From assembly GCA_029257775.1 (NCBI GenBank), contig JARIAQ010000026.1, positions 1 through 64,000 of the forward strand: 64,000 bases of DNA. Reading direction: 5' to 3'. Origin of the DNA: Blautia sp. (GTDB lineage Bacteria > Bacillota > Clostridia > Lachnospirales > Lachnospiraceae). Shown here piece by piece: positions 1 through 64,000 of the stretch. The notes below the pieces were generated by a model, which saw only the letters and a list, made by a program, of their open reading frames with translations, had not been told where the DNA came from and did not search any database. Position numbers and translations under genes: made by a program. Numbering within the stretch: position 1 is the first letter of the stretch; every line of letters starts with the position of its first letter.

Positions 1-758
1 AAGGTGATGTAGTATTTAAACTGAATAAAGGTACTGCTGATAGTATCAGGGCTACTGGGTATATTGAAGGTCAGTTAAGTGATAATATTACTGGTGAGTC
101 AGTATCAATCGGTGTAACTGGGGGTATATATGTAAATGATAGTATGAATAGTGTTGTAATCCCATCATCTGTACTAAGAGATGTTATGTTACAGGCTAGT
201 GAGGAATGGGGTTTAGACACAAATTCTGCTGTATTAAGTTTTGTTATTGAGTTAGAGGTGTCTGATAATGATATTTCTCAAAATATCGGTGTAGTTGGGG
301 AAGTTAATATCAATTTAGATGAACAGAAACCTGTAGAACCAGAGAAGCCAGAAAAACCAGAACCAGACAAACCTGTTGTTCCAGAACCAGACAAACCTGT
401 TACTCCAGAAGTACCAGACAAACCCGTAACTCCAGAAGTACCAGACAAACCTGTAACTCCTGAGGTACCAGACAAACCTGTAACTCCTGAAGTACCAGAC
501 AAACCTGTTACTCCAGACAAACCAGCAACACCAGATAACAATACAGTACAGAAACCAGACACAAACAAACCAGTTAGTGGTCAGGTAGTAAAACCAAATA
601 CTAATACACAGAAACCAGCAGAGCAGAAGAAAACTGTTGAGCAGACTAACAATTCTGTAAAGACAAGTGATATGGCTAATGTATTAGGCTTAGCAAGTAC
701 ATCTATCAGTTCTCTGGGGATAGCACTTCTGGCACTGAAAAGAAAATTTAGAAAATAA
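1..758 (+). CDS. C-terminal part of a proline-rich repeat surface protein (5' end outside window)
   Basis: The frame is open from base 3 with no stop upstream, so the gene begins outside the window and 251 residues are visible. The first about 100 residues look like a beta-rich extracellular domain with no family I recognise. A Pro/Glu/Lys/Asp stalk follows, including four copies of a nine-residue unit (TPEVPDKPV), then an Asn/Thr/Gln/Lys-rich linker. The end has the layout of a cell-wall sorting signal: a VKTSD motif, a hydrophobic stretch of about 20 residues and a basic tail (KRKFRK). There is no LPXTG. The motif resembles the KTGD-type tails of some clostridial surface proteins; that comparison is from memory. 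It is one of few plus-strand genes here, and an intrinsic terminator follows four bases after the stop. Function is unknown; a surface-anchored or adhesin role is inference. Confidence 0.75.
   Translation, partial: GDVVFKLNKGTADSIRATGYIEGQLSDNITGESVSIGVTGGIYVNDSMNSVVIPSSVLRDVMLQASEEWGLDTNSAVLSFVIELEVSDNDISQNIGVVGEVNINLDEQKPVEPEKPEKPEPDKPVVPEPDKPVTPEVPDKPVTPEVPDKPVTPEVPDKPVTPEVPDKPVTPDKPATPDNNTVQKPDTNKPVSGQVVKPNTNTQKPAEQKKTVEQTNNSVKTSDMANVLGLASTSISSLGIALLALKRKFRK
402..509 (+). repeat. Four tandem 27-bp coding repeats
   Basis: Four in-frame units encode TPEVPDKPV. They differ only at synonymous positions such as cca/cct, gaa/gag and gta/gtt. They lie inside a longer proline-rich stretch (about 325-537) with partial copies on both sides. 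Copy number is likely to vary between strains. Confidence 0.9.
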
Positions 759-762
759 TATC

Positions 763-800
763 AAAAACTCCCATTCATGCTAAAATGTATGGGAGTTTTT
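763..800 (+). terminator. Intrinsic terminator after the surface protein gene
   Basis: The arms AAAAACTCCCAT and ATGGGAGTTTTT flank a short loop, and the descending arm ends in a T-run. It starts four bases after the stop codon at 756-758. Confidence 0.9.
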
Positions 801-1270
801 ATTACATAAAACACTTTACATCACTTTATCCTATTTCGTATAAACTAAATTGCAGACTCCAATTTCCATACTATCATTTGTATCAATGATAATTAAATAC
901 CTCTTTTAACAAAATCGATTTTTATCTCAAATATTTTCAATTTTCAGACCACTGAAAGACTTCAACACTTTCAACATAATAAAATTCCTAAAAAAAAGCA
1001 GACACTCCCAAAAGACTGTCTGCTGTAAGTCGATTCTATTTTGCTATATGGAGCTTCAACCATCTGTTTATTGTTTCTACCATAAAATCGAGTGCCATAA
1101 CGAGTGCCAACTTTAAAAAAGATATATGAATTTATATCAAAATATATCTTAATCAAAAATGTATGAACTACTTTATTTATCCCGATTTATTTACCTTTAA
1201 GGTATTATAAAAAGATACATGAAATAGGCACTTTTATTCCAATACCTAATTTCATAATAAAATCCTCACT
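801..1270. other. Degenerate intergenic region with possible integrase-tail remnant
   Basis: About 470 bases hold no convincing gene. A short minus-strand frame (about 971-1156) reads KVGTRYGTRFYGR. That resembles the low-complexity C-terminal tails of some tyrosine recombinases, and its DNA carries CGAGTGCCA twice (about 1089-1109). It has no ribosome binding site and no catalytic domain, and it runs through a terminator hairpin, so I do not call it a gene. A mobile-element scar is possible but weakly supported. Confidence 0.35.
990..1024 (-). terminator. Minus-strand intrinsic terminator
   Basis: On the minus strand AGCAGACA pairs with TGTCTGCT across a 12-base loop, followed by eight T residues. 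It could end the rsgA-rpe-thiN transcript, whose last stop is about 250 bases upstream, or a lost gene in the intervening degenerate DNA. Confidence 0.8.
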
Positions 1271-1933
1271 TTATCTTTCATTTTTATCCTTAGACATAAT
1301 CATTAAGAGAATACCACTTTCAAATTCCACATATGCTGTATTTTCCTCTATTTCATTGCTGATTCCAATACCATCATCATTTTTCATAGTATAGTTACAA
1401 AGAGCGTATTTAAAGCCCTTTAGGGTAACTCCCTCTACTTTTTCACTCATTGCCAGAAAGGAGATGTATTTTCCAAAGCTCTCCTGTTTTTTTATAGAAA
1501 AAGAACTATCCCACACGGTAATAGCATTCTGGCTATCAATAATCCATGCTTTTGCGCCATATTTTAATGCTACTTGTAAAGACTGTAGATTTCCCATATA
1601 ATGATCCAGTCTTCCTCCTGTGGCTCCCAATAAAAAAATTCTCTTGCTTCCCAATTCTAATGCTAATTCCAGTCCTATTCTTGTATCTGTAGCATCTTTT
1701 TCAGGTTTATATCTTTTTACTGGAATTTCCTGCTGTTCTTCATAGAAATCCAATATTTTTTTATCTATACTGTCAAAATCACCCAAGATATACTGTGGAT
1801 AAATGTGATTTCTATAACAGAATTCCACACCCTTATCAATACCAATAATACAACAGTCAGAACCAATCTTTTCCAATACTCTTTTGGCAATTTCCTCTTC
1901 TAAAAATCCTCCACATATCAGTACGGTATCCAT
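1271..1933 (-). CDS. thiN: Thiamine pyrophosphokinase
   Basis: It transfers pyrophosphate from ATP to thiamine, making the cofactor thiamine diphosphate in the cytoplasm. At 220 residues it has the normal size for the bacterial ThiN family. Conserved features are visible: a GIDKGVEFC substrate-loop region near residue 33, GDFDSI near residue 52, KDATDTRIGLELAL near residue 80 and the GATGGRLDH signature near residue 103. The start codon overlaps the rpe stop by one base (TAATG), so the two are translationally coupled. The order rsgA-rpe-thiN is common in Clostridia. No TPP riboswitch is visible upstream, which fits a salvage enzyme embedded in a housekeeping operon. Confidence 0.93.
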   Translation of the reverse strand: MDTVLICGGFLEEEIAKRVLEKIGSDCCIIGIDKGVEFCYRNHIYPQYILGDFDSIDKKILDFYEEQQEIPVKRYKPEKDATDTRIGLELALELGSKRIFLLGATGGRLDHYMGNLQSLQVALKYGAKAWIIDSQNAITVWDSSFSIKKQESFGKYISFLAMSEKVEGVTLKGFKYALCNYTMKNDDGIGISNEIEENTAYVEFESGILLMIMSKDKNER

Positions 1934-2589
1934 TATCTTTCCATGATTCCTTTCAATTCTTTGACGTTTACATCAACATCACCTTGAAAAACTGCAGATC
2001 CTGCCACAATAATATTTGCTCCTGCATCTAAAACTTCTTGAATGGTATTCTTATTAATTCCTCCATCTACTTCAATATCTAACATCAAATTTTTTTCTTT
2101 TGCCATTTCTCGTATCTGACGTACCTTATTCGCACAATAAGGAATATATGCTTGTCCTCCAAATCCTGGATTAACTGTCATAACTAATACCATATCCACA
2201 ATTTCCAACACATTTTCCAGTACATGCACAGATGTTGCCGGATTAATTGCAACACCTACCTTACAGCCTTTTTCCCTGATAAGACGCAATGTTCTATCTA
2301 AATTAGGACATGCCTCTGCATGGACTGTAATTAAATCTGCCCCTGCCTTTGCAAAATCTTCAATCAAAGCTGTTGGATCAAGAGCCATAATGTGAACGTC
2401 AAAAAACAAATCTGTTCTTTTTCGAATAGATGAAATCACAGGAATTCCCATAGATATAGATGGTACAAATTGTCCATCCATAATATCAATATGAAGCCAA
2501 TGTACCCCGGCATTCTCTACTTTTATAATTTCTTCTCCCAGTTTTGAAAAATCTGCTGCTAAAATAGAAGGGGATAACTGATATTCCAT
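1933..2589 (-). CDS. rpe: Ribulose-phosphate 3-epimerase
   Basis: It interconverts D-ribulose 5-phosphate and D-xylulose 5-phosphate in the non-oxidative pentose phosphate pathway. The 218-residue TIM barrel starts LSPSILAADFSKL. Metal and catalytic segments are visible: HIDIMDGQFVPSIS near residue 34, FDVHIM near residue 63, the second metal histidine in TVHAEA near residue 89, VNPGFGGQ near residue 139 and the catalytic aspartate in DIEVDGGIN near residue 172. A good ribosome binding site (GGAGG) lies nine bases before the ATG. The gene sits two bases after rsgA and overlaps thiN by one base. Confidence 0.96.
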   Translation of the reverse strand: MEYQLSPSILAADFSKLGEEIIKVENAGVHWLHIDIMDGQFVPSISMGIPVISSIRKRTDLFFDVHIMALDPTALIEDFAKAGADLITVHAEACPNLDRTLRLIREKGCKVGVAINPATSVHVLENVLEIVDMVLVMTVNPGFGGQAYIPYCANKVRQIREMAKEKNLMLDIEVDGGINKNTIQEVLDAGANIIVAGSAVFQGDVDVNVKELKGIMER

Positions 2590-2591
2590 TT

Positions 2592-3467
2592 TTAATACCT
2601 CCGTTTTTCCTCAAGTTCTCTATACATTTCTAAATAATTTTCATATCTTTTGCGACTAATTTTTCCATTTTCCAAAGCTTCTTTTACCATACAACCTGGC
2701 TCATGGATATGCGTACATCCTTGAAATTTACAGCATCCCTCATAATCCTGAAGCTCAGGAAAGTAGTATCGAAGCTCATTTTTTTCCATATCTTCTACAT
2801 AGAAAGAAGTAAATCCTGGTGTATCCATAAGATACGTCTCTTCCCATAACTTAATAAGCTGAGAATGTCTTGTTGTATGACGTCCTCTACCCAGCTTTTT
2901 ACTAATTTCTCCTGTTTCCATACATATATTAGGTGCCAACAAATTCGTTAATGAGGATTTTCCTACACCAGAAGGTCCTGCTACTGCTGTAGTTTTACCA
3001 TTTAGAACGCCACGAAGTTCTTCAACTCCTTTTTCTTTACTTGCACTGGTAAAGATTACGGAATAACCACATTGTTGATAAATCGTCCTAATCTCTTCTA
3101 TTTCTTCAGGCAGCGCCAAATCCTCTTTATTAATACAGATTAGAACAGGAATTTCCTGCCGTTCCATAGTCACTAAAAATCGATCCAATAAAGAAAAATT
3201 GGGATTTGGCTCTTTTGCTGCAAAAATAACCAATGCTTGATCAATATTTGCCACAGCCGGACGTATCAGAGAATTTTTTCTAGGAAGAATATCCTCAATA
3301 TTCCCTATTTTCTTTTCTTTATCTAAAATTGCAATTTCCACAAAATCTCCCACTAAAGGTTTCATTTTTTCTTTTCTGAAAATTCCTTTTGCTTTACATT
3401 CATACAATTCCGCCCCTACCGACACATAGTAAAAGCCCGCAATTCCTTTTATAATTCTTCCTTGCAT
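2592..3467 (-). CDS. rsgA: Small ribosomal subunit biogenesis GTPase RsgA
   Basis: RsgA is a circularly permuted GTPase that checks late maturation of the 30S subunit. The 291 residues show an N-terminal OB-fold (about 1-70) and then GTPase motifs in permuted order: NKED (G4) near 118, the P-loop GPSGVGKSS near 166 and DTPGF (G3) near 218. A C-terminal zinc knuckle follows, with Cys and His residues in CCKFQGCTHIHEPGC. Length and order match the family. It is the first gene of its transcript, with a promoter at 3498-3527. Confidence 0.95.
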   Translation of the reverse strand: MQGRIIKGIAGFYYVSVGAELYECKAKGIFRKEKMKPLVGDFVEIAILDKEKKIGNIEDILPRKNSLIRPAVANIDQALVIFAAKEPNPNFSLLDRFLVTMERQEIPVLICINKEDLALPEEIEEIRTIYQQCGYSVIFTSASKEKGVEELRGVLNGKTTAVAGPSGVGKSSLTNLLAPNICMETGEISKKLGRGRHTTRHSQLIKLWEETYLMDTPGFTSFYVEDMEKNELRYYFPELQDYEGCCKFQGCTHIHEPGCMVKEALENGKISRKRYENYLEMYRELEEKRRY

Positions 3468-3497
3468 TAAACCTACCTATATTTCTTTTCTAATCTT

Positions 3498-3527
3498 ATT
3501 ATGTGTTCCTTATGTTATATTTGTCAA
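3498..3527 (-). promoter_or_regulatory. Probable sigma-A promoter for rsgA-rpe-thiN
   Basis: On the minus strand TTGACA (3527-3522) and CATAAT (3503-3498) are separated by 18 bases, about 30 bases before the rsgA start. It lies downstream of the prkC terminator, so rsgA-rpe-thiN can be transcribed independently. Confidence 0.65.
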
Positions 3528-3590
3528 GATGATTAGCTTAAATTTTCAAAGTATCACAATACCTCTATATGTTTTTTTCACACACAATAA

Positions 3591-3620
3591 ATGGGGTAAG
3601 ATTGACCAATCTTGCCCCAT
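3591..3620 (-). terminator. Hairpin terminator after prkC
   Basis: A 14-bp stem (ATGGGG.AAGATTG with CAATCTT.CCCCAT, one internal wobble) starts eight bases after the prkC stop. Only a short T-rich stretch follows, so termination may be partial. Confidence 0.65.
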
Positions 3621-3627
3621 CCATGAT

Positions 3628-5829
3628 TTATTCCTCTTCAAATTCCAGCTGATACTGGTATAAAACTTTATAATTTCCATCAGCTTGCATTTCATCAAAA
3701 TACAGTGTTCCATTAGAAACACCTTCTTTTCCTACAATTCTTCCTACATTGTAGCTACCCTTCTCACTAAATTGAATCACTTTATCAGAAAGAATCACTT
3801 TTCCTCCACTGCTCTGATTTCCATCTCCATTTTGTACCAGACGCAAACGTACCTGTCCACCTTGATAATTGCTTGGTTTCTCGATATTAACTTCTTCCGG
3901 TGTAGCCCACTGCCCATCTTTTACGCTTTCACCATTCTGCGTCTCTCCATTTCCACCAGAATTTGCTTTCTTATTTAAAACTTTAATAGTTACAGAAGTT
4001 CCTGGTTCTACACGATTTCCTGCCTTAGGAGTCTGAGCATATACTTCTCCTTCTGCAACTCCTGCTTTTTCATCATAATTTTCTTCTACTGTTACAATAA
4101 GTCCCTGTTTCTCCAATGTTGCCTGTGCCTCAGCTGCCTTTACACCTCTTACATTTGGTACAGATACCATTTCATCACCAGATCCTATACTTACTGTAAT
4201 TGTTACCTCTGTATCTTTTGAAACAGAAGATCCTTCTTTCGGATTCAAAGAAATAACTTTTCCCACTGCTACATCTTCATTTTTTGTTTTTTCAATCTTT
4301 ACTTTACTTAATCCTAACTGTTGTAATTCAGCCTGAACTTCACTTAAAGACTTTCCCACAAGTCCTGTAGGAATCGTAACATCTTCTTTTTCCTGAGCCT
4401 TACCTGTACTGATGTAATAAGTAATTTTTGCATTCTTTTCTACTTTTGTTCCTGCTTTCGGATCTTGACGTGCAATCATTCCTTCAGGAACAGTATCAGA
4501 AGCTTCTTCTCCGCCTTTTTTTAATCCCAATCCTTTTTCATTTAGTTCTTTTACTGCATCGTCTTTGGATTTTCCTACAATATCTGGAACTTCTAATTTT
4601 TCCTCTTCTTTTTCCTGTGTCTGCTCTATATTGGGCTTGTTCGGTTTCTTACTTCCTCCCTTGATTAAACCAGCTGCAGACGCAATCATGTAAATAAGAA
4701 TACAAATAATAATACCACCGATAATCAAACCACCAATGGTCATTGCTTTTTCTAATTTTGTATTAATACCACCATGTTCATCATCATCGTCTTCGTCTTC
4801 ATCATCCTCTTCATCTTCTTCATGTTTGCGATGGCGTTTTTTAGAAGGCTTTTCAAAAATTTCATCATTGTCTTCGTCTTCATCTTCGTCATCATGAAAG
4901 ACTGATGGCTGTACATAGGCACTATTTTGAATTTCTTTCATTTCATCAGGTGTAATCATAATTGTTTGTGCATGATTACTTAAAGGTGTTAAATTTACGA
5001 AATTTCCATTTGGGTCGATTAAGGAATGTTTTAAATCATTAATCAATTCTGCTAAAGTACTATACCTTCTATCCGGACTTTTTTGTGTACATTTTAAAAT
5101 AATTTCTTCCAAGCTATGAGGCAATTCTGCCACATATTGAGATGGAGGAACCATTTCGTCCTGCAGATGCTTAATAGCAATAGCAACCGTTGTATCTCCA
5201 TCAAAAGGAACTCTGCCTGTCACCATTTCATACATCGTAATACCTAATGAATAAATATCACTCTTAAAGTCACTATAACCACCACGTACCTGTTCTGGAG
5301 AACTATAATGAACAGATCCCATGGCATTTGTACTAATCGTATTAGAAGATGCCACTCTGGCAATACCAAAATCTGTTACTTTTACTTTCCCATCTGTAGA
5401 AATAATAATATTTTGTGGTTTAATATCACGATGTACAATGTTTCTATTATGTGCTGCTTCTAACCCCATAGAAACCTGAATAGCTATACTGGTTGCTTCT
5501 TTTACAGTAAGCTTTCCTTTTTTTAAAATATAGTCTTTTAAGGTAATACCTTCTACTAATTCCATTACAATATAGTTAACGCCTTTGTCCTCCCCAACGT
5601 CAAAAACATTCACTACATTGGGATGTGCCAAACCTGCTGCAGCTTGAGCTTCCCGTTGAAATTTCCGTATAAAATTTGTATCTGCGCTAAATTCCGGTTT
5701 TAACACCTTCATCGCTACAAAACGGTTTAGTTTATGGTCTTTTGCTTTATAAACATCTGCCATACCTCCAGAGCCTATACAGCCCACAACTTCGTACCGC
5801 TCACCTATAATTGTTCCCATATTTAACAT
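3628..5829 (-). CDS. prkC: PASTA-domain membrane Ser/Thr kinase
   Basis: This is a eukaryotic-type Ser/Thr kinase that senses peptidoglycan fragments and phosphorylates cell-wall, division and translation proteins. The kinase domain (about 12-270) has GSGGMADVY, the catalytic Lys41, HRDIKPQN and DFGIA. A long Asp/Glu- and Lys/Arg-rich juxtamembrane segment (about 315-360) precedes one membrane helix (about 368-392). Three extracellular PASTA repeats follow (about 415-620). Unlike minimal PrkC proteins it continues for about 110 residues past the last PASTA, with a Gly/Asn-rich linker and a beta-rich C-terminal module. The ATG overlaps the end of prpC by seven bases and has an AGAGG seven bases upstream. 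Its phosphatase partner is the adjacent gene. Confidence 0.95.
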   Translation of the reverse strand: MLNMGTIIGERYEVVGCIGSGGMADVYKAKDHKLNRFVAMKVLKPEFSADTNFIRKFQREAQAAAGLAHPNVVNVFDVGEDKGVNYIVMELVEGITLKDYILKKGKLTVKEATSIAIQVSMGLEAAHNRNIVHRDIKPQNIIISTDGKVKVTDFGIARVASSNTISTNAMGSVHYSSPEQVRGGYSDFKSDIYSLGITMYEMVTGRVPFDGDTTVAIAIKHLQDEMVPPSQYVAELPHSLEEIILKCTQKSPDRRYSTLAELINDLKHSLIDPNGNFVNLTPLSNHAQTIMITPDEMKEIQNSAYVQPSVFHDDEDEDEDNDEIFEKPSKKRHRKHEEDEEDDEDEDDDDEHGGINTKLEKAMTIGGLIIGGIIICILIYMIASAAGLIKGGSKKPNKPNIEQTQEKEEEKLEVPDIVGKSKDDAVKELNEKGLGLKKGGEEASDTVPEGMIARQDPKAGTKVEKNAKITYYISTGKAQEKEDVTIPTGLVGKSLSEVQAELQQLGLSKVKIEKTKNEDVAVGKVISLNPKEGSSVSKDTEVTITVSIGSGDEMVSVPNVRGVKAAEAQATLEKQGLIVTVEENYDEKAGVAEGEVYAQTPKAGNRVEPGTSVTIKVLNKKANSGGNGETQNGESVKDGQWATPEEVNIEKPSNYQGGQVRLRLVQNGDGNQSSGGKVILSDKVIQFSEKGSYNVGRIVGKEGVSNGTLYFDEMQADGNYKVLYQYQLEFEEE

Positions 5830-6566
5830 ATTTCCACCTCTTTTGTGCCTGGCTGAACCAGCACTACTGCTATATTATCTTTACCGCCATTTTCATTTGC
5901 CAAAGAAACAAGACGCATTCCCATTTCTCTTAAATCTCTACTTGTATTTGTAATTCTCCAGATTTCCTCATCAGAAACCATATTTGACAATCCATCTGAA
6001 CATAATAACAACGTACTATTTTCTTTTAAATGTATGTCAAAAAAATCCACCTCTACCTCCGGACTAATCCCAATTACTCGTGTAATTTTGTTCTTATCCG
6101 GGTGGTTCTGTGCCTCTTCTTTTGTCAACAATCCTCTTCTTACTAATTCCTGTACAAGGGAATGATCCTTTGTAATCTGAGTAATCTGATCCTCTATGAG
6201 GTATAGTCTACTGTCACCTACATTAGCTACATAAGCGTAGTCATCTACAATAGTGACAAGCACCATGGTTGTTCCCATGCCTGACATATCTGCACGTGTT
6301 TTTGCTTTCTCTAGAACCTTAAGATTTGCTTCTTCTACTGCATTGCGAATAATTTTTATAGGATTTTGATTTTCATCCTCTAAAACAGAATGAAGAAATG
6401 TCTGAACAGCAAAGCTAGAAGCAAAATCTCCTGCATTATGCCCTCCCATTCCATCTGCAACAATAAAAAGATTTGGCAAATTTCCTACTGGCTCCTCGGA
6501 TGCAAACACAAAGTCCTGATTCACCTGACGTTTTTGCCCCACATCAGTTACAGAATATGATTTCAT
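5823..6566 (-). CDS. prpC: PP2C-family protein phosphatase (PrkC partner)
   Basis: This metal-dependent PP2C/PPM phosphatase reverses PrkC phosphorylation in the cytoplasm. The 247 residues carry the PP2C metal motifs: VADGMGGHNAGD near residue 37, NVGDSRLYL near 115, LLCSDGLSNMV near 189 and GGKDNIAVVLV near 227. The size is normal for the soluble family. It follows rlmN by one base and overlaps prkC by seven bases, the usual kinase-phosphatase pair. Confidence 0.95.
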   Translation of the reverse strand: MKSYSVTDVGQKRQVNQDFVFASEEPVGNLPNLFIVADGMGGHNAGDFASSFAVQTFLHSVLEDENQNPIKIIRNAVEEANLKVLEKAKTRADMSGMGTTMVLVTIVDDYAYVANVGDSRLYLIEDQITQITKDHSLVQELVRRGLLTKEEAQNHPDKNKITRVIGISPEVEVDFFDIHLKENSTLLLCSDGLSNMVSDEEIWRITNTSRDLREMGMRLVSLANENGGKDNIAVVLVQPGTKEVEIC

Positions 6567-6567
6567 C

Positions 6568-7614
6568 TTATGAGTCCTCTTTCTTATCGATATAACTTTT
6601 TCTCAACTGTCCACAGGCACCATCAATATCTCTGCCCATTTCCCTTCTAATAGTAACATTTATTTGGTATTTTTCAAGTTTATTTTTAAAATTCTCTATA
6701 ACTTTTTTCTCTGACTGTACGTAATCCCTCTCCTTAATGGGATTAACAGGAATCAAATTCACATGACAATTCAAACCTTTAATTAACCCTGCCAATTCCT
6801 CTGCATCCTCTTTTGTATCATTTTTTCCACCTACAAGACTATATTCGAAAGTAAGCCTTCTACCTGTTTTTTCAAAATAGTTTTTGCAAGCCTCCAATAC
6901 TTCTTCTATAGAATATTTATTGGCTATGGGCATTAATTCTGCACGTTTTTCTTGATTAGAAGCATGAAGAGAAATAGCTAAGGTAATCTGCAACTTTTCT
7001 TCTGCCAGTTTATACATTTTCGGTACAATGCCACAAGTAGAAACCGTAACATTTCTCTGGCTAATATGCAATCCATTTTCATCTGTCAAAATACGGATAA
7101 ATTGTAAAAGATGATCATAATTATCCAAAGGTTCTCCTGTTCCCATAACAACTACATTGGAAACTCTCTCACCGGACAGTTTTTGGATACGATAAATCTG
7201 GTCCAACATTTCTGAAGGAAGCAAGTTTCTGGTCCATCCACCAATAGTAGATGCACAAAATCTGCACCCCATTTTACATCCTACCTGAGAAGAAATACAA
7301 ACACTATTTCCATGCTTGTACTTCATTAACACACTTTCTACCACATTTCCATCAGGAAGAGCAAATAAATATTTTTGCGTTCCGTCTATTTTTGAAGTCT
7401 GTACCTCCAGCATTTTTAAAGTAGTAATCACGCATCTCTCTTTCAATTTTTCTCGAAGAGCCGCGGATAAATTACTCATTTCATCAAAACCTTCTACCTG
7501 TTTCTGATGTAGCCATTCATAAATCTGCTTTGCTCGAAAAGCTTTTTCTCCCATATCTGTCATGATATTCTTTAGCTGCACCAAACTTAGAGATTTTATT
7601 TCTATCTGTTCCAT
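6568..7614 (-). CDS. rlmN: Dual-specificity 23S rRNA/tRNA adenine C2-methyltransferase
   Basis: This radical-SAM enzyme methylates C2 of A2503 in 23S rRNA and of A37 in some tRNAs. The 348 residues contain the CxxxCxxC cluster motif (GCKMGCRFCAS, near residue 112), the GTGEPLDN SAM-binding region near 158 and the conserved Cys of DGACGQLR near the C-terminus, which forms the methyl-relay pair with a second cysteine. The C-terminal GRDIDGACGQL also fits RlmN. The start lies inside the 3' end of rsmB (13-base overlap), implying translational coupling. Confidence 0.95.
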   Translation of the reverse strand: MEQIEIKSLSLVQLKNIMTDMGEKAFRAKQIYEWLHQKQVEGFDEMSNLSAALREKLKERCVITTLKMLEVQTSKIDGTQKYLFALPDGNVVESVLMKYKHGNSVCISSQVGCKMGCRFCASTIGGWTRNLLPSEMLDQIYRIQKLSGERVSNVVVMGTGEPLDNYDHLLQFIRILTDENGLHISQRNVTVSTCGIVPKMYKLAEEKLQITLAISLHASNQEKRAELMPIANKYSIEEVLEACKNYFEKTGRRLTFEYSLVGGKNDTKEDAEELAGLIKGLNCHVNLIPVNPIKERDYVQSEKKVIENFKNKLEKYQINVTIRREMGRDIDGACGQLRKSYIDKKEDS

Positions 7615-8966
7615 TCTGTTTTCCTCTTTAACCTGGCAATGAAAAATCCGTCACAATCATGTACACCGGGAAGTAGTTGCAAATAGCCTTCTTTTGTGGT
7701 ATCACTTCTCAATTCTTCACACAAATAACCATCTATACTTTCCAATTCGTAAGGATAATTTTCCACAAACCAACGGACATTTTCAATATTTTCTTCTTTA
7801 TTTACAGTACAGGTACTATAAATGAAAGTGCCTCCCGGCTTCACATAAGTAGAAGCTTGTTCCAAAATTTTTCTCTGCAATTGCACAAGCTCTGCAATTC
7901 CTGTCTGGGTAATCTTATATTTAATATCTGTCTTCTTTCCAATTACTCCAAGACCAGAACACGGTACATCTGCAATAAGAATATCTGCCTTTTCAAAAGA
8001 ATCAGAATCCAGCTGGGTTGCATCTTTTTCTGTTACTACCACATTTAAAAAATTTTGTCGAATAGCATTTTCCCGTATAAAATCCGTTTTTGTTCTGCTG
8101 ATATCTCTGGCATCTACCCGTCCTGTACCTTTTAACTTATCTGCAATACATAAGGTTTTCCCTCCTGGTGCTGCACATAAGTCTATAACATAATCACCCT
8201 CTTTTGGATCTGCTATTTCTCCTACCAACATAGAACTAACATCCTGCACTTGAATATTTCCCATTCGAAAAGCCTCTAATGCTGGAAGATAATCATAATT
8301 TTTTATATAATAAGCATTTTCTACGTAAGGTGCTGGCTCAACTATCACATTCTGTCTTTTCAAGCTGGCTAATACAGAATCTTTATCTACCAAATATTCA
8401 CGAATACGAATAGTTGTTGGTTTTTCTTTTAAATATGCCTCTAACATTTTCTCTGTCTTCTCAAACCCATATTCTTCCAGAAATTTTTCTACCAACCATT
8501 TTGGCATAGAATACAACACAGAAAGATACTCTATTGGTTGATTTTTTTCTGGAAAATGAATACTATTATAATCCCTTGCGACCTTTCTTAAAACGCCATT
8601 GACAAATCCTGTAAGATTATAAAATCCTTTTTTTCTTGTCAGTTTCACTGCCTCATCACAAACTGCACGAGCTGGCACATGATCCATATATAAAAGCTGA
8701 TATACGCTGCTTCTTAAAATCTCGCGAATAACAGGCTTCATTTTTTCTACAGGAACAGAAGAATACTGATCCAAAATATAGTCCAAACGTAACTTGTATT
8801 CCAGTGTTCCCTCACAAACTCTGGTTAAAAAGGCTCTTTCCTGTTTTTCCAAATATTGATATTTTGCTAATGTGCTGCGAATTACCAAATGACTATGCTG
8901 TCCCTCTTTATTAATTTCCAATAACATCCCCAATACTAATTCTCTTAAATTTACCTTATTTACCAT
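7602..8966 (-). CDS. rsmB: 16S rRNA cytosine-967 C5-methyltransferase
   Basis: RsmB methylates C967 of 16S rRNA. The 454-residue protein has a NusB-like RNA-binding domain (about 1-140, with VYQLLYMDHVPARAVCDEAV) followed by a Rossmann methyltransferase domain. The SAM motif AAPGGKT is near 267. The two catalytic cysteines are in VPCSGLG and YSTCTVNKEEN. It overlaps rlmN by 13 bases and lies 24 bases after fmt, within the standard fmt-rsmB-rlmN order. Confidence 0.95.
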   Translation of the reverse strand: MVNKVNLRELVLGMLLEINKEGQHSHLVIRSTLAKYQYLEKQERAFLTRVCEGTLEYKLRLDYILDQYSSVPVEKMKPVIREILRSSVYQLLYMDHVPARAVCDEAVKLTRKKGFYNLTGFVNGVLRKVARDYNSIHFPEKNQPIEYLSVLYSMPKWLVEKFLEEYGFEKTEKMLEAYLKEKPTTIRIREYLVDKDSVLASLKRQNVIVEPAPYVENAYYIKNYDYLPALEAFRMGNIQVQDVSSMLVGEIADPKEGDYVIDLCAAPGGKTLCIADKLKGTGRVDARDISRTKTDFIRENAIRQNFLNVVVTEKDATQLDSDSFEKADILIADVPCSGLGVIGKKTDIKYKITQTGIAELVQLQRKILEQASTYVKPGGTFIYSTCTVNKEENIENVRWFVENYPYELESIDGYLCEELRSDTTKEGYLQLLPGVHDCDGFFIARLKRKTEWNR

Positions 8967-8990
8967 ACTTTATCCAATCCTCTAATTCTT

Positions 8991-9923
8991 CTATCCAAGG
9001 ATCTCCCCTTCTGAAACAGAGTAGCCTCTAAGGAAAGATGCTGTATCCATACGTTTCTTCCCTTCTAACTGAAGCTCACGGATTTTCAACAGACCCTCTC
9101 CTGTCTGCACGTAAATACCATCTTTTTCAATTTTTACGATTTCACCCGCCTGTTTATGAACAGTATCCTCAAAAACTTCTGCTTTCCAAAGTTTCAACAT
9201 TTTTCCATGAATTCTTGTGTACGCACTGGGCCATGGATTTAAACCACGTATTAGCTGTTCAATCTCTTTTGCTTTACGCTCCCAGTTAATTTCTCCCATA
9301 CCTTTATTAATCATAGATGCATAAGCTGTTGTACTTTCTTTAGGTTGTCTTTCTCTAATTGCTTTACCTGCTTCTAAATCCTTTAAAACTTTCACACAGA
9401 GCTTTGCTCCTGCTGCACTTAATTTATCAAACAAGCTTCCCCCTGTCTCATCTTCTGCAATAGGCACGACCACTTTATCCATCATGTCTCCAGTATCTAT
9501 ACCTTCATCCATCTGCATAATCGTCACACCCGATTCTTTATCACCATTAATAACAGCCCATTGAATAGGTGCTGCCCCTCTATATGCAGGAAGCAACGAT
9601 GCATGTACGTTTACACAGCCAAAACGAGGCATTTCCAAAATTTCCTTTGTGATAATCTGACCAAAAGCAGCCACTACAATAACATCTGGTTCTAAACCTT
9701 TTAAAGTTTCTATAAATTCTGGCTCCTTTGCTCTTTTGGGCTGATACACAGGCAATCCATATCTTAAAGCAACTTCTTTTACCGGTGTGGGCATAAGACT
9801 TTTCCCTCTTCCCTTTGGTTTGTCCGGCTGTGTTACCACGCCCACAACTTCATAACCACTTTTCACAATTTCTTCTAAGGTTCCCGTTGCAAAGTCGGGT
9901 GTTCCCATGAAAACAACTCTCAT
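8991..9923 (-). CDS. fmt: Methionyl-tRNA formyltransferase
   Basis: Fmt formylates initiator Met-tRNA using 10-formyl-tetrahydrofolate. The 310 residues have the N-terminal hydrolase-like fold (VFMGTPDFA at the start), the signature NVHASLLPAYRGAAPIQWAVINGD near residue 107 containing the catalytic Asn and His, and a C-terminal OB domain. It overlaps def by four bases (ATGA), the usual def-fmt coupling. Confidence 0.96.
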   Translation of the reverse strand: MRVVFMGTPDFATGTLEEIVKSGYEVVGVVTQPDKPKGRGKSLMPTPVKEVALRYGLPVYQPKRAKEPEFIETLKGLEPDVIVVAAFGQIITKEILEMPRFGCVNVHASLLPAYRGAAPIQWAVINGDKESGVTIMQMDEGIDTGDMMDKVVVPIAEDETGGSLFDKLSAAGAKLCVKVLKDLEAGKAIRERQPKESTTAYASMINKGMGEINWERKAKEIEQLIRGLNPWPSAYTRIHGKMLKLWKAEVFEDTVHKQAGEIVKIEKDGIYVQTGEGLLKIRELQLEGKKRMDTASFLRGYSVSEGEILG

Positions 9924-10399
9924 TCTTCATCCTCCTCATAATTTGTTCGGCGAAGATCACCTTCCACCAATTCCGTATACAGTCTTCCATGAAGATGATC
10001 TGTTTCGTGACAAATTGCCCTTGCTAAAAGTCCTTCACTTTCTAATATAAATTCCTTCATATCTTCATCAAAAGCTCTTACTTTTACATAATTAGGACGT
10101 GTTACTGTTCCTGCCATACCTGGAACACTTAAACATCCTTCATCTCCTGTTTGAGATCCAGAAGTTTCAATAATCTCAGGATTAATTAACACAATAGGAT
10201 CTTCTCCTGTAGTATCGATAACTACAATTTGTTTCAAAATCCCCACCTGAGGAGCTGCAAGTCCCACACCATAAGCATCGTACATGGTATCAAACATATC
10301 ATCAATCAACTCTCTAATTTTAGGAGTCATTTTCTCGACCTTTCTACATTCTTTTGTAAGTATATCGTCTCCTTGTGTTCTAATCTGTCTTAATGCCAT
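9920..10399 (-). CDS. def: Peptide deformylase
   Basis: Def removes the formyl group from nascent polypeptides and so works with the overlapping fmt. The 159 residues contain all three family motifs: GVGLAAPQVG near residue 43, EGCLSVPG near 88 with the metal cysteine, and the HExDH metal site (CHETDHLHG) near 131. The length and glycine motifs suggest the shorter type I form. Confidence 0.96.
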   Translation of the reverse strand: MALRQIRTQGDDILTKECRKVEKMTPKIRELIDDMFDTMYDAYGVGLAAPQVGILKQIVVIDTTGEDPIVLINPEIIETSGSQTGDEGCLSVPGMAGTVTRPNYVKVRAFDEDMKEFILESEGLLARAICHETDHLHGRLYTELVEGDLRRTNYEEDEE

Positions 10400-10413
10400 T
10401 TTGTTCTCCTTTT

Positions 10414-12639
10414 CTAAACGTTAAAATCAAATTGTATATAAATATCTTGAAACCCTTTGTTCACTGCAATATATTTTTCCAATGCGTCCTTTAGTCTTAC
10501 CAAGATTTCTCTTTTCTCATGACGCATATATAAAACTATTTTGTAATAATCCTGCACTTTAGCAACTGCCTCAGGAGCAGGTCCTACTAGTATTAAATCT
10601 TGTTTTTTATATATTGTCTCTATATATTTTCTACAATATTCCATTGCCTGTTTTAATAAGATCTCATTTTTACAAGAGCCTTTCATTGCCATCATAAAAG
10701 CAGCCGGAGGATAATCCATTAAAAGACGATATCCCATCTCCGTTTGATAAAATACTTCATAATTCTGATTTGCTGCTGACAAAATACTGTAATGATCGGG
10801 GTGATAGGTTTGAATCACAGCCTCTCCTTTTTTCTTTCCTCTTCCAGCTCTTCCCACAGCCTGTAAAAGAAGTTGAAATGTTTTTTCTGATGCTCGATAA
10901 TCTTCACTATATAGAGATAAATCAGCTGCTAACACACCTACAAAAGTTACATTGGGAAAATCATGCCCCTTTACAATCATTTGTGTTCCAATAAGAATAT
11001 CCGCCTCTCCTGCGGCAAAAGCAGACAAAACTCTTTCATGTCCACCTTTATTTTTTGTAGTATCTGCATCCATACGAAGAACTTTTGCATCAGGAAAGTT
11101 TTTATTTAGCAGTGTTTCAATCTGCTGTGTACCAACCTTAAAGCCTCCAATATAGGGGGAGCCACAAGAAGGACATTTTTTTACCTGTAGTGTTTCATAC
11201 CCACAATAATGACAAATCATTTTTCCATTTCTGTGAGCCGTAAGAGAGACATCGCAATGGGGACATTTCATTACATAACCGCAAGACCTGCAACTAACAA
11301 ATCCTGTATATCCCCTTCTATTAAGGAATAAAATACTCTGTTCTTTTTTCTGTAATCTATCCTGAATTTTTTCTGTGAGTCTATGACTAAAAATAGAACG
11401 ATTTCCTTCTTTTAATTCCTTTTTTAAATCTACAATAGATACCTTTGGAAGTTCTTTCCCTCCATATCTTTCATTTAAATATAATAACTGATATTCTCCT
11501 ATTTTTCCTCTGTAATAACTCTCTACACTTGGAGAAGCCGACCCCATTACCACTCTTGCTCCTTCTATTTTACCTCTTTGTATAGCCGTTTCTCTTGCAT
11601 GATAACAAGGTGTCTTTTCACTTTTATAAGAATCCTCATGCTCTTCATCAATTATAATCAACCCCAAATTAGGAAAAGGAGTAAATAATGCAGAGCGGGG
11701 ACCAATAATAATGGATATTTCTCCCTTCTTTGCCCTTTCAAATTGATCAAAGCGTTCTCCCATGGATAAACGGGAGTTAATCACTGACACACAAGAACCA
11801 AAACGACTATAAAAACGACCAACATTCTGATACGTCAATGCAATCTCTGGTATAAGTACAATTACTTGCTTCCCCTGTTTTAATATAAACTCTATGAGTT
11901 CCATATAGACCTGAGTTTTTCCACTTCCTGTCACACCTTTTATTAAACAAGGCCGAGGACGTTCTCGCCGCCATTCCTCCAAAATATCTTCCACAACTTC
12001 CTGTTGCTCCTTAGAAAGTTGGTAACCATATCCTTTTTGTAGATTTTGTGGAACAGGACTACGATATAAACGTTCCTTTTCAATTTTTATCAAATTCTTT
12101 TGTTCCATTCCTTTTATAACGGCTGAAGAAAGCTTTAAACAATCCATTGTTTCTTTATATTCTAAAACCTGATTTTTTAAAAGTGCTTCCATCAACCGTG
12201 CTTTTGCCAGATGATGTTTCTTTATAAATTCTTCTAGATAACTCTGTCCATCTTCTTTTGAAATCAAAAGGCGTATATATTTCTTTTCTTTTGCAGAAGT
12301 TTTTTCTTTTACCAACAGTACTGTTTTCAATGCTTGATTGATAGTTGATCCATAATTTTTAGCAATCCATCCCGCAAGAGAAATCAATTGTGATTCAATT
12401 TCTATTCCTTCAGTAACAATTTCTAAAATCGGTTTTATTTTCTCTGGTGAAATCTTCGGTAAATCTGAAATTCCAATAACATAACCACTGATTGTTCTAC
12501 TTCCGTTTCCAAAAGAAACCAATACTTTTTTCCCTATTTCCATTTGCTCTTGTAGATTTGGTGGAATTTCATATTGAAAACTTTTATCCAGCTTTCCTTG
12601 CGAAATATCTACAATAATATCTGCATAAATTTTACTCAT
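10414..12639 (-). CDS. priA: Primosomal protein N' (replication restart helicase)
   Basis: PriA recognises stalled forks and reloads the replicative helicase. The 741 residues show the N-terminal DNA-binding region (about 1-110), the helicase core with GVTGSGKT near residue 237 and the DEEH Walker B near 332, and the eight-cysteine zinc region (CRSCGYVMKCPHC and CHYCGYETLQVKKCPSC, near 450-490). The C-terminal helicase motifs follow (IGTQMIVKGHDFPNV, QAVGRAGR). The start overlaps the murE stop by four bases, and def follows 14 bases downstream. Confidence 0.96.
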   Translation of the reverse strand: MSKIYADIIVDISQGKLDKSFQYEIPPNLQEQMEIGKKVLVSFGNGSRTISGYVIGISDLPKISPEKIKPILEIVTEGIEIESQLISLAGWIAKNYGSTINQALKTVLLVKEKTSAKEKKYIRLLISKEDGQSYLEEFIKKHHLAKARLMEALLKNQVLEYKETMDCLKLSSAVIKGMEQKNLIKIEKERLYRSPVPQNLQKGYGYQLSKEQQEVVEDILEEWRRERPRPCLIKGVTGSGKTQVYMELIEFILKQGKQVIVLIPEIALTYQNVGRFYSRFGSCVSVINSRLSMGERFDQFERAKKGEISIIIGPRSALFTPFPNLGLIIIDEEHEDSYKSEKTPCYHARETAIQRGKIEGARVVMGSASPSVESYYRGKIGEYQLLYLNERYGGKELPKVSIVDLKKELKEGNRSIFSHRLTEKIQDRLQKKEQSILFLNRRGYTGFVSCRSCGYVMKCPHCDVSLTAHRNGKMICHYCGYETLQVKKCPSCGSPYIGGFKVGTQQIETLLNKNFPDAKVLRMDADTTKNKGGHERVLSAFAAGEADILIGTQMIVKGHDFPNVTFVGVLAADLSLYSEDYRASEKTFQLLLQAVGRAGRGKKKGEAVIQTYHPDHYSILSAANQNYEVFYQTEMGYRLLMDYPPAAFMMAMKGSCKNEILLKQAMEYCRKYIETIYKKQDLILVGPAPEAVAKVQDYYKIVLYMRHEKREILVRLKDALEKYIAVNKGFQDIYIQFDFNV

Positions 12640-14108
12640 TTATTCTTTTTATCTTCTTCCAAAATTTCCTGGATCAGTACACGCTCATCCATGGGATATT
12701 TTTTACCTTTAATTTCTTGATAATCCTCATGACCTTTTCCAGCCAAGACTACAATATCTCCTGGCTGTCCATGATGAATCGCATAGGCAATAGCCTCTTT
12801 CCTATCAATAATCTCTACATATTTTCCATTTGTTTTTCCAATACCCATTTTAATATCATCAATAATTTCCTGTGGTTCTTCATTACGAGGATTATCTGAA
12901 GTAATGATAGTTAAATCTGCCAATTTTCCTGATACTTCTCCCATTTCATAACGACGAAGCTTGGAGCGATTTCCTCCACATCCAAACAAACATACTAAAC
13001 GATTTGGCTTATACTCCTTTAAGGTTGTCAAAAGACTTTCTAAACTCATAGCATTATGTGCATAATCAATCATTAAAGTAAAGTCATCCGAAACTTTCAC
13101 CATCTCAATTCTGCCTTTTACTTTTGCCTGTTTTAACGCCTTTTGAATATTTTCTGGCGTTACTCCAAAATGCCTGCACACGGCAATGGCAGTAAGAGAA
13201 TTATATACACTAAAGGCTCCTGGTAAATCAATCTCCACTGGAAAATCCATCAGTCCTTTTACATCATAAGCTATCCCCAGTGTTCCTTTTCCTGTTACCA
13301 ACTTTGTATTCTCTGCTCGTAAATCTGCCTTCTCAGAAAATCCAAAAGTTTCCACCTGACAAGTATGTCCTTCTAAAATCTCCTCTAAATGGTCTGCATC
13401 TGCATTGAAAATTCCTACTTTACACTGCTTAAACAAAAGCGCTTTACAGCGAAGATAATCTTCAAAATCTCTGTGCTCATTAGGTCCAATGTGATCTGGT
13501 TCAATATTCGTAAAGATACCAATATCAAACTGAAAACCTGCTGTTCTATGAAGCATCAGTCCCTGGGAAGAAACTTCCATAACAACACTGTCACAGCCTG
13601 CATCTACCATTTCTGCAAAATATTTTTGAACCAAATAAGACTCCGGTGTAGTATTTGCAGAAGGAATTTTCTCATCCCCAATGATAGTTTCAATTGTTCC
13701 AATAAGTCCTGTTTTGTGCCCTGCATTTTCTAAAATCGACTTTACAAGATATGTTGTAGTTGTCTTACCTTTTGTACCTGTAATTCCTATAGTTTTTAAT
13801 TTTTCTGCTGGATGTCCAAACCACGCTGCAGAAATACATGCCATGGCATAACGACTGTTTTCTACCTGAATAACCGTTACATTTTCAGATACTTCCACAG
13901 GATCTTGTACAATTAAAACAGTTGCACCTTTTTCTGCAACATCTTGAGCATAAGTATGTCCATCAGACACTGCACCTTTTATACAAAAAAACAAACATCC
14001 TTTTTCTGCTTTTCTGGAATCAAAAGTAATATTTGTAATTTCTTTATCCATTGTACCCTGAAGACACTGATAGTCCAATTTCTCCAGTAAATTTACTAAT
14101 TTTTTCAT
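12636..14108 (-). CDS. murE: UDP-MurNAc-tripeptide synthetase (meso-DAP type)
   Basis: MurE adds the third stem-peptide residue to UDP-MurNAc-L-Ala-D-Glu. The 490 residues show the ATP loop GTKGKTTT near 113, a carbamylated-lysine region (RCKALLFKQ) near 222 and the substrate motif TSDNPRNEEP near 400. DNPR with a following acidic residue marks the meso-diaminopimelate-adding enzymes rather than lysine-adding ones. It is the first gene of the housekeeping block, separated from the sporulation operon by a strong terminator. I found no convincing promoter in the 57 bases between them, so its transcription start is unresolved. Confidence 0.95.
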   Translation of the reverse strand: MKKLVNLLEKLDYQCLQGTMDKEITNITFDSRKAEKGCLFFCIKGAVSDGHTYAQDVAEKGATVLIVQDPVEVSENVTVIQVENSRYAMACISAAWFGHPAEKLKTIGITGTKGKTTTTYLVKSILENAGHKTGLIGTIETIIGDEKIPSANTTPESYLVQKYFAEMVDAGCDSVVMEVSSQGLMLHRTAGFQFDIGIFTNIEPDHIGPNEHRDFEDYLRCKALLFKQCKVGIFNADADHLEEILEGHTCQVETFGFSEKADLRAENTKLVTGKGTLGIAYDVKGLMDFPVEIDLPGAFSVYNSLTAIAVCRHFGVTPENIQKALKQAKVKGRIEMVKVSDDFTLMIDYAHNAMSLESLLTTLKEYKPNRLVCLFGCGGNRSKLRRYEMGEVSGKLADLTIITSDNPRNEEPQEIIDDIKMGIGKTNGKYVEIIDRKEAIAYAIHHGQPGDIVVLAGKGHEDYQEIKGKKYPMDERVLIQEILEEDKKNK

Positions 14109-14167
14109 TTTTCAACATTCCCCTTTCTTAGTCGGGTATAAAATTTATCTTTCTCTTTAGAATAACA

Positions 14168-14198
14168 CAAAAACAGGAGAGGGGGCAAGCCCCTCTCC
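14168..14198 (-). terminator. Strong terminator ending the dpaA-dpaB-asn operon
   Basis: On the minus strand GGAGAGGGG pairs with CCCCTCTCC around a five-base loop, followed by TGTTTTTG. It lies just after the stop at 14227 and isolates murE from the upstream sporulation genes. Confidence 0.88.
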
Positions 14199-14226
14199 CA
14201 TGCCTTAAAGATTTTTCATAAAACCC

Positions 14227-15894
14227 TTATTCCTTTATTTTTATTTTATATTTTTCCAGCCAATAATTCACCTGAAGCATATATCCCAGCATCTGTGGTC
14301 CTGCCATCAGTTGACCATACCATGGTGATCCGTAATCAGAAGGGCTCTTCAAAAATTGGTTTACTTTCTTCTCATCCAAAAATTGTCTTATAGGCGCATC
14401 TTGTCGTGTTAAAATATTTTTCAATTCCTCTCCCAGTCTCTTTTCATAAAAAGGATTATAAGTCTTTGGATAAGGACTTTTTTGTCTCCAGAGAACTTCT
14501 TTAGGCAATATCCCCTCACCGGCAAAGCGCAGTAATCCCTTTACTCTATGACTTTTATATTTCATCTCCCACGGCACATTCCATAAATACTGCACAATTC
14601 GTTCATCGGCAAAAGGTACTCTTGCATCCAGACCACAATATCGACTCGTTCTATCCATTCTATCTAAAAGCGTTGTCATAAACCATTTCAAGTTTAAATA
14701 AGCAATCTCTCTGCGTCTTTTTTCTCTGCCTGTTTCCCCATCCAACACAGGCGTATCCTTTATGGTTCTTTCATAAGCCTCTTTTGCGCATTCCAGCATA
14801 GGAAGCCGTTTTATCCATTCTTCTGACAGAAGAATCTGACGGATTTTCATATCTGAAGACCATGGAAATGCCCGCAATGCAAAACTATCTTCTTTATAAA
14901 ACCATGGGTATCCCCCAAAAATTTCATCTGCTCCTTCTCCTGTCAAAACAACTTTTCTCTCTTTGGCTGTCTTTTCACAAAAGTATAACATAGAACCTTC
15001 TACATCTGCCATACACGGCAAATCTGCTGCATCTACTGCTTTATACAAATAGGAAACCAAATTTTCATTGTTACATTCCAAATATCTGTGATTCGTTCCT
15101 GCATATTCTACCATCTTTTCCACCCACGGTCTATCCTGACTAGGCTGAAAAGAATTTGCCTTAAAGTATTTCTTATTTCCTTCAAAATCAAAAGAAAAAG
15201 TATCTAACTCTTTTCCCTGTTTTTTTAATTCTCTCGCACAAATTGCCGTTACCAAGCTACTATCTACACCACCAGATAAAAAAGTACTTATAGGAGTATC
15301 TGCCTGCATCTGACGCTTTACAGAATCTTCAATTAACCACGCTGTTTTCTCTACCGTTTCTCGAAAAGAGTCTTTATGCTCATAACTTTCTACTTTCCAA
15401 TATATTGTCTTTTTTATTTTCCCATTTTCTAAGATAACATATTCTGAAGGGAGCACTTCATAAATATCTTGAAAAATATTAGTAGTACGACTCTTAGCCG
15501 GTCCTAATGCAAAAATTTCGCATAGCCCTTCTTTTGTCAAAATTGCTTCTATCCCTGATTGTTCCAGTACATCTTTTATTTTTGAGCCAAAAAAAATCTT
15601 GTTTTCTCGTTGTGCATAGTATAAAGGTTTTACCCCCATCTTATCTCTACAAAGAAGCACTTTTCTTTTCTTTCCATCCCAAAGTGCCAAAGCAAAAGCA
15701 CCGTTTATTTTTTCAAAAAAAGCTTCTCCGTATTTTCGATATCCTTTTAAACATACTTCTAATACCTCTTCTTTTGCCAAATTATTTCCCCGTTTATCTA
15801 AGATTCTTTTTAATTCATCTAAATTATATATACTTCCATCAAAGGCAATTTTATCCTCTGAATTTTCTAATACAAAATCAAAAAAACCTCTCAT
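14227..15894 (-). CDS. Asparagine synthetase-like protein lacking a functional glutaminase site
   Basis: The C-terminal synthetase domain is intact: PP-loop FLSGGVDSS near residue 209, the GEGADEIFGGYPW motif near 310 and a normal C-terminus. The N-terminal class II glutaminase domain is not. Family members begin MCG with Cys as nucleophile; this one begins MRGFFDF. About 50 residues that normally carry the RGPD and RRLSIID segments are missing, so the frame reaches the 'YN.DEL' block by residue 23, where NGEIYN has become DGSIYN. The start has a strong ribosome binding site (GAAGGAG, seven bases before ATG), so truncation is not a start-site artefact. It begins 12 bases after dpaB. Ammonia-dependent asparagine or another amide synthesis during sporulation is inference; AsnO of Bacillus subtilis is a sporulation-linked asparagine synthetase. 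Confidence 0.85.
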   Translation of the reverse strand: MRGFFDFVLENSEDKIAFDGSIYNLDELKRILDKRGNNLAKEEVLEVCLKGYRKYGEAFFEKINGAFALALWDGKKRKVLLCRDKMGVKPLYYAQRENKIFFGSKIKDVLEQSGIEAILTKEGLCEIFALGPAKSRTTNIFQDIYEVLPSEYVILENGKIKKTIYWKVESYEHKDSFRETVEKTAWLIEDSVKRQMQADTPISTFLSGGVDSSLVTAICARELKKQGKELDTFSFDFEGNKKYFKANSFQPSQDRPWVEKMVEYAGTNHRYLECNNENLVSYLYKAVDAADLPCMADVEGSMLYFCEKTAKERKVVLTGEGADEIFGGYPWFYKEDSFALRAFPWSSDMKIRQILLSEEWIKRLPMLECAKEAYERTIKDTPVLDGETGREKRRREIAYLNLKWFMTTLLDRMDRTSRYCGLDARVPFADERIVQYLWNVPWEMKYKSHRVKGLLRFAGEGILPKEVLWRQKSPYPKTYNPFYEKRLGEELKNILTRQDAPIRQFLDEKKVNQFLKSPSDYGSPWYGQLMAGPQMLGYMLQVNYWLEKYKIKIKE

Positions 15895-15906
15895 GTTTCT
15901 ACTCCT

Positions 15907-16485
15907 TCATTGAATAATTGGCTGATATTGTTTTCCTTCCAAAGCATCTTCTGCCGCCGGAATCAAGAGATTGGTATGGGCCAACATAGAGTTTGGTTTT
16001 TTTTCTGCATTATCCTGACCAAATGGCACAAAATAAATATTTTTTGTATTCATCAAAAGCCCAATATTTTTCATATTCATTCCTAACGCATCATTGGTAG
16101 AAATAGATAATAAAAGTGGTCTTTCATTTCTAAGATGTGCTTTAGCTGCCATAAGCACAGGAGTATCTGTAATTCCATTTGCTAATTTTGCAATGGTATT
16201 TCCTGTACATGGCATAATAATCAAAAGATCTAATAACTTCTTGGGACCAATTGGCTCTGCCTGTTCTATTGTTTTTATTACCCGTTTTCCGGTGATCTCC
16301 TGTGTCTTTTTTAAAAATTCTTGTGCCTTTCCAAAACGAGTATCCATACTCTGCGCAGAATCCGAAAAAATAGCCTGCACATCTGCCCCTTTCTTAACCA
16401 AATTTTCCAATTCTACAAATATTGTTTTATACGTACAAAAAGAAGCTGTAATCGCTACTCCAATCTGCTTTCCTTTTAATTCCAT
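15907..16485 (-). CDS. dpaB: Dipicolinate synthase subunit B
   Basis: With DpaA it converts dihydrodipicolinate, or its hydroxylated precursor, to dipicolinic acid in the mother cell; the product fills the spore core. The 192-residue flavoprotein-like fold begins GVAITASFCTYKT. It has the PCTGNTIAKLANGITDTPVLMAAKAHLRN segment typical of the family near residues 90-120, and SISTNDALG follows. The ribosome binding site (GAGGAGGGAG) is strong. It follows dpaA by 20 bases and is followed by the asparagine synthetase-like gene after 12 bases. Confidence 0.93.
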   Translation of the reverse strand: MELKGKQIGVAITASFCTYKTIFVELENLVKKGADVQAIFSDSAQSMDTRFGKAQEFLKKTQEITGKRVIKTIEQAEPIGPKKLLDLLIIMPCTGNTIAKLANGITDTPVLMAAKAHLRNERPLLLSISTNDALGMNMKNIGLLMNTKNIYFVPFGQDNAEKKPNSMLAHTNLLIPAAEDALEGKQYQPIIQ

Positions 16486-16505
16486 AATTCTCCCTCCTCA
16501 ACACA

Positions 16506-17363
16506 CTATTTTCTTTTTCCTTCTCTTTTAATCATCTCTCCTAAAATCTCCGCTGAAGATTTTGGTGCATATTTTCCTGGAATCCCAGGAAGTAAAACTG
16601 CCTGTATCCCTTTTTCTTGTGCCCATTTAAAATCTACACCTCCCGGAGAAGATGACAAATCCAATATTAATGTATCCTGTGATACATATTCTAACCGTGC
16701 CTTTGGAAGAATCATTGCTGGAATTGTGTTAAAAATATAATGTGCCCGTTGCAAAAATAATGGAATTTTATCTTTTTCCATAATTTCATCTGCAACCAAA
16801 GCTGCTCTTGCCTTTAATTCTTTCTCCTTTTCATAAACAATCACATGACAGCCCATTCTCTTTAAATAAGACGTCAAAGTACTTCCGCATTTACCATAAC
16901 CTAGAACAATACAATTACTTTTATATAAATTTCTATTACTTTTTCTCATTGCTTCTGATAAAGCTCCTTCTGCCACAGCAATGGTGTTTTGCATAACAAC
17001 ATGACAATCTTTTAAATAGTCCATACAGACAATTTCCTTTTTTTGTGCCTCTTTCGAAAAACTTGCAGGAATTCCCCCCGCAAAAATTTGACATCCTACA
17101 GGTGCATATTCAAGAATACCTTCTAAAGATAAATCTTCTTTCTTTTCTTCAGAAAATACCTCTCCGTTTTTTAAAAAGGGGATAGGAGCTGCTATAATGG
17201 CAGAATCTGCTAATGCCATTTTTAATGAATTTGATTTTTCTCCATGAACACAATTCACTGCATAAGTCTTCACTTCATATCCACTTTTTTGCAAGATTTC
17301 AGCCAAATAACCCTGACGATTGTCACCGCCAATTACTGCTACTTTATTTAAATAGAATTTCAA
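16506..17363 (-). CDS. dpaA: Dipicolinate synthase subunit A
   Basis: This is the NAD(P)-binding subunit of dipicolinate synthase, essential for the dipicolinate content and heat resistance of spores. The Rossmann start VAVIGGDNRQGYLAEIL and the second nucleotide-binding segment VLGYGKCGSTLTSYL match the family. The open frame extends up to a TTG at 17402, but that codon lies inside the spacer of a sigma-K-type promoter (17388-17415), so it cannot be on the mRNA. The next in-frame start is TTG at 17363-17361, giving 285 residues, close to the roughly 300 of known DpaA. Only a weak AAAGG precedes it, so the start remains uncertain. Confidence 0.9.
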   Translation of the reverse strand: MKFYLNKVAVIGGDNRQGYLAEILQKSGYEVKTYAVNCVHGEKSNSLKMALADSAIIAAPIPFLKNGEVFSEEKKEDLSLEGILEYAPVGCQIFAGGIPASFSKEAQKKEIVCMDYLKDCHVVMQNTIAVAEGALSEAMRKSNRNLYKSNCIVLGYGKCGSTLTSYLKRMGCHVIVYEKEKELKARAALVADEIMEKDKIPLFLQRAHYIFNTIPAMILPKARLEYVSQDTLILDLSSSPGGVDFKWAQEKGIQAVLLPGIPGKYAPKSSAEILGEMIKREGKRK

Positions 17364-17387
17364 TCTAATTTGAGAACCTTTTTCTTT

Positions 17388-17415
17388 TATGGTATGCCGC
17401 AAAATAAGATTGGTT
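17388..17415 (-). promoter_or_regulatory. Sigma-K-type promoter for dpaA-dpaB
   Basis: On the minus strand AACC (17415-17412) contains the -35 AC, and 16 bases later comes CATACCATA (17396-17388). The sigma-K consensus is AC, 16-17 bases, CATANNNTA, so this is an exact match. It is placed 25 bases before the likely dpaA start. In Bacillus the dpa genes are mother-cell sigma-K genes, which supports the assignment. Confidence 0.7.
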
Positions 17416-17429
17416 ATTTTAAAATTTTA

Positions 17430-17458
17430 TTGACAAATCCCCTAAAAAAACTTAAAAT
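17430..17458 (+). promoter_or_regulatory. Sigma-A promoter for the DUF2871 gene
   Basis: TTGACA (17430-17435) and TAAAAT (17453-17458) are separated by 17 bases, 37 bases upstream of the start codon. It diverges from the dpa promoter. Confidence 0.8.
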
Positions 17459-17470
17459 GAACATCGTTCA
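17458..17470. promoter_or_regulatory. Putative operator palindrome
   Basis: The perfect inverted repeat TGAAC-ATC-GTTCA overlaps the end of the -10 box and the expected transcription start of the DUF2871 gene. This is a typical repressor position. The cognate repressor is not next to it. Confidence 0.45.
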
Positions 17471-17494
17471 ATACAGAAGAAAGGATTTTTATTT

Positions 17495-17905
17495 ATGAAA
17501 CGATATTTAAATTTTGCTTTTTATTATTTTCTTTTTGCCATGATGGGAGGGGTCTTTTACCGAGAATTCACAAAACTTTTTAATTACTCCGAAAAAACCA
17601 CCCTATCCCTGATACATGTACATCTTATGGTTTTAGGCACTTTCTTATTTCTACTTCTTGCCTTATTTACCCAATATCTAAATCTAGAAAACGAGCGCTC
17701 TTTTCATCACTTTCTTTTTCTCTACTCTATTGCGCTACCTTTTATGGTTCTTATGATGATAATAAAGGGAATCTTACAAGTTTTAAAAGTTTCTCTTTCC
17801 TCCGGATTTGATGCAGCCATTTCCGGATTTGCAGGAATTTCTCATATCCTTATGTTAATTTCCTTCCTACTTTTATTCCATGCTTTCAGAAAATGTATGA
17901 AATAA
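17495..17905 (+). CDS. DUF2871 family membrane protein
   Basis: This 136-residue protein is mostly hydrophobic, with four predicted membrane helices (about 5-20, 38-62, 71-95 and 107-132). Conserved-looking polar residues sit at helix ends: YREFTK, HVHLMVLG and SHILMLISF. It fits the DUF2871 family, which has no established function. Histidines at the start of helices two and four could bind haem or metal, but that is speculation. The ATG follows GAAAGGA at a good distance. It is a single-gene unit with its own promoter, a putative operator and a terminator. Confidence 0.85.
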   Translation: MKRYLNFAFYYFLFAMMGGVFYREFTKLFNYSEKTTLSLIHVHLMVLGTFLFLLLALFTQYLNLENERSFHHFLFLYSIALPFMVLMMIIKGILQVLKVSLSSGFDAAISGFAGISHILMLISFLLLFHAFRKCMK

Positions 17906-17962
17906 CGTTTTAGGAGTAAAGTTTAAGTCTATTTCTTTACTAGTATGTGTTATAAAATCATG

Positions 17963-18004
17963 AAAAAAATCCCACATCACATTTCCTGTGATGTGGGATT
18001 TTTT
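17963..18004. terminator. Bidirectional terminator
   Basis: A perfect 18-bp stem (AAAAAATCCCACATCACA and its complement) has a five-base loop and A/T runs on both sides. It can stop both the DUF2871 transcript and the convergent DegV transcript. Confidence 0.9.
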
Positions 18005-18085
18005 AACTTAATGCTATTACTCTTAGTTGCATTCCCTACTATAGCGAAAAGACATCAATTAAATTTTTCTTTCAATTTATGATTA

Positions 18086-18925
18086 TTAAATAGAAACAAT
18101 AATTCCTCCATCATTTGCATACATACTGCTAACTCCTGCAGTATCTAAAACAACTACGTCTTTCACATCCATTCGTTTTAAAATTTCTTCTTTCACAATT
18201 TCAGCACGAGAAGCACAATTACAATGCGTAATTCCTAATATCTTATCAGCACTATCTTTTGCATTTTCCACAACATAATCTACCATTTTTATAAGAGCCT
18301 TGTTAATACCTCTTGCCTGATCCAATTGCGCAATAGTTCCTTCTGCTGTACCATTCATAACAGGTTTAATTTTCAATGCAGTTGCCACAAAAGCCTTAAT
18401 ATTACTTAATCTCCCATTTTTTCTCAATGTTTCCAAATTTTCTAAAACAAAATAAATCTTCTGAGATTGAATGTATTCCTCAACCGTCTTCACTACTTGA
18501 TCAAAATCCATTCCGGCTTCTTCACATTCTTCGATTTTCATAGCAATCAGTGTTTCACCTACAGAAGCAGAACAAGAATTGAAGATATGCACCTTCTTCT
18601 CTGGTTCATCCTCTAAAAGAAGATTTTTCCCTAAAACTGCACTGTTATAAGAACCACTCAAATTAGATGAAAGAGTGATTGCATAAACGTGTTCTGCTTC
18701 GCACTCAAAAGCCTGACGATACTTTTCTGGTGATGGGCAAGATGATTTTGGACACTCTGGACATTTTGCTACTTTTTCCAAAAAATCAATTTGATTGAAT
18801 TTTTCATCATCTACAATATCTTCATTCCCTACCGTTAGAATTAATGGCACACTTTCAAATTTTTCATCTGTTTTCCATCTTTCCAATAATTCTCCACAAC
18901 TATCTATTACAATTTTATATTTCAT
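18086..18925 (-). CDS. DegV family fatty-acid-binding protein
   Basis: DegV (FakB-like) proteins bind fatty acids; some present them to the FakA kinase for phosphorylation and lipid incorporation. The 279 residues begin YKIVIDSCGEL. They contain the family segment AITLSSNLSGSYNSA near residue 82, where Ser/Thr side chains hold the carboxylate, and VLENLETLRKNGRLS near 158. An unusual Cys-rich patch (CPECPKSSCPSPEKY, near 55-70) precedes the lipid site. No fakA is nearby. A ribosome binding site (AGAGG) precedes the ATG. Confidence 0.9.
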   Translation of the reverse strand: MKYKIVIDSCGELLERWKTDEKFESVPLILTVGNEDIVDDEKFNQIDFLEKVAKCPECPKSSCPSPEKYRQAFECEAEHVYAITLSSNLSGSYNSAVLGKNLLLEDEPEKKVHIFNSCSASVGETLIAMKIEECEEAGMDFDQVVKTVEEYIQSQKIYFVLENLETLRKNGRLSNIKAFVATALKIKPVMNGTAEGTIAQLDQARGINKALIKMVDYVVENAKDSADKILGITHCNCASRAEIVKEEILKRMDVKDVVVLDTAGVSSMYANDGGIIVSI

Positions 18926-18965
18926 TTTCCATAACCTCTTTATGTAGTTTTTAATACCATTTCTT

Positions 18966-18994
18966 ATATTACCATAAAACCTCTTATTTGAAAA
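18966..18994 (-). promoter_or_regulatory. Possible promoter for the DegV gene
   Basis: On the minus strand TTTTCA (18994-18989) and TAATAT (18971-18966) are separated by 17 bases. A TGG just before the -10 gives an extended -10 character. The -35 is weak. Confidence 0.45.
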
Positions 18995-19096
18995 GGTTTT
19001 TTACTAAAACACTGGGATTTTTTTTCATTTTCGTTTATACTATTCTTGATATTTTATCTAAATAGAAAACTTTTATAGAAATGAGGGATTTTCTTT

Positions 19097-19600
19097 ATGA
19101 TTGCATTACAAGTGCAAGATATAAAAAATTTTATGTCAAAGCTGTTGATTGGTACCGATTTTGACGCCTTCTGGCTTTCAGAAGCAACAATCACAACTTC
19201 CACCACCTATACCATAGACGGACTTCTCCATCCTGATTTTTTTGACACACAGGAAGCTGAAATAATAAAAAATGAAAGACGTGAATATGCTCTTTGGAAA
19301 GACATCAAACCCTTTTGCTTTTCTATCATGAAAGGGAAAAAAACACCCCTTCACTTTAAAATTGTATTCATGCTTTCCAAAAAAAATACGGAAAAACTTT
19401 TATTCGGAAACCATGTTCCCCTCACTCTGGATGATATTTTCGGTCTTTTCGTAAATTTTCAATATGATGGAACACATTTAACCTGTACTACAGGAACTTC
19501 TGTAAAAACTTTTACTCTTGATAAAACTTTAGATCATGTATGGGATGAGTTGATTCAAAAATTTTTCAAGCAACAGCAAATCCCTTATGAAATTTTATAG
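19097..19600 (+). CDS. DUF5721 family protein
   Basis: This 167-residue soluble protein begins MIALQVQDIKNFMSKLL and has DGLLHPDFF near residue 45. I recognise the DUF5721 family of Clostridia, which has no known function. It is alpha/beta with no signal peptide or membrane segment. The start has a GAGG ribosome binding site, and nudC follows after 16 bases, so the two are almost certainly cotranscribed. A link to NAD or nucleotide metabolism is inference from that pairing only. Confidence 0.8.
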   Translation: MIALQVQDIKNFMSKLLIGTDFDAFWLSEATITTSTTYTIDGLLHPDFFDTQEAEIIKNERREYALWKDIKPFCFSIMKGKKTPLHFKIVFMLSKKNTEKLLFGNHVPLTLDDIFGLFVNFQYDGTHLTCTTGTSVKTFTLDKTLDHVWDELIQKFFKQQQIPYEIL

Positions 19601-19616
19601 AATGGAGAAACAACTT

Positions 19617-20444
19617 ATGATACAAGATATTGAGCCACATTGTTATCACAACGAATATACACCTGCTCCACCTAGAAAAAAGGATTTTATTTTATGTTAT
19701 AATGAGAAAACAATTTTAATAAAAAAAACAGAAAGTAGTTTTTTACTACCACGCTTTTATGATTTACCAAATTTCGAAAAAGAACCTTACATTTATTTAT
19801 TTTCCATTGATGAGCATCATTTTTACATACTCCCAAAATTGAATCCTTCTCTTTTATCTGATTTCACTTTTGAAGATTTAGTCATCTTCCGCAACCAAAC
19901 CCCAAAGGATTTATGCTTTGCACTACTTACAGGATTCCATCTATTTTCTTGGTATGAAAGCCGCAAATTCTGTGGCAAATGCGGTAAAAAACTATTGTCT
20001 GATACAACAGAACGTATGATGTACTGCCCTCATTGTCATAACAAAGAATATCCGAAAATTTCTCCTGCTGTTATTGTAGCCATTCGAAACGGTGATAGAT
20101 TATTACTATCAAAATATGCTGGAAGAAACACTACACGTTACGCATTAATTGCAGGATTTACAGAAATTGGAGAAACGCTAGAAGATACAGTAAGAAGAGA
20201 AGTCATGGAAGAAGTCGGACTTAAAGTAAAAAATATCCAATATTATAAAAGCCAGCCCTGGGGGCTTTCTTGTTCTATATTATCCGGATTTTACTGTGAT
20301 TTAGATGGTGATGACACTATAACCCTAGATCAAAAAGAACTCTCTTCTGCACAATGGTTTAAACGTGATGAAATCCCCTATGATAACTATGATGTAAGCC
20401 TTACCCGAGAAATGATGATTCAATTTAAAAAGGGGTTCTACTAA
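19617..20444 (+). CDS. nudC: NAD+ diphosphatase (NADH pyrophosphatase / RNA decapping)
   Basis: This enzyme hydrolyses NAD(H) to NMN(H) and AMP and, in the family, removes NAD caps from RNA. A zinc ribbon (CGKCGKK and CPHC, about residues 122-148) precedes the Nudix domain. The Nudix box runs GFTEIGET to REVMEEVG, near 178-200. The NudC-specific SQPW motif follows at about 212. The longest frame begins at 19587, but the ATG at 19617 has a TGGAG at a correct distance and leaves no overlap with DUF5721, so I use it (275 residues). Confidence 0.92.
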   Translation: MIQDIEPHCYHNEYTPAPPRKKDFILCYNEKTILIKKTESSFLLPRFYDLPNFEKEPYIYLFSIDEHHFYILPKLNPSLLSDFTFEDLVIFRNQTPKDLCFALLTGFHLFSWYESRKFCGKCGKKLLSDTTERMMYCPHCHNKEYPKISPAVIVAIRNGDRLLLSKYAGRNTTRYALIAGFTEIGETLEDTVRREVMEEVGLKVKNIQYYKSQPWGLSCSILSGFYCDLDGDDTITLDQKELSSAQWFKRDEIPYDNYDVSLTREMMIQFKKGFY

Positions 20445-20510
20445 TTTAAAATACCCTTACATTATGAAAATAATTACTGAAAAAACTTAGCTGAAAACTT
20501 TCTATAAAAC

Positions 20511-20559
20511 AAGAGAACCTCTTATTTTGTCTTTATGGATAACAATAAGAGGTTCTCTT
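20511..20559. terminator. Bidirectional terminator between nudC and htpG
   Basis: AAGAGAACCTCTTATT pairs perfectly with AATAAGAGGTTCTCTT over a 17-base loop, between the convergent nudC and htpG genes. The plus side is followed by an AT-rich tract with a T-run. Confidence 0.75.
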
Positions 20560-20590
20560 GAAATATTTTTAAATTATATTTCTGTTAATT

Positions 20591-22660
20591 TTATTTTGCC
20601 AGAAGAAGCATAATTTCATTACTTCTTGCAACAAATTTTGTCATTTCTTCTGGTGTTAATTGTCTATGGCTAATTAATGCCAAATCATACAGCTGTTCAC
20701 ACAACATATTAACATTTTCATTTTCTTTATTTCCCAGAACATACTGTACCAGTTTATTATTGGCGTTTAATACTAATGTTTCCTGTCCACCAAACATAGA
20801 CGGATCCATGCCATACATATTATACATTTTCATCATTTCCTGCATACGACGGTTCTCTTCTGAAATCGTCATCATGGAAGATACCTTTTCATTTTTCAAA
20901 TTTTCTACTTTAACTGTCAGATTTTCTTTGTTTAATGCTTTCTTAAATATTTCAGATAAAGTCTTTGTTTCTTCCTCTAAATCTTTACCATCTTCTTTCA
21001 CTGCATCTGTTACATCTGCATCAATGCGAAGAAATTTTACATTTTCTTTTACCTGTTCTACATGAGAAATAAATGGAGAATCAATATTGTGTTTTAAAAT
21101 AACAGCATCTTGTTTTTCTTCTCTGAACATATTAATATACTGGCTTTGCTGTACCTCATCTGTTACATAGTAAATATTTGTCTTTTCTGGTTCTTTTTTC
21201 GCTTCTTCTTTTGCTTCTTCAAGAACTTCTTCCTTATTCTCCTCAGTAACACCTTCTTGATCTTCTGGTGTTTCCACAACATTTTCTTTAATACAATCTT
21301 CTAGTGTCAAATATTTACCATCTATGTTTTTATATAAAATATAATCCATCATTCTTTCCGAAAATTTTGTATCTTTTAAGCAACCGAATTTAATAAATGG
21401 ATTAATATCATCCCAGTATTTTTCATAATTTTCTCTGTCTGTTTTACACATACCAGATAACTTGTCTGCCACTTTTTTACTAATGTAATCAGAAATTTTC
21501 TTTACAAATCCATCATTTTGAAGGGCACTTCTTGACACATTCAACGGTAAGTCCGGACAATCAATAACACCCTTTAACAGCATTAAGAATTCTGGAATAA
21601 CCTCTTTAATATTGTCAGCAATAAATACTTGATTATTGTACAATTTAATAGTTCCCTCAATAGACTCATACTCCATATTGATTTTTGGGAAATATAAAAT
21701 ACCTTTTAAATTAAATGGATAGTCCATATTTAAATGAATCCAGAATAATGGTTCTTTATAGTCCATGAATACTTTACGATAAAATGTTTTGTATTCTTCT
21801 TCTGTACACTCATTTGGATGTTTCATCCATAATGGATTTGTATCACTTAAAGATACCGGACGTTTGTGAATTTTTACCATCTCTTTTGCAGGAGAAATTT
21901 CCACAATCTCTTTTTCACCATTTTCATTTTCTTTTTCTTCGGTTTTGGCATCTTCGTGAATGTGTTCTACAACTACATCATCTTCTTTTACTTCAGATTC
22001 TTCAATCGTTTCATATTCCTGCGGTGCATTTGCTTTAGAAAGGAATATTTCTACTGGCATAAAAGAACAGTATTTCTCAATAATTTCTCTTGCACGATAT
22101 TCATTGGCAAACTCCAAACTTTCTTCATTTAAAAACAACGTAATTTCTGTTCCTACTTCTGTTTTATTACCTTCGCCAATTTCATATTCTGTTCCACCAT
22201 CACAAGCCCAATGTACTGGTACAGCATCTTCTTTATAAGAAAGTGTATCAATCTGAACTTCATCAGCTACCATAAATGCGGAATAAAATCCCAAACCAAA
22301 ATGTCCAATAATCTGATCTTCATTTGTTTTATCTTTATATTTTTCTAAGAACTGTGTAGCACCAGAAAATGCAATCTGTGTAATGTATTCTTCTACCTCA
22401 TCTGCAGTCATACCAAGACCTGTATCAATGAATTTTAACGTTTTTTCTTCTGGATTTACAATAACCTGAATTTTGTTTTTATGTTCTTCCGGAAAAGTAT
22501 ATTCTCCCATAACTTCCAATTTTTTTAACTTTGTAATTGCATCGCAACCATTGGAAATTAATTCACGAAAGAATATGTCATGGTCGGAATAAAGCCATTT
22601 TTTAATAATCGGAAAAATATTGTCACTGTTAATTGATAAAGTACCACGCTTATTAGCCAT
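20591..22660 (-). CDS. htpG: Molecular chaperone HtpG (Hsp90)
   Basis: HtpG is the bacterial Hsp90, an ATP-driven homodimeric chaperone. The N-terminal ATPase domain has the GHKL motifs SNGCDAITKLKKL near residue 37, DTGLGMTADEVEEYI near 75 and GHFGLGFYSAFMVAD near 120. A highly acidic charged linker (about 215-260) precedes the middle domain, and a second acidic linker rich in Glu and Lys lies near 455-485. The longest frame starts at 22672, but its ATG directly abuts the AAAGGAGA site. The ATG at 22660 is 12 bases away and restores the family start (MANKRGTLSINSDNIFPI), giving 689 residues. It is a single-gene unit with a CIRCE operator. Confidence 0.95.
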   Translation of the reverse strand: MANKRGTLSINSDNIFPIIKKWLYSDHDIFFRELISNGCDAITKLKKLEVMGEYTFPEEHKNKIQVIVNPEEKTLKFIDTGLGMTADEVEEYITQIAFSGATQFLEKYKDKTNEDQIIGHFGLGFYSAFMVADEVQIDTLSYKEDAVPVHWACDGGTEYEIGEGNKTEVGTEITLFLNEESLEFANEYRAREIIEKYCSFMPVEIFLSKANAPQEYETIEESEVKEDDVVVEHIHEDAKTEEKENENGEKEIVEISPAKEMVKIHKRPVSLSDTNPLWMKHPNECTEEEYKTFYRKVFMDYKEPLFWIHLNMDYPFNLKGILYFPKINMEYESIEGTIKLYNNQVFIADNIKEVIPEFLMLLKGVIDCPDLPLNVSRSALQNDGFVKKISDYISKKVADKLSGMCKTDRENYEKYWDDINPFIKFGCLKDTKFSERMMDYILYKNIDGKYLTLEDCIKENVVETPEDQEGVTEENKEEVLEEAKEEAKKEPEKTNIYYVTDEVQQSQYINMFREEKQDAVILKHNIDSPFISHVEQVKENVKFLRIDADVTDAVKEDGKDLEEETKTLSEIFKKALNKENLTVKVENLKNEKVSSMMTISEENRRMQEMMKMYNMYGMDPSMFGGQETLVLNANNKLVQYVLGNKENENVNMLCEQLYDLALISHRQLTPEEMTKFVARSNEIMLLLAK

Positions 22661-22719
22661 GATAAAATACATCTCCTTTTTTATTCTTATATTGGGAAAC
22701 TTTTCCCTGTCTAAGCATC

Positions 22720-22748
22720 ATAATAATCCCCATTGGAATAAAAGTCAA
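22720..22748 (-). promoter_or_regulatory. Sigma-A promoter of htpG
   Basis: On the minus strand TTGACT (22748-22743) and TATTAT (22725-22720) are separated by 17 bases, about 60 bases before the htpG start. The CIRCE element lies seven bases upstream of the -35. Confidence 0.85.
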
Positions 22749-22755
22749 GAGAAAA

Positions 22756-22782
22756 TTAGCACTCATTTAAAATGAGTGCTAA
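22756..22782. promoter_or_regulatory. CIRCE element (HrcA operator)
   Basis: TTAGCACTC, nine bases, GAGTGCTAA is an exact match to the CIRCE consensus bound by the heat-shock repressor HrcA. It sits immediately upstream of the htpG -35 box. The other neighbour is the 3' end of a convergent-side gene, so htpG is the only plausible target. Confidence 0.95.
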
Positions 22783-22820
22783 CAAACTTTTATAAACTTT
22801 CTTAAATATTTATAAACATC

Positions 22821-23459
22821 TTATTTTTTCTTTGCTGCAATAAAAATATTGGGTGGATTTTTATGAAAATTTATAGCCTCTATAACTTCAAAGCCTTTTT
22901 CTTGAATATTCTGTTTCAAATTAATCGGAGTTTGAAACGCTACATAAGGCATCTTATGTAATTTACTTTTCCAAAACTTTTTCACAGAATCTTTTGATAA
23001 ATTTCTTCCCAAACAATCTGTAGCAGAAAGAAAAATTCCTCCTGGTTTTAAAATTTCATGAATTTTCTCTATAACTTCTTCTTGATCCTTCATATATAAA
23101 AGTACATTATACGCCACTACTACATCGTAGCTTTCTGGATCTATTTCCATTTGAGTCAATTCTCCTTTATAAAAGGTAATATTCTCTCTTAGCTTTTCTT
23201 TTGCTTTCTTTCTAGCCTTTTGAATCATATTTGCTGAAATATCCGTTGCTGTAATTTCCTTTACATATTTTGAAAGAGGAATCGTTGCAACACCAGTACC
23301 ACAACCAATTTCAAAAACTTTATCTTCTTTCTTTAAAAATGCAATAGAATTTTTTACAGTTTTTTTATAAGCATTTTCATAAATTGACAACACTTGTTCA
23401 TCATATGTTTTTGCCCGTTTATTCCAAAAAAACGAAGCATTCTCCTTTAAATTTCCCAT
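22821..23459 (-). CDS. Class I SAM-dependent methyltransferase
   Basis: This 212-residue protein has a Rossmann methyltransferase fold. Motif I VFEIGCGTGVATIPL is near residue 48, the acidic motif II ITATDISANM near 70 and YDVVVAYNVLLYM near 113, then LKPGGIFLSATDC. The acceptor cannot be predicted; the layout resembles ubiquinone/menaquinone- or small-molecule-type methyltransferases. The start has AGAGGGA eight bases upstream. It lies 16 bases after the aldehyde dehydrogenase gene and probably shares its transcript. Confidence 0.85.
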   Translation of the reverse strand: MGNLKENASFFWNKRAKTYDEQVLSIYENAYKKTVKNSIAFLKKEDKVFEIGCGTGVATIPLSKYVKEITATDISANMIQKARKKAKEKLRENITFYKGELTQMEIDPESYDVVVAYNVLLYMKDQEEVIEKIHEILKPGGIFLSATDCLGRNLSKDSVKKFWKSKLHKMPYVAFQTPINLKQNIQEKGFEVIEAINFHKNPPNIFIAAKKK

Positions 23460-23475
23460 AATAATCCCTCTTTTA

Positions 23476-24846
23476 TTACTTCAAAAACCAACGCAATAAT
23501 TTCTTTTTCCAAAAAGTATATGGCTGATAACGTATTGGAATATCTATTCCTTGATATTTTTTAACAATACTCTTTGTATGACTAAAAGTATCAAAACTTC
23601 TTTTTCCATGATAACTTCCCATTCCACTGGCTCCTACACCACCAAATCCCATTCTTGATGTTGCCAGATGAATAATGGTATCATTAATACATCCTCCTCC
23701 AAAAGATAATTTCTTCAAAATTTCTTGCTCAGTTTTTAAATTCCTTGTAAAAAGATACAGCGCAAGAGGTTTTTCCCCTCGTTTTATAAAATCTTCCGCC
23801 TCATTTAAATCTCTATAAGTTAAAATAGGAAGCACTGGTCCAAAAATTTCCTCTTGCATAATAGGTGACTTCTCCGTAACATGATCCAAGATTGTAGGAG
23901 TAAGAAATAATTTTTCTCTATTTCCACATCCACCTTTTACAACAGTTTCTCCTTCTATAAGTTTCATAATACGATCATAATGCTTCTCATTAATAATCCT
24001 GGGATAATTCCGATTATTTAAAGGTTCTTTTCCGAACATTTTGTCTATCCAATATTTTAAATACTCTATAAACTGTTCTTTCACATTTTCTTGTACCAAA
24101 AGATAATCTGGTGCCACACAAGTCTGCCCACTATTTAAATACTTTCCAAAAACTAAACGTTTGGCTGCCAACTTTAAATTCGCTGTTTCATCTACTATAC
24201 AGGGACTTTTTCCGCCTAATTCTAAAGTAACCGGTATCAAATTTTTTGCTGCTTTTTCTAGAACAACCTTACCTACTGCTTTACTTCCTGTAAAGAAAAT
24301 ATAATCGAATTTCTGATCCAAAAGTGCTGTATTTTCTTCCCTTCCTCCTTCCACAACTGCTACAAACTCTTCTGGAAAAATGCCAGAAAGAATTTTTTTA
24401 ATCACAGCAGATGTATAAGGTGCATACGCAGAAGGTTTCACCACACAACAATTTCCTGCAGCAATAGCTCCAATCAATGGCTCCATACATAACATAAAGG
24501 GATAATTCCAAGGAGCAATAATCAAAACCGTACCATACGGTTCAGCGATTTCAAAACTCTTTGCCATAAACTGTGCCATAGGCGTTGGAACACTTTTTTC
24601 TTTTACCCAGTTCTTTAAGTTTTTCTCTATATAATTCAATTCAGAAAGCGTCATTCCGATTTCTGTCATATAAGATTCAAAATCTGATTTCCCCAAATCT
24701 TGATACAATGCTTTTTCAATTTCTTTTTCATAATGCAAAATTGTATGTCTTAATCGAAAAAGAGCTTTTTGGCGAAATTCATACGACTTGGTTCTGTTTT
24801 TTTCAAAAAAAACTTTCTGCCTTTTTGCTATGCTCTCTATTTCCAT
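23476..24846 (-). CDS. NAD(P)-dependent aldehyde dehydrogenase (ALDH3-like)
   Basis: It oxidises aldehydes to acids. The 456 residues are short for the superfamily and resemble class 3/AlkH-type enzymes. Visible motifs are APWNYPFMLCMEPLIGAIAAGN near residue 110, GSKAVGKVV near 187, catalytic Glu in ELGGKSP near 211 and nucleophile Cys in NSGQTCVAPDYLLV near 244. The end is basic and aromatic (FWKKKLLRWFLK), which may allow membrane association as in other class 3 enzymes. The physiological substrate is unknown; fatty or detoxification aldehydes are likely. Confidence 0.9.
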   Translation of the reverse strand: MEIESIAKRQKVFFEKNRTKSYEFRQKALFRLRHTILHYEKEIEKALYQDLGKSDFESYMTEIGMTLSELNYIEKNLKNWVKEKSVPTPMAQFMAKSFEIAEPYGTVLIIAPWNYPFMLCMEPLIGAIAAGNCCVVKPSAYAPYTSAVIKKILSGIFPEEFVAVVEGGREENTALLDQKFDYIFFTGSKAVGKVVLEKAAKNLIPVTLELGGKSPCIVDETANLKLAAKRLVFGKYLNSGQTCVAPDYLLVQENVKEQFIEYLKYWIDKMFGKEPLNNRNYPRIINEKHYDRIMKLIEGETVVKGGCGNREKLFLTPTILDHVTEKSPIMQEEIFGPVLPILTYRDLNEAEDFIKRGEKPLALYLFTRNLKTEQEILKKLSFGGGCINDTIIHLATSRMGFGGVGASGMGSYHGKRSFDTFSHTKSIVKKYQGIDIPIRYQPYTFWKKKLLRWFLK

Positions 24847-24873
24847 GAACCAACACCCCGTTTCTTTGACATT

Positions 24874-25137
24874 TTAACCTTCTACAATTAAATACTGTCC
24901 ATTTGGTAATGGAAAAACTTCGCTTGCATCCTCTAGTTCTTCTAAAGTCATTCCATCCACATCCATACCATTTTCTTCAAAATATTCTTGTACTTCAGCT
25001 AAAGAATCTACTACTACTGCCATACAATCTTCTAAAAATGCTTCTGCTTCTTCTTCTGTTTCTGCTACACGTTCTACGAATAACTGCTCCTGATTTCTTA
25101 AAAAAGTTACTAAACATTCTTCACTATATTCATTCAT
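24874..25137 (-). CDS. Small acidic protein of unknown function
   Basis: This 87-residue protein is very rich in Glu and Asp. It shows alternating predicted helices (AETEEEAEAFLEDCMAVVVD and LAEVQEYFEENGMDVD) and a conserved-looking end, FPLPNGQYLIVEG. I do not recognise the family. The start is supported by GGGAGGAAATT before the ATG. It is not obviously coupled to either neighbour: 27 bases separate it from the aldehyde dehydrogenase, and about 120 bases lie upstream. The acidic helical pattern resembles small binding proteins, but no function can be assigned. Confidence 0.7.
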   Translation of the reverse strand: MNEYSEECLVTFLRNQEQLFVERVAETEEEAEAFLEDCMAVVVDSLAEVQEYFEENGMDVDGMTLEELEDASEVFPLPNGQYLIVEG

Positions 25138-25255
25138 TTTAATTTCCTCCCTATAAACTTATAACTGTTTCCATGCTCTCCTTATTCAGTATGCTATGCA
25201 ACATCTCTTCTGCTAATACCTGAAATCAAGCTAGACATTTTTACGTTACTATGTA

Positions 25256-25915
25256 TTAATTATCTTGCACTATTTTCAAAATTTCTTCTGGGGTATCCAC
25301 AATTTGATCCGCATGATGTTCCAATAATTCCTGTCTTGGTCTAAATCCCCAGGTTACACCAATCGTATACATTCCTGCAGCTTTTCCCGTATCCATATCT
25401 GTATCTGTATCTCCACAATAAAGACATTCTTCCGGCTCAACACCAAAAGCTGTTGCAAGAGCTAAAGCCCCTACCGGTGATGGCTTTCTAGGTATGCGTT
25501 CTGTTTGTCCTTGCACTTTATGAAACATCTTATCACCAAAAATTTTTGCAACCACATCTATAGCTGCTTCATGTGGTTTATTCGACAACACTGCAATTTT
25601 AATTCCTTCTTTTTTTAACGCTTCTAACATTTCAATAATTCCCGCAAAAGGTTTCACATGATAAAAAGGATTCTGTGCAAATCTCTGTCGATATACTTTA
25701 CGCACCTGATCATAATCTACTTTATTTCCATTAGGTGTTGCTTCTAACATTCTTCTTACTAGCTCATCTGCTCCATCGCCTGCATAAAAATTATAATTTT
25801 CCACAGGCAATGCTAACAGTCCAAATTCTTGTAAAACTTGATTTCCTATATATGCTATGGACTCCACCGTATCTGCAATTGTTCCATCTAAATCAAATAT
25901 ACATACTTTATACAT
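25256..25915 (-). CDS. HAD-superfamily phosphatase, phosphoglycolate phosphatase-like
   Basis: A soluble phosphatase of HAD subfamily IA. Motif I is CIFDLDGTIADT near residue 5, motif II is VLSNKP near 112, Lys of motif III is in RKPSP near 144 and motif IV is YCGDTDTDMDTGKAAGM near 165. The alpha-helical cap lies between motifs I and II. Family members act on phosphoglycolate or sugar phosphates; the substrate cannot be told from sequence. The ATG at 25915 has a GGGAG eight bases upstream and is preferred over the GTG at 25924. It follows maf by two bases. Confidence 0.88.
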   Translation of the reverse strand: MYKVCIFDLDGTIADTVESIAYIGNQVLQEFGLLALPVENYNFYAGDGADELVRRMLEATPNGNKVDYDQVRKVYRQRFAQNPFYHVKPFAGIIEMLEALKKEGIKIAVLSNKPHEAAIDVVAKIFGDKMFHKVQGQTERIPRKPSPVGALALATAFGVEPEECLYCGDTDTDMDTGKAAGMYTIGVTWGFRPRQELLEHHADQIVDTPEEILKIVQDN

Positions 25916-25917
25916 GA

Positions 25918-26505
25918 TTACCACTCCCTGCTTTCTATCCCCATATTTTTCAATTCTTGATATAGTCTTGCCAGAGGTAGCCCTACCACATTATTATAAT
26001 CCCCATAAATTTCTTTAATAAAAATAGCTGATTTTCCTTGAATACCATAAGCTCCTGCCTTATCCATAGGTTCTAATGTTTCCACATAATCTGTAATTTC
26101 TGCTTCTGTCATAGGATAAAAAACAACTTTTGTTTTTTCATGGAAAATTTTTTTTATGTTCTCTTCTCCCCTTCTCACCATAATCGTTACCCCTGTATAA
26201 ACTTCATGTTCTCTTCCCTGAAGATTTTGAAGCATCTTTACAGCATCTTTTTTTGAAGTTGGTTTCCCCAATATATTTCCATTACTTACCACAACAGTAT
26301 CTGCTCCAATTACAACTACATCTCCTGTTTCTTTTTTATAAATATCTTCACATTTTAAATACGACAATTCTTTTACTGCCATTTCTGGATCCACCGTATT
26401 AATTTGCTCCTCTATTTGACTGGGATTAACCATAAAAGGGATTCCTCCCTGTTTTAAAAGCTCCCTACGTCTAGGAGAATTACTTGCCAATATAATCTTT
26501 TTCAT
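25918..26505 (-). CDS. maf: Maf family nucleotide pyrophosphatase
   Basis: Maf proteins hydrolyse dTTP/UTP or modified NTPs and are linked to septum inhibition and house-cleaning of nucleotides. The 195 residues carry the family motifs ASNSPRRRELL near residue 7, GADTVVV near 68, LQGREHEVYTGV near 98 and DKAGAYGIQGK near 147. The chosen ATG follows AAAGGAGAAAATC and gives the expected MKKIILASNSPRR start. The longer frame to 26532 lacks a binding site. The HAD phosphatase gene is two bases downstream. Confidence 0.94.
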   Translation of the reverse strand: MKKIILASNSPRRRELLKQGGIPFMVNPSQIEEQINTVDPEMAVKELSYLKCEDIYKKETGDVVVIGADTVVVSNGNILGKPTSKKDAVKMLQNLQGREHEVYTGVTIMVRRGEENIKKIFHEKTKVVFYPMTEAEITDYVETLEPMDKAGAYGIQGKSAIFIKEIYGDYNNVVGLPLARLYQELKNMGIESREW

Positions 26506-26544
26506 GATTTTCTCCTTTAAATCAATTCGCACTTTTCAATTTCT

Positions 26545-26573
26545 AGTATATCCTGTCTTTTTCTCTGATGCAA
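26545..26573 (-). promoter_or_regulatory. Sigma-A promoter for maf-HAD
   Basis: On the minus strand TTGCAT (26573-26568) and TATACT (26550-26545) are separated by 17 bases, about 40 bases before the maf start and just after the DUF3793 terminator. Confidence 0.75.
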
Positions 26574-26581
26574 GATGAAAA

Positions 26582-26605
26582 AAGGCGGCATTTTCATGCC
26601 GCCAC
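26582..26605 (-). terminator. Terminator of the DUF2325-DUF3793 operon, overlapping the stop codon
   Basis: On the minus strand GGCGGCAT (26603-26596) pairs with ATGCCGCC (26591-26584) around a GAAA tetraloop, followed by TTTTTT. The DUF3793 stop codon TGA (26596-26594) straddles the stem-loop junction, so the ascending arm encodes the final alanines. Confidence 0.93.
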
Positions 26606-27145
26606 AATTAACTGCTGTACAGGTCTGCCTTTTAAAAACAGTTTTTCATACACCACCTCGCACTTTTTAAATTTATGAAACATCTTTTGTGCATCACACT
26701 CATTGCAATACACTTTCCAACATCCACAACATTTACAATTTTTTCCTTGGTTCTTAATAAATCCTTCCACGTCATCTTCTGGATAACCTAAAAATAATCC
26801 TATCTCATGAGGAAATTTTTCACAGGTTTGTAATTTATTTTGTAAAATTCTAATGGCTTCTTTCGCATCACTATAATGATATCCCTTTGCCTTCAACATC
26901 CCCCTTGTCTTTTCTCTACTTAAATCTTCCTCCAATTTTTTTCTTCTATTCACATACAAAAGCGCCCTTTGATCTGTGGTTCGCATAATTGTAATATCTA
27001 ATCCCTTTTCTTGAAAAATCCCTTTCCAAAACGTAAGGCTATTCTCAAATTCCTCTCTGGATTCCCAGGAATACCAAAACAAATTGGCTGTTTTTAGCCC
27101 TGCTAGGGTAGGTGCACTATGTCTGATTAAAACTTCCTCCAGCAT
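26594..27145 (-). CDS. DUF3793 family protein
   Basis: This 183-residue protein begins with an NTP-independent-looking helical region (HSAPTLAGLKTANLF near residue 9). A Cys-rich site follows near residues 136-151 (CKCCGCWKVYCNEC), likely to bind metal or a cofactor. I recognise the DUF3793 family. In clostridial genomes it often lies with feoA/feoB, flavodoxin and DUF2325 genes; that is recalled, not shown here. It follows DUF2325 directly with a GGAGGGAAAATAA binding site. The pair is controlled by an iron-type operator region, so a role in iron limitation is a reasonable inference. Confidence 0.82.
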   Translation of the reverse strand: MLEEVLIRHSAPTLAGLKTANLFWYSWESREEFENSLTFWKGIFQEKGLDITIMRTTDQRALLYVNRRKKLEEDLSREKTRGMLKAKGYHYSDAKEAIRILQNKLQTCEKFPHEIGLFLGYPEDDVEGFIKNQGKNCKCCGCWKVYCNECDAQKMFHKFKKCEVVYEKLFLKGRPVQQLIVAA

Positions 27146-27436
27146 TTATTTTCCCTCCTCTTTAATATCTTCCAGGACAGACTGTAATGCTGCTGTACTT
27201 GCTCTGTGAATTCTCCGGATAGGAATATTATTTCGCTTTGCTTCTTGAGACGCATTCATTACCATTTTATGAGATACGGTATTTGTAAATAATAACAACA
27301 AATCTGGACATCCCATTTTTTTCTTAATAGATCCATTTTCTTTTACAAACACTTTCGCCTTGCATCCATAACTTTCACATAAATTTTCATAACGTGTTAC
27401 CATTCGTTCATTTCCACCGATAATTACAATACTCAT
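27146..27436 (-). CDS. DUF2325 family protein
   Basis: This 96-residue single-domain protein has a Rossmann-like start (MSIVIIGGNERM) and a DLLLLFTNTVSHKM core, typical of DUF2325. No enzymatic activity is established for the family. The ATG has a GAGAGGAG site. It is the first gene of a two-gene operon with DUF3793 (adjacent stop and start). A strong sigma-A promoter and two DtxR-like palindromes lie in the 110 bases upstream, suggesting induction when iron is scarce. Confidence 0.82.
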   Translation of the reverse strand: MSIVIIGGNERMVTRYENLCESYGCKAKVFVKENGSIKKKMGCPDLLLLFTNTVSHKMVMNASQEAKRNNIPIRRIHRASTAALQSVLEDIKEEGK

Positions 27437-27457
27437 ATATTATTCTCCTCTCTTGAA

Positions 27458-27476
27458 TTAGTCTAAGCTAACCTAT
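27458..27476. promoter_or_regulatory. DtxR/IdeR-like iron box in the leader
   Basis: The minus strand reads ATAGGTTAGCTTAGACTAA, matching 14 of 19 positions of the DtxR consensus (TTAGGTTAGGCTAACCTAA). It lies in the untranslated leader, about 22 bases before the DUF2325 start, in a blocking position for transcription. Confidence 0.6.
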
Positions 27477-27501
27477 GGTTAAAAAAAATTCGTTCTTTAA
27501 A

Positions 27502-27518
27502 TTAGTTGTAACTAACTA
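27502..27518. promoter_or_regulatory. Second iron-box-like palindrome at the transcription start
   Basis: TTAGTT-GTA-ACTAACTA is an imperfect palindrome with the TTAG/CTAA character of DtxR-family sites. It lies three bases downstream of the -10 box, covering the expected +1. Confidence 0.45.
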
Positions 27519-27520
27519 GT

Positions 27521-27549
27521 ATGATACTGATTTTTTTTCTATTTGTCAA
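27521..27549 (-). promoter_or_regulatory. Sigma-A promoter of the DUF2325-DUF3793 operon
   Basis: On the minus strand TTGACA (27549-27544) and TATCAT (27526-27521) are separated by 17 bases. The -35 is a perfect consensus match. Confidence 0.85.
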
Positions 27550-27688
27550 CTGTTTTTTTCAAACACTTAAATTTCATAGAAAATTAATGAAAAAATACTT
27601 CCATTCCTGAGTGAAAAAGGATTATAATGGAGAACATATAGATAATACCTAGAATAACGAAAGTTTAATTTTAGAAAGGATTTTGATT

Positions 27689-28132
27689 ATGGGAAATTTA
27701 AGTAAAAAATTATTAGGTGCTGGACTAATAGGCGCAACTGCGGGAGCAGCTGTTTATTATTTTACAAAAAAGAAAGACGAAAATCCTGATCTCCAAGAAG
27801 AATTTGCTGACTTTCAAGATAATTTAAAGGAAACTGCTGCATCTGCAGTTAATGTAGCCTCTAAATTCAAAAAAGCAGTTGAAAAATCTGTAGATCAAGC
27901 AGTCAACAAAGTAAATAATCTTGCCGAAGAATTTTCCGAAGATGATATCTTCGAGGATGATTTTGATACTCTTAACGAAGATATGGATAATCTTAAAGAA
28001 GATTTAAAAGATACTGTAAAAGATGCACAAGAAACCGTAAAAGATGTTGCTGAATCTGTTACTGCAACCGTAAAAGATTGCTTTAAAGAAGAAGAACAGG
28101 AAGAAGATAAAAACACTTCCTCCGAACTTTAA
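27689..28132 (+). CDS. YtxH-like membrane-anchored helical protein
   Basis: The start is MGNLSKKLLGAGLIGATAGAAVYYFTKKK: a single glycine/alanine-rich membrane segment ending in lysines, as in YtxH-type proteins. Behind it lies a long, very acidic amphipathic helical region with repeated 11-residue-like patterns (DTVKDAQETVKDVAESVTATVKD), resembling LEA/apolipoprotein-type helices. The ATG at 27689 has AGAAAGGA eight bases upstream. A TATAAT at 27623-27628 may be its -10. Stress or envelope functions are proposed for relatives; none is proven here. Confidence 0.75.
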   Translation: MGNLSKKLLGAGLIGATAGAAVYYFTKKKDENPDLQEEFADFQDNLKETAASAVNVASKFKKAVEKSVDQAVNKVNNLAEEFSEDDIFEDDFDTLNEDMDNLKEDLKDTVKDAQETVKDVAESVTATVKDCFKEEEQEEDKNTSSEL

Positions 28133-28213
28133 AATAGCTCTTGTAAAAATCTTCTATTCATAATACAATCACTTTAGTGGGTATTCAACTATTTATAAAG
28201 TGAGGATTTTACT

Positions 28214-28738
28214 ATGGATAATAATTTGTTTGAACAAGCAAAGAACGATGATATTTTATCAAAGGAACTAATCTCTTTTTTACTGGAAAGCATGGAATAC
28301 AGTCGACTAAGTTTTATTAATGATGCCGTTGATATTCTAAAAGTTTTAAAAATTCGTATTGAACGGGGAGATAAAATTACAGATGCGGTTTCCTTGGAAA
28401 CTTATACCTTAAAAGGCTTTAAGGCTTTTGTAAAAGAACATTTTTCAGAGTATATTTACAATCAAGTCTTTACCCCTTTAAAAAAAGATGAGAAAATATA
28501 TTTTTCTTTAGCAGCTTGTGATGGCGGATACGAACTTATACTTTCTGATAAAGACAGTAAAGTGTATAACTGGATTTCCAGTTTAAATGAAAAATTTTCT
28601 CTTGTTTACATGATTGCTACGAAAATTGTATACATTAAAAATATTAAGACAAAAACCTACTCTCCCTTTATTTCTGAAAATGGAAAGTATTGCCGATATG
28701 ATGATACCATAGGTAAAATTTTAGAAATTCATGAGTAA
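28214..28738 (+). CDS. Hypothetical protein
   Basis: This 174-residue soluble protein matches no family I recognise. The first about 75 residues look helical (LISFLLESMEYSRLSFINDAVDILKVLK). The second half looks alpha/beta (IYFSLAACDGGYELILSD). There is no signal peptide or membrane segment. The ATG has a GTGAGG binding site, and the codon use resembles its neighbours. It follows the YtxH-like gene by about 80 bases and ends at a shared terminator. Confidence 0.65.
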   Translation: MDNNLFEQAKNDDILSKELISFLLESMEYSRLSFINDAVDILKVLKIRIERGDKITDAVSLETYTLKGFKAFVKEHFSEYIYNQVFTPLKKDEKIYFSLAACDGGYELILSDKDSKVYNWISSLNEKFSLVYMIATKIVYIKNIKTKTYSPFISENGKYCRYDDTIGKILEIHE

Positions 28739-28744
28739 CTATTT

Positions 28745-28778
28745 TATCAAGGGGGACATTTTCCGTCTCCCCTTGATA
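28745..28778. terminator. Bidirectional terminator
   Basis: TATCAAGGGG pairs with CCCCTTGATA, extended inside by GAC/GTC, between the convergent hypothetical gene and the MocR gene. The plus side is followed by TCTTTTCT. Confidence 0.75.
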
Positions 28779-28784
28779 TCTTTT

Positions 28785-30194
28785 CTATCTATTCCAAACC
28801 TTCTTTAAAAGTTTCATAGCTTCCCCAATTTCATTCTCTCCCATTCCTGCATATCCTAAAAGCACTTTACATTCTTTTTGAGAATTTTTCATAATACAAT
28901 ATTCCGATACTCCATAAACTTTCACACCTACATCTCTTGCTCTATCTATAGCCTCCTGCTCTGTCAATCCGTTAATAAATTCCAAAACAAAATGGACTCC
29001 TGCATTTTCTCCATGAAACACGCAAATTTCCTGCATTTCTTTTAAATACTTCACAAGTAAATCGTGCTTACCTTTGTAAACCTTGCGCATGCGATTCAAG
29101 TGTTTTTCATAATAACCTTCTTTCAAAAAAAGTTCTAATATTTTTTGATCGGTCTTAGAAACTGTTACAGAAAAAAAATACTTTTCTTTTAAGCATCTCT
29201 CCATAAGGCTTTCAGGTAAAACCATGTAACTAACTCGAATTGATGGCGCTACAGATTTTGAAAAAGTCCCCATATAAATAACACTTCCGTTTCGGTCAAA
29301 TCCCTGTAAACTTGGAATCGGTTGCCCCTTATAACGAAATTCACTATCATAATCATCTTCAATAATATAACGTTCTTCTGACTTTTTTGCCCAGTTTAAC
29401 AACTCTATACGTCTTTTCAAAGGCATAATCATTCCCATAGGAAACTGGTGTGATGGCATAACATAAACAATTTTTACATTTTTTTCTTCTAAATCTCTAA
29501 TATCAAGCCCCTGCTCATCTTGCTTAATTGCTTGAACTTCATAACCGATATGCTTAAAATCATAATATGCGCTAATATAAGTAGCAACCTCCATTGCCAC
29601 TGTTTGCTTTTCTCCAAGAATTGCCCCTAACAGCATTAGAAGATAATCATTTCCTGCTCCAATAACAATCTGCTCTTTACTACACTTTACTCCTCTGGAC
29701 CGATACAAATATTCCGCTATTTCCTGTCTGATTCCATCTTCTCCACAGGAATTTCCAAGCCGAAAGAATTCCTCATCTGCCTCTAACAGCACTCGTTTTG
29801 ATAACTTTTGCCACACATTATATGGAAAACTTCCCTTATCAATTTCATTTAAAGCAAAATCATATCGGTATTTTTCTTTTGATTCTTTAATTATATGCTT
29901 TTCTTGTAATTCTTGTTTTGATATACTCTCTGAAAAGTAAATTCCTTCCAGCTGAGATATATAATAGCCTTTACATGGCCTCGCTTCAATATATCCCTCT
30001 GAAACCAGCTGATCATACGCAAGTTCAATGGTGCTTCTGCTGACAGAAAGATACCGGGAAAGTGCCCTAGATGAGGGCAACTTATTTCCCGGTTTAAATT
30101 GTTCTGTCTGTATTTCCTTTTTTATAAATTCATAAATTTGCTGATAGATTGGAACTTTTGAGTCCTTATCTATAAAAATCATTAATTCAATCAT
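28785..30194 (-). CDS. MocR-type transcriptional regulator (GntR wHTH + aminotransferase domain)
   Basis: MocR proteins pair a GntR winged helix with a PLP-binding aminotransferase fold and regulate, for example, PLP or GABA metabolism. The wHTH (about 10-80) has GNKLPSSRALSRYLSVSRSTI. The aminotransferase region (about 115-469) has GAGNDYLLMLLG, the EDDYDSEFRY segment near 277 and the PLP lysine in GTFSKSVAPSIRVSY near 312. The target genes are unknown; no divergent pdxST or gab genes are present. It starts one base after the glnS stop, without an obvious binding site, so it may be translated by coupling to glnS. A second ATG lies four codons in. Confidence 0.88.
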   Translation of the reverse strand: MIELMIFIDKDSKVPIYQQIYEFIKKEIQTEQFKPGNKLPSSRALSRYLSVSRSTIELAYDQLVSEGYIEARPCKGYYISQLEGIYFSESISKQELQEKHIIKESKEKYRYDFALNEIDKGSFPYNVWQKLSKRVLLEADEEFFRLGNSCGEDGIRQEIAEYLYRSRGVKCSKEQIVIGAGNDYLLMLLGAILGEKQTVAMEVATYISAYYDFKHIGYEVQAIKQDEQGLDIRDLEEKNVKIVYVMPSHQFPMGMIMPLKRRIELLNWAKKSEERYIIEDDYDSEFRYKGQPIPSLQGFDRNGSVIYMGTFSKSVAPSIRVSYMVLPESLMERCLKEKYFFSVTVSKTDQKILELFLKEGYYEKHLNRMRKVYKGKHDLLVKYLKEMQEICVFHGENAGVHFVLEFINGLTEQEAIDRARDVGVKVYGVSEYCIMKNSQKECKVLLGYAGMGENEIGEAMKLLKKVWNR

Positions 30195-30195
30195 C

Positions 30196-31872
30196 TTATT
30201 TCAATTTAAAAGAACTCTTTAAAGATACAATACGATTAAACACTGGTGCTCCTGGCTTACTATCGTGACAATCTGCGCAGAAAAAACCATTTCTTACAAA
30301 TTGAAATCTATCATAAGCTTCTGCCTTTCCTAAAGCTGGTTCTACAAAACATCCTTTTACAACTGACAATGAATTTGGATTTAAATTCAAACTTCCGTCC
30401 TCTTTGTTGTAAACACCTTTTTCCTCGTCAACGATATTCTCATATAAACGACATTCAGCTTCTACCGCTTCCTGTGCACATACCCAATGAATGGTTCCTT
30501 TTACCTTTCTTCCGTCCGGTGAATTACCACCTTTTGAAGCCGGATCATAGGTGCAATGAATAACCGTAACATTTCCTTCCTCATCTTTTTCAAGCCCTGT
30601 ACAAGTAACAAAATATGCATTCATAAGACGTACTTCATTTTCTGGATATAAACGTTTGTACTTCTTAATAGGAACTTCCATAAAGTCTTCTCTTTCAATG
30701 TACAGTTCTCTTCCAAAAGGAACCTGTCTTGTTCCCAACTCTGGATTTTCCATATTATTGGGAACTTCTAAATATTCAATTTCTCCCTCTGGGTAATTAT
30801 CAATCACCAACTTCACAGGATCTAAAACAGCCATCATACGTGGAGCTTTCATTTTCAAATCTTCTCGAATACAATACTCCAACATAGCATAATCTACAGA
30901 ACTATTAGCTTTAGAAACACCACACAATTCTACAAATTTTTGGATTGACTCTGGTGTAAATCCACGTCTTCTTAAAGCTGCAATGGATACTAAACGAGGA
31001 TCATCCCATCCATCTACAATACCATCTTCAACCAATTTTTTAATATATCTTTTTCCTGTAACTACATTGGTCAGGTACAATTTTGCAAATTCAATCTGTT
31101 TTGGAGGATGTGCATACTCTAATTCCTGAACAACCCAATCATATAATGGTCTATGGTCCTCAAATTCCAATGTACAAATAGAATGTGTAACTCCTTCAAT
31201 AGCATCCTCAATTGGATGGGCAAAATCGTACATTGGGTAAATACACCATTTATCCCCTGTGTTGTGATGTGTCATATGAGCTACTCGGTAAATAACAGGA
31301 TCACGCATATTAATATTCGGAGATGCCATATCAATTTTAGCTCTCAGAACTTTGCTTCCGTCTTCAAATTCACCATTTTTCATTTTTTCAAACAATTCAA
31401 GATTTTCTTCTACACTTCTATTTCTGTAAGGACTTTCTTTTCCAGGTTCTTTTAAAGTTCCTCTGTACTCTCTGATTTCTTCTGCTGTCAAATCACATAC
31501 AAATGCTTTTCCTTTTTTAATCAGTTTTACTGCTGCTTCATACATCTGATCAAAATAATTAGATGCAAAGTACAGGCGGTCTTCCCAGTCAGCACCTAAC
31601 CACTGAATATCTTTTTTGATGGATTCTACAAATTCTACTTTTTCCTTCGTAGGATTTGTATCATCAAAACGCATATTGAATTTCCCATGGTATTTTTGTG
31701 CTAATCCATAATTTAATAAAATGGATTTTGCATGACCAATATGCAGATAACCATTTGGCTCCGGCGGAAATCTAGTACAAATTTCATCATACTTTCCCTC
31801 TGCCAAATCTTTTTCAATTATCTGCTCAATAAAGTTTTTAGAAACGGTTTCTTTTGCTGTTTCTTTTTCCAC
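30196..31872 (-). CDS. glnS: Glutaminyl-tRNA synthetase
   Basis: This class I synthetase charges tRNA-Gln directly. HIGH-type motif [15 protein letters not shown] is near residue 36 and the KMSKS-like [12 protein letters not shown] near 265. Eukaryote-like motifs RFDDTNP and [15 protein letters not shown] are also present. The end carries two beta-barrel anticodon-binding domains and a C-terminal Cys pair (FFCADCHDS). The longest frame starts at an ATG (31887) that itself contains the GGAGG. The GTG at 31872-31870, eight bases downstream of GGAGG, is therefore the likely start (558 residues). No T-box leader is visible. Confidence 0.94.
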
Positions 31873-31946
31873 TTTTTTTTCCTCCATCTATGGTAATTTT
31901 CTTTGGCTTAAACCAAATTTTTGTCTAAATAATAAACTTAAGGAAT

Positions 31947-31974
31947 ATACTACCATAAAATCTTTGATTTTCAA
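31947..31974 (-). promoter_or_regulatory. Probable promoter of glnS
   Basis: On the minus strand TTGAAA (31974-31969) and TAGTAT (31952-31947) are 16 bases apart, with a TGG extended -10 motif. It is about 75 bases before the glnS start. Confidence 0.5.
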
Positions 31975-32000
31975 AGGCTTTGCCTATATTTTTTATGATT

Positions 32001-32435
32001 TCAGTCTAAAATCATAAAATTTGCTGTTGCTGTAGCAATAATTTTCTCAGTTTTCTCTGATTTACATACCGCATGAACATTACATATTCTTCTTCCCACT
32101 CTATCTGCCGTTGCTGTTACTAAAAGTGCATCTCCTGGAAGACCCGGACTTAAATAATTAATGTTTAAATTAACTGTAGGCGTGCTTTTATTTCCACTTG
32201 CATTTCTTAAAACTGCTCCACAAGTAGTATCAATGGCAATAGCAATTACTCCTCCATGCATGGTAGACATATGATTTAATTCCCATTTTTGTATCGGAAA
32301 TCGAAGGGTAAGACTTTTTTTGTCCTCGTTATAAGAATAAAATTCCATTTTCATCTTATCATATAAATGATCTGGTGAATTTGGAGATATCATTTCCATC
32401 TGTTTTTTTATTTCCTGTTCTATTGTATTCTGCAT
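32001..32435 (-). CDS. PaaI-family hotdog thioesterase
   Basis: This 144-residue protein has the hotdog-fold signature HMSTMHGGVIAIAIDTTCGAVL near residues 55-75, which contains the catalytic-site HGG and Asp region. The NLNINYLSPG segment follows near 95. Such enzymes hydrolyse acyl-CoA thioesters, often aromatic or acetyl types. The substrate is not predictable. A good AAAGGAGAG site precedes the ATG. It follows truA by 12 bases, so the two are probably cotranscribed. Confidence 0.88.
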   Translation of the reverse strand: MQNTIEQEIKKQMEMISPNSPDHLYDKMKMEFYSYNEDKKSLTLRFPIQKWELNHMSTMHGGVIAIAIDTTCGAVLRNASGNKSTPTVNLNINYLSPGLPGDALLVTATADRVGRRICNVHAVCKSEKTEKIIATATANFMILD

Positions 32436-32447
32436 ATTCTCTCTCCT

Positions 32448-33182
32448 TTAATATCGTACTTCTAACAACGTCAACCCTCTGGCCGGTGCTGTAAAACCTG
32501 CTTCTTTCCTGCTACAACACCCTAAAATCCTTTGCATATCTTCTGGTGTTTTCCATCCTCTTCCCACTTCAATCAACGTGCCTGTTAAAATACGAACCAT
32601 ATTATATAAAAAACCATTTCCTGTATAAGTAATAACAATTTCCTGAGTTAAAGCTTCAATATTGATACTATAAATAGTTCTCACAGATGACTTTTTCATC
32701 TTTTTATTAGAACAAAAGCTTTTAAAATCATGAGTTCCTTCCAAATATTTTGCTGCTTTTTTCATAGCATCCACATCTAAATTTTCATGAATGGGACATT
32801 GATACTTTCTTTCAAAAACATTCTTATGAATACCAGACACAATTCGATACTGATACACTTTCTCTTTTGCATTTAAACGACTGTGAAATCGTTCTTCTAC
32901 TTGACTTACTTTAGAAATTTCAATATCCTCTGGCAAATATTCACTTAAATATTGACAAATTTCTTCGCAGCTTTTTTCGCAATCTGCATGAAAATTAGCT
33001 ACTTGTCCTTTAGCATGAACACCTGCATCGGTTCTTCCTGCTCCCTGAATTTGTATCTCCGTTCCCATCATTTTCGTTAAAACATCTTCGATTTTTCCTT
33101 GTATGGTATTGTCCGTATCCTTCTGACGCTGCCAACCTCCATATCTGCTTCCGTCATATTGAATATCCAAACGGTAGTTCAT
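32448..33182 (-). CDS. truA: tRNA pseudouridine synthase A
   Basis: TruA makes pseudouridine at tRNA positions 38-40. The 244 residues hold the RLDIQYDGSRYGGWQRQ start, the catalytic aspartate in GAGRTDAGVHAKGQVANF near residue 52 and the C-terminal FLYNMVRILTGTLIEVGRG near 195. Size and motifs are standard. It has an AAAGGAGAG binding site and lies just after the terminator of the upstream cell-wall hydrolase gene. Confidence 0.96.
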   Translation of the reverse strand: MNYRLDIQYDGSRYGGWQRQKDTDNTIQGKIEDVLTKMMGTEIQIQGAGRTDAGVHAKGQVANFHADCEKSCEEICQYLSEYLPEDIEISKVSQVEERFHSRLNAKEKVYQYRIVSGIHKNVFERKYQCPIHENLDVDAMKKAAKYLEGTHDFKSFCSNKKMKKSSVRTIYSINIEALTQEIVITYTGNGFLYNMVRILTGTLIEVGRGWKTPEDMQRILGCCSRKEAGFTAPARGLTLLEVRY

Positions 33183-33202
33183 TCTACTCTCCTTTTAAAC
33201 AG

Positions 33203-33230
33203 ACAAAAGGTGTTACATAAATGCAACACC
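33203..33230 (-). terminator. Terminator after the cell-wall hydrolase gene
   Basis: On the minus strand GGTGTTGCAT pairs with ATGTAACACC (one wobble) around a two-base loop, followed by TTTTGTC. It starts 15 bases after the stop at 33246. Confidence 0.8.
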
Positions 33231-33245
33231 CTGTATCTTTATTTC

Positions 33246-35399
33246 TTATTTTACCAGATAAACATCTGCATAATTTACACCTAAAGCATTTGCTCTATCA
33301 TGGTCATTTACATAAACATCAATACGATTTCCTTTAATCGCACCACCGCAATCTTCTGCAGTAAATACATGTCCATTGATAATTACCTGTGTTCCATAAG
33401 GAATAACTTTCGGGTCTACCGCAATGGTTCTTCCTTCTACTACTGGTGTTCCAGTAGCTGTAATACCAGTTTCTACATCACAGCACAACTCACAGGAACA
33501 ATAATAAGTCAATTTAAAGTTGCCCAATTTTTTACCATACATATCTGAGGTAGCATTGACTTCTGCAATATCGCCACTTCCATAGGAAGTTGCCTCATCA
33601 TTTAATACCCGAACTGCCCATACTGCATTTTTAGTATTCAAATTACCCTGAACAATACCATAATCCTTACCCATAGCTTCAACGGTCTTACCATCTCCTG
33701 CATAGATAACAACATGGTATACATATCCATTCTTTGCATAGAATATCAAATCTCCTGGCTGTGCATCCTCTACAGCGATTTTCGTACCAGACTGCGCTTG
33801 ATCCGCTGCAACTCTTGGCAAATCATATCCATATTCCTTAAAAATACTCTGTACAAAACCTGAGCAATCTGCTCCCTCTGTCAGACTGGTTCCTCCCCAT
33901 ACATAAGGATTTCCAATAAACTGAGAAGCAAACTCTACTACTGAGGTTCTAAGTTGACCTCCAGGTACTCCTGATTTTACGGAAGTAAGTGTGTAATAAC
34001 AAGCTTCATTTTCCTCTGGTTTGATTTCTTCTTTTGCAAGAGCGTAAGAGTCCTCACCTTTTTCTATTACTTCTTCCTGTACAGACTCTTCCATATTCAG
34101 ATATTGTTTATCTACAAATCCTCTAACATCACCAGATTCTATATAAATCCAATCCTCATCTTTATCTGCCAGTACATAACAAAGACTGCCTTTATCTAGT
34201 GTTCCCACAATACGAGACTCTATTCCCTTGCCTTCTCTTACATTTAAAAGACTGGCTGTTGTTAAAGCATATCTTTTATCTACAACTGTTTGATTTACCG
34301 TTGCCCTTAAATATAAAAAGGCTTTATTTTCTCTATATGGCACTGTTTCTTTTGCCATAGGGGCAACGCCTTCAATTCCCTTATATTCTTCACCAAATCT
34401 TGCAGCTAAAGACTTCGCCTCTTTTTGATATCGTTCTAAAATCTTTTGAGCATTTTCACCTGTTACAACAGTCTCTGCTTTTACAAATCCCCTGACAGTT
34501 CCAGACTCTACATAGAGCCACCCATTTTCTTCTTCTTTCAGTATGTAACATACCCCTTTTTTCGAAAGGGTTCCCACACTCCGGGCTTCATCTGTCATTT
34601 CTTCATAAATTTCTATTTTTTCATTAGCAAATGCATATTTTCTGGCTACTGTCCAAAAACGAAAATCATCCACAATCGTAGGGACTTTCACAATTTCTTG
34701 TTGCTGAACTAATTCCTGATTCGTTGTAGGTGCCTCTGGATCATCCGCTTCAATCTTTGGTGAACCATTATCTAAAAGTACGACATATCCATTTTCATCT
34801 AATGTATAGTGATATCCTTCCGGTAATTTGTACCCCGTTCTTTTTTCATACTGCTCCGGTGTTTCTTGTGACGGTTTTTCATCTACAATATCCGCCTCTA
34901 TTTTGAGTGAGCCGTCTTCATGAAAAGTCACATATCCATTCCCATCTAACACATAATGATGTCCTTCCGGTAATTTATATCCTGTTCTTTTCTCATACTG
35001 CTCTGGCGTTTCTTGGGATGGTTTTTCATTTACAATATCTGCCTCTATCTTAGGTGAGCCATCTTCATAAAAAGTCACGCATCCATTCCCGTCTAACACA
35101 TAATGATGTCCTTCCGGCAATTTATATCCTGTTCTTTGCTCATATTGCGCTGGTGTCTCTTTCTTCAGGTCTTGGGGTACCTCTGGCTGCTCTGGTACCT
35201 CTGGTTGCTCCGGTACTTCCGGTTGCTCCGGTGTTTCCGGCTCCTTTGGCGTTTCCACCTGTGGAGGCTCTTCCGGTGCTATTACAACGGAATTGCTGTC
35301 TACCTGTGTCTGTCCATCTGCTGCAAAAACATTTGCTGGAACTGCTAAACTAAGAGCCATAGTAAGCGCAAGTATTTTTTTTATTTCCTTATACTTCAA
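33246..35399 (-). CDS. Secreted SH3b / NlpC-P60 / 3D-domain cell-wall hydrolase
   Basis: A predicted peptidoglycan hydrolase. Starting from the TTG at 35399 (eight bases after GGAGG) the protein has a standard signal peptide, KYKEIKKILALTMALSLAVPANVFA. The longer ATG-initiated frame would bury it. Order in the 717 residues: signal peptide 1-27; PEQPEVP proline-rich stretch (about 45-77); three about 49-residue repeats (81-227); two SH3b-like domains (about 245-440); NlpC/P60 peptidase with Cys512 (GADCSGF) and His562; 3D domain (628-717) with Asp662, Asp683 and Asp694. NlpC/P60 cuts stem peptides. 3D domains occur in lytic transglycosylase-like enzymes. A sigma-A promoter lies at 35476-35504. 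Confidence 0.92.
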   Translation of the reverse strand: MKYKEIKKILALTMALSLAVPANVFAADGQTQVDSNSVVIAPEEPPQVETPKEPETPEQPEVPEQPEVPEQPEVPQDLKKETPAQYEQRTGYKLPEGHHYVLDGNGCVTFYEDGSPKIEADIVNEKPSQETPEQYEKRTGYKLPEGHHYVLDGNGYVTFHEDGSLKIEADIVDEKPSQETPEQYEKRTGYKLPEGYHYTLDENGYVVLLDNGSPKIEADDPEAPTTNQELVQQQEIVKVPTIVDDFRFWTVARKYAFANEKIEIYEEMTDEARSVGTLSKKGVCYILKEEENGWLYVESGTVRGFVKAETVVTGENAQKILERYQKEAKSLAARFGEEYKGIEGVAPMAKETVPYRENKAFLYLRATVNQTVVDKRYALTTASLLNVREGKGIESRIVGTLDKGSLCYVLADKDEDWIYIESGDVRGFVDKQYLNMEESVQEEVIEKGEDSYALAKEEIKPEENEACYYTLTSVKSGVPGGQLRTSVVEFASQFIGNPYVWGGTSLTEGADCSGFVQSIFKEYGYDLPRVAADQAQSGTKIAVEDAQPGDLIFYAKNGYVYHVVIYAGDGKTVEAMGKDYGIVQGNLNTKNAVWAVRVLNDEATSYGSGDIAEVNATSDMYGKKLGNFKLTYYCSCELCCDVETGITATGTPVVEGRTIAVDPKVIPYGTQVIINGHVFTAEDCGGAIKGNRIDVYVNDHDRANALGVNYADVYLVK
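34719..35159 (-). repeat. Three tandem 147-bp coding repeats
   Basis: Three consecutive in-frame copies of a 49-residue unit start ETPEQYEKRTGYKLPEG. The first two are nearly identical; the third has diverged in its second half (YHYTLDENGYVVLLDNG). They lie between the proline stalk and the SH3 domains of the cell-wall hydrolase. Confidence 0.88.
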
Positions 35400-35475
35400 T
35401 TCCTTTTCCTCCAGTATTACTGTATCCATTTTCAATTTGAATACGTTTCTTTCAAAAATGTTTTGCCTGATTTTT

Positions 35476-35504
35476 AGTTTATCATGACTATCTTATCAAA
35501 TCAA
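35476..35504 (-). promoter_or_regulatory. Promoter of the cell-wall hydrolase gene
   Basis: On the minus strand TTGATT (35504-35499) and TAAACT (35481-35476) are separated by 17 bases, about 75 bases before the TTG start. A TGTTATAAT further upstream could be a second promoter. Confidence 0.6.
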
Positions 35505-35588
35505 CAATAAATTATAACATTTAAAGTTTTTTTTATGCACTTTACCATGCTTTTTGCAGAATAATTCTTGTTTTTTATACAATTATTT

Positions 35589-36929
35589 TTACTCTTTTTC
35601 TTTCATTCTATATTCTACTTCCTTCCTAAGGAAAAATAGAGATAATAAATTAGGAATTGCCATCATTCCATTTAAAGCATCTGAAAGTTCCCAAATGATG
35701 GTGGGTGCAATGATACAACCTGGTAACGTAATTAAAATATAAAACAGCCGATATATCTTTATCCCTTTTTCTCCTGCTAAATACTCAGCTGTTTGCGTTC
35801 CAAAATAAGACCAGCCAATTATGGTAGCAAAGGCAAACAATGCAGTAGCTCCTGCTAAAAATTCTTTTCCCCAAGGAAGCACTGACGTAAAGGCCATTCC
35901 TGTAAGAGTTGTTCCATCCATGCAATCGGTTTTGTTGTAGGGCACTCCGCTTACTAATATGACAAGAGCGGTAATGGTACAAACCAGAATTGTATCAATA
36001 AATACTTCTAAAATCCCCCACATTCCCTGTACTTTTGCATCTTTCACATCAGACTGAGCATGGGCCATTACCGAAGAACCAAGTCCTGCCTCATTAGAAA
36101 AAATTCCTCTTGCAATTCCCATACGCACCGCCTGTTTCACGCTATAACCGGACACACCTCCCACTGCTGCTGAAGGATGAAAAGCATATTGAAAAATCAA
36201 ACCAAAAGCCCCTACAATTCGATCTCTATAAAAAAATAGTACAATAATTGCTCCCATCAAATATACAGATGCCATAAAAGGAACTAGTTTCTCTGTAAAT
36301 ACTGCAATTCTCTTTATCCCTCCTATTAGGACTATTGCCACAGCAATCATACAAAAACTTCCCGATATAAATGTTGGTATATGGAAGGTTCTCTCAAGCC
36401 CTACTGCCATAGAGTTTCCTTGCACCATATTTCCCATACCAAAAGAGGCCCCTAAACAACAAACAGCAAAAACCACTGCCAACGGTTTACACCCAAGCCC
36501 TCTCTCCATGTAGACCATGGCCCCACCCTTCCACTGACCTTTTTCATCTTTATAACGATATTTGATTCCCAAAAAATTTTCTGCGTAAGTTGTCATCATT
36601 CCCAAAATTCCTGACACCCACATCCAAAAAATAGCTCCTGGTCCTCCAAACATTAACGCAGTAGCAACACCCGTTATATTTCCTGTTCCCAGAGTGGCTG
36701 CCAGTGCCGTACAGAACGATTGAAATTGAGTTACAGAAAAGTTTTCTTTACAATCTTTTGTTTTTTTCCCTTTTTTTAATCCGCCAATTGTGTTTTTTAT
36801 CCATATATGTACTTTTGTAATCTGAAAAAATCCCGATTGTATGGTAAAATAAATACCAGTTCCAAGAAAAAACACCAACATTCCTGGTCCCCATATAAAT
36901 TCTTGAAAAGAATGAATAAAACCTGCCAT
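35589..36929 (-). CDS. Alanine/glycine:cation symporter (AGCS family)
   Basis: A membrane transporter that takes up alanine or glycine with sodium. The 446 residues contain about ten to eleven hydrophobic helices. AGCS signatures include GTGIYFTIQSGFFQI near residue 23, ALAATLGTGNITGVATAL near 74, GGPGAIFWMWVSG near 94, KYRYKDEKGQWKGGAMVYMERGLG near 125 and GIARGIFSNEAGLGSS near 270. The size is normal. It is a single-gene unit next to the aldolase terminator. The exact amino acid is not determined by sequence. Confidence 0.93.
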   Translation of the reverse strand: MAGFIHSFQEFIWGPGMLVFFLGTGIYFTIQSGFFQITKVHIWIKNTIGGLKKGKKTKDCKENFSVTQFQSFCTALAATLGTGNITGVATALMFGGPGAIFWMWVSGILGMMTTYAENFLGIKYRYKDEKGQWKGGAMVYMERGLGCKPLAVVFAVCCLGASFGMGNMVQGNSMAVGLERTFHIPTFISGSFCMIAVAIVLIGGIKRIAVFTEKLVPFMASVYLMGAIIVLFFYRDRIVGAFGLIFQYAFHPSAAVGGVSGYSVKQAVRMGIARGIFSNEAGLGSSVMAHAQSDVKDAKVQGMWGILEVFIDTILVCTITALVILVSGVPYNKTDCMDGTTLTGMAFTSVLPWGKEFLAGATALFAFATIIGWSYFGTQTAEYLAGEKGIKIYRLFYILITLPGCIIAPTIIWELSDALNGMMAIPNLLSLFFLRKEVEYRMKEKE

Positions 36930-36988
36930 TGCATGTTCCTTTTGGATTTCTCCATAAAGCTTATGCCAAAAGTTAATCTTCTATGAAA

Positions 36989-37029
36989 TAAAAAAAGAAC
37001 AGAGAAATTTGCTTTTGCAAACTTCCCTG
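36989..37029 (-). terminator. Terminator of fba
   Basis: On the minus strand a 13-bp stem (CAGGGAAGTTTGC with GCAAATTTCTCTG, wobbles allowed) closes an AAAA loop and is followed by TTCTTTTTTT. Confidence 0.85.
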
Positions 37030-37046
37030 CCCCAATATTCTTTCTC

Positions 37047-37916
37047 TTATTCGAAAGCTTTTCCTACAGAACCAAAGAGTTCCATTTTTTCTTTAATTGT
37101 GTCACAAATAGCATCAAATCCTGGTTTTAATAATTTACGTGGATCATATCCTTTTCCTTCATTATCTTTTCCAGCTTCAATGTATTCACGTGTAGCTGCT
37201 GCGAAAGCTAACTGGCATTCTGTATTTACATTAATTTTAGATACACCTAAGTCAATTGCTTTCTTAATCATGTCTGCAGGGATACCTGTACCACCATGAA
37301 GAACTAATGGCATTTCCCCTGTTAATTTCTGAATGTTATCCAGAACATCAAATCTAAGACCTGCCCAGTTTTCTGGATATTTTCCATGGATGTTTCCAAT
37401 ACCTGCAGCAAGCATATCAACACCTAAGTCTGCAATCATTTTACATTCTTCAGGATCTGCACATTCACCCATACCTACAACGCCATCTTCTTCTCCACCG
37501 ATAGAACCAACTTCTGCTTCTAAGGACAGTCCAAGACCTTTACAAACACCTGCTAATTCTTTTGTTTTTTCAACATTTTCTTCGATTGGGTAATGAGAAC
37601 CATCAAACATAATGGAAGAAAATCCTGCTTTAATACATTTATAACAGCCATCATATGTACCATGATCTAAATGCAGAGCAACTGGTACTGTGATATTTAA
37701 TTCTTCAATCATAGCTTTTACCATATCTGCAACTGTTTTAAATCCGCACATATATTTTCCTGCACCTTCAGAAACACCCAGAATAATTGGGGATTTACAT
37801 TCTTCTGCAGTTAAAAGTGCTGCTTTTGTCCATTCCATATTATTGATATTAAACTGACCTACTGCATAATGTCCTGCTTTTGCTTTTTTTAACATTTCTG
37901 CTGCTGATACTAACAT
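37047..37916 (-). CDS. fba: Class II fructose-bisphosphate aldolase
   Basis: This zinc-dependent aldolase of glycolysis cleaves fructose 1,6-bisphosphate. The 289 residues hold the zinc motif ALHLDHGTYD near residue 80, SIMFDGSHYPIEENV near 103, EAEVGSIGGEEDGV near 133 and LHGGTGIP near 208. The ATG at 37916 has GGAGG nine bases upstream and is chosen over a TTG two codons earlier. It is divergent from pfp, the gene for the preceding glycolytic step, across 160 bases carrying a promoter for each. Confidence 0.95.
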   Translation of the reverse strand: MLVSAAEMLKKAKAGHYAVGQFNINNMEWTKAALLTAEECKSPIILGVSEGAGKYMCGFKTVADMVKAMIEELNITVPVALHLDHGTYDGCYKCIKAGFSSIMFDGSHYPIEENVEKTKELAGVCKGLGLSLEAEVGSIGGEEDGVVGMGECADPEECKMIADLGVDMLAAGIGNIHGKYPENWAGLRFDVLDNIQKLTGEMPLVLHGGTGIPADMIKKAIDLGVSKINVNTECQLAFAAATREYIEAGKDNEGKGYDPRKLLKPGFDAICDTIKEKMELFGSVGKAFE

Positions 37917-37966
37917 ATTCAATGACCTCCATATATTTTATTGAATTGGGTCTAAAACCTAGAACT

Positions 37967-37994
37967 ATTATAACACATTTTTGCTCGCAAGCAA
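37967..37994 (-). promoter_or_regulatory. Promoter of fba
   Basis: On the minus strand TTGCTT (37994-37989) and TATAAT (37972-37967) are separated by 16 bases. A TTGCTCGCAAGCAA inverted repeat overlaps the -35 and could be a regulator site. Confidence 0.65.
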
Positions 37995-38027
37995 GTATTT
38001 CTTAATGCAATTTATCCTATTCCATGC

Positions 38028-38033
38028 TATAAT
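38028..38033 (+). promoter_or_regulatory. Extended -10 promoter of pfp
   Basis: TGCTATAAT is a perfect -10 with the TGN extension, 43 bases before the pfp start. No good -35 is seen at the usual spacing, as is common for extended -10 promoters. Confidence 0.6.
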
Positions 38034-38076
38034 CTTCATTAAGAATGCTTAAAAGAAAGGAATGTAATCATTTATC

Positions 38077-39300
38077 ATGGAAATAAAAAATTTAATTGTT
38101 GGACAATCTGGAGGTCCCACGGCGGTTATTAACAGCAGTTTATACGGTGTTGTTTCTGAAGCTCTTTCCCAACCTTCAATTGGTAAGGTATATGGTATGG
38201 TAAATGGCATTGAAGGTTTTTTAAAAGGAACGATTCTCGATTTTCAACAAACTTTTTTTGTCAATGATTTGGAAAAATTAAAAACTACACCCGGTGCCTA
38301 TTTAGGCTCCTGCCGTTACAAACTCCCAGAAGATTTAGAAGATCCTATTTATTCCGTCCTTTTTCAAAAATTTAAAGAATTAAACATTGGATATTTCTTT
38401 TATATCGGTGGAAATGACTCTATGGACACTGTAAGTAAATTATCCCGTTATGCTGAAAAAATTAACAGCGATATTCGTGTCATTGGAGAACCTAAAACTA
38501 TTGACAACGATCTGGTTATGACAGACCATACTCCCGGATTTGGCAGTGCAGCCAGATATGTGGCTTCTACCGTAAGAGAAATTGTTATTGATGCCAATGT
38601 GTATGAGACAAAATCCGTAACTATTGTAGAAATTATGGGACGTCATGCCGGTTGGCTCACTGCTGCCAGTGCTTTGGCAAGAAAAAGTATTGGCGATAAC
38701 CCTTTATTAATCTATCTTCCGGAAACAGATTTTGATCAAGAAGCTTTTCTTAGTAAAATAAACACCTGTTTCGAAAAAAATCCCAATGTTATTGTCTGTG
38801 TTTCCGAAGGAATTCACGATAAAAACGGCACTTTCATCTGTGAATATGACAATTCTGTTGGAACAGATACCTTTGGACACAAAATGCTGGCAGGCTGTGG
38901 AAAATATCTAGAAAATTTAGTTCGTAACCGTCTAGGAGTAAAATCACGCTCTGTGGAATTAAATGTAAGTCAACGCTGTTCTTCTTCTATGATGTCAGCA
39001 ACAGATCAAAAAGAAGCCATTCTTGCAGGACAGTTTGGTGTACGTGAAGCATTAAAAGGCGCTACCGGAAAAATGGTATCCTACATCAGAACTTCTGATT
39101 TGCCTTATCGTATGACACTTGGTCTTGAAGATGTTAATCTAATTTGTAATCAGGAAAAAACAGTTCCATTAAAATGGATTTCTTCAGACGGCTCTGATGT
39201 AACAGAGGATTTTCTTACTTATGCTCTACCTCTTATTCAAGGTACTGTTGAAATTCCTTTCGGTACAGACGGACTTCCAGACTTTCTGTCTAGAAAATAA
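38077..39300 (+). CDS. pfp: Pyrophosphate-dependent 6-phosphofructokinase
   Basis: It phosphorylates fructose 6-phosphate using pyrophosphate, reversibly. The 407 residues show GQSGGPTAVINSSLYG at the start, GGNDSMDTVSKL near residue 107 and GEPKTIDNDLVMTDHTPGFGSA near 140. The GG(D/N)DS and PKTIDND forms, instead of GGDGS and PGTIDND, point to PPi rather than ATP as donor. MGRHAGWLTA follows near 188. AIM24 follows 27 bases downstream. Together with the divergent aldolase this forms a small glycolytic locus. Confidence 0.92.
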   Translation: MEIKNLIVGQSGGPTAVINSSLYGVVSEALSQPSIGKVYGMVNGIEGFLKGTILDFQQTFFVNDLEKLKTTPGAYLGSCRYKLPEDLEDPIYSVLFQKFKELNIGYFFYIGGNDSMDTVSKLSRYAEKINSDIRVIGEPKTIDNDLVMTDHTPGFGSAARYVASTVREIVIDANVYETKSVTIVEIMGRHAGWLTAASALARKSIGDNPLLIYLPETDFDQEAFLSKINTCFEKNPNVIVCVSEGIHDKNGTFICEYDNSVGTDTFGHKMLAGCGKYLENLVRNRLGVKSRSVELNVSQRCSSSMMSATDQKEAILAGQFGVREALKGATGKMVSYIRTSDLPYRMTLGLEDVNLICNQEKTVPLKWISSDGSDVTEDFLTYALPLIQGTVEIPFGTDGLPDFLSRK

Positions 39301-39327
39301 ATTATTGTCTATTTAGGAGGGGTTTTT

Positions 39328-40131
39328 ATGTTTCATATTTCAAATTTTACAGATAACGATGATATCCGAGTTTTAGACTCTACCGGTCCTTTTACTATTA
39401 TTGAGTACATGAGAGATTTAAGTGTTTCTCCGTCTGATGCAGAAAAAGCTTATTTCTGCCATGCTATGAATGTTCGTAAACGACAAGTTGTATGCGATCT
39501 AAGCAAAGCAAATATCACTTTACAGTCTGGGGCCATGCAGTGGACTGTAGGAAATGTCAATGCAACTACCGGATTAAAAGGTGTAGGTGATTTCTTAGGA
39601 AAGGCCGTTCGTGGAAAAATGACTGGAGAAAGTACTATTAAGCCAGAATATACAGGTGATGGTGTCCTAGTTCTAGAGCCTACCTATAAACATTTAATTT
39701 TGCTGGATGTAGAAGATTGGAATGGTTCTATTGTTTTGGATGACGGGTTATTTCTTGCCTGCGATGCAAATTTAAAACATAAGGCTGTAATGCGTTCCAA
39801 TCTTTCCTCTGCTGTATTTGGTAATGAGGGATTGTTCAATCTGGGATTAAAAGGAAATGGTGTTGTCTGCTTAGAAACACCTTGTCCAAAAGAAGAATTG
39901 ATCACCATCACTTTAGATAATGATGTTTTAAAAGTAGATGGAAACATGGCCGTTGTATGGAGTGGAAGTCTTGACTTTACAGTAGAACGGTCTGGCAAAA
40001 GTTTAATTGGTTCTGCTGCCTCAGGAGAAGGCTTGGTAAATGTATACCGCGGTACAGGAAAAGTACTCTTAGCACCTGTACAAAAAACCATTGCTTCTCC
40101 TATACAGTATACCCCAGATGATGAAGATTAA
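39328..40131 (+). CDS. AIM24 family protein
   Basis: This 267-residue beta-rich protein resembles the AIM24/TerD-like bacterial family. Features include SGAMQWTVGNVNATTGLKGVGDFLGKAVRGKMTGES near residues 68-103, TYKHLILLD, and VVWSGSLDFTVERSGKSLIGSAASGEGLVNVYRGTGKVLLAP near the end, the conserved Aim24 core. No function is established in bacteria. A strong binding site (GGAGGGG) and a 27-base gap imply cotranscription with pfp. It ends at a terminator shared with the ABC-F gene. Confidence 0.85.
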   Translation: MFHISNFTDNDDIRVLDSTGPFTIIEYMRDLSVSPSDAEKAYFCHAMNVRKRQVVCDLSKANITLQSGAMQWTVGNVNATTGLKGVGDFLGKAVRGKMTGESTIKPEYTGDGVLVLEPTYKHLILLDVEDWNGSIVLDDGLFLACDANLKHKAVMRSNLSSAVFGNEGLFNLGLKGNGVVCLETPCPKEELITITLDNDVLKVDGNMAVVWSGSLDFTVERSGKSLIGSAASGEGLVNVYRGTGKVLLAPVQKTIASPIQYTPDDED

Positions 40132-40137
40132 AACCAT

Positions 40138-40178
40138 AAAAATAGCGGCACGTTCTTAAGACTGTGCCGCTATTTTTT
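40138..40178. terminator. Bidirectional terminator overlapping the ABC-F stop codon
   Basis: The arms AAAAATAGCGGCAC and GTGCCGCTATTTTT flank a loop of about a dozen bases, with T-runs on both sides. The ABC-F stop codon (40158-40156) lies in the loop, so its last residues are encoded by one arm. It also terminates pfp-AIM24. Confidence 0.9.
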
Positions 40179-41943
40179 CAGCTAAATCATTTAAATAAAC
40201 CCATCTTTCCATTTTTTCTTCTAAAAGTGTTTCAGCTTCCTCTTTTTCTATTGTAAGTTCGTTTAACTTTCCAGAATTTGTAGCATTTTTCATTATTTCC
40301 AGTTCCAGCTTTTCCAGTTTTTCCTCTAATTTTGCAATATCATCATCAATAGTTTCAAATTCTTTCTGCTCCTTAAAAGTAAATTTCAATTTTACTGTAC
40401 GATTTTGCTTCCAGCTTTTTGAAGCATCCTTCTTCTCTTCTTTTTTCTCAGACTGTACACCCTGTTTTACATTTCCATTTCTTCTTTCTTTTGCTTCCAG
40501 ATAATCCGTATATCCTCCTTCATATTGCTGAAGTTTTCCATTTCCTGTAAATTCGAAAATCCGATCTACTACATTATCCAAAAAATAGCGATCGTGAGAA
40601 ACAGTCACTACAATTCCTGAAAAAGAATTCAAATAATCTTCTAAAATCGTAAGAGTAGGAATATCCAAATTATTTCCCGGCTCATCTAAAAGCAGTACGT
40701 TAATTTCGCTAGAAAGCACACCGAGAAGATACAATCGCCTTTTTTCTCCTCCTGAAAGCTTTCCAATAGGCGCATACTGCATATCTGGAGTAAACAAAAA
40801 ACGCTCTAGCATCTGAGATGCACTAATTTTCCCCTCTTTTGTATTAATATATTCCGCAATATCTTTTACATAATCAATCACTCTCTGATTATCATTCATC
40901 TCTTGTTCTTCTTGAGCAAAATACCCGATTTTAATCGTTTCACCCATTTCGATACTTCCACTATCTGGCTCTATAAGTCCTGCCATTAACTTCATAAGAG
41001 TAGATTTTCCACATCCATTTGGTCCAATAATACCTAGCTTCTGATTTTTTAACAAAATATAATTAAAATCTTCCACTAATACTTGGTTTCCATATTTCTT
41101 GGAAACATGCTTTAATTCGATTGTCTTCTTTCCCATGCGAGTTTCCACAGACTCTAGTTCCACACTCTGGTCTGACAAAGGGGTATCTGCATTTTTTAAA
41201 ACTTCTAATCGTTCCAGCCTAGCTCTTTGCTTCGTAGTTCTTGCACGACATCCTCTCTTTGCCCACTCTAATTCCATGCGAAGAATACTCTGACGTTTTC
41301 GCTCTGATGCCAGTTCCATTTCTTCTCTTTCTGCCTTTAACTCTAAAAATTGAGAATAATTAGATTCATAACTATACATTTTTCCATGAGATATTTCCAA
41401 AATACGATTTGTTACTTTATCCATAAAGTAACGATCATGGGTAACCATCAAAACAGTCCCCCGAAAACTTTTTAAATATTCCTCCAACCACGAAATCATC
41501 GCTTCATCTAAATGATTTGTAGGCTCATCCAACAAAAGAATATCAAAATCCTGTGCCAAAATTTTTGCTAAGGCTACTTTTCTTCTCTGTCCACCTGATA
41601 ATACTGCAATTTGCTTTTCGTATTCTGTAATACCTAGTTGCGTGAGATTACTCTGCACTTTCCATTCCATCTCACAATCCTGTATATAAGAAAGAATCGT
41701 AGAATTTTCTGGAAACTGTGGGTTCTGCGGCAAATAAGCAAGTTTCTTGTTATTTTGCATAATAATCTGTCCTGTCTGTGGAACTTCTTCTCCCGCCAGC
41801 ATCTTTAAAAGTGTAGATTTTCCTGTACCATTGATTCCGATAATGCCTACTTTATCGCCTTCTTGAACACCAAAACTGGCATCTTCAAAAATAACCTTTT
41901 CTCCATAAATTTTACTAATATGCTCTATATTTAATATGTTCAT
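40156..41943 (-). CDS. ABC-F family ATPase (translation factor type)
   Basis: ABC-F proteins bind the ribosomal E site and relieve stalls or protect from antibiotics; they lack membrane domains. The 595 residues contain two ATPase domains. The first has GINGTGKS near residue 36, LSGGQRRKVALAKIL and LLLDEPTNHLD. The second has GPNGCGKS near 309, LSGGEKRRLYLLG and LLLDEPGNNLD. The arm/linker between them is rich in Arg, Lys and Glu. A C-terminal coiled coil (about 515-590) resembles Uup-type tails. In the second Walker B the usual T of DEPTN is G. A housekeeping Uup/YfmR-like role is more likely than resistance. Confidence 0.9.
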   Translation of the reverse strand: MNILNIEHISKIYGEKVIFEDASFGVQEGDKVGIIGINGTGKSTLLKMLAGEEVPQTGQIIMQNNKKLAYLPQNPQFPENSTILSYIQDCEMEWKVQSNLTQLGITEYEKQIAVLSGGQRRKVALAKILAQDFDILLLDEPTNHLDEAMISWLEEYLKSFRGTVLMVTHDRYFMDKVTNRILEISHGKMYSYESNYSQFLELKAEREEMELASERKRQSILRMELEWAKRGCRARTTKQRARLERLEVLKNADTPLSDQSVELESVETRMGKKTIELKHVSKKYGNQVLVEDFNYILLKNQKLGIIGPNGCGKSTLMKLMAGLIEPDSGSIEMGETIKIGYFAQEEQEMNDNQRVIDYVKDIAEYINTKEGKISASQMLERFLFTPDMQYAPIGKLSGGEKRRLYLLGVLSSEINVLLLDEPGNNLDIPTLTILEDYLNSFSGIVVTVSHDRYFLDNVVDRIFEFTGNGKLQQYEGGYTDYLEAKERRNGNVKQGVQSEKKEEKKDASKSWKQNRTVKLKFTFKEQKEFETIDDDIAKLEEKLEKLELEIMKNATNSGKLNELTIEKEEAETLLEEKMERWVYLNDLAEKIAAQS

Positions 41944-42032
41944 GGGAACACTCCTTTTTCTTCCTTTACTTCCTAATCACTATAACAAAGAAATCTCTTG
42001 GGGACAATGACTTTTTATTTTTCTTAAAAAGA

Positions 42033-42061
42033 TTGTCATTCTCTGTATAAAATGATATGGT
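42033..42061 (+). promoter_or_regulatory. Possible promoter of the Ca/Na antiporter gene
   Basis: TTGTCA (42033-42038) and TATGGT (42056-42061) are separated by 17 bases, 36 bases before the ATG. The -10 is weak. The -35 is part of a hairpin (GACAAT...ATTGTC), which may be fortuitous. Confidence 0.4.
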
Positions 42062-42097
42062 ATTAAAGTGTAAAAATAAATTTTTTGGAGGAACATC

Positions 42098-43063
42098 ATG
42101 TTAAAATCTGTTATCTTTTTATTAGGGGGATTTCTACTTCTGGTAAAAGGCGCAGACTGGTTTGTGGAGGGTGCATCTTCCATTGCAAGACGTCTGCGTA
42201 TCCCCTCTTTAATTATAGGACTTACCATTGTAGCATTTGGAACTAGTGCACCAGAGCTTGCTGTAAGTATCACTGCTGCCATGAAAGGAAGCAATGATAT
42301 TGCTATTGGAAATGTAGTAGGTTCCAACATGTTTAACCTTCTGGTTGTAATTGGTATGAGCGCTCTCATTTGTCCTCTATCTGTAAAACCAAGTATTATA
42401 AAAAAAGATTATCCTTTATCTATTGTAGCAACACTTCTGTTAAACGTGCTGATTATGGATCAACTTTTTACAAAAAGCTCCCAAATGGTTCTAGGACGTC
42501 TTGATGGAATTCTTCTTCTTTTTGGATTTGGTATTTTCATGTATCTAACTGTAAAAGACGCTTTAAAAAGCAGAGCAAATAATCTATGCATACAAGAAGC
42601 TGAAGCTGCTATTGGATATTCTATGGGGAAAAGTATTCTGATTTCTATTATTGGGCTTTCAGGTATTATTATTGGTGGAAACATGACTGTAAGTGGAGCA
42701 AAAGAAATTGCCCGAGCTTTTGGTCTTAGTGAAGCTCTTATCGGCCTTACAATTGTAGCAGTAGGCACTTCTCTACCAGAATTGGTTACTTCTATTGTAG
42801 CAGCCAAAAAAGGGGAAAGTGACATTGCTCTTGGAAATGTAGTAGGTTCTAATATGTTTAATATTTTTTTAATTTTAGGATTATCTAGTACCATTCTACC
42901 TATGAATGTTACACTTACCTATATGTATGATGTAGGCTTACTAACAATAGTTTCTATTTTGATTTATATTCCCATTTTATTTCGAAAAAAAATTGGACGA
43001 GTTATGGGAGCCGCTATGACTTGTTCCTATATTGCTTATACCGCTTACTTGATTCTCAGATAG
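42098..43063 (+). CDS. Calcium/sodium antiporter (CaCA family, YrbG-like)
   Basis: This inner-membrane exchanger has 321 residues and about ten membrane helices arranged as two inverted repeats. Each repeat carries the exchanger motif: FGTSAPELAVSI...GNVVGSNMFNLLVVIG (about 46-90) and VGTSLPELVTSI...GNVVGSNMFNIFLILG (about 222-266). The conserved glutamates of PEL in each repeat bind the ions. It has a strong GGAGG site. It is a single-gene unit with a terminator shared with alaX. Confidence 0.94.
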   Translation: MLKSVIFLLGGFLLLVKGADWFVEGASSIARRLRIPSLIIGLTIVAFGTSAPELAVSITAAMKGSNDIAIGNVVGSNMFNLLVVIGMSALICPLSVKPSIIKKDYPLSIVATLLLNVLIMDQLFTKSSQMVLGRLDGILLLFGFGIFMYLTVKDALKSRANNLCIQEAEAAIGYSMGKSILISIIGLSGIIIGGNMTVSGAKEIARAFGLSEALIGLTIVAVGTSLPELVTSIVAAKKGESDIALGNVVGSNMFNIFLILGLSSTILPMNVTLTYMYDVGLLTIVSILIYIPILFRKKIGRVMGAAMTCSYIAYTAYLILR

Positions 43064-43067
43064 AAAG

Positions 43068-43110
43068 GACTCCATAAAGTTGCTTTTTTATAAAGGTTCT
43101 TTATGGAGTC
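43068..43110. terminator. Bidirectional terminator
   Basis: GACTCCATAAAG pairs perfectly with CTTTATGGAGTC over a 19-base loop, followed on the plus side by TATCTTTT. It lies between the convergent antiporter and AlaX genes. Confidence 0.82.
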
Positions 43111-43117
43111 TATCTTT

Positions 43118-44299
43118 TCAATTTTTTATCTTCTCTAAAAATTCTCTAATTTTTATTTCTTCTCCAATAAGAGAACCTTGTATCATAGGAGGTTTACCTC
43201 CCCCTTTTCCCTGAAAAGCCTTATTTAATTTCTTACCAATTTCTATAATCTCCCCATGGCTCCCTAGAACATAACGAAATCCCTTTTTTTCATCTCCTAC
43301 AAAAACTCCACACACACCTTTTGTAAGTTCCATTCCTTCATTCACAAAATTTCTCATTGCCACAGGATCTAATTCTTTTTGAAAAAGTAAGAGATTTGTG
43401 TTTGGATGATCTTTTAAAACAGCTTTTCCAGACTCTAAATATATCTGAATTAATTTTTCCTGCATTTTAGCTGCTTTTATCTTAGTCTGTTGAATTTCTT
43501 CTGTTAAACGATTTACAGCATCTGCTACTTCCTGTTGCCTTGCTGAAAGCATATTTGAAATTCGTATAACACTGTCTTCCTTTTTATTATAGTCTTCCAA
43601 TGCACGCATACCACAAGCAATCCACAAGCGCATACCACCTTTATAATGGATTGCATTAGTAATCTTGATCAGTCCTACATTTCCTGTAGTTCTCACATGA
43701 GGCGCACAACAAGCACAAAGATCACAATCCTGAATTTCTACAATTCGAACTTTCCCTTTCAATTCCTTCTTACTCCGATAAGAAATTCTTTCTAACTCTT
43801 CTTCTTTTGGAAAATATGCTTTAATTTCTCTATCTTCCATTACAACTTTATTTGCCTCATATTCAATGCTACGCAATTCTTCTGCTGTAAGAGGGCCATC
43901 ATAATCCATCGTTACTTCTTCTTTTCCTAAATGAAACCCTACATTTTCATAACCAAATCGACTGTGTACAATCCCTGAAAGAATATGTTCTCCTGTATGT
44001 TGTTGCATTTTAGAAAATCGTTCCTGAAAATCCAATACTCCTGTTACTGTTTTTCCCGGCAAAATCATTTCTTCTATATAATGGATAATTTCCCCTTCTA
44101 TTTCCTGTACATCAAAAACTTTTATTTCTCTGTCATCTATACACAACACACCTGTATCTGCTTCTTGTCCTCCCCCTTCCGGAAAAAAGGCAGTTCTATC
44201 AAGAACTGCCTCAAACTTTTTTCCTCTGGGAGTGCAAGACAAAACAACAGCTTCAAACTTTTTTATATAGCTATCCTGATAATATAATTGCTCTGTCAT
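43118..44299 (-). CDS. Alanyl-tRNA editing protein (AlaX type, with DHHA1 domain)
   Basis: It hydrolyses mischarged Ser- or Gly-tRNA-Ala in trans. The 393 residues show the AlaRS-like second domain (FFPEGGGQEADTG near residue 34). The first metal motif is QQHTGEHILSG near 98. The second is the Cys/His pair of CACCAPHVRTTGNVGLIKI near 195. A coiled linker (about 240-290) precedes the C-terminal DHHA1 domain with GKGGGKPPMIQGSL. This is the long AlaX form. The start overlaps the hom stop by four bases. Confidence 0.93.
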   Translation of the reverse strand: MTEQLYYQDSYIKKFEAVVLSCTPRGKKFEAVLDRTAFFPEGGGQEADTGVLCIDDREIKVFDVQEIEGEIIHYIEEMILPGKTVTGVLDFQERFSKMQQHTGEHILSGIVHSRFGYENVGFHLGKEEVTMDYDGPLTAEELRSIEYEANKVVMEDREIKAYFPKEEELERISYRSKKELKGKVRIVEIQDCDLCACCAPHVRTTGNVGLIKITNAIHYKGGMRLWIACGMRALEDYNKKEDSVIRISNMLSARQQEVADAVNRLTEEIQQTKIKAAKMQEKLIQIYLESGKAVLKDHPNTNLLLFQKELDPVAMRNFVNEGMELTKGVCGVFVGDEKKGFRYVLGSHGEIIEIGKKLNKAFQGKGGGKPPMIQGSLIGEEIKIREFLEKIKN

Positions 44300-45594
44300 T
44301 GTTCCTCTCCATATACTCTAATCACCGAAGAAATTTTCTTCACTACATCCATACTTTCTAAAAGTAAAATTGCATCATGAAAATTTCCTTCTTTTACTTT
44401 TGATGTTACTAACACCAATTCTGCCAAATCCTCATGTCTATGTTTCTGTATCATTTGTGCAATACTTACCTGATATTTTTCCAGTACACTAGCAATGGCC
44501 GCCAATACTCCCGGATTATCACTAGCATGAATACGCAAAAAGAATCGACTTTCAATATCCTCCTGATTTTTAATTGGAAGTGTTTTGTAACAAGTGCAAC
44601 GAATTCTTCCTGTACAATCAAATAAAATATTTCGTACAATATCAAACACATCACCTACAATAGCACTTGCCGTAGGTAGTTCACCAGCACCTCTGCCATA
44701 AAACATGGCATCGTCTACTGCATCTCCATGAACAAATACTGCATTAAATGAATCATTAACCGATGCCAAAGGATGTTTCTCAGACACCAACATCGGTTGT
44801 ACTGCCACTTCAATTCCTGTATCCGTATTTCTAGCAACACCTAAAAGCTTAATAACACAGCCTAAATCTCTGGCATAGCGAATATCCTTTGAAGAAATAC
44901 GCGTAATTCCCTCTGTCGAAACATTTTCAAAAGTCACTCTGGAATTAAAAGCGATGGATGCCATAATTGCCATCTTTCTTCCCGCATCATATCCCTGTAT
45001 ATCAGCTGTAGGATCTGCTTCAGCATAACCCAATTTCGTAGCTAACGCAAGGGCATCTGCAAATTCCATATTTTCCTGTGTCATTTTTGTAAGAATAAAA
45101 TTTGTTGTTCCATTTACAATACCAACAATTTCAGAAAGATAATTTCCAGTAAGGCACTGCTTTAAGGGACGGATAATAGGAATTCCCCCTGCTACAGCTG
45201 CCTCAAACAAAAGATCGCAGTTATTCGCTGCAGCATAGTCTAGAAGTTCTCCTCCATAAGATGCAATCAAATCCTTATTGGCTGTAACTACATTTTTTCC
45301 CGCCTTTAATGCCTCTATAATATACGTTTTAGCTGGTTCAATTCCACCAATTACTTCAATTACAATATCAATAGTTTCGTCCTCTAAAATTTCTTTCCAA
45401 CTATTTGTCAGAATTTCCGGCTCTGTAATTTTTGCTGCCGCTTTTTTTAAATTTCGAACAAGAATTTTTTTTAGTTTTACAGTGGCACCAATTTTTTTCT
45501 CCATCTCAATTTCTTGATTTTTCAGTACCTTGTATACCCCGGTTCCTACAGTACCAAGGCCTAAAAGTGCTGCGTTAATTTCTTTTTTCTTCAT
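44296..45594 (-). CDS. hom: Homoserine dehydrogenase
   Basis: It reduces aspartate semialdehyde to homoserine, the branch to threonine and methionine. The 432 residues contain the Rossmann GLGTVGTGVYKVL start, the GGIEPAKTYIIEALKAGKNVVTANKDLI region near 90, the catalytic NGTTNFILTKM near 165 and GYAEADPTADIQGYDAGRK near 195. A C-terminal ACT domain (about 345-425) implies feedback control. I use the ATG at 45594 (AAGGAAG six bases upstream) instead of the ATG at 45612. It overlaps the PHP gene end by about 20 bases and alaX by four. Confidence 0.94.
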   Translation of the reverse strand: MKKKEINAALLGLGTVGTGVYKVLKNQEIEMEKKIGATVKLKKILVRNLKKAAAKITEPEILTNSWKEILEDETIDIVIEVIGGIEPAKTYIIEALKAGKNVVTANKDLIASYGGELLDYAAANNCDLLFEAAVAGGIPIIRPLKQCLTGNYLSEIVGIVNGTTNFILTKMTQENMEFADALALATKLGYAEADPTADIQGYDAGRKMAIMASIAFNSRVTFENVSTEGITRISSKDIRYARDLGCVIKLLGVARNTDTGIEVAVQPMLVSEKHPLASVNDSFNAVFVHGDAVDDAMFYGRGAGELPTASAIVGDVFDIVRNILFDCTGRIRCTCYKTLPIKNQEDIESRFFLRIHASDNPGVLAAIASVLEKYQVSIAQMIQKHRHEDLAELVLVTSKVKEGNFHDAILLLESMDVVKKISSVIRVYGEEQ

Positions 45595-46399
45595 GCTTTT
45601 CTTCCTTTTCAACCTCTACTCTCTCAATGAACCCTTTTTTTAACTTACTATTTCGCTTAAATGCTTTGCTCCAGCCTCCGATTTTATTATATACCCAAAA
45701 AGAATGGGAAAGAACCGCTTTTGCCTTTCCTATTTTTTCCTTTGTTGTATTCGTATAAATACTACCGCCACAATTTAACTTTGTTCCCTTCATAATATGC
45801 ATAATTAAATCTGATTCACATGTAATATCATCAGGAACCTCTGTATATGCCAATCCTACGCAATCTGCCTTGTGGGCATCACTTCCCCCTGTTCCCGGCA
45901 AATCGTATTGTTCCGCAATTTTTACCGCTTTATCATTTACTTCCTGCGGTTCACAGGCATTAAAGGTCTCCATAAAGTCAAATTCCTTTAAAATATCAGG
46001 ATTTCTCTGGTATGCCTTTGCATTCATAAAACTCATGAATTTTTCACCACATGGATGTGCTGGTCCCAGAATTCCTCCATAATTATGCACAATTGGTATA
46101 AGCATCTGCACTGGAATCCCACGAAGTTCCAAAAGGCGTATTTTAATATTTTCTGGCATAATTACAATAATATGACCTGCATCTAAAGTATCATATTCAA
46201 TTCCTTTTAGAACTAAAAAATCCTCATATTTTTTTCCTTTGATATTTTTTTTCCAATAACGGTATCCACCATAGGAATCATGATCTGTTACTAACATTCC
46301 CCCAAATCCCTGTGCTTTTAACATGGATATATATTCTTCAATAGGGACTTTTCCATCAATAGAACCCTCTTTTGTATGGCAATGCATGTCAATCTTCAT
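45575..46399 (-). CDS. PHP-domain phosphoesterase
   Basis: The 274 residues have the PHP metal motifs: MHCHTKEGS at residue 5, LVTDHDSYGGY near 36, GPAHPCGE near 114 and GGSDAHKAD near 172. These coordinate two or three metals for phosphoester hydrolysis. Relatives cleave nucleotide or RNA 5'-ends (YciV/RNase AM type) or histidinol phosphate; the substrate here is not determinable. It has an AAGGAGA site and overlaps hom, so the order PHP-hom-alaX suggests one transcript. Confidence 0.85.
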   Translation of the reverse strand: MKIDMHCHTKEGSIDGKVPIEEYISMLKAQGFGGMLVTDHDSYGGYRYWKKNIKGKKYEDFLVLKGIEYDTLDAGHIIVIMPENIKIRLLELRGIPVQMLIPIVHNYGGILGPAHPCGEKFMSFMNAKAYQRNPDILKEFDFMETFNACEPQEVNDKAVKIAEQYDLPGTGGSDAHKADCVGLAYTEVPDDITCESDLIMHIMKGTKLNCGGSIYTNTTKEKIGKAKAVLSHSFWVYNKIGGWSKAFKRNSKLKKGFIERVEVEKEEKHEEKRN

Positions 46400-46435
46400 G
46401 ACAACATCTCCTTCCCCGCATTTGATATTTCAAAT

Positions 46436-47212
46436 TTACATACCAAATCTTTGTTTTAACGCACTCATCTTCTCCTTTGGAAGAATCAAATTAAAACTAT
46501 TAGGATTGATTACAATCCCTTTTGCAATTGGTATCAATACTTTTTCCATATTTTCAAATGTTGCTAAAAGTGCCTGATATTTTCCTTCTTTGTTAAATCT
46601 GCGAAATTCCTCAGCATCTGTAAAAACAGGCTGGAAAACATCACCATTCTGATTTTTCACATAAGGAACCTGTACATTTTTTTCGTCATCACCTTTTTTT
46701 TCTACTGCCAAAAGGAATTTACTTTTAACAACATTTGCTGCAACTTCCTCTTCCAATTCAGGAAGGGTTTTCTTTTCTGACATTTCCACATCTCTACGAA
46801 ATTCCTGCATAAAATAAATAGCAGATAACTGAAGTTGTGGATTAAATAATGGTCTTTTTTCCTCTGGGAGTATAGAAAAATCAGGCTTTTTCACAATTTC
46901 TTCTAATTCGAGTTCTGTTTTTTTATCCTTTTCATGATACACCACACTATTTATTCCCAAAGTATAAAGTGTTGTGTAGAAATTAAGAAAACTCTTATTT
47001 TCCACTTTTATTCCTGCTACTGCATTTTTTTCTGCGGCAATAGACTGTGCCGCTTTTTCTAAATCTTCTTTGTCTTCAAAAATCCACACTTGGTCGTTAA
47101 AACTTTCTGAATCACAAATCACGAAGGGCTGTCTGGTTGCTCTTGAAAAAAGTGCAAATACTTCCTCTCTTGTCTGTATTTTCTGAATCAGTTCTTTTTT
47201 TACATTCTCCAT
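46436..47212 (-). CDS. SseB-family protein
   Basis: This 258-residue soluble protein has a C-terminal SseB domain (about 160-258). It is recognised by FQPVFTDAEEFRRFNKEGKYQALLATFENMEKVL and the following GIVINPNSFNLILPKE. The first 150 residues form a separate alpha/beta region (FVICDSESFNDQVWIFEDKEDLEKAAQ) that I cannot assign. SseB-type domains are of uncertain function in Firmicutes. The upstream neighbour is DUF2284, and the downstream gap to the PHP gene is only 36 bases. Confidence 0.8.
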   Translation of the reverse strand: MENVKKELIQKIQTREEVFALFSRATRQPFVICDSESFNDQVWIFEDKEDLEKAAQSIAAEKNAVAGIKVENKSFLNFYTTLYTLGINSVVYHEKDKKTELELEEIVKKPDFSILPEEKRPLFNPQLQLSAIYFMQEFRRDVEMSEKKTLPELEEEVAANVVKSKFLLAVEKKGDDEKNVQVPYVKNQNGDVFQPVFTDAEEFRRFNKEGKYQALLATFENMEKVLIPIAKGIVINPNSFNLILPKEKMSALKQRFGM

Positions 47213-47279
47213 GTCCTTCTTCTCCTGTTGTAATCTTTTCTATGTATAGTATACACCTTTTTCTTACTTTTGTCCCTGT

Positions 47280-47822
47280 TTATTTCCTATCAAAAAAAAG
47301 CAAGCTAAAAAATGCCACTTTTCCTTCGCAATAATAAGGAAATCCACAATATTCTGCCAGCTTATTCACTTGAATGCAAAAGGCAGACAGACAAGAAGCT
47401 CTTTTATCCGGAAATACACATTCTTTTCCTTCTACTATAGCACAAGGTGTGCATAGCTGACATGGTCCTGCCATTGCAGGCAAATATTCCGGAATTTCTT
47501 TCTCTAATTTTAAAATCAAGCTTCTGGTAAGCTGATTATGATGTTTTTTAATTAAGCGGGTTTCACTGTCATCATTAATATCATGAACCATGGTAATGGT
47601 CTGAAGTACCAACGCTTTTTTAAATCTATCTGCTTTTTCTTTTAATTGTTCAAATGTTCCACAAGCTGGAGGACATGAATAATTTCTTTCATAATTTCCG
47701 CAATAATTCATTTCACAAAATCTACGAAAACTACCATCATATTCAATTACTTCTGCATCGATAATTTTATAATTTGTAAATCCAAGATTACTTACCTCTT
47801 CTAGAATTTTTTCTTCCTGCAT
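47280..47822 (-). CDS. DUF2284 metal-binding protein
   Basis: This 180-residue protein has eleven cysteines, in the pattern CEMNYCGNYERNYSCPPACG near residues 36-55 and GPCQLCTPCAIVEGKECVFPDKRASCLSAFCI near 115-146. That resembles the DUF2284 family of predicted iron-sulfur or zinc proteins. No reaction is known. A binding site (AAAGGA) precedes the ATG. It lies 18 bases after the membrane-anchored gene, probably in one transcript. Confidence 0.85.
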   Translation of the reverse strand: MQEEKILEEVSNLGFTNYKIIDAEVIEYDGSFRRFCEMNYCGNYERNYSCPPACGTFEQLKEKADRFKKALVLQTITMVHDINDDSETRLIKKHHNQLTRSLILKLEKEIPEYLPAMAGPCQLCTPCAIVEGKECVFPDKRASCLSAFCIQVNKLAEYCGFPYYCEGKVAFFSLLFFDRK

Positions 47823-47839
47823 CTTTTATCGTCCTTTCT

Positions 47840-48649
47840 TTATTCAGCTGTTTCAATAGGTGTCACAGAAAATCCATATTCTATCTCTTTATTTTCCCAA
47901 TATCCTTTAACCTGATAAATATAACCTGGCTGTATCGTTATTTCCCAATTACCGACATCATTCTTTTTCCCAATCACTGCCTCACCTTCTGGAATTGGTG
48001 ATGTATCTGATTCTTCCATTTTCTCTTCTGCTCCCCAGCGCACAACATCTACATTTTGGGGTTGCACATTAAACAAAAGTTCTGCCACTGTATCTTTATC
48101 AACAGAAAGTTCCATAATTTGAGGAAGCTTTAAAATTGGAAGATCTGTTACCATATCTGCTGCTGCTGTTACCAATGCCTGAGATTGTCTATAAGAAATA
48201 TCTAAGTATGGATTTTCTGTTTCATCTGGTGTAACTTGAAATTCTTCTAAATAATATTCGTACTTTTCTACGTATTCTTTTTTCTCTTTTTCTACTCTCT
48301 GCATTTTTGTAATTCCAGGATACTGAGCTGGGTAAGATTGGGCAATTGCTCCATTTCCCCAAATTTTCATTACATCTCCTGAATACAACTCTTTTTCTTC
48401 TATTCTTTTCTCTTTTTCATCATATAATTCTTGAGGAATATTACCATAAAATACCATTTCTGTATCTAGCTCTACAAAAATACTATTTCCTTGTTCATCC
48501 TTTAAATAAACAGCTTTCATATAAGGCTCTTCATTTTCCTTTTTCAAATTTTCAAAACTATTTTTTCCAAAACATAAACAGCCTATTATTAAAATAACTA
48601 AAACAGCTATGATAGCTCCCGCAATTCCTATATTTTTTTTATTTCTCAC
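47840..48649 (-). CDS. Membrane-anchored protein with DUF3221-like region
   Basis: GTG start with GGAGAGGG just upstream. An N-terminal basic stretch and a hydrophobic helix (NIGIAGAIIAVLVILIIGCLCFG, residues 6-28) anchor the protein. The cysteines do not give a clean lipobox. The outside part contains GDVMKIWGNGAIAQSYPAQYPGITKM near residue 92, resembling the YobA/DUF3221 OB-fold. A second half has an IQPGYIYQVKGYWE beta segment. Function is unknown. It may modulate envelope stress, but that is inference from topology only. Confidence 0.65.
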   Translation of the reverse strand: MRNKKNIGIAGAIIAVLVILIIGCLCFGKNSFENLKKENEEPYMKAVYLKDEQGNSIFVELDTEMVFYGNIPQELYDEKEKRIEEKELYSGDVMKIWGNGAIAQSYPAQYPGITKMQRVEKEKKEYVEKYEYYLEEFQVTPDETENPYLDISYRQSQALVTAAADMVTDLPILKLPQIMELSVDKDTVAELLFNVQPQNVDVVRWGAEEKMEESDTSPIPEGEAVIGKKNDVGNWEITIQPGYIYQVKGYWENKEIEYGFSVTPIETAE

Positions 48650-48714
48650 CTAACCCTCTCCTTTGCATTCTTTATTTTCAGAATACCATAATTTCTTTCT
48701 GAAAACAACTAAAT

Positions 48715-48765
48715 CAAAAAAGAAGAAGCATTACATTAAGCATCACTTACTGTAACACCTCTTCT
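48715..48765 (-). terminator. Terminator of the methylaspartate operon
   Basis: On the minus strand AGAAGAGGTGTTACA pairs with TGTAATGCTTCTTCT (15 bp with three G-T wobbles), followed by TTTTTT. It starts 11 bases after the last stop (48776), giving the long catabolic operon a defined end. Confidence 0.85.
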
Positions 48766-48775
48766 CTTCATTTAA

Positions 48776-49312
48776 TTATTTACATACTTCATTGTAAAGA
48801 TTTCTTCCTTTTGAATCAATAACTACAATTACAGGAAAATTCTCTACTTCTAGCTTTCTTATTGCCTCAGTTCCTAAATCCTCATAGGCAATAACTTCTG
48901 CTTTTTTAATACATTTTGACAGCAATGCACCAGCGCCTCCCACTGCTGCAAAAAATACTGCTCCATTTCTAACAATAGCTTCTGTAACTTCTGGTTTTCT
49001 TTTTCCTTTTCCTATCATACCTGTAAGCCCTAAATCTAACAGCCTTGGTGCATATTTATCCATACGGCTGGCTGTTGTCGGACCTGCAGAACCAATAACT
49101 CTGCCTTCTCTAGCAGGAGTTGGTCCCATATAATAAATAATATTATTATTTAAATCAATAGGAATCTCTTCTCCTTTATCCAAGGCCTCTGACATTCTAA
49201 GATGTGCCGCATCTCTTGCTGTATAAATTGTACCTGTAATATAAACATAATCCCCTGCCTCTAAAGATTTCACTTCTGTTTTATCAAGGGGTGCTTGCAT
49301 ATATCTGTCCAT
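48776..49312 (-). CDS. Class I fumarase/mesaconase-type hydratase, beta subunit
   Basis: This is the C-terminal half of a heterodimeric iron-sulfur hydro-lyase (fumarase/tartrate dehydratase family). The 178 residues contain PLDKTEVKSLEAGDYVYITG at the start, GPTPAREGRVIGSAGPTTASRMDKYAPRLLDLGLTGMIGKGKR near 75-118 and the VFFAAVGGAGALLSKCI region. Class I enzymes can hydrate both fumarate and mesaconate. In this operon, next to methylaspartate ammonia-lyase and citramalate lyase, mesaconate hydration to citramalate is the likely task. It follows the alpha subunit by 27 bases and is the last gene before the terminator. Confidence 0.9.
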   Translation of the reverse strand: MDRYMQAPLDKTEVKSLEAGDYVYITGTIYTARDAAHLRMSEALDKGEEIPIDLNNNIIYYMGPTPAREGRVIGSAGPTTASRMDKYAPRLLDLGLTGMIGKGKRKPEVTEAIVRNGAVFFAAVGGAGALLSKCIKKAEVIAYEDLGTEAIRKLEVENFPVIVVIDSKGRNLYNEVCK

Positions 49313-49339
49313 CTTTCATTCCTCCAAACATTTGCTCTC

Positions 49340-50185
49340 TTATATAGTTCTTGCAATATGGCGATTTACATGACAACAGATGTTTACTGCCACAGGAAGT
49401 CCTGCAATATGTGTTGCATAAGTATTGATATTAACTGCCAGTGCCGTAGTATCTCCACCTAAGCCTGCCGGACCTAAACCAATTTGATTAATTTTTTCTA
49501 ATAATTCTTCTTCCAATTCTTTAACATGAGAAAGTTCTGAATGTGTGCCAACCTCTCTTGTAAGCGCTTTTTTCGCCAAAATCGCCGCTTTTTCAAAAGT
49601 TCCTCCAATTCCCACTCCAACCACAACTGGCGGACAGGCATTCGGACCTGCTTCTTTTACTGTATTGATAATTGCTGTTTTCACGCCCTCAATACCATCT
49701 GCTGGTTTTAACATATATATTTTGCTCATGTTCTCACTTCCGAAACCTTTAGGCGCTACTGTAATTTCCACCTGATCTCCTGGTACAATCTCATAGTGGA
49801 TAATCGCTGGTGTATTATCTTTTGTATTCACACGTAACAAAGGATCTCCTACTACAGACTTTCTTAAATAACCTTCTGCATATCCCTGTCTTACCCCTTC
49901 GTTTACTGCGTCTTCTACACTTCCGCCTTCAAAATGTACCTCTTGTCCTATCTTTAGAAATACTACTGCCATTCCTGTATCCTGGCAAATTGGTATCATA
50001 TCTTCTCCTGCAATGTCTAAGTTTTCTAAAAGTTGTGCTAAAATCTGTTTTGCCAAAGGTTTGGTTTCTTTCTCATGGGCATTTTTCATAGCTTTATCCA
50101 TATCTGGTGCTAGATAGTGATTTGCCTGAATACACATTTCTTTAATATTTTCTGTTAAAAGTTTTACATCTATACTGCGAATCAT
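49340..50185 (-). CDS. Class I fumarase/mesaconase-type hydratase, alpha subunit
   Basis: This is the N-terminal half that binds the [4Fe-4S] cluster. The 281 residues have conserved cysteines in PICQDTGMAVVFLKIG near 63, AGPNACPPVVVGVGIGG near 188 and INICCHVNRH at the end. DNTPAIIHYEIVPGDQVEI lies near 125. It has a GGGAGG site before the ATG. With the beta subunit it forms a two-gene mesaconase, converting mesaconate to (S)-citramalate. Fumarase activity as well would be normal for this class. Confidence 0.9.
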   Translation of the reverse strand: MIRSIDVKLLTENIKEMCIQANHYLAPDMDKAMKNAHEKETKPLAKQILAQLLENLDIAGEDMIPICQDTGMAVVFLKIGQEVHFEGGSVEDAVNEGVRQGYAEGYLRKSVVGDPLLRVNTKDNTPAIIHYEIVPGDQVEITVAPKGFGSENMSKIYMLKPADGIEGVKTAIINTVKEAGPNACPPVVVGVGIGGTFEKAAILAKKALTREVGTHSELSHVKELEEELLEKINQIGLGPAGLGGDTTALAVNINTYATHIAGLPVAVNICCHVNRHIARTI

Positions 50186-50208
50186 GCCAACTTCCTCCCA
50201 TTTCTGCT

Positions 50209-51159
50209 CTACTTCAAATGATTCGTTAAATGCTTGCTAAGGTCAATACGATTAAAATCCTTAATATTATCGGACTGATGTTTTCCCAATAATCCAATCA
50301 GCATATAATATCCATTTCTGGGATCTTGAGGATAATCCTTAACTAAAGTAAAATCCTTAATTTTTCCGGTGCTGGAAATATGCATTCTCGGTCCTAAACA
50401 TTCCAATATATAATTCCCTATTTGTACATGATTTTCGTCATAATATGACACTGGCAAATCTTGTGCTACGGCCTCTTTTACCTTTCTCTCCAGTTCATAA
50501 ATATCCACTGATGGTTTTTCCTCAAATTCCAACACAAAGCCATGACGAACATCAGAACGGGGACCATCCTGTGCATATCCCTCTCCCATAAAATGCACAC
50601 ACAAATCTTCTAATGTATGCGCTGCTTTTCTATAAGTTACAGATTTATGTACAATTTTAGCAATATTTTCTGGAAGTGGACCAAACATATTCGGTCTTGT
50701 AATAATAATCTCTTCCCCGATTCCCACTAATAAGTCTGCATTACGTTTTAAAAATGGAAAAATCAATTCAAAGTGCTCTACAATTACCATTTTTCCGTTT
50801 TTAGCTGCTTCTAAAATGGCATCTGCAAGAACATGCATCTGTGTAAACGCAGACTCAAAGCGAATATCCAAATGATATGTATGAGGAGAAAACGGGTCTT
50901 CCAGATTTTCATGTAGTAAGGGCAACGGACGTATATTTACTCCCTCATCATCATTTGTAAGATCTATTCCTGGAAACATTCCCTTGATTAGAAGACTTTT
51001 CCCTGCACCTGCATCTCCAATGATTCCAATAATATGGTCAAAGGGACTTAAATACATCTGACTTAACTGCATCCCCAAATCAGCCATACGCCGATTTCCT
51101 CTGGGCGCAAAATAATAACTGTACAGGTTTCCATCCTGCATCTGTTTTGAATATGCCAT
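50209..51159 (-). CDS. P-loop NTPase fused to an AlaRS second-additional-domain-like region
   Basis: Residues about 1-190 form a P-loop module with Walker A GIIGDAGAGKSLL near residue 44 and a hydrophobic strand with a possible catalytic acid, GKMVIVEHFELIFPFLKRNADLLVG, near 120. Residues about 200-300 resemble the tRNA_SAD domain, ending CLGPRMHISSTGKIKDFTLV. In AlaRS and AlaX this is CxGTHxxxTGxI, so the Cys-His spacing here is longer. I recall similar proteins annotated only as 'alanine-tRNA synthetase second additional domain-containing', without a role. It sits between mal and the mesaconase subunits. Start ATG at 51159 follows AAAAAGGA; the longer frame from 51225 has no site. A maintenance factor or small-molecule kinase for the pathway is speculation. 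Confidence 0.75.
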   Translation of the reverse strand: MAYSKQMQDGNLYSYYFAPRGNRRMADLGMQLSQMYLSPFDHIIGIIGDAGAGKSLLIKGMFPGIDLTNDDEGVNIRPLPLLHENLEDPFSPHTYHLDIRFESAFTQMHVLADAILEAAKNGKMVIVEHFELIFPFLKRNADLLVGIGEEIIITRPNMFGPLPENIAKIVHKSVTYRKAAHTLEDLCVHFMGEGYAQDGPRSDVRHGFVLEFEEKPSVDIYELERKVKEAVAQDLPVSYYDENHVQIGNYILECLGPRMHISSTGKIKDFTLVKDYPQDPRNGYYMLIGLLGKHQSDNIKDFNRIDLSKHLTNHLK

Positions 51160-51260
51160 ATTTTTATTCCTTTTTATTTGCCAGAATAGCCAGTCACATT
51201 TCAGTTTTCTAAAATGTGCTGGCATATTCTTTCATCCTTATTTCCTAGTGTCCTTTATCA

Positions 51261-52508
51261 TTAATTTTTTCTTGCTTTACGAAGGGCAAGGATTCTTTCC
51301 ATTTCATTGTAGACAATCATATATCCTTCGTCAACACCCATACCAGGTTTTGCTAAAATCTGATCTGGTTTTGTAGCCATAGCACAGTTTACACATACCT
51401 GAGCTGAGCGATCTGTTTCGTTACAAGTACCACCTTGATAAGCTCCAAAACCTTTTTCTTTACAATATAATACTGCTTCTACAATATTATTGATTCCACC
51501 AAGATCTGGTGTTTTAATCTGAGCCATGTGTCCTGCCTTATTATCTGCAAAATATTTTACATCTTCTAAAGTGTTACACCATTCGTCAGCAACTAACTCT
51601 ACGTTTATACCACGTTTATCTACTTCTTCACGAAGTCCCTTTAGACAAAGCATCTGTTTTTCTCTTTCTTCTGCATCCATAGGTCCTTCAATTCTTAAAT
51701 GGAATGGTTTTGCTGCTTCTTCCAATTCTGCTAAATAATCTGCCATTGCAGAGTAATTATCTACGCCAAAAATTGCACCAATTGTTCCATATACATCAAT
51801 ATGAAATACAGGCATATAATTTTCATCATTGCGAAGTTTCTGTACTCGCTGGCTTAACCACTGTACATATTCTTTTAAAAGTTCTCCCTTTTCGCCCAAT
51901 TTTAATTTTACATTATTGATTAATGCATGAGGCATAACAGCAGCACCTTTTAAAATCATCTTATCTGCATTGTCATAACGATTATCACCAGACTGTGTAA
52001 AGACTGGAATCGGTTCTTCAGAAACAGTTGTTCCGTATTCGTCAGCTACAACTTCGCACATTAATCTCTTGCTGGATTTTGCAACTGCATCCAGAATTGC
52101 CTGGCTTACACCATAACGAATTGCAGTATGTAGTCTCTTTCCATCTACCTGAATGTTTTCCAACATTTCACATAAACCTTTAAAGCTGTCTGCTTCTTTT
52201 CCTACTAATTCTGGTTTGATATATTTATCAATAATTGGAATAAAATCTTCTGCTAAAAACAATGGATCACGACCACCTGCTCCTGAATACTGAACTGCAG
52301 CACAATCTCCCCATGCAATCTGTCCGTCCTCTAAGATTAACATAACGGAAATTGCCTCTCCTGCCTGTCTTACGGATTTAAATCCTGGTGTAACAGTTTC
52401 GCCAAAATAAGCTGATCCATCAGCTACTGCACCTTTTTTAATTGCTCTTTGATCATCAAAGAAAAATCCAGTTCTTGCTTTAGAACAAACAACATCTATT
52501 ATTTTCAT
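51261..52508 (-). CDS. mal: Methylaspartate ammonia-lyase
   Basis: It eliminates ammonia from (2S,3S)-3-methylaspartate to give mesaconate. This enolase-superfamily enzyme has 415 residues, the usual length. Recognisable pieces are KARTGFFFDDQRAIKKGA at residue 9, the SGAGGRDPLF loop near 73, metal-ligand regions HIDVYGTIG near 232, RIEGPMDAEE near 267 and LVADEWCNT near 301, and the base lysine in MAQIKTPDLGG near 327. CNETDRSAQVCV follows. The start ATG at 52508 has AAGGAGA eight bases upstream. It follows glmE and precedes the P-loop gene. Confidence 0.96.
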   Translation of the reverse strand: MKIIDVVCSKARTGFFFDDQRAIKKGAVADGSAYFGETVTPGFKSVRQAGEAISVMLILEDGQIAWGDCAAVQYSGAGGRDPLFLAEDFIPIIDKYIKPELVGKEADSFKGLCEMLENIQVDGKRLHTAIRYGVSQAILDAVAKSSKRLMCEVVADEYGTTVSEEPIPVFTQSGDNRYDNADKMILKGAAVMPHALINNVKLKLGEKGELLKEYVQWLSQRVQKLRNDENYMPVFHIDVYGTIGAIFGVDNYSAMADYLAELEEAAKPFHLRIEGPMDAEEREKQMLCLKGLREEVDKRGINVELVADEWCNTLEDVKYFADNKAGHMAQIKTPDLGGINNIVEAVLYCKEKGFGAYQGGTCNETDRSAQVCVNCAMATKPDQILAKPGMGVDEGYMIVYNEMERILALRKARKN

Positions 52509-52564
52509 GATACACTTCTCCTTAAACATTTATAATAATTTTTTATATGCTGTTGTCTTTCTTT

Positions 52565-54013
52565 TTATTTAGGCTTTCCAACAAGTCTTCCTTTACTGAT
52601 AGCATATACATCATCAATTACCATCTGGAAAGAAGCTTTTCTCTTTTCCAGTTTTGCACGATGTTCAATTTTACTTCTATTAAAATCAACCAGCTCTTGT
52701 GGCAATGGTACATTTGCTACGTTCAGGTAACGAACTGCGCCTTCATTGTCTCGTGCTGGAAGCATCTTTCCAAAGTTATAACGGCTTGGTGCAAATGGAA
52801 TATCAATAACACCGGCTTTTACTGCACGAATAACACCAAGTGCCAAATCTCCCATACCAAGTTCAAAACATTTATCTACTATAGCACATGTTTCACCTTT
52901 AATAATTGCTTTTTCAAGTTCAAGAGCAGAACTCTTTAATTCCTGATCTGCCAACAAAGAAATTGCCTGCTTTGTACAACGAAGTCCCTGTGCATTTGCT
53001 TCCATAGTTGGAACACCCATTGCTTCATGAGGTGTTTTTACAATTACTTTGGTCGCTTTTGCAAGTGCTGCTACAGAACTTCCCCAGGAGATAACAGCAA
53101 AAGCTTTTGCCTCGTCCTGTGGAAATCCTCCCATCCACTGATGAAGAACAGATGTAACTGTAACATCTTCATATCCATATTTTTCCAGATACTCTTCTGT
53201 CAGTTCTTCCAGAACACGTAAAGCTGCAACGTCTTGTACTAAATTACCGCACTGTCCATAACCAACTGTTACATTTTTTACTCCCTGCTCTGCTGCCAGC
53301 AATGCTTCAATAATTGCAACTGCATTTGACATAGAAGGTGGTACTAAAGTGCCAGTCAATGGTCCATAAGGTTCACGGTTAATGGAAACACCAGCTTCTT
53401 CATAAATACCTGTCAATCGGTCTACATATTGCCAATCATAAATTGTTCTCTCAAGAGGAACATCCTTTGCATAAGGAATATTATAAGAAATTCCACCGCC
53501 TTCATAGCTGGTAAACCCACCTGCATAACAAATTTCTGTCAGCAGTCTGGCATCTGGAGTACCGTGACGCACCTGTACCGGAGTATCCAGATTTTCAATA
53601 ATTTGACGGCATCCATATACACCATGGTTTACAGCTGGAAAACCATTTAACATAGATTTTTGTGTATGAATAGATTCTTTAATTCCAACTTCTGCTTCCT
53701 CATAACGATTCTGACGTGTATAGGAATCAATCGTTGTAGGAAGTAAATCTGCTTCACCTTTATCCTGTAAATACTGTAAAAGTTTAATATGTTCGTCAAT
53801 CAATGCTACACCAGCTCTTGGCTGAATTAAAGTTTTTCTTTCTTTTTTTGCCTGTGCCAGTTTTCTAGAAAAACTTTTTGTTTCAGGCATATTTTTATGA
53901 TATTCTACCGCTTCATCAAAATCAACATCTTTTCCAGTTGACCACTGTCCTAAAATCTCATTTCGAATACCATAAAACTCATCATCCGATAACTTTTTAT
54001 TTCTTATGTCCAT
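52565..54013 (-). CDS. glmE: Methylaspartate (glutamate) mutase epsilon subunit
   Basis: This is the large catalytic subunit of the adenosylcobalamin-dependent glutamate mutase that converts L-glutamate to (2S,3S)-3-methylaspartate. The 482 residues contain [21 protein letters not shown] near residue 26, [21 protein letters not shown] near 66, [31 protein letters not shown] near 147-177 and [18 protein letters not shown] near 310. These match GlmE, which forms the TIM barrel with the substrate site. The start overlaps glmL by 17 bases and has GGAGA nine bases before the ATG. It needs GlmS for B12 binding. Confidence 0.96.
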
Positions 54014-55385
54014 AATAAGCAATCTCCTTCTTCATAATTTCCAAAGCAGCTGCCGGGTAATGCTGTGAAAGCAGTCCCATTGCTGCAAGGATATATTTTC
54101 TATCCACCAGGATTTCCGCATTCTCCGGGCGCAAAGAGCCAGGAGTGCTCTCATCATACAGTGCATATTTTGCAATTTCTTCTGTATGTTTTGCGTGTAT
54201 TAAAGCTCCACCAGTAACAACTACATATTTTACCCTACGAAGATCCTTGCCACTTTGTAAATATGTCAAACCACATGGTGTATAAACCTGTTCCAAGAAA
54301 CCTGCATGACGTGCCACAGCAGTTTCTACCGCTGCACATGCCAGTGCATAATCCATTTTTTCCATTTCCTCATTGTCAGGAATATAATCTGTATGGTTTC
54401 CCAGATACTCTACTAGTTCACTTACTTTCTGGCGATTTATACCAGCTATTTTAGAAAGTCGTCTGTCACCTACTGCTTCCAAAATTCCGTGTACACTATA
54501 GCGCATACCAATGTCGCCTTCCACACTTCTTTTTGCATAAGGTTCCTGAATTCCTTTCATAACCGTTGCCATATTCACTGGACTTCCTTCTGCTATAGAA
54601 TAGATGTCAGTAGTCGCTCCTCCTAAATCCACACCTACCAACTCTCCGATTCCTGAATGTTCCTCCCATCCATCTGATAAAAGTTCCATTGCTGTAAGCA
54701 TAGCAGACGGTGTAGGCATTATAATTCCAGATACTAAATCTGATGCTTCTGAAAGTCCTTTTCCCTGCACAATTCTCTTCAAGAAGATTTCTCGAATTTG
54801 TTTCTGCGTTGGTTCTATATTTAATTCACCAAGCCTTGGCATTACATTTTCGCAAAGAAATGTGGTTCTTCCCTCCAGAATTTCCTCACATTCCTCTGCA
54901 GCACAGCGATTTCCCGCAATAACAATAGGACAATCGTAGCTAAGAGAGGCTAACATCTGTGCATTATACAAAATACACTCAGAATTTCCTCCATCCGTTC
55001 CTCCTGTAAGCAAAATAATATCTGGATGATATTCTTCGATTTCCCGCATGTCTCCTTTTGTCAGATTAAATGAATATGTTTTCCATACTTTTGCACCTGC
55101 GCCAAGAGAAGCTTCTCTGGATGCCTGAGCAGTCAGCTCTGGTACCAGTCCGATAGAAATCATTTTCAGTCCTCCGGCAGCACTAGAACAAGCATATCTT
55201 TCTTCATATTCAATATGACCTGTTATTTTTTCCAAATTGGAAACTGCCTCTCGAAGACCATTATTAATATCTGTTTCTACGGTTGTATACGCTGCTGCTG
55301 TTCCAAGAACCTCACAGCTTTCTACATCAACTGCTGTCACCTTTGTGTTGGTGCTTCCGAAGTCCACCAATAAAATTGGTTTCAT
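53997..55385 (-). CDS. glmL: GlmL (MutL) ASKHA-type ATPase of the glutamate mutase operon
   Basis: A 462-residue member of the ASKHA fold (actin/hexokinase/Hsp70-like). The phosphate-binding motif [16 protein letters not shown] is at residue 5, [18 protein letters not shown] near 260 and the adenosine motif [11 protein letters not shown] near 402. GlmL accompanies glmS and glmE in methylaspartate operons and is not required for catalysis in vitro. A reactivating chaperone role, as for diol dehydratase reactivases, is proposed but not settled. The ATG at 55385 follows GAGGTGGTGA. Overlap with glmE implies coupled translation. Confidence 0.93.
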
Positions 55386-55405
55386 TTCAATCACCACCTC
55401 ATCTT

Positions 55406-55837
55406 TTATTCTGCTGTTTCTGGAACTTCGATGCCAAAATCTTCATATAAAGCTTTAATAGTTGTTTCTGGTGCTGTACCTGGGCCAAATACTCTATCAA
55501 ACCCCATAGCCTTAAAACGTTTTTCTACTTCGTCAAAAGGCTGCTTACCAACTACAATATTTCCGCCTACATAGAGTAAAATACCCTTTAGTCCAGCCTC
55601 ATCACACTTTTCTCTTAAACCTCTACAATCCAGTTCTCCATGTCCATACAAAGAGGATACCATGATTCCGTCAGCTCCTGTTTCAATTGCTGCTGAAATA
55701 TATTCCTCCTGTGAAACCATAACTCCTAGATTTGTTACTTCAAATCCGGCATCTTCAAATGCATGCTGAAGAATACTAATTCCAACTGCATGTACATCTG
55801 CACCGATTACACCAATGACCAATTTCTTTTTGTCCAT
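55406..55837 (-). CDS. glmS: Methylaspartate (glutamate) mutase sigma subunit
   Basis: The 143-residue B12-binding subunit. The cobalamin motif DxHxxG is present as GADVHAVG near residue 13, with its histidine as the lower cobalt ligand. [14 protein letters not shown] near 61 and the GG region [11 protein letters not shown] near 88 complete the B12 domain. The length is standard. It has a GAAGGGAG site and lies 20 bases before glmL, directly after citF. Together with GlmE it forms the active mutase. Confidence 0.96.
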
Positions 55838-55889
55838 TGTAAAACCGCTCCCTTCCGATTTCTTGATTAAATGGCTTTATTTTATACTT

Positions 55890-57293
55890 TTACAGTACAT
55901 TTTTAATGGTATCAAGCAAAGTCCCATCACGATAGAGCACTTTTGCTACAACCTTATCCCCTGTTTTTATTTTATTTGGAACACCCGAGATGTCCTCTGC
56001 TATCTGTTTCAATTCTTCAATATCTTTTACCGGAAGTCCGGCTTTTAATAATTTCTCTTTCAACTCTTTTTGCCTTGGATTTACTGCAATTCCCCGTTGA
56101 GTCACAATAACATCCACAGTCTGACCCGGTGTTGATTTGCAAAGCACTTCATCTACAATAAGAGGAAGTCTTGCACGAATTAAAGGTGCTACAATAATTG
56201 CCAGTTTGGATCCTGCAGCTGTATCACAGTGTCCACCGGAACCTCCCATAATAAATCCATTGGAATCTGTATGTACATTAACATTAAAGTTTACATCCAC
56301 CTGCGTTGCACCTAAGATAACCACATCCAGACTGTCTACTGCTGCACTTTTTGCTGTTGGTGATGCATATCGCATAGCAGAAATTTCTTGATGTTTGGGA
56401 TTTTCCCGAATAGATTCGATGGCTTTCAAATCAAAACACTGTACATCCAAAATTGTATCAAAATATCCTTTATTTGCCATATCTACCATATATCCGGTAA
56501 TACCGCCCATACAAAAGCTACCTTTTATATTTTCTTTTTCCATCATTTCTTCCACATACTTGGCTACTGCCAAAGATGCACCGCCGGCACCTGTCTGGAA
56601 AGAAAATCCGTCCTTTAAATATCCAGAATGTTTTACCACCTGTGCTGCCAACCCTGCAATTCGAAGCCCCACTGGGTCACGGGTGATTTTAGTTGTTCCT
56701 GACACAATACGTGTAGGATCACCAATCTGAGGCACTTCCACTACATAATCTACATATCCCTCACTGATGGAGGTATCTTTTAATGGATAAGGCACCAAAT
56801 TATCGGTAAGTACAACCACCTTATCTGCATGCATAGCATCAGAAAAGGCATAGCCCAAGGAACCACAAGCAGATGGTCCATATTTCCCACTGCAATTTCC
56901 CATGTTATCTGCACAAGGAGCTGCCAGAAAAGCAATATCAATTTTAGAAGATCCGTTTTCCATATCTCCGGCTCTACCTCCATGACTTCTGAAAATCACA
57001 GGTTTTTCTAATATTCCCTGAGAAATCGCTTTTCCTACCTTTCCTCCCATATAATTGCATTCAAGACCTGTTACTACACCGTTTTTTATATGTTGGATAA
57101 TCGGTTCATGAATATCAAAAATAGAGCTAGCATTTACTGTTAAATCTTTAATCCCCATTTCAGCAGCTTGTTCCAGAACCATATTCAGAACAAAATCTCC
57201 ATTTCTCATATGATGATGAAAGGAAATTGTCATTCCATCTTTTAATCCTGTCTTTTCAATAGCTTCCCTTACGGAAGAAATCAATTTACTCAT
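55890..57293 (-). CDS. citF: Citrate/citramalate lyase alpha subunit (CoA-transferase)
   Basis: The 467-residue alpha subunit exchanges the acetyl group on the acyl carrier protein for citrate or citramalate. Visible motifs are MTISFHHHMRNGDFVLN near residue 21, FRSHGGRAGDMENG near 100, FLAAPCADNMGNCSGKYGPSACGSLGYAFSDA near 120-150 and GGSGGHCDTAAGSKLAII near 345. These match CitF. The start overlaps the citE stop by four bases, with GGAGG nine bases before the ATG. In this operon, directly upstream of glmS, the substrate is most likely citramalate, giving acetate and pyruvate. Confidence 0.93.
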   Translation of the reverse strand: MSKLISSVREAIEKTGLKDGMTISFHHHMRNGDFVLNMVLEQAAEMGIKDLTVNASSIFDIHEPIIQHIKNGVVTGLECNYMGGKVGKAISQGILEKPVIFRSHGGRAGDMENGSSKIDIAFLAAPCADNMGNCSGKYGPSACGSLGYAFSDAMHADKVVVLTDNLVPYPLKDTSISEGYVDYVVEVPQIGDPTRIVSGTTKITRDPVGLRIAGLAAQVVKHSGYLKDGFSFQTGAGGASLAVAKYVEEMMEKENIKGSFCMGGITGYMVDMANKGYFDTILDVQCFDLKAIESIRENPKHQEISAMRYASPTAKSAAVDSLDVVILGATQVDVNFNVNVHTDSNGFIMGGSGGHCDTAAGSKLAIIVAPLIRARLPLIVDEVLCKSTPGQTVDVIVTQRGIAVNPRQKELKEKLLKAGLPVKDIEELKQIAEDISGVPNKIKTGDKVVAKVLYRDGTLLDTIKNVL

Positions 57294-58165
57294 TTGCATG
57301 CACCTCCATAAATTGCCTTTTCCATTTCCAGTACCTGTTGGGCACGTTTTACAATCGGTGCATCAATCATCTTTCCTCTCAGAGAAATTACCCCTTTTCC
57401 CTGACGTTTGCCATTTTCAATAGCATCCATTACATCATGAGCATATTCTATTTCACTTTCAGTAGGAGAAAATACTGCATTAACAATATCTACATGTCTT
57501 GGAGAAATAACTGCTTTTCCTGCAAATCCCAGACTTTTTGCAAATTCTGTATCTTTCTCCAGTCCTTCCATATCTTCCACATCTGTAAAAGGTGTATCAT
57601 AAGCTTCAATTCCACAGGCTCTAGCAGCACATACCAGACGGGTTCTGGCATAGAAAATTTCTTTTCCCTCTTTTGTACGTTTACAATGCATATCCGCTGT
57701 AAAATCTTCTCCTCCTAAGAAAAGTCCAATTACTCGCTTATCTGCACTTGCAATTTCAAAAGATTTTTCTACACCCAAAGCAGTTTCAATAAGCGGAAGA
57801 ATTTTAACACTTCCTTCTTCCATCCCATTTTCCTTTTCTACCTGAGCCATAAATTCTGACACTTGACAAATCATTTCTTTACCACTGACCTTGGTAGGCA
57901 TAATCACATCTGGTTTTAAAGGAATAATTGCTTTTAAGTCTTCTTTCCAGAACTCTGTATCTGTGGGATTAATTCTTACCACTACTTCACAATTAGGAAA
58001 AGACTGGTACTTTAGCGCATTTTTCACTAAAATCCTTGCTGCATCCTTTTCATCTGGTGATACGGCATCCTCTAAATCAAAAATAATCGTATCTGCTCCC
58101 AGTGTATCACCATTAATCAGCATATTCGGAGTGTTTCCTGGTAAAAACAACATTGTTCGTCTCAT
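57290..58165 (-). CDS. citE: Citrate/citramalate lyase beta subunit
   Basis: The beta subunit cleaves the acyl-ACP intermediate to acetyl-ACP and an oxoacid, which is pyruvate if the substrate is citramalyl. The 291 residues begin RRTMLFLPGNTPNML and have DTIIFDLEDAVSPDEKDAAR near 25, VVVRINPTDTEFWKEDL near 58 and the metal and arginine residues of LGGEDFTADMHCKRTKEG near 147. This is the CitE TIM-barrel lyase family. It starts two bases after citD and overlaps citF by four bases, typical of citDEF operons. Confidence 0.93.
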   Translation of the reverse strand: MRRTMLFLPGNTPNMLINGDTLGADTIIFDLEDAVSPDEKDAARILVKNALKYQSFPNCEVVVRINPTDTEFWKEDLKAIIPLKPDVIMPTKVSGKEMICQVSEFMAQVEKENGMEEGSVKILPLIETALGVEKSFEIASADKRVIGLFLGGEDFTADMHCKRTKEGKEIFYARTRLVCAARACGIEAYDTPFTDVEDMEGLEKDTEFAKSLGFAGKAVISPRHVDIVNAVFSPTESEIEYAHDVMDAIENGKRQGKGVISLRGKMIDAPIVKRAQQVLEMEKAIYGGACK

Positions 58166-58167
58166 AC

Positions 58168-58434
58168 CTATTCAACTCCCCCTCTTTTCAGTGCAGTTTC
58201 CATACGCGCACGAATAACGCAGTCCAATGCACCTTTATCTTTAATAAATATTTTTCCTGTGGATACGTCAAATTCTTTCAATGTATCCAAAACAGTAGTC
58301 CGAATGGCATCCATATACTGATTTGCAACAACGGAGTCAATTTCCAAAGTTAATTCCTTTTCATCTGGTTCTATCTGAATAAACAAATCACTGGATTCCA
58401 GAGTTCCTGCTACTGCATTTTTTAAAATTTTCAC
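58168..58434 (-). CDS. citD: Citrate/citramalate lyase gamma subunit (acyl carrier protein)
   Basis: The 88-residue acyl carrier protein carries the 2'-(5''-triphosphoribosyl)-3'-dephospho-CoA cofactor. The attachment serine lies in the conserved NAVAGTLESSDLFIQIEP near residue 13. The end, DKGALDCVIRARMETAL, is also family-typical. The GTG start has GGAG seven bases upstream. It is the first of three lyase genes. The cofactor-building enzymes and the acetylating ligase are not in this window. Confidence 0.93.
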   Translation of the reverse strand: MKILKNAVAGTLESSDLFIQIEPDEKELTLEIDSVVANQYMDAIRTTVLDTLKEFDVSTGKIFIKDKGALDCVIRARMETALKRGGVE

Positions 58435-58455
58435 AGGTTTTCTCCTTTCATCGTC

Positions 58456-59088
58456 TTACTCTACCACACTTTTTGAAACTCCAGCCTGTGCCAGAATTTT
58501 CTGCTCAAAAGCAATCGCTTTTTTCTCCAATACTTCTACTTCTTTAGAAGTCTCTTTTACGAACTCTTCATCTTTAATTGATTCCAAGTTAATCTTCACA
58601 TTAAATAACGCACCTAAAACTGCTGTCCTTGCCATCATGGTTGCTACCAAAGCATCTGTAACTGCTGTTTTATTTCCTTTTACCACCATAGTTTCTGCAA
58701 AAGGGAGAACTTCATAAGCTGCTTTTGCTACAGATAAAGGTACTGCAACAGCTGCTTTTAAGCCATTCTGCATAGCAGCTGTACGTGCTGCCTTTTCTTC
58801 TTCTGTTTCCTTTGGAAGTGTTAAAGCTTGCATATATAAATCAAAAGACTCACTGTCTCTTTTAATATCATCTAAAAGCTGTTCACAAATTTTGTGCATT
58901 GGTTCAACAGCTTCTTTCATTTCATCTTCTACTTCGATATATTTCTTTTTTCCTATTGTCAGTCCTGCCACCATCTCTGTTAAAGCTGCTGCTAAAGCGC
59001 CAGCGAGGGCGGAAATACTTCCGCCCCCTGGTACTGGTTCATTAGAGGCTGTCTGCATGGCGAACTGTTCAATTGTCATCTGTTTCAT
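58456..59088 (-). CDS. fchA: Formiminotetrahydrofolate cyclodeaminase
   Basis: It converts 5-formimino-tetrahydrofolate to 5,10-methenyl-tetrahydrofolate and ammonia. The 210-residue all-helical protein starts MTIEQFAMQTASNEPVPGGGSISALAGALAAALTEMVAGLT, the folate-binding signature of the FTCD C-terminal domain and of free-standing FchA. It is separate from ftcD here, as in other anaerobes, whereas mammals have a fusion. It supplies one-carbon units from the histidine ring to the folate pool, ready for ATP-yielding formate release. Confidence 0.93.
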   Translation of the reverse strand: MKQMTIEQFAMQTASNEPVPGGGSISALAGALAAALTEMVAGLTIGKKKYIEVEDEMKEAVEPMHKICEQLLDDIKRDSESFDLYMQALTLPKETEEEKAARTAAMQNGLKAAVAVPLSVAKAAYEVLPFAETMVVKGNKTAVTDALVATMMARTAVLGALFNVKINLESIKDEEFVKETSKEVEVLEKKAIAFEQKILAQAGVSKSVVE

Positions 59089-59155
59089 GGCATATACCTC
59101 TTATTCATATTTTTCAAACACCGGAAATACAATACTTTCCATTTTTTCACTATTT

Positions 59156-60049
59156 TTACAATCTTGTTTCAAGAACCTGTTTTGGATCAAAGTTTTCAAA
59201 ACCAAGATAATATTCTGTACAGTCAACAATAGCCTGTAAAGGAATCAAGCCTACTACTTCACTGCCTAATACATTTACACCATAACGTCTAGCTTCCATA
59301 CGTACTGTTTCAAAAACTGTATAAACGGACGTTTTCGTATAATCTGTCAAGTTCATAGATACCTGAGCAATATTTCTATCTTCTAACATAACACCCATTG
59401 CTTTACAATAACGGAAACCACCTTTTACGTGACGGATTTTATCCGCAATTTTCTGAGCAATTTCCAGATTTGATGTATCTAGATTAATGTTATACGCAAT
59501 TAAAGGCATTCTTGCTCCAATTGCTGTAACTCCGCCTGTTGGATGAATTGTGTTAGGTCCAAAATCAGGTTTCCATTTTTCTTGATCTTTCATCTTCTCT
59601 GCCATACCTTCAAACTGTCCTTGACGAACTTTTGCAAGGTTCTCTCTGTGAGGAGCTGTCGCAGATTTTTCATATAAGAAGAATGGCTGTCCAAATTTTT
59701 CAGAAGCTTCTTTTGCAACAGCTTTTGCTAAAGCATCTGCATCTTCTACTGTGACACCGCGAATTGGAATAAACGGAACAACATCAACACAACCCATACG
59801 AGGATGCTGTCCTTGATGTTTTGTCATATCAATTAATTCAACTGCTTTTCCGATTGCTGCAACCATAGCATCTTTTAATGGTTCTGGCTCACCGATTACT
59901 GTTACAACACTTCTGTTATGATCTTCGTCAGAACTGTAATCAAGAAGCTTTACACCTTCTACATTACGAAAACAACCTACAATTTGTTCAATTTTTTCTT
60001 TGTCTCTACCTTCGCTGAAATTAGGTACGCATTCAATAATTCTTTCCAT
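59156..60049 (-). CDS. ftcD: Glutamate formimidoyltransferase
   Basis: It moves the formimino group of formiminoglutamate to tetrahydrofolate, giving glutamate. The 297 residues show ECVPNFSEGRDKEKIEQI at residue 5, the catalytic-histidine segment TKHQGQHPRMGCVDVVPFIPI near 77-97, GPNTIHPTGGVTAIGARMPLIAYN near 160 and GLIPLQAIVDCTEYYL near 268. It follows hutI by 18 bases, with an AAAGGAGAA site. Its product glutamate is the substrate of the glm mutase downstream. Confidence 0.94.
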   Translation of the reverse strand: MERIIECVPNFSEGRDKEKIEQIVGCFRNVEGVKLLDYSSDEDHNRSVVTVIGEPEPLKDAMVAAIGKAVELIDMTKHQGQHPRMGCVDVVPFIPIRGVTVEDADALAKAVAKEASEKFGQPFFLYEKSATAPHRENLAKVRQGQFEGMAEKMKDQEKWKPDFGPNTIHPTGGVTAIGARMPLIAYNINLDTSNLEIAQKIADKIRHVKGGFRYCKAMGVMLEDRNIAQVSMNLTDYTKTSVYTVFETVRMEARRYGVNVLGSEVVGLIPLQAIVDCTEYYLGFENFDPKQVLETRL

Positions 60050-60067
60050 GGTTTCATTCTCCTTTTC

Positions 60068-61324
60068 TTATTTCCAGTCTTTGTGGTATACGGTTTCACC
60101 TTTTTTGATAACAGTTTCTACTAAATTTATACCTGTATGATATGGCATAAAATGAATAGATGGGAATTTCAAGAAAATAATATCCGCCTGTTTTCCCGCT
60201 TCCAGACTTCCCACTGTATCAGCTCTATCCACTGCTGCTGCCCCATTAATAGTTAGTGCTGTGATCACTTCTTCAATGGACATATTCATGTAAATGCAGC
60301 CAAGCGCTACCAATAACGGAATGGAATTGGTAAAGCAGCTTCCGGGATTTAAATCAGAGGCAATTGCCACTGCGCATCCTTCATCAATCATTTTTCTTCC
60401 TGGTGCATATTCTTCTTTCAAACAAAATGCAGTTGCCGGAAGTAAGGTACTAATAACTCCTGCATCTCTCATTTGATGAATCCCTTCATCAGACGCTTTC
60501 AAAAGATGGTCGGCGGACACAGCACCTACTCTTGACGCAAGTTCTGCTCCACCTAACTGATAAATCTCATCAGCATGGATTTTCAGCTTGAATCCCATTT
60601 CTTTTGCTTTTGTGAGGTAATATTCGGAGTCTTCTATGCTAAATACATTTTTTTCTGTAAAAATATCAGCAAATTCTGCAAGATTTTCTTCTTTCACTTT
60701 TGGCATAACAACCTGAAGCTGTTCCTCTAAAAATTCTCTTTCTCTTCCTTTCCATTCTGGAAGTACACTGTGAGGTCCTAAAAAAGTTCTTACAATATCT
60801 ACTGCGTGAGTTTCATCCAGTTTCTTCATGGCACGAAGCTGTTTTAATTCTGTTTCACAATCCATACCATATCCGCTTTTGCCTTCTACGGTAGTTACAC
60901 CAAATTCCAACATGCGGTTTAATCTTTCTTTTCCTGCTTCGATTAATTCTTCCTCTGTTGCTTCTCTAGTAGGAACAACCGTTGCATTAATTCCGCCGCC
61001 TCGTTCCATAATGGACATATAACTGTCACCTTTTAATCTCCATGAAAATTCATCTGCTCTGTATCCGCCGAAAATAAAATGTGTATGAGAATCTACAAAT
61101 CCCGGCATAACTGTTTTTCCTGAGGCGTCAATCACCTCATACTCTTCTATCTTGATCTGTTTATCCAGTTCCTCGGTAGTTCCTACTGCAACAATTTTAT
61201 CATCATGAATCAAAACTGCACCATCTTTAATAATGCCTACGTCTGACATTTCTTTTCCATGCTTTGGTGCATTCCCTTTACAGGTTACTAACTCAGAAGC
61301 ATGACGTATATATCTTTTTTTCAT
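60068..61324 (-). CDS. hutI: Imidazolonepropionase
   Basis: It hydrolyses 4-imidazolone-5-propionate to N-formimino-L-glutamate, third step of histidine degradation. This amidohydrolase has 418 residues. The metal motif FVDSHTHFIFGGYRADEF is near residue 77, EGKSGYGMDCETELK near 148 and the metal histidine and acid in LKIHADEIYQLGGAELA near 240. ASDLNPGSCFTNSIP follows near 323. The start has CAAGGAGATAGAAC before the ATG. An intergenic hairpin separates it from hutU. Confidence 0.96.
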   Translation of the reverse strand: MKKRYIRHASELVTCKGNAPKHGKEMSDVGIIKDGAVLIHDDKIVAVGTTEELDKQIKIEEYEVIDASGKTVMPGFVDSHTHFIFGGYRADEFSWRLKGDSYMSIMERGGGINATVVPTREATEEELIEAGKERLNRMLEFGVTTVEGKSGYGMDCETELKQLRAMKKLDETHAVDIVRTFLGPHSVLPEWKGREREFLEEQLQVVMPKVKEENLAEFADIFTEKNVFSIEDSEYYLTKAKEMGFKLKIHADEIYQLGGAELASRVGAVSADHLLKASDEGIHQMRDAGVISTLLPATAFCLKEEYAPGRKMIDEGCAVAIASDLNPGSCFTNSIPLLVALGCIYMNMSIEEVITALTINGAAAVDRADTVGSLEAGKQADIIFLKFPSIHFMPYHTGINLVETVIKKGETVYHKDWK

Positions 61325-61354
61325 GTTCTATCTCCTTGTGACTGCTTAATAGGG

Positions 61355-61388
61355 TTTCAGGCACCGATTTTGCGGTGCCCGTCCCTGA
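61355..61388 (-). other. Hairpin between hutU and hutI
   Basis: GGCACCG pairs with CGGTGCC around a six-base loop, with flanking TTTCAGG/CCTGAAA extending the stem across a small bulge. There is no T-run, so it is not a standard terminator. It may stabilise or process the mRNA. Confidence 0.6.
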
Positions 61389-61405
61389 AAATTCAAGATA
61401 ATCTT

Positions 61406-63451
61406 TTAGTGATGTGTATGATGATGTTCTTCTACAACAACATCCTTGCACACTCTTTCAATCAGCTCATCGCTTGCCAGATAAGGCATAGTTACATAAT
61501 CTTCACCATTTCTGATTTTATTGTATTCTGCTACAGTTTCAATAGAATGTTCACATCTTCCCCAGCTTCTTCTAGAAACACCAATCATAGTATCCCATGG
61601 AATTGCTGCGTTCAAAATTTCATCCACTCTTTCACTTCCATCAAGAACCATACCAAATCCACCATTGATAGATTTACTGATACCTACACCACCACCATTA
61701 TGAAGAGCAACAAGGCTCATTCCTCTTGCTGCATTACCAGCATAGCAGTGTACTGCCATATCTGCTGTAATATTGGATCCGTCATAAATATTGGATGTTT
61801 CTCTATATGGTGAATCTGTTCCACCTGTATCATGATGGTCACGACCTAACATAACAGGTCCGATTTCTCCATTTCTTACCATTTCATTAAACTTAAGTGC
61901 AATGTCACGTCTACCAAGAGCATCTTGATAAAGAATACGACACTGTGTACCAACAACCAGTTTATTCTTTTCTGCATCACGAATCCAGATGTAGTTATCT
62001 CTATCCTGACTTCTTCTGTTTGGATCAATAATTTCCATAGCAGCGTGGTCTGTTTTTCTTAAATCTTCTGGTTTTCCAGACAGACAACACCATCTAAATG
62101 GTCCATATCCATAGTCAAATAATTCTGGTCCCAAAATATCTTCTACATAAGATGGGAAAATAAATCCTTCACTTGTATCTACACCATTCTTAGCGATATC
62201 TTTTGCTCCTGCATCAAATACAGCTTTCATAAATGCATTACCATAGTCAAAGAAGTATGCTCCTCTTTCTACTAAAGTTTTGATTAAGTGATAATGCTTA
62301 ATCAAGGACTGGTCTACTAATTCACAGAATTTATCTTTGTCATTAGCTAGCATTTCTGTTCTTTCTTCGAAAGTTAATCCCTGTGGGCAATAACCTCCAT
62401 CATAAGGAACATGACAAGATGTCTGGTCTGACAGTAATTCAATCTTCACATTATGATCCACTGCATACTGTAACAAATCCACAATATTTCCATGGTATGC
62501 AATAGAAATTGTTTCTTTCTTATCCATGTATTCCTGAGCAACCTTAAATGCCTCTGCAGCATCTTCAATTACAAGGCTAACCCAACCCTGATCATGTCTT
62601 GTTTTAATTCTAGAGTAATCAACCTCAGCAACGATACCTACACCGCCTGCAATTTCAATAGCTTTTGGCTGAGCTCCACTCATACCACCTAATCCACTTG
62701 TCACAAATAAATGGCCTGCTAAATCACCGTCTTGAGGCACACCTAAGAATTTACGACCTGCGTTGAGAATTGTATTAAATGTACCATGTACAATACCCTG
62801 TGGTCCAATGTACATCCAGCCACCAGCTGTCATCTGACCATATGAAGAGCATCCCATAGCCGTTGCTTTTGCCCAATCTTCTGGATTATCAAACATACCA
62901 ACCATAAGTCCATTTGTTACAATAACTCTTGGACTTGTTTCATGAGATTTAAAAAGTCCCATTGGATGTCCACTCATCATAACCAATGTATGATGATGTG
63001 TTAATTTTTCAAGATATTTTTTAATTAACTGATACTGCATCCAGTTCTGGCAAACCTGTCCAGTTTCACCATATGTAACCAATTCATAAGGATAAAGAGC
63101 AACTTCATGATCTAGATTGTTATCAATCATAACCTGAAAAGCTTTACCTTCTACACATTCACCTTTATACTCATCGATTGGTTTTCCATAAATTCTTTCT
63201 TTTGGCATAAAACGATATCCGTAGATACGTCCGCGTGTTAATAACTCGTCTAGGAATTCCGGTGCCAATTGTTCATGCAGTTCTTCTGGTACATATCTTA
63301 AGGCATTGGCTACTGCCAGTTTGATTTCTCTTTTATTTAATGTCAGTTCTCTTTTTGGAGCTCTTCTGACACCTTCTTTAAATGTTGGATACTCCGGTAA
63401 TACCGCATCTAATTTAATTACCATTGCATTTCCGATCTCTGCATTGTTCAT
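61406..63451 (-). CDS. hutU: Urocanate hydratase (long form)
   Basis: It hydrates urocanate to imidazolonepropionate using tightly bound NAD+ as electrophile. At 681 residues it is the longer clostridial-type form rather than the roughly 555-residue Bacillus form. Conserved regions include YGQMTAGGWMYIGPQGIVHGTFNTILNAGR near 205-235, HLFVTSGLGGMSGAQPKA near 248, QTSCHVPYDGGYCPQGLTFEER near 342 and LHNGGGVGISKSINGGFG near 598. The protein ends with a histidine-rich tail (EEHHHTHH), which is unusual. It has an AAAGGAGAG site and is the first gene of the catabolic block. Confidence 0.95.
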   Translation of the reverse strand: MNNAEIGNAMVIKLDAVLPEYPTFKEGVRRAPKRELTLNKREIKLAVANALRYVPEELHEQLAPEFLDELLTRGRIYGYRFMPKERIYGKPIDEYKGECVEGKAFQVMIDNNLDHEVALYPYELVTYGETGQVCQNWMQYQLIKKYLEKLTHHHTLVMMSGHPMGLFKSHETSPRVIVTNGLMVGMFDNPEDWAKATAMGCSSYGQMTAGGWMYIGPQGIVHGTFNTILNAGRKFLGVPQDGDLAGHLFVTSGLGGMSGAQPKAIEIAGGVGIVAEVDYSRIKTRHDQGWVSLVIEDAAEAFKVAQEYMDKKETISIAYHGNIVDLLQYAVDHNVKIELLSDQTSCHVPYDGGYCPQGLTFEERTEMLANDKDKFCELVDQSLIKHYHLIKTLVERGAYFFDYGNAFMKAVFDAGAKDIAKNGVDTSEGFIFPSYVEDILGPELFDYGYGPFRWCCLSGKPEDLRKTDHAAMEIIDPNRRSQDRDNYIWIRDAEKNKLVVGTQCRILYQDALGRRDIALKFNEMVRNGEIGPVMLGRDHHDTGGTDSPYRETSNIYDGSNITADMAVHCYAGNAARGMSLVALHNGGGVGISKSINGGFGMVLDGSERVDEILNAAIPWDTMIGVSRRSWGRCEHSIETVAEYNKIRNGEDYVTMPYLASDELIERVCKDVVVEEHHHTHH

Positions 63452-63479
63452 TTCGCATCTCTCCTTTGCTTTTTTTACG

Positions 63480-63488
63480 ATTGTATCA
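63480..63488 (-). promoter_or_regulatory. Possible extended -10 promoter of the hut-glm block
   Basis: On the minus strand TGATACAAT (63488-63480) provides a TGN extended -10 about 30 bases upstream of the hutU start. No good -35 is evident. A transcript from here could cover the whole 15-kb block, which has no clear internal terminator. Confidence 0.4.
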
Positions 63489-63606
63489 CCATTACAGTCT
63501 AAAAAACGTCTATTTTTCCCTCTTTTTCTTGATACCCCAAGTTTTTTTTATATATTTTAACTAATTTCCCCCTTCTATTCTAGTATGGTAAAGTAAAAAT
63601 GCACTA

Positions 63607-63639
63607 AAGAATCCCCATAGTACTCCTATGAGGATTCTT
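63607..63639 (-). terminator. Hairpin after the partial gene at the window end
   Basis: On the minus strand AAGAATCCTCATAG pairs with CTATGGGGATTCTT (one wobble) around a five-base loop. The following T-run is poor (TAGTGCATTTTT), so it may be a weak terminator. Confidence 0.6.
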
Positions 63640-63645
63640 CCATTT

Positions 63646-64000
63646 CTATTTATCATAATTTCTTATTGATATACTTTCTGCCTTTCCGGTTTCCGTTTCT
63701 ATAAAAATATCACAATTTTTATAAAAACTATTACTGTCTTCCCACTTATAGATTTCTGTATCTGCCATAGTTTCCACACTTGCTGCATCGCCATACGCAT
63801 TCAAAATTTCTTCCTTTGTAGATCCTACCTGTATTCCTCCCGGAAGCATAACTATAAGTCCACCTTTTAGGAATGTATCTGAAGCTTCAATTCCACCTAC
63901 CATGCACTGTTCCAATGGAAGATCTTCTCCAGTGCGATTAATTAAATCTAGGATAATTTGATTTCCATACTGATCATATGCAAAAGCAATAGTAGCCTGC
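63646..64000 (-). CDS. C-terminal part of a hypothetical protein (5' end outside window)
   Basis: The frame stays open to the window edge, so the ATG at 63915 is internal; 117 residues are visible. They read as an alpha/beta region containing GGLIVMLPGGIQVGSTKEEILNAYGDAAS. That 'IQVGSTKEEI..YG' pattern resembles the repeat-like modules seen in many clostridial secreted lipoproteins (SmpA/BamE-like motif). A W-E-D segment and an ISI end follow. A signal peptide cannot be assessed. Its relation to the hut block is unclear. Confidence 0.6.
   Translation of the reverse strand, partial: QATIAFAYDQYGNQIILDLINRTGEDLPLEQCMVGGIEASDTFLKGGLIVMLPGGIQVGSTKEEILNAYGDAASVETMADTEIYKWEDSNSFYKNCDIFIETETGKAESISIRNYDK

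Follow-up and report, generated by a model that had tools for sequence, protein, structure and literature searches.

A candidate histidine-fermentation operon of Blautia joins Hut and methylaspartate genes and shares a promoter element with hutH

The route from histidine through glutamate to methylaspartate has long been known as physiology in C. tetanomorphum (work of Barker, as related in part of a review, PMC8473912), so the pairing of histidine utilisation (Hut) with the methylaspartate pathway, two modules that an earlier note on this DNA called usually separately described, is not news at that level. The same part of the review assigns the methylaspartate pathway to soil organisms and the hydroxyglutarate pathway to those of the gut. 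A passage of PMC4682846 names B. hansenii among the carriers of methylaspartate clusters, together with C. tetanomorphum and C. tetani. According to sections of a 2026 preprint (PMC13320830), Blautia coccoides grows on urocanate and converts 13C6-histidine to 13C5-glutamate and 13C2-acetate, and 169 gut species are predicted to have an oxidative histidine pathway, on the criterion of hutH, hutU and either mal or gcdA. In the gut, these sections add, the conversion of histidine to acetate competes with a reductive route to imidazole propionate, a disease-associated metabolite. The words operon, gene cluster and promoter are absent from the preprint's main text.

The window analysed here comprises 64,000 nucleotides of Blautia sp. 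DNA (contig JARIAQ010000026.1, positions 1 to 64,000). It contains 14 co-directional minus-strand genes, all present at the coordinates given in the earlier note, with gaps of -26 to 81 bases between the open reading frames as mechanically called (Table 1). The claimed coverage, urocanate to glutamate and onward through the full methylaspartate route, likewise holds at the level of gene families, which match mostly over curated cut-offs.

Table 1. Features of the Blautia block and its flanks, with the evidence for each assignment.
Feature	Coordinates	Strand	Evidence or remark
Terminator-like hairpin of upstream gene, 5' boundary	63600..63645	-	15-pair stem, z -6.8
Candidate promoter/operator element GACGTTTTTTAGAC-N11-TACAAT	63480..63510	-	28 bases before hutU start; same element before hutH (contig C7)
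14-gene unit	48776-63451	-	urocanate to glutamate plus complete methylaspartate pathway
hutU, urocanate hydratase, 681 aa	61406..63451	-	TIGR01228 over cut-off; Pfam Urocanase N, core and C domains
hutI, imidazolonepropionase	60068..61324	-	TIGR01224 over cut-off
ftcD, glutamate formimidoyltransferase	59156..60049	-	TIGR02024 over cut-off
Formimidoyl-THF cyclodeaminase, FTCD_C family	58456..59088	-	PF04961, 231.5 bits vs 24.5
citD, citramalate lyase acyl carrier protein	58168..58434	-	TIGR01608 over cut-off
citE, citramalate lyase beta subunit (putative substrate)	57290..58165	-	TIGR01588, 333 bits, end-to-end match
citF, citramalate lyase alpha subunit	55890..57299	-	TIGR01584 over cut-off
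glmS, glutamate mutase B12-binding subunit	55406..55837	-	TIGR01501, NF002612 over cut-off
glmL, mutase accessory (reactivation) protein	53997..55397	-	NF040745 over cut-off
glmE, glutamate mutase catalytic subunit	52565..54022	-	TIGR01503 over cut-off
mal, methylaspartate ammonia-lyase	51261..52529	-	TIGR01502, 605 bits vs 286
Uncharacterised P-loop plus SAD-like protein, 315 aa	50209..51156	-	ORF extends to 51225
Mesaconase (class I fumarase family) alpha subunit	49340..50185	-	TIGR00722, NF004885 over cut-off
Mesaconase (class I fumarase family) beta subunit	48776..49312	-	TIGR00723, NF005310 over cut-off
Terminator-like hairpin, 3' boundary	48700..48772	-	long stem then T-rich tail, z -5.8

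Some assignments call for qualification. In hutU the Pfam Urocanase_N match starts at residue 88. The cyclodeaminase had been labelled fchA, and while its place in the FTCD_C family stands, the name does not: it scores 189.7 bits against the NCBIfam FchA cut-off of 275, and since that cut-off is missed and ftcD adjoins, formimidoyl-THF cyclodeaminase is the better name. The citE score lies under the citrate-lyase equivalog cut-off of 443, and we infer citramalate as its substrate. TIGR00722 and TIGR00723 do not distinguish fumarase from mesaconase activity. GlmE keeps residues that we take to contact substrate and coenzyme, and it aligns end to end with PDB 6h9e. Just past the window lie hutD (C38:68642-69217), then citC, over its cut-off, and a fused citX-citG (together C38:69306-71800), of which the citX part is over its NCBIfam cut-off and the citG part reaches 250 of 272 bits there; both parts exceed their Pfam cut-offs. 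The earlier note had hutH as missing, which is true of the block and not of the genome: the gene is on contig C7, where it passes the histidase model TIGR01225 (657 vs 539 bits) and adjoins a transporter gene. Matches to PF00221, the hutH family, also occur in the genomes G023, G317 and G126. The genome thus encodes hutH, hutU, hutI, the formiminotransferase and the cyclodeaminase of the glutamate formiminotransferase branch of the Hut pathway.

We read the block as a histidine-fermentation operon of a Blautia, co-induced with hutH by a SARP-type regulator, and give this reading a probability of roughly 0.75. Histidase, encoded on the other contig, would form urocanate; from urocanate the products of the 14-gene unit would yield glutamate and a folate-borne C1 unit, with imidazolonepropionate and formiminoglutamate as intermediates; and glutamate would then be broken down to acetate and pyruvate, with methylaspartate, mesaconate and citramalate formed in turn. 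A more specific proposal, in which the SARP-type protein responds to histidine or urocanate by activating hutH and the operon alike, and the P-loop/SAD protein represents an ATPase family working with GlmE-type barrels, is put forward tentatively, at slightly under even odds.

The unit would be read as one transcript from a promoter ahead of hutU. None of 200 shuffles of the 48700-48772 hairpin was equally stable. This hairpin was found by eye, having been missed by a terminator scan confined to loops of 3-8 bases, so further hairpins may have escaped the scan, whose remaining minus-strand hits were all weak and inside genes. Promoter-like hits within the block (51, against 49.5 in shuffles) occur at the chance rate and were not counted as evidence. 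The order of all 14 genes is intact in each of the 13 genus genomes fetched (our own, G023, G317 and ten more), which argues that the block is more than a chance arrangement. An RNA regulator of the unit was also considered and rejected, as Rfam at gathering threshold gave no match in the window, L002 or L003.

A sequence of the pattern GACG-N-TTTTT-W-GAC-N10/11-TAnAAT lies ahead of both hutH and hutU. The pattern was built from the hutU promoters of G000, G023, G317, G750, G751 and G755 and the hutH promoters of G000, G023, G317 and G126. All 37 of its matches in 20 genus genomes, which are related to one another and 14 of which were unseen when it was made, fall upstream of hutH or hutU, while the reversed pattern gives a single match in the same genomes. 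The hutU site of G317 was located apart from this search. By pattern, no hutU site was found in four of the 20 (G741, G749, G753 and G756, the last rated 100% complete), and the hutU promoter of L010 fits a loose pattern only, ~120 bases from the gene. An initial idea, in which nothing but a 10-mer on opposite strands was common to hutH and hutU, was rejected when relatives showed that the hutH start used was too early; with the corrected start (taken as L003:6882), the element is upstream and points the same way as its hutU counterpart. A third GAC stands 10 or 11 bases further upstream at 17 of 21 hutH sites, and here the spacing was free, while the pattern itself sets the distance between the first two. 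No description of an element common to hutH and hutU was found in the open-access literature searched.

A SARP-type gene lies directly upstream of hutH in all 20 genus genomes. The copy in the present genome matches BTAD (PF03704, 57.2 vs 22.1 bits, E 3.3e-15) and AAA_16 (E 9.3e-15) and, weakly, the AfsR model (E 9e-10, far under its cut-off); the other 19 were recognised only as tblastn relatives. Its N-terminus presumably resembles an OmpR-type winged helix, for which Pfam gave no match up to E 10. Taken with the element common to hutH and hutU, the constant position of this gene suggests that the methylaspartate genes belong to a histidine regulon. The regulator, with its BTAD, AAA and TPR parts, would bind the direct GAC repeats of 11 bp and activate both the hutH and the 14-gene transcripts, so that the methylaspartate genes would be co-induced with histidine breakdown; as a STAND/SARP-type activator beside hutH it would sense histidine or urocanate. 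SARP operators are described, in part of PMC5930380, as direct repeats with an 11-bp period, which the third GAC at the hutH sites fits. No SARP linked to urocanate was found in the open-access literature searched, and the combination of BTAD and histidine ammonia-lyase returned one paper, which is unrelated.

There is a substantial minority chance that the conserved element is no SARP site but marks where a different regulator binds, or is a core promoter of unusual form. Pfam recognises no DNA-binding domain in the SARP-type protein, the element spans only 14 bases from GAC to GAC, and in G126, which belongs to another genus, it precedes a hutH that has no SARP gene beside it. Against this stand the adjacency of the SARP gene and hutH throughout the genus and the position of the direct repeats immediately before the -10 box, three at most hutH sites, as in SARP and SARP-LAL operators.

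The P-loop protein most likely starts at 51156 and not at the called 51225, since similarity begins there and relatives such as L010 and L055 have an in-frame stop just before it; the gap to mal would then be 104 bases. A Walker A motif (G-x4-GKS) and a C-x-G-P-R-x-H stretch run through 35 aligned members, with the G before PR kept in at least 90%. The latter stretch, continued to C-x-GPR-x-H..STG, resembles the ThrRS motif. The protein resembles tRNA_SAD (ThrRS N2-like) and TsaE-like P-loop families through weak matches, present in 26 and 23 of the 35 members, respectively (best-member E for TsaE and tRNA_SAD 1.3e-4 and 7.7e-4), while the window's own copy stays under both Pfam gathering cut-offs (TsaE 15.8 vs 26.6 bits, tRNA_SAD 12.9 vs 24) and has no NCBIfam match. 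Nothing significant was returned for the family profile from PDB (best E 0.022) or PHROGs (best E 0.11), or for its C-terminal half from PDB (best E 0.031, ThrRS at 0.15). As judged by sequence, this is an undescribed family; neither it nor a Hut-methylaspartate gene unit was found described in the open-access literature searched. In an alignment, a second P-loop copy keeps G-x4-GKS, with the other conserved stretches altered.

Across 398 phylum genomes, all 72 with a strong P-loop copy also carry glmE or a glmE-like gene, and none of the 311 genomes without glmE has one, under E thresholds chosen after the lists were inspected. A Fisher value computed for this association takes no account of how the genomes are related and is not to be read as a probability. 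For glmE, 87 of 90 genomes were kept (E below 1e-40), with G397, G512 and G665 dropped and counted among the 311. For the P-loop gene, 72 of 77 were kept (E below 1e-20); the five dropped (G351, whose copy is broken, G362, G386, G474 and G585) are all absent from the glmE list. From other listings, weak P-loop rows in G070 and G133 and a sub-cut-off glmE row in G201 were left out. The protein would be an ATP-dependent partner of the GlmE subunit. More tentatively, it might be an additional factor that activates or repairs the B12-dependent glutamate mutase, and in deep lineages that have GlmE-like genes without a recognised glmS it might take part in a second GlmE-based activity.

It is less likely than not, in our judgement, that the P-loop protein serves mesaconase, citramalate lyase or some general enzyme role and not glutamate mutase. 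Its gene does sit between mal and the mesaconase genes in the window, and it is missing from 15 of the 87 glmE-positive genomes; since some of these have complete glmS-glmL-glmE-mal-citDEF clusters (L103, L107, L109 and L111), the mutase can do without it. Ten genomes have it near a GlmE-like gene while no glmS reaches the cut-off, so its partner there may be something other than a B12 mutase. Yet in these same ten it lies beside, or <=13 kb from, the GlmE-like gene, the nine that were fetched have no mal, citDEF or fumAB match near it, and strong copies are confined to genomes with glmE.

That histidine is a glutamate source for fermentation, as the earlier note suggested, is supported by the 13C tracing in B. 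coccoides (PMC13320830, in part) together with the element common to hutH and hutU. The same sections report that B. coccoides prefers glutamate, consuming it efficiently when supplied and then taking up less histidine, so the pathway serves more than histidine. They also report that glutamate represses hutHUI in O. symbiosa but not that organism's own glutamate pathway. If such repression operates in Blautia, a single transcript would shut off glutamate use along with Hut, and one therefore has to allow for basal expression, for a promoter inside the unit, or for regulation that acts at hutH or on uptake.

Weakest is the view that the block is a positional join whose modules are regulated and used apart, with a promoter inside the block, ahead of the cit or the glm genes, as one possible means, and with the methylaspartate half serving general glutamate fermentation: it can draw on the efficient use of supplied glutamate in preference to histidine by B. 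coccoides (PMC13320830, in part), the chance rate of promoter-like sites inside the block, and the presence of Hut genes at only 8 of 80 glmE loci, many of which end early at contig ends, and against it stand the intact gene order in the 13 genus genomes, strong hairpins seen only at the two block ends, the one element common to hutH and hutU, and the nearness of hutU to glmS, in another arrangement, in all three family-f37 genomes examined (eight have glmE).

On the operon reading, the C1 unit, which the earlier note offered as a second energy route, may have two outlets. The suggested genome search for folate-formate genes turned up fhs, and the acetyl-CoA synthase marker PF03598 is present here, with 5/5 family genomes positive, so methenyl-THF might be turned into formate with a gain of ATP or might feed acetogenesis. 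The acyl-CoA dehydrogenase family PF00441 was found in none of the five family genomes, with 9/14 control genomes positive. Electrons from pyruvate would be disposed of without butyrate, partly by way of the C1 unit entering acetogenesis.

The chemistry is known, while the shared switch and the uncharacterised P-loop helper look new. The promoter element and candidate regulator offer a direct means of studying when Blautia ferments histidine to acetate, and they sharpen the question of how a glutamate-preferring cell keeps its glutamate enzymes on if their promoter is common with Hut. The link between the P-loop family and glmE suggests that some component in the biology of GlmE and glutamate mutase has been overlooked. 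Animal gut or forestomach sites appear in the record titles of 18 of the 80 glmE loci, which weakens the division between soil and gut pathways as given in part of PMC8473912.

Compared with PimR of Streptomyces (PMC5930380, in part), the regulator likewise joins a SARP domain to an ATP-binding part, with 11-bp repeats in the target promoter; it differs in a GAC repeat core in place of CGGCAAG and in being a candidate for control of amino-acid catabolism in Bacillota, with binding as a prediction. The block shares with the Clostridia methylaspartate clusters of PMC4682846 glmS, glmL, glmE, mal, a two-subunit mesaconase, citDEF and citCXG. Neither Hut genes nor a P-loop protein are named in the Fig 4 legend of that paper; in the Blautia unit, hutU, hutI, ftcD and the cyclodeaminase come first. 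The C. tetanomorphum pathway ends in butyrate according to the part of PMC8473912 concerned, while no acyl-CoA dehydrogenase was found in the family genomes examined here. The gut oxidative histidine pathway of PMC13320830 has the same Hut plus methylaspartate steps, 13C-traced in a congener; on gene organisation, the sections concerned treat only hutH with urdA or hutUI, and they describe neither a Hut-methylaspartate unit nor a regulator.

The fourteen contiguous minus-strand open reading frames reported for positions 48776-63451, running from hutU to the two mesaconase subunits, were confirmed in a window that lies within contig C38 of a 2.23 Mb genome, whose GlmE shares 99% identity with the Blautia sp. 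Marseille-P3201T protein and 96% with its counterpart in B. hansenii MSK.15.26. Curated-model cut-offs were exceeded by hutU, hutI, ftcD, citF, citD, glmS, glmL, glmE and mal, as well as by both subunits of the class I hydratase. CitE gave an end-to-end match with a score under the citrate-lyase cut-off, as a citramalate lyase might. The gene named fchA in an earlier note encodes an FTCD_C protein that does not reach the FchA cut-off; we read it as the cyclodeaminase that partners ftcD. For the P-loop gene, position 51156 is the most likely start. A hairpin borders the unit on each side (see table), and a terminator scan, the loop limit of which also missed the 48700 hairpin, found no further strong minus-strand terminator in the block; hairpins and scan together fit a predicted single transcript. 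Between hutU and hutD, on the same strand, lie genes for a DUF6612 protein and a large transglutaminase-like protein (C38:63646-67415; L002:3647-7416), which apparently bear no relation to the pathway.

Histidase, noted earlier as missing, is indeed outside the window, but it is present in the same genome on contig C7. It is followed by a Na+/H+ antiporter family transporter gene with no NCBIfam model over cut-off; we take the histidine permease YuiF to be a member of the same family. On the contig of the unit itself, hutD is followed by citC and a fused citX-citG, the genes expected for making citramalate lyase active. PF00221 genes were also found in three related genomes (G023, G317 and G126). 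Genome G139, which carries glmE, has no PF00221 gene, and no Hut match was found in the 19.9 kb fetched. In G744, a distant histidase-like gene (28% identity; near position 1500 of stretch L178) follows shortly after the operon, in the same orientation.

Coordinates of genes outside the window and of the hairpins bordering the unit
Feature	Position	Strand	Remarks
hutH	L003:6882-8417		over histidase cut-off
hutD	C38:68642-69217	minus	same contig as unit, ~5 kb past hutU
citC and fused citX-citG	C38:69306-71800	plus	after hutD
15-pair hairpin	63600-63645	minus	z -6.8; 0/200 shuffles as stable; divides hutU from upstream gene
long hairpin with T-rich tail	48700-48772	minus	z -5.8; 0/200 shuffles as stable; after last gene

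Hut genes were found in the same order at 8 of 80 glmE loci (L004-L011, whose record titles read Blautia, Lachnospiraceae or Firmicutes), three of which (L006, L010 and L011) are truncated where their contigs end. Since L012 breaks off at citD and many of the other loci are short, the absence of Hut genes elsewhere is weak evidence. In the family of the window (f1, probably Lachnospiraceae), glmE over cut-off is rare (5/347 genomes), and four of these five genomes carry the join (the window's own genome, G023, G317 and G126), which in G126 is visible only from glmE to hutU because of contig ends. Within the genus, the complete 14-gene order was intact in all 13 genomes for which the stretch was fetched. 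Three loci (L007, L008 and L009) contain an additional 0.9 kb between glmE and mal; the only one translated, from L009, lacks any long open frame and gives self-repeating translations, which suggests a repeat insertion within the operon. A second kind of Hut-methylaspartate joining is found in family f37, where all three genomes inspected (of 8 glmE-positive) place hutU close to glmS in the same orientation: directly before glmS in G448 (L192), at ∼7 kb in G412 (L129, L191) and at ∼12 kb in G570 (L193). Joining is therefore a conserved feature of Blautia that occurs outside the genus as well.

Alignment revealed the same element upstream of hutU and hutH, consisting of GACG, 1 base, TTTTT, A or T, GAC, 10-11 bases and a -10 box. 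Even when the element was defined loosely, every match in 138 sequences (2.29 Mb, overlaps included) lay upstream of one or other of these two genes. The pattern GACGNTNTTTNGACN{9,12}TANNAT gave 37 matches in 20 genus genomes, as compared to 1 for a reversed control, and all 37 were upstream of hutH or hutU, 36 of them placed 28-38 bases from the gene start and the remaining one, the hutU site of G317, located through the alignment and the loose form. The hutH site was present in 20/20 genomes and the hutU site in 16/20 (17 sites, as G748 contributes two on separate contigs); this pattern gave no hutU site in G741, G749, G753 or G756. Directly upstream of hutH, a relative of the window genome's BTAD-AAA-TPR gene was found in 20/20 genus genomes, in many of them partial owing to a short stretch, and none was found there in G126. 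SARP operators are described as direct repeats of heptamers, separated by 4 (or 3) bases and with an 11-bp period (PMC5930380). The pattern itself sets the 11-base GAC-to-GAC distance; it does not include a further GAC, the third, that occurs 10 or 11 bases further upstream at 17/21 hutH sites and 2/17 hutU sites. Because Pfam did not recognise the DNA-binding part of the SARP-type protein, we only infer activation by it, naming it a candidate activator of both the hutH and hutU promoters.

B. coccoides is reported to consume glutamate efficiently and to use less histidine in its presence, and in O. symbiosa hutHUI is reported to be repressed by glutamate, which leaves the hydroxyglutarate genes unrepressed (PMC13320830). 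Since Hut and methylaspartate genes share one unit in Blautia, control of the O. symbiosa type could not operate there through the hutU promoter alone; possible ways out are control at hutH, control at uptake, a basal level of expression or an internal promoter. Our claim is therefore limited to co-induction: the methylaspartate genes would be induced along with histidine breakdown, not reserved exclusively for histidine.

The P-loop protein contains a Walker A motif and, towards its C-terminus, a stretch resembling the SAD domain of threonyl-tRNA synthetase. At E 0.001, neither Pfam nor NCBIfam gave a match for the window's copy, and weak matches (E up to 0.1) to tRNA_SAD and TsaE were seen in 26 and 23 of 35 family members, respectively. 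The gene is present at 43/80 glmE loci. Among 398 phylum genomes, with cut-offs set after the lists were seen (glmE E < 1e-40, P-loop E < 1e-20), all 72 strong carriers also had glmE or a GlmE-like gene, on the same contig in 68 and within 10 kb in 55; no strong copy occurred in the 311 genomes without glmE, and 15 of the 87 glmE-positive genomes have none. Within the family, strong copies occurred in five of the sampled genomes, the same five in which glmE passes its cut-off. The P-loop gene adjoins a GlmE-like gene in six f31 genomes and lies 0.2, 1.2, 3 and 13 kb from one in G416, G431, G394 and G376. Nine of these ten genomes, as fetched, gave no mal, citDEF or fumAB match (G587 is known by coordinates only), and none of the ten had glmS over cut-off, weaker B12-binding matches being present. 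What we take to be the GlmE active-site residues are lost in f31 and G394, largely lost in G431, and mostly kept in G416 and G376. Together, these patterns suggest that the P-loop protein partners GlmE-type proteins rather than mesaconase or citramalate lyase. At eight loci (L090-L094, L096, L099 and L125), the gene is adjacent to or within ∼3 kb of a GlmE-like gene with no glmS or mal nearby; genes resembling rph, rdgB and a YfcE-type phosphodiesterase, named by reading and not by family search, follow in L091, L093 and L094, and an Asp/Glu racemase gene lies upstream in L125. The window's genome has a second P-loop/SAD copy (L089:1838-2791, contig C47) with Walker A retained and the TNDD and HTYH stretches altered, directly downstream of a SufBC-like pair (SufB/D-core and ABC-type ATPase genes). 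Second copies are also present in G023 and G317.

The search for folate-formate genes proposed earlier returned fhs in the same genome, as one nearly complete copy plus pieces at contig ends. Contigs C6 and C7 both start with an fhs end piece, hutH being ∼6.6 kb from the break, which suggests that repeated fhs broke the assembly there. The acetyl-CoA synthase marker PF03598 was found in 5/5 genomes, and a PF00441 acyl-CoA dehydrogenase in none of five. On the established stoichiometry, three histidines yield 6 electrons from pyruvate oxidation, which would suffice to convert one methenyl-THF plus CO2 to acetyl-CoA, and the other two C1 units would leave as formate, with ATP. We infer that this C1 scheme would balance the fermentation without butyrate.

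In the open-access literature, supplements and figures aside, we found no account of the joined unit or of the promoter element common to hutH and hutU, nor any of the SARP-type neighbour or P-loop family. The pathway claim is not new because C. tetanomorphum is reported to ferment histidine through methylaspartate (PMC8473912), a B. hansenii methylaspartate cluster is already named (PMC4682846), and B. coccoides converts 13C6-histidine to 13C5-glutamate and 13C2-acetate (PMC13320830). For 18 of the 80 glmE loci, the record title mentions an animal gut or forestomach, which runs against the published view that the methylaspartate pathway is typical of soil and the hydroxyglutarate pathway of the gut (PMC8473912). 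The finding is confirmed and its chemistry is known; the new leads are its regulation and the P-loop helper protein.
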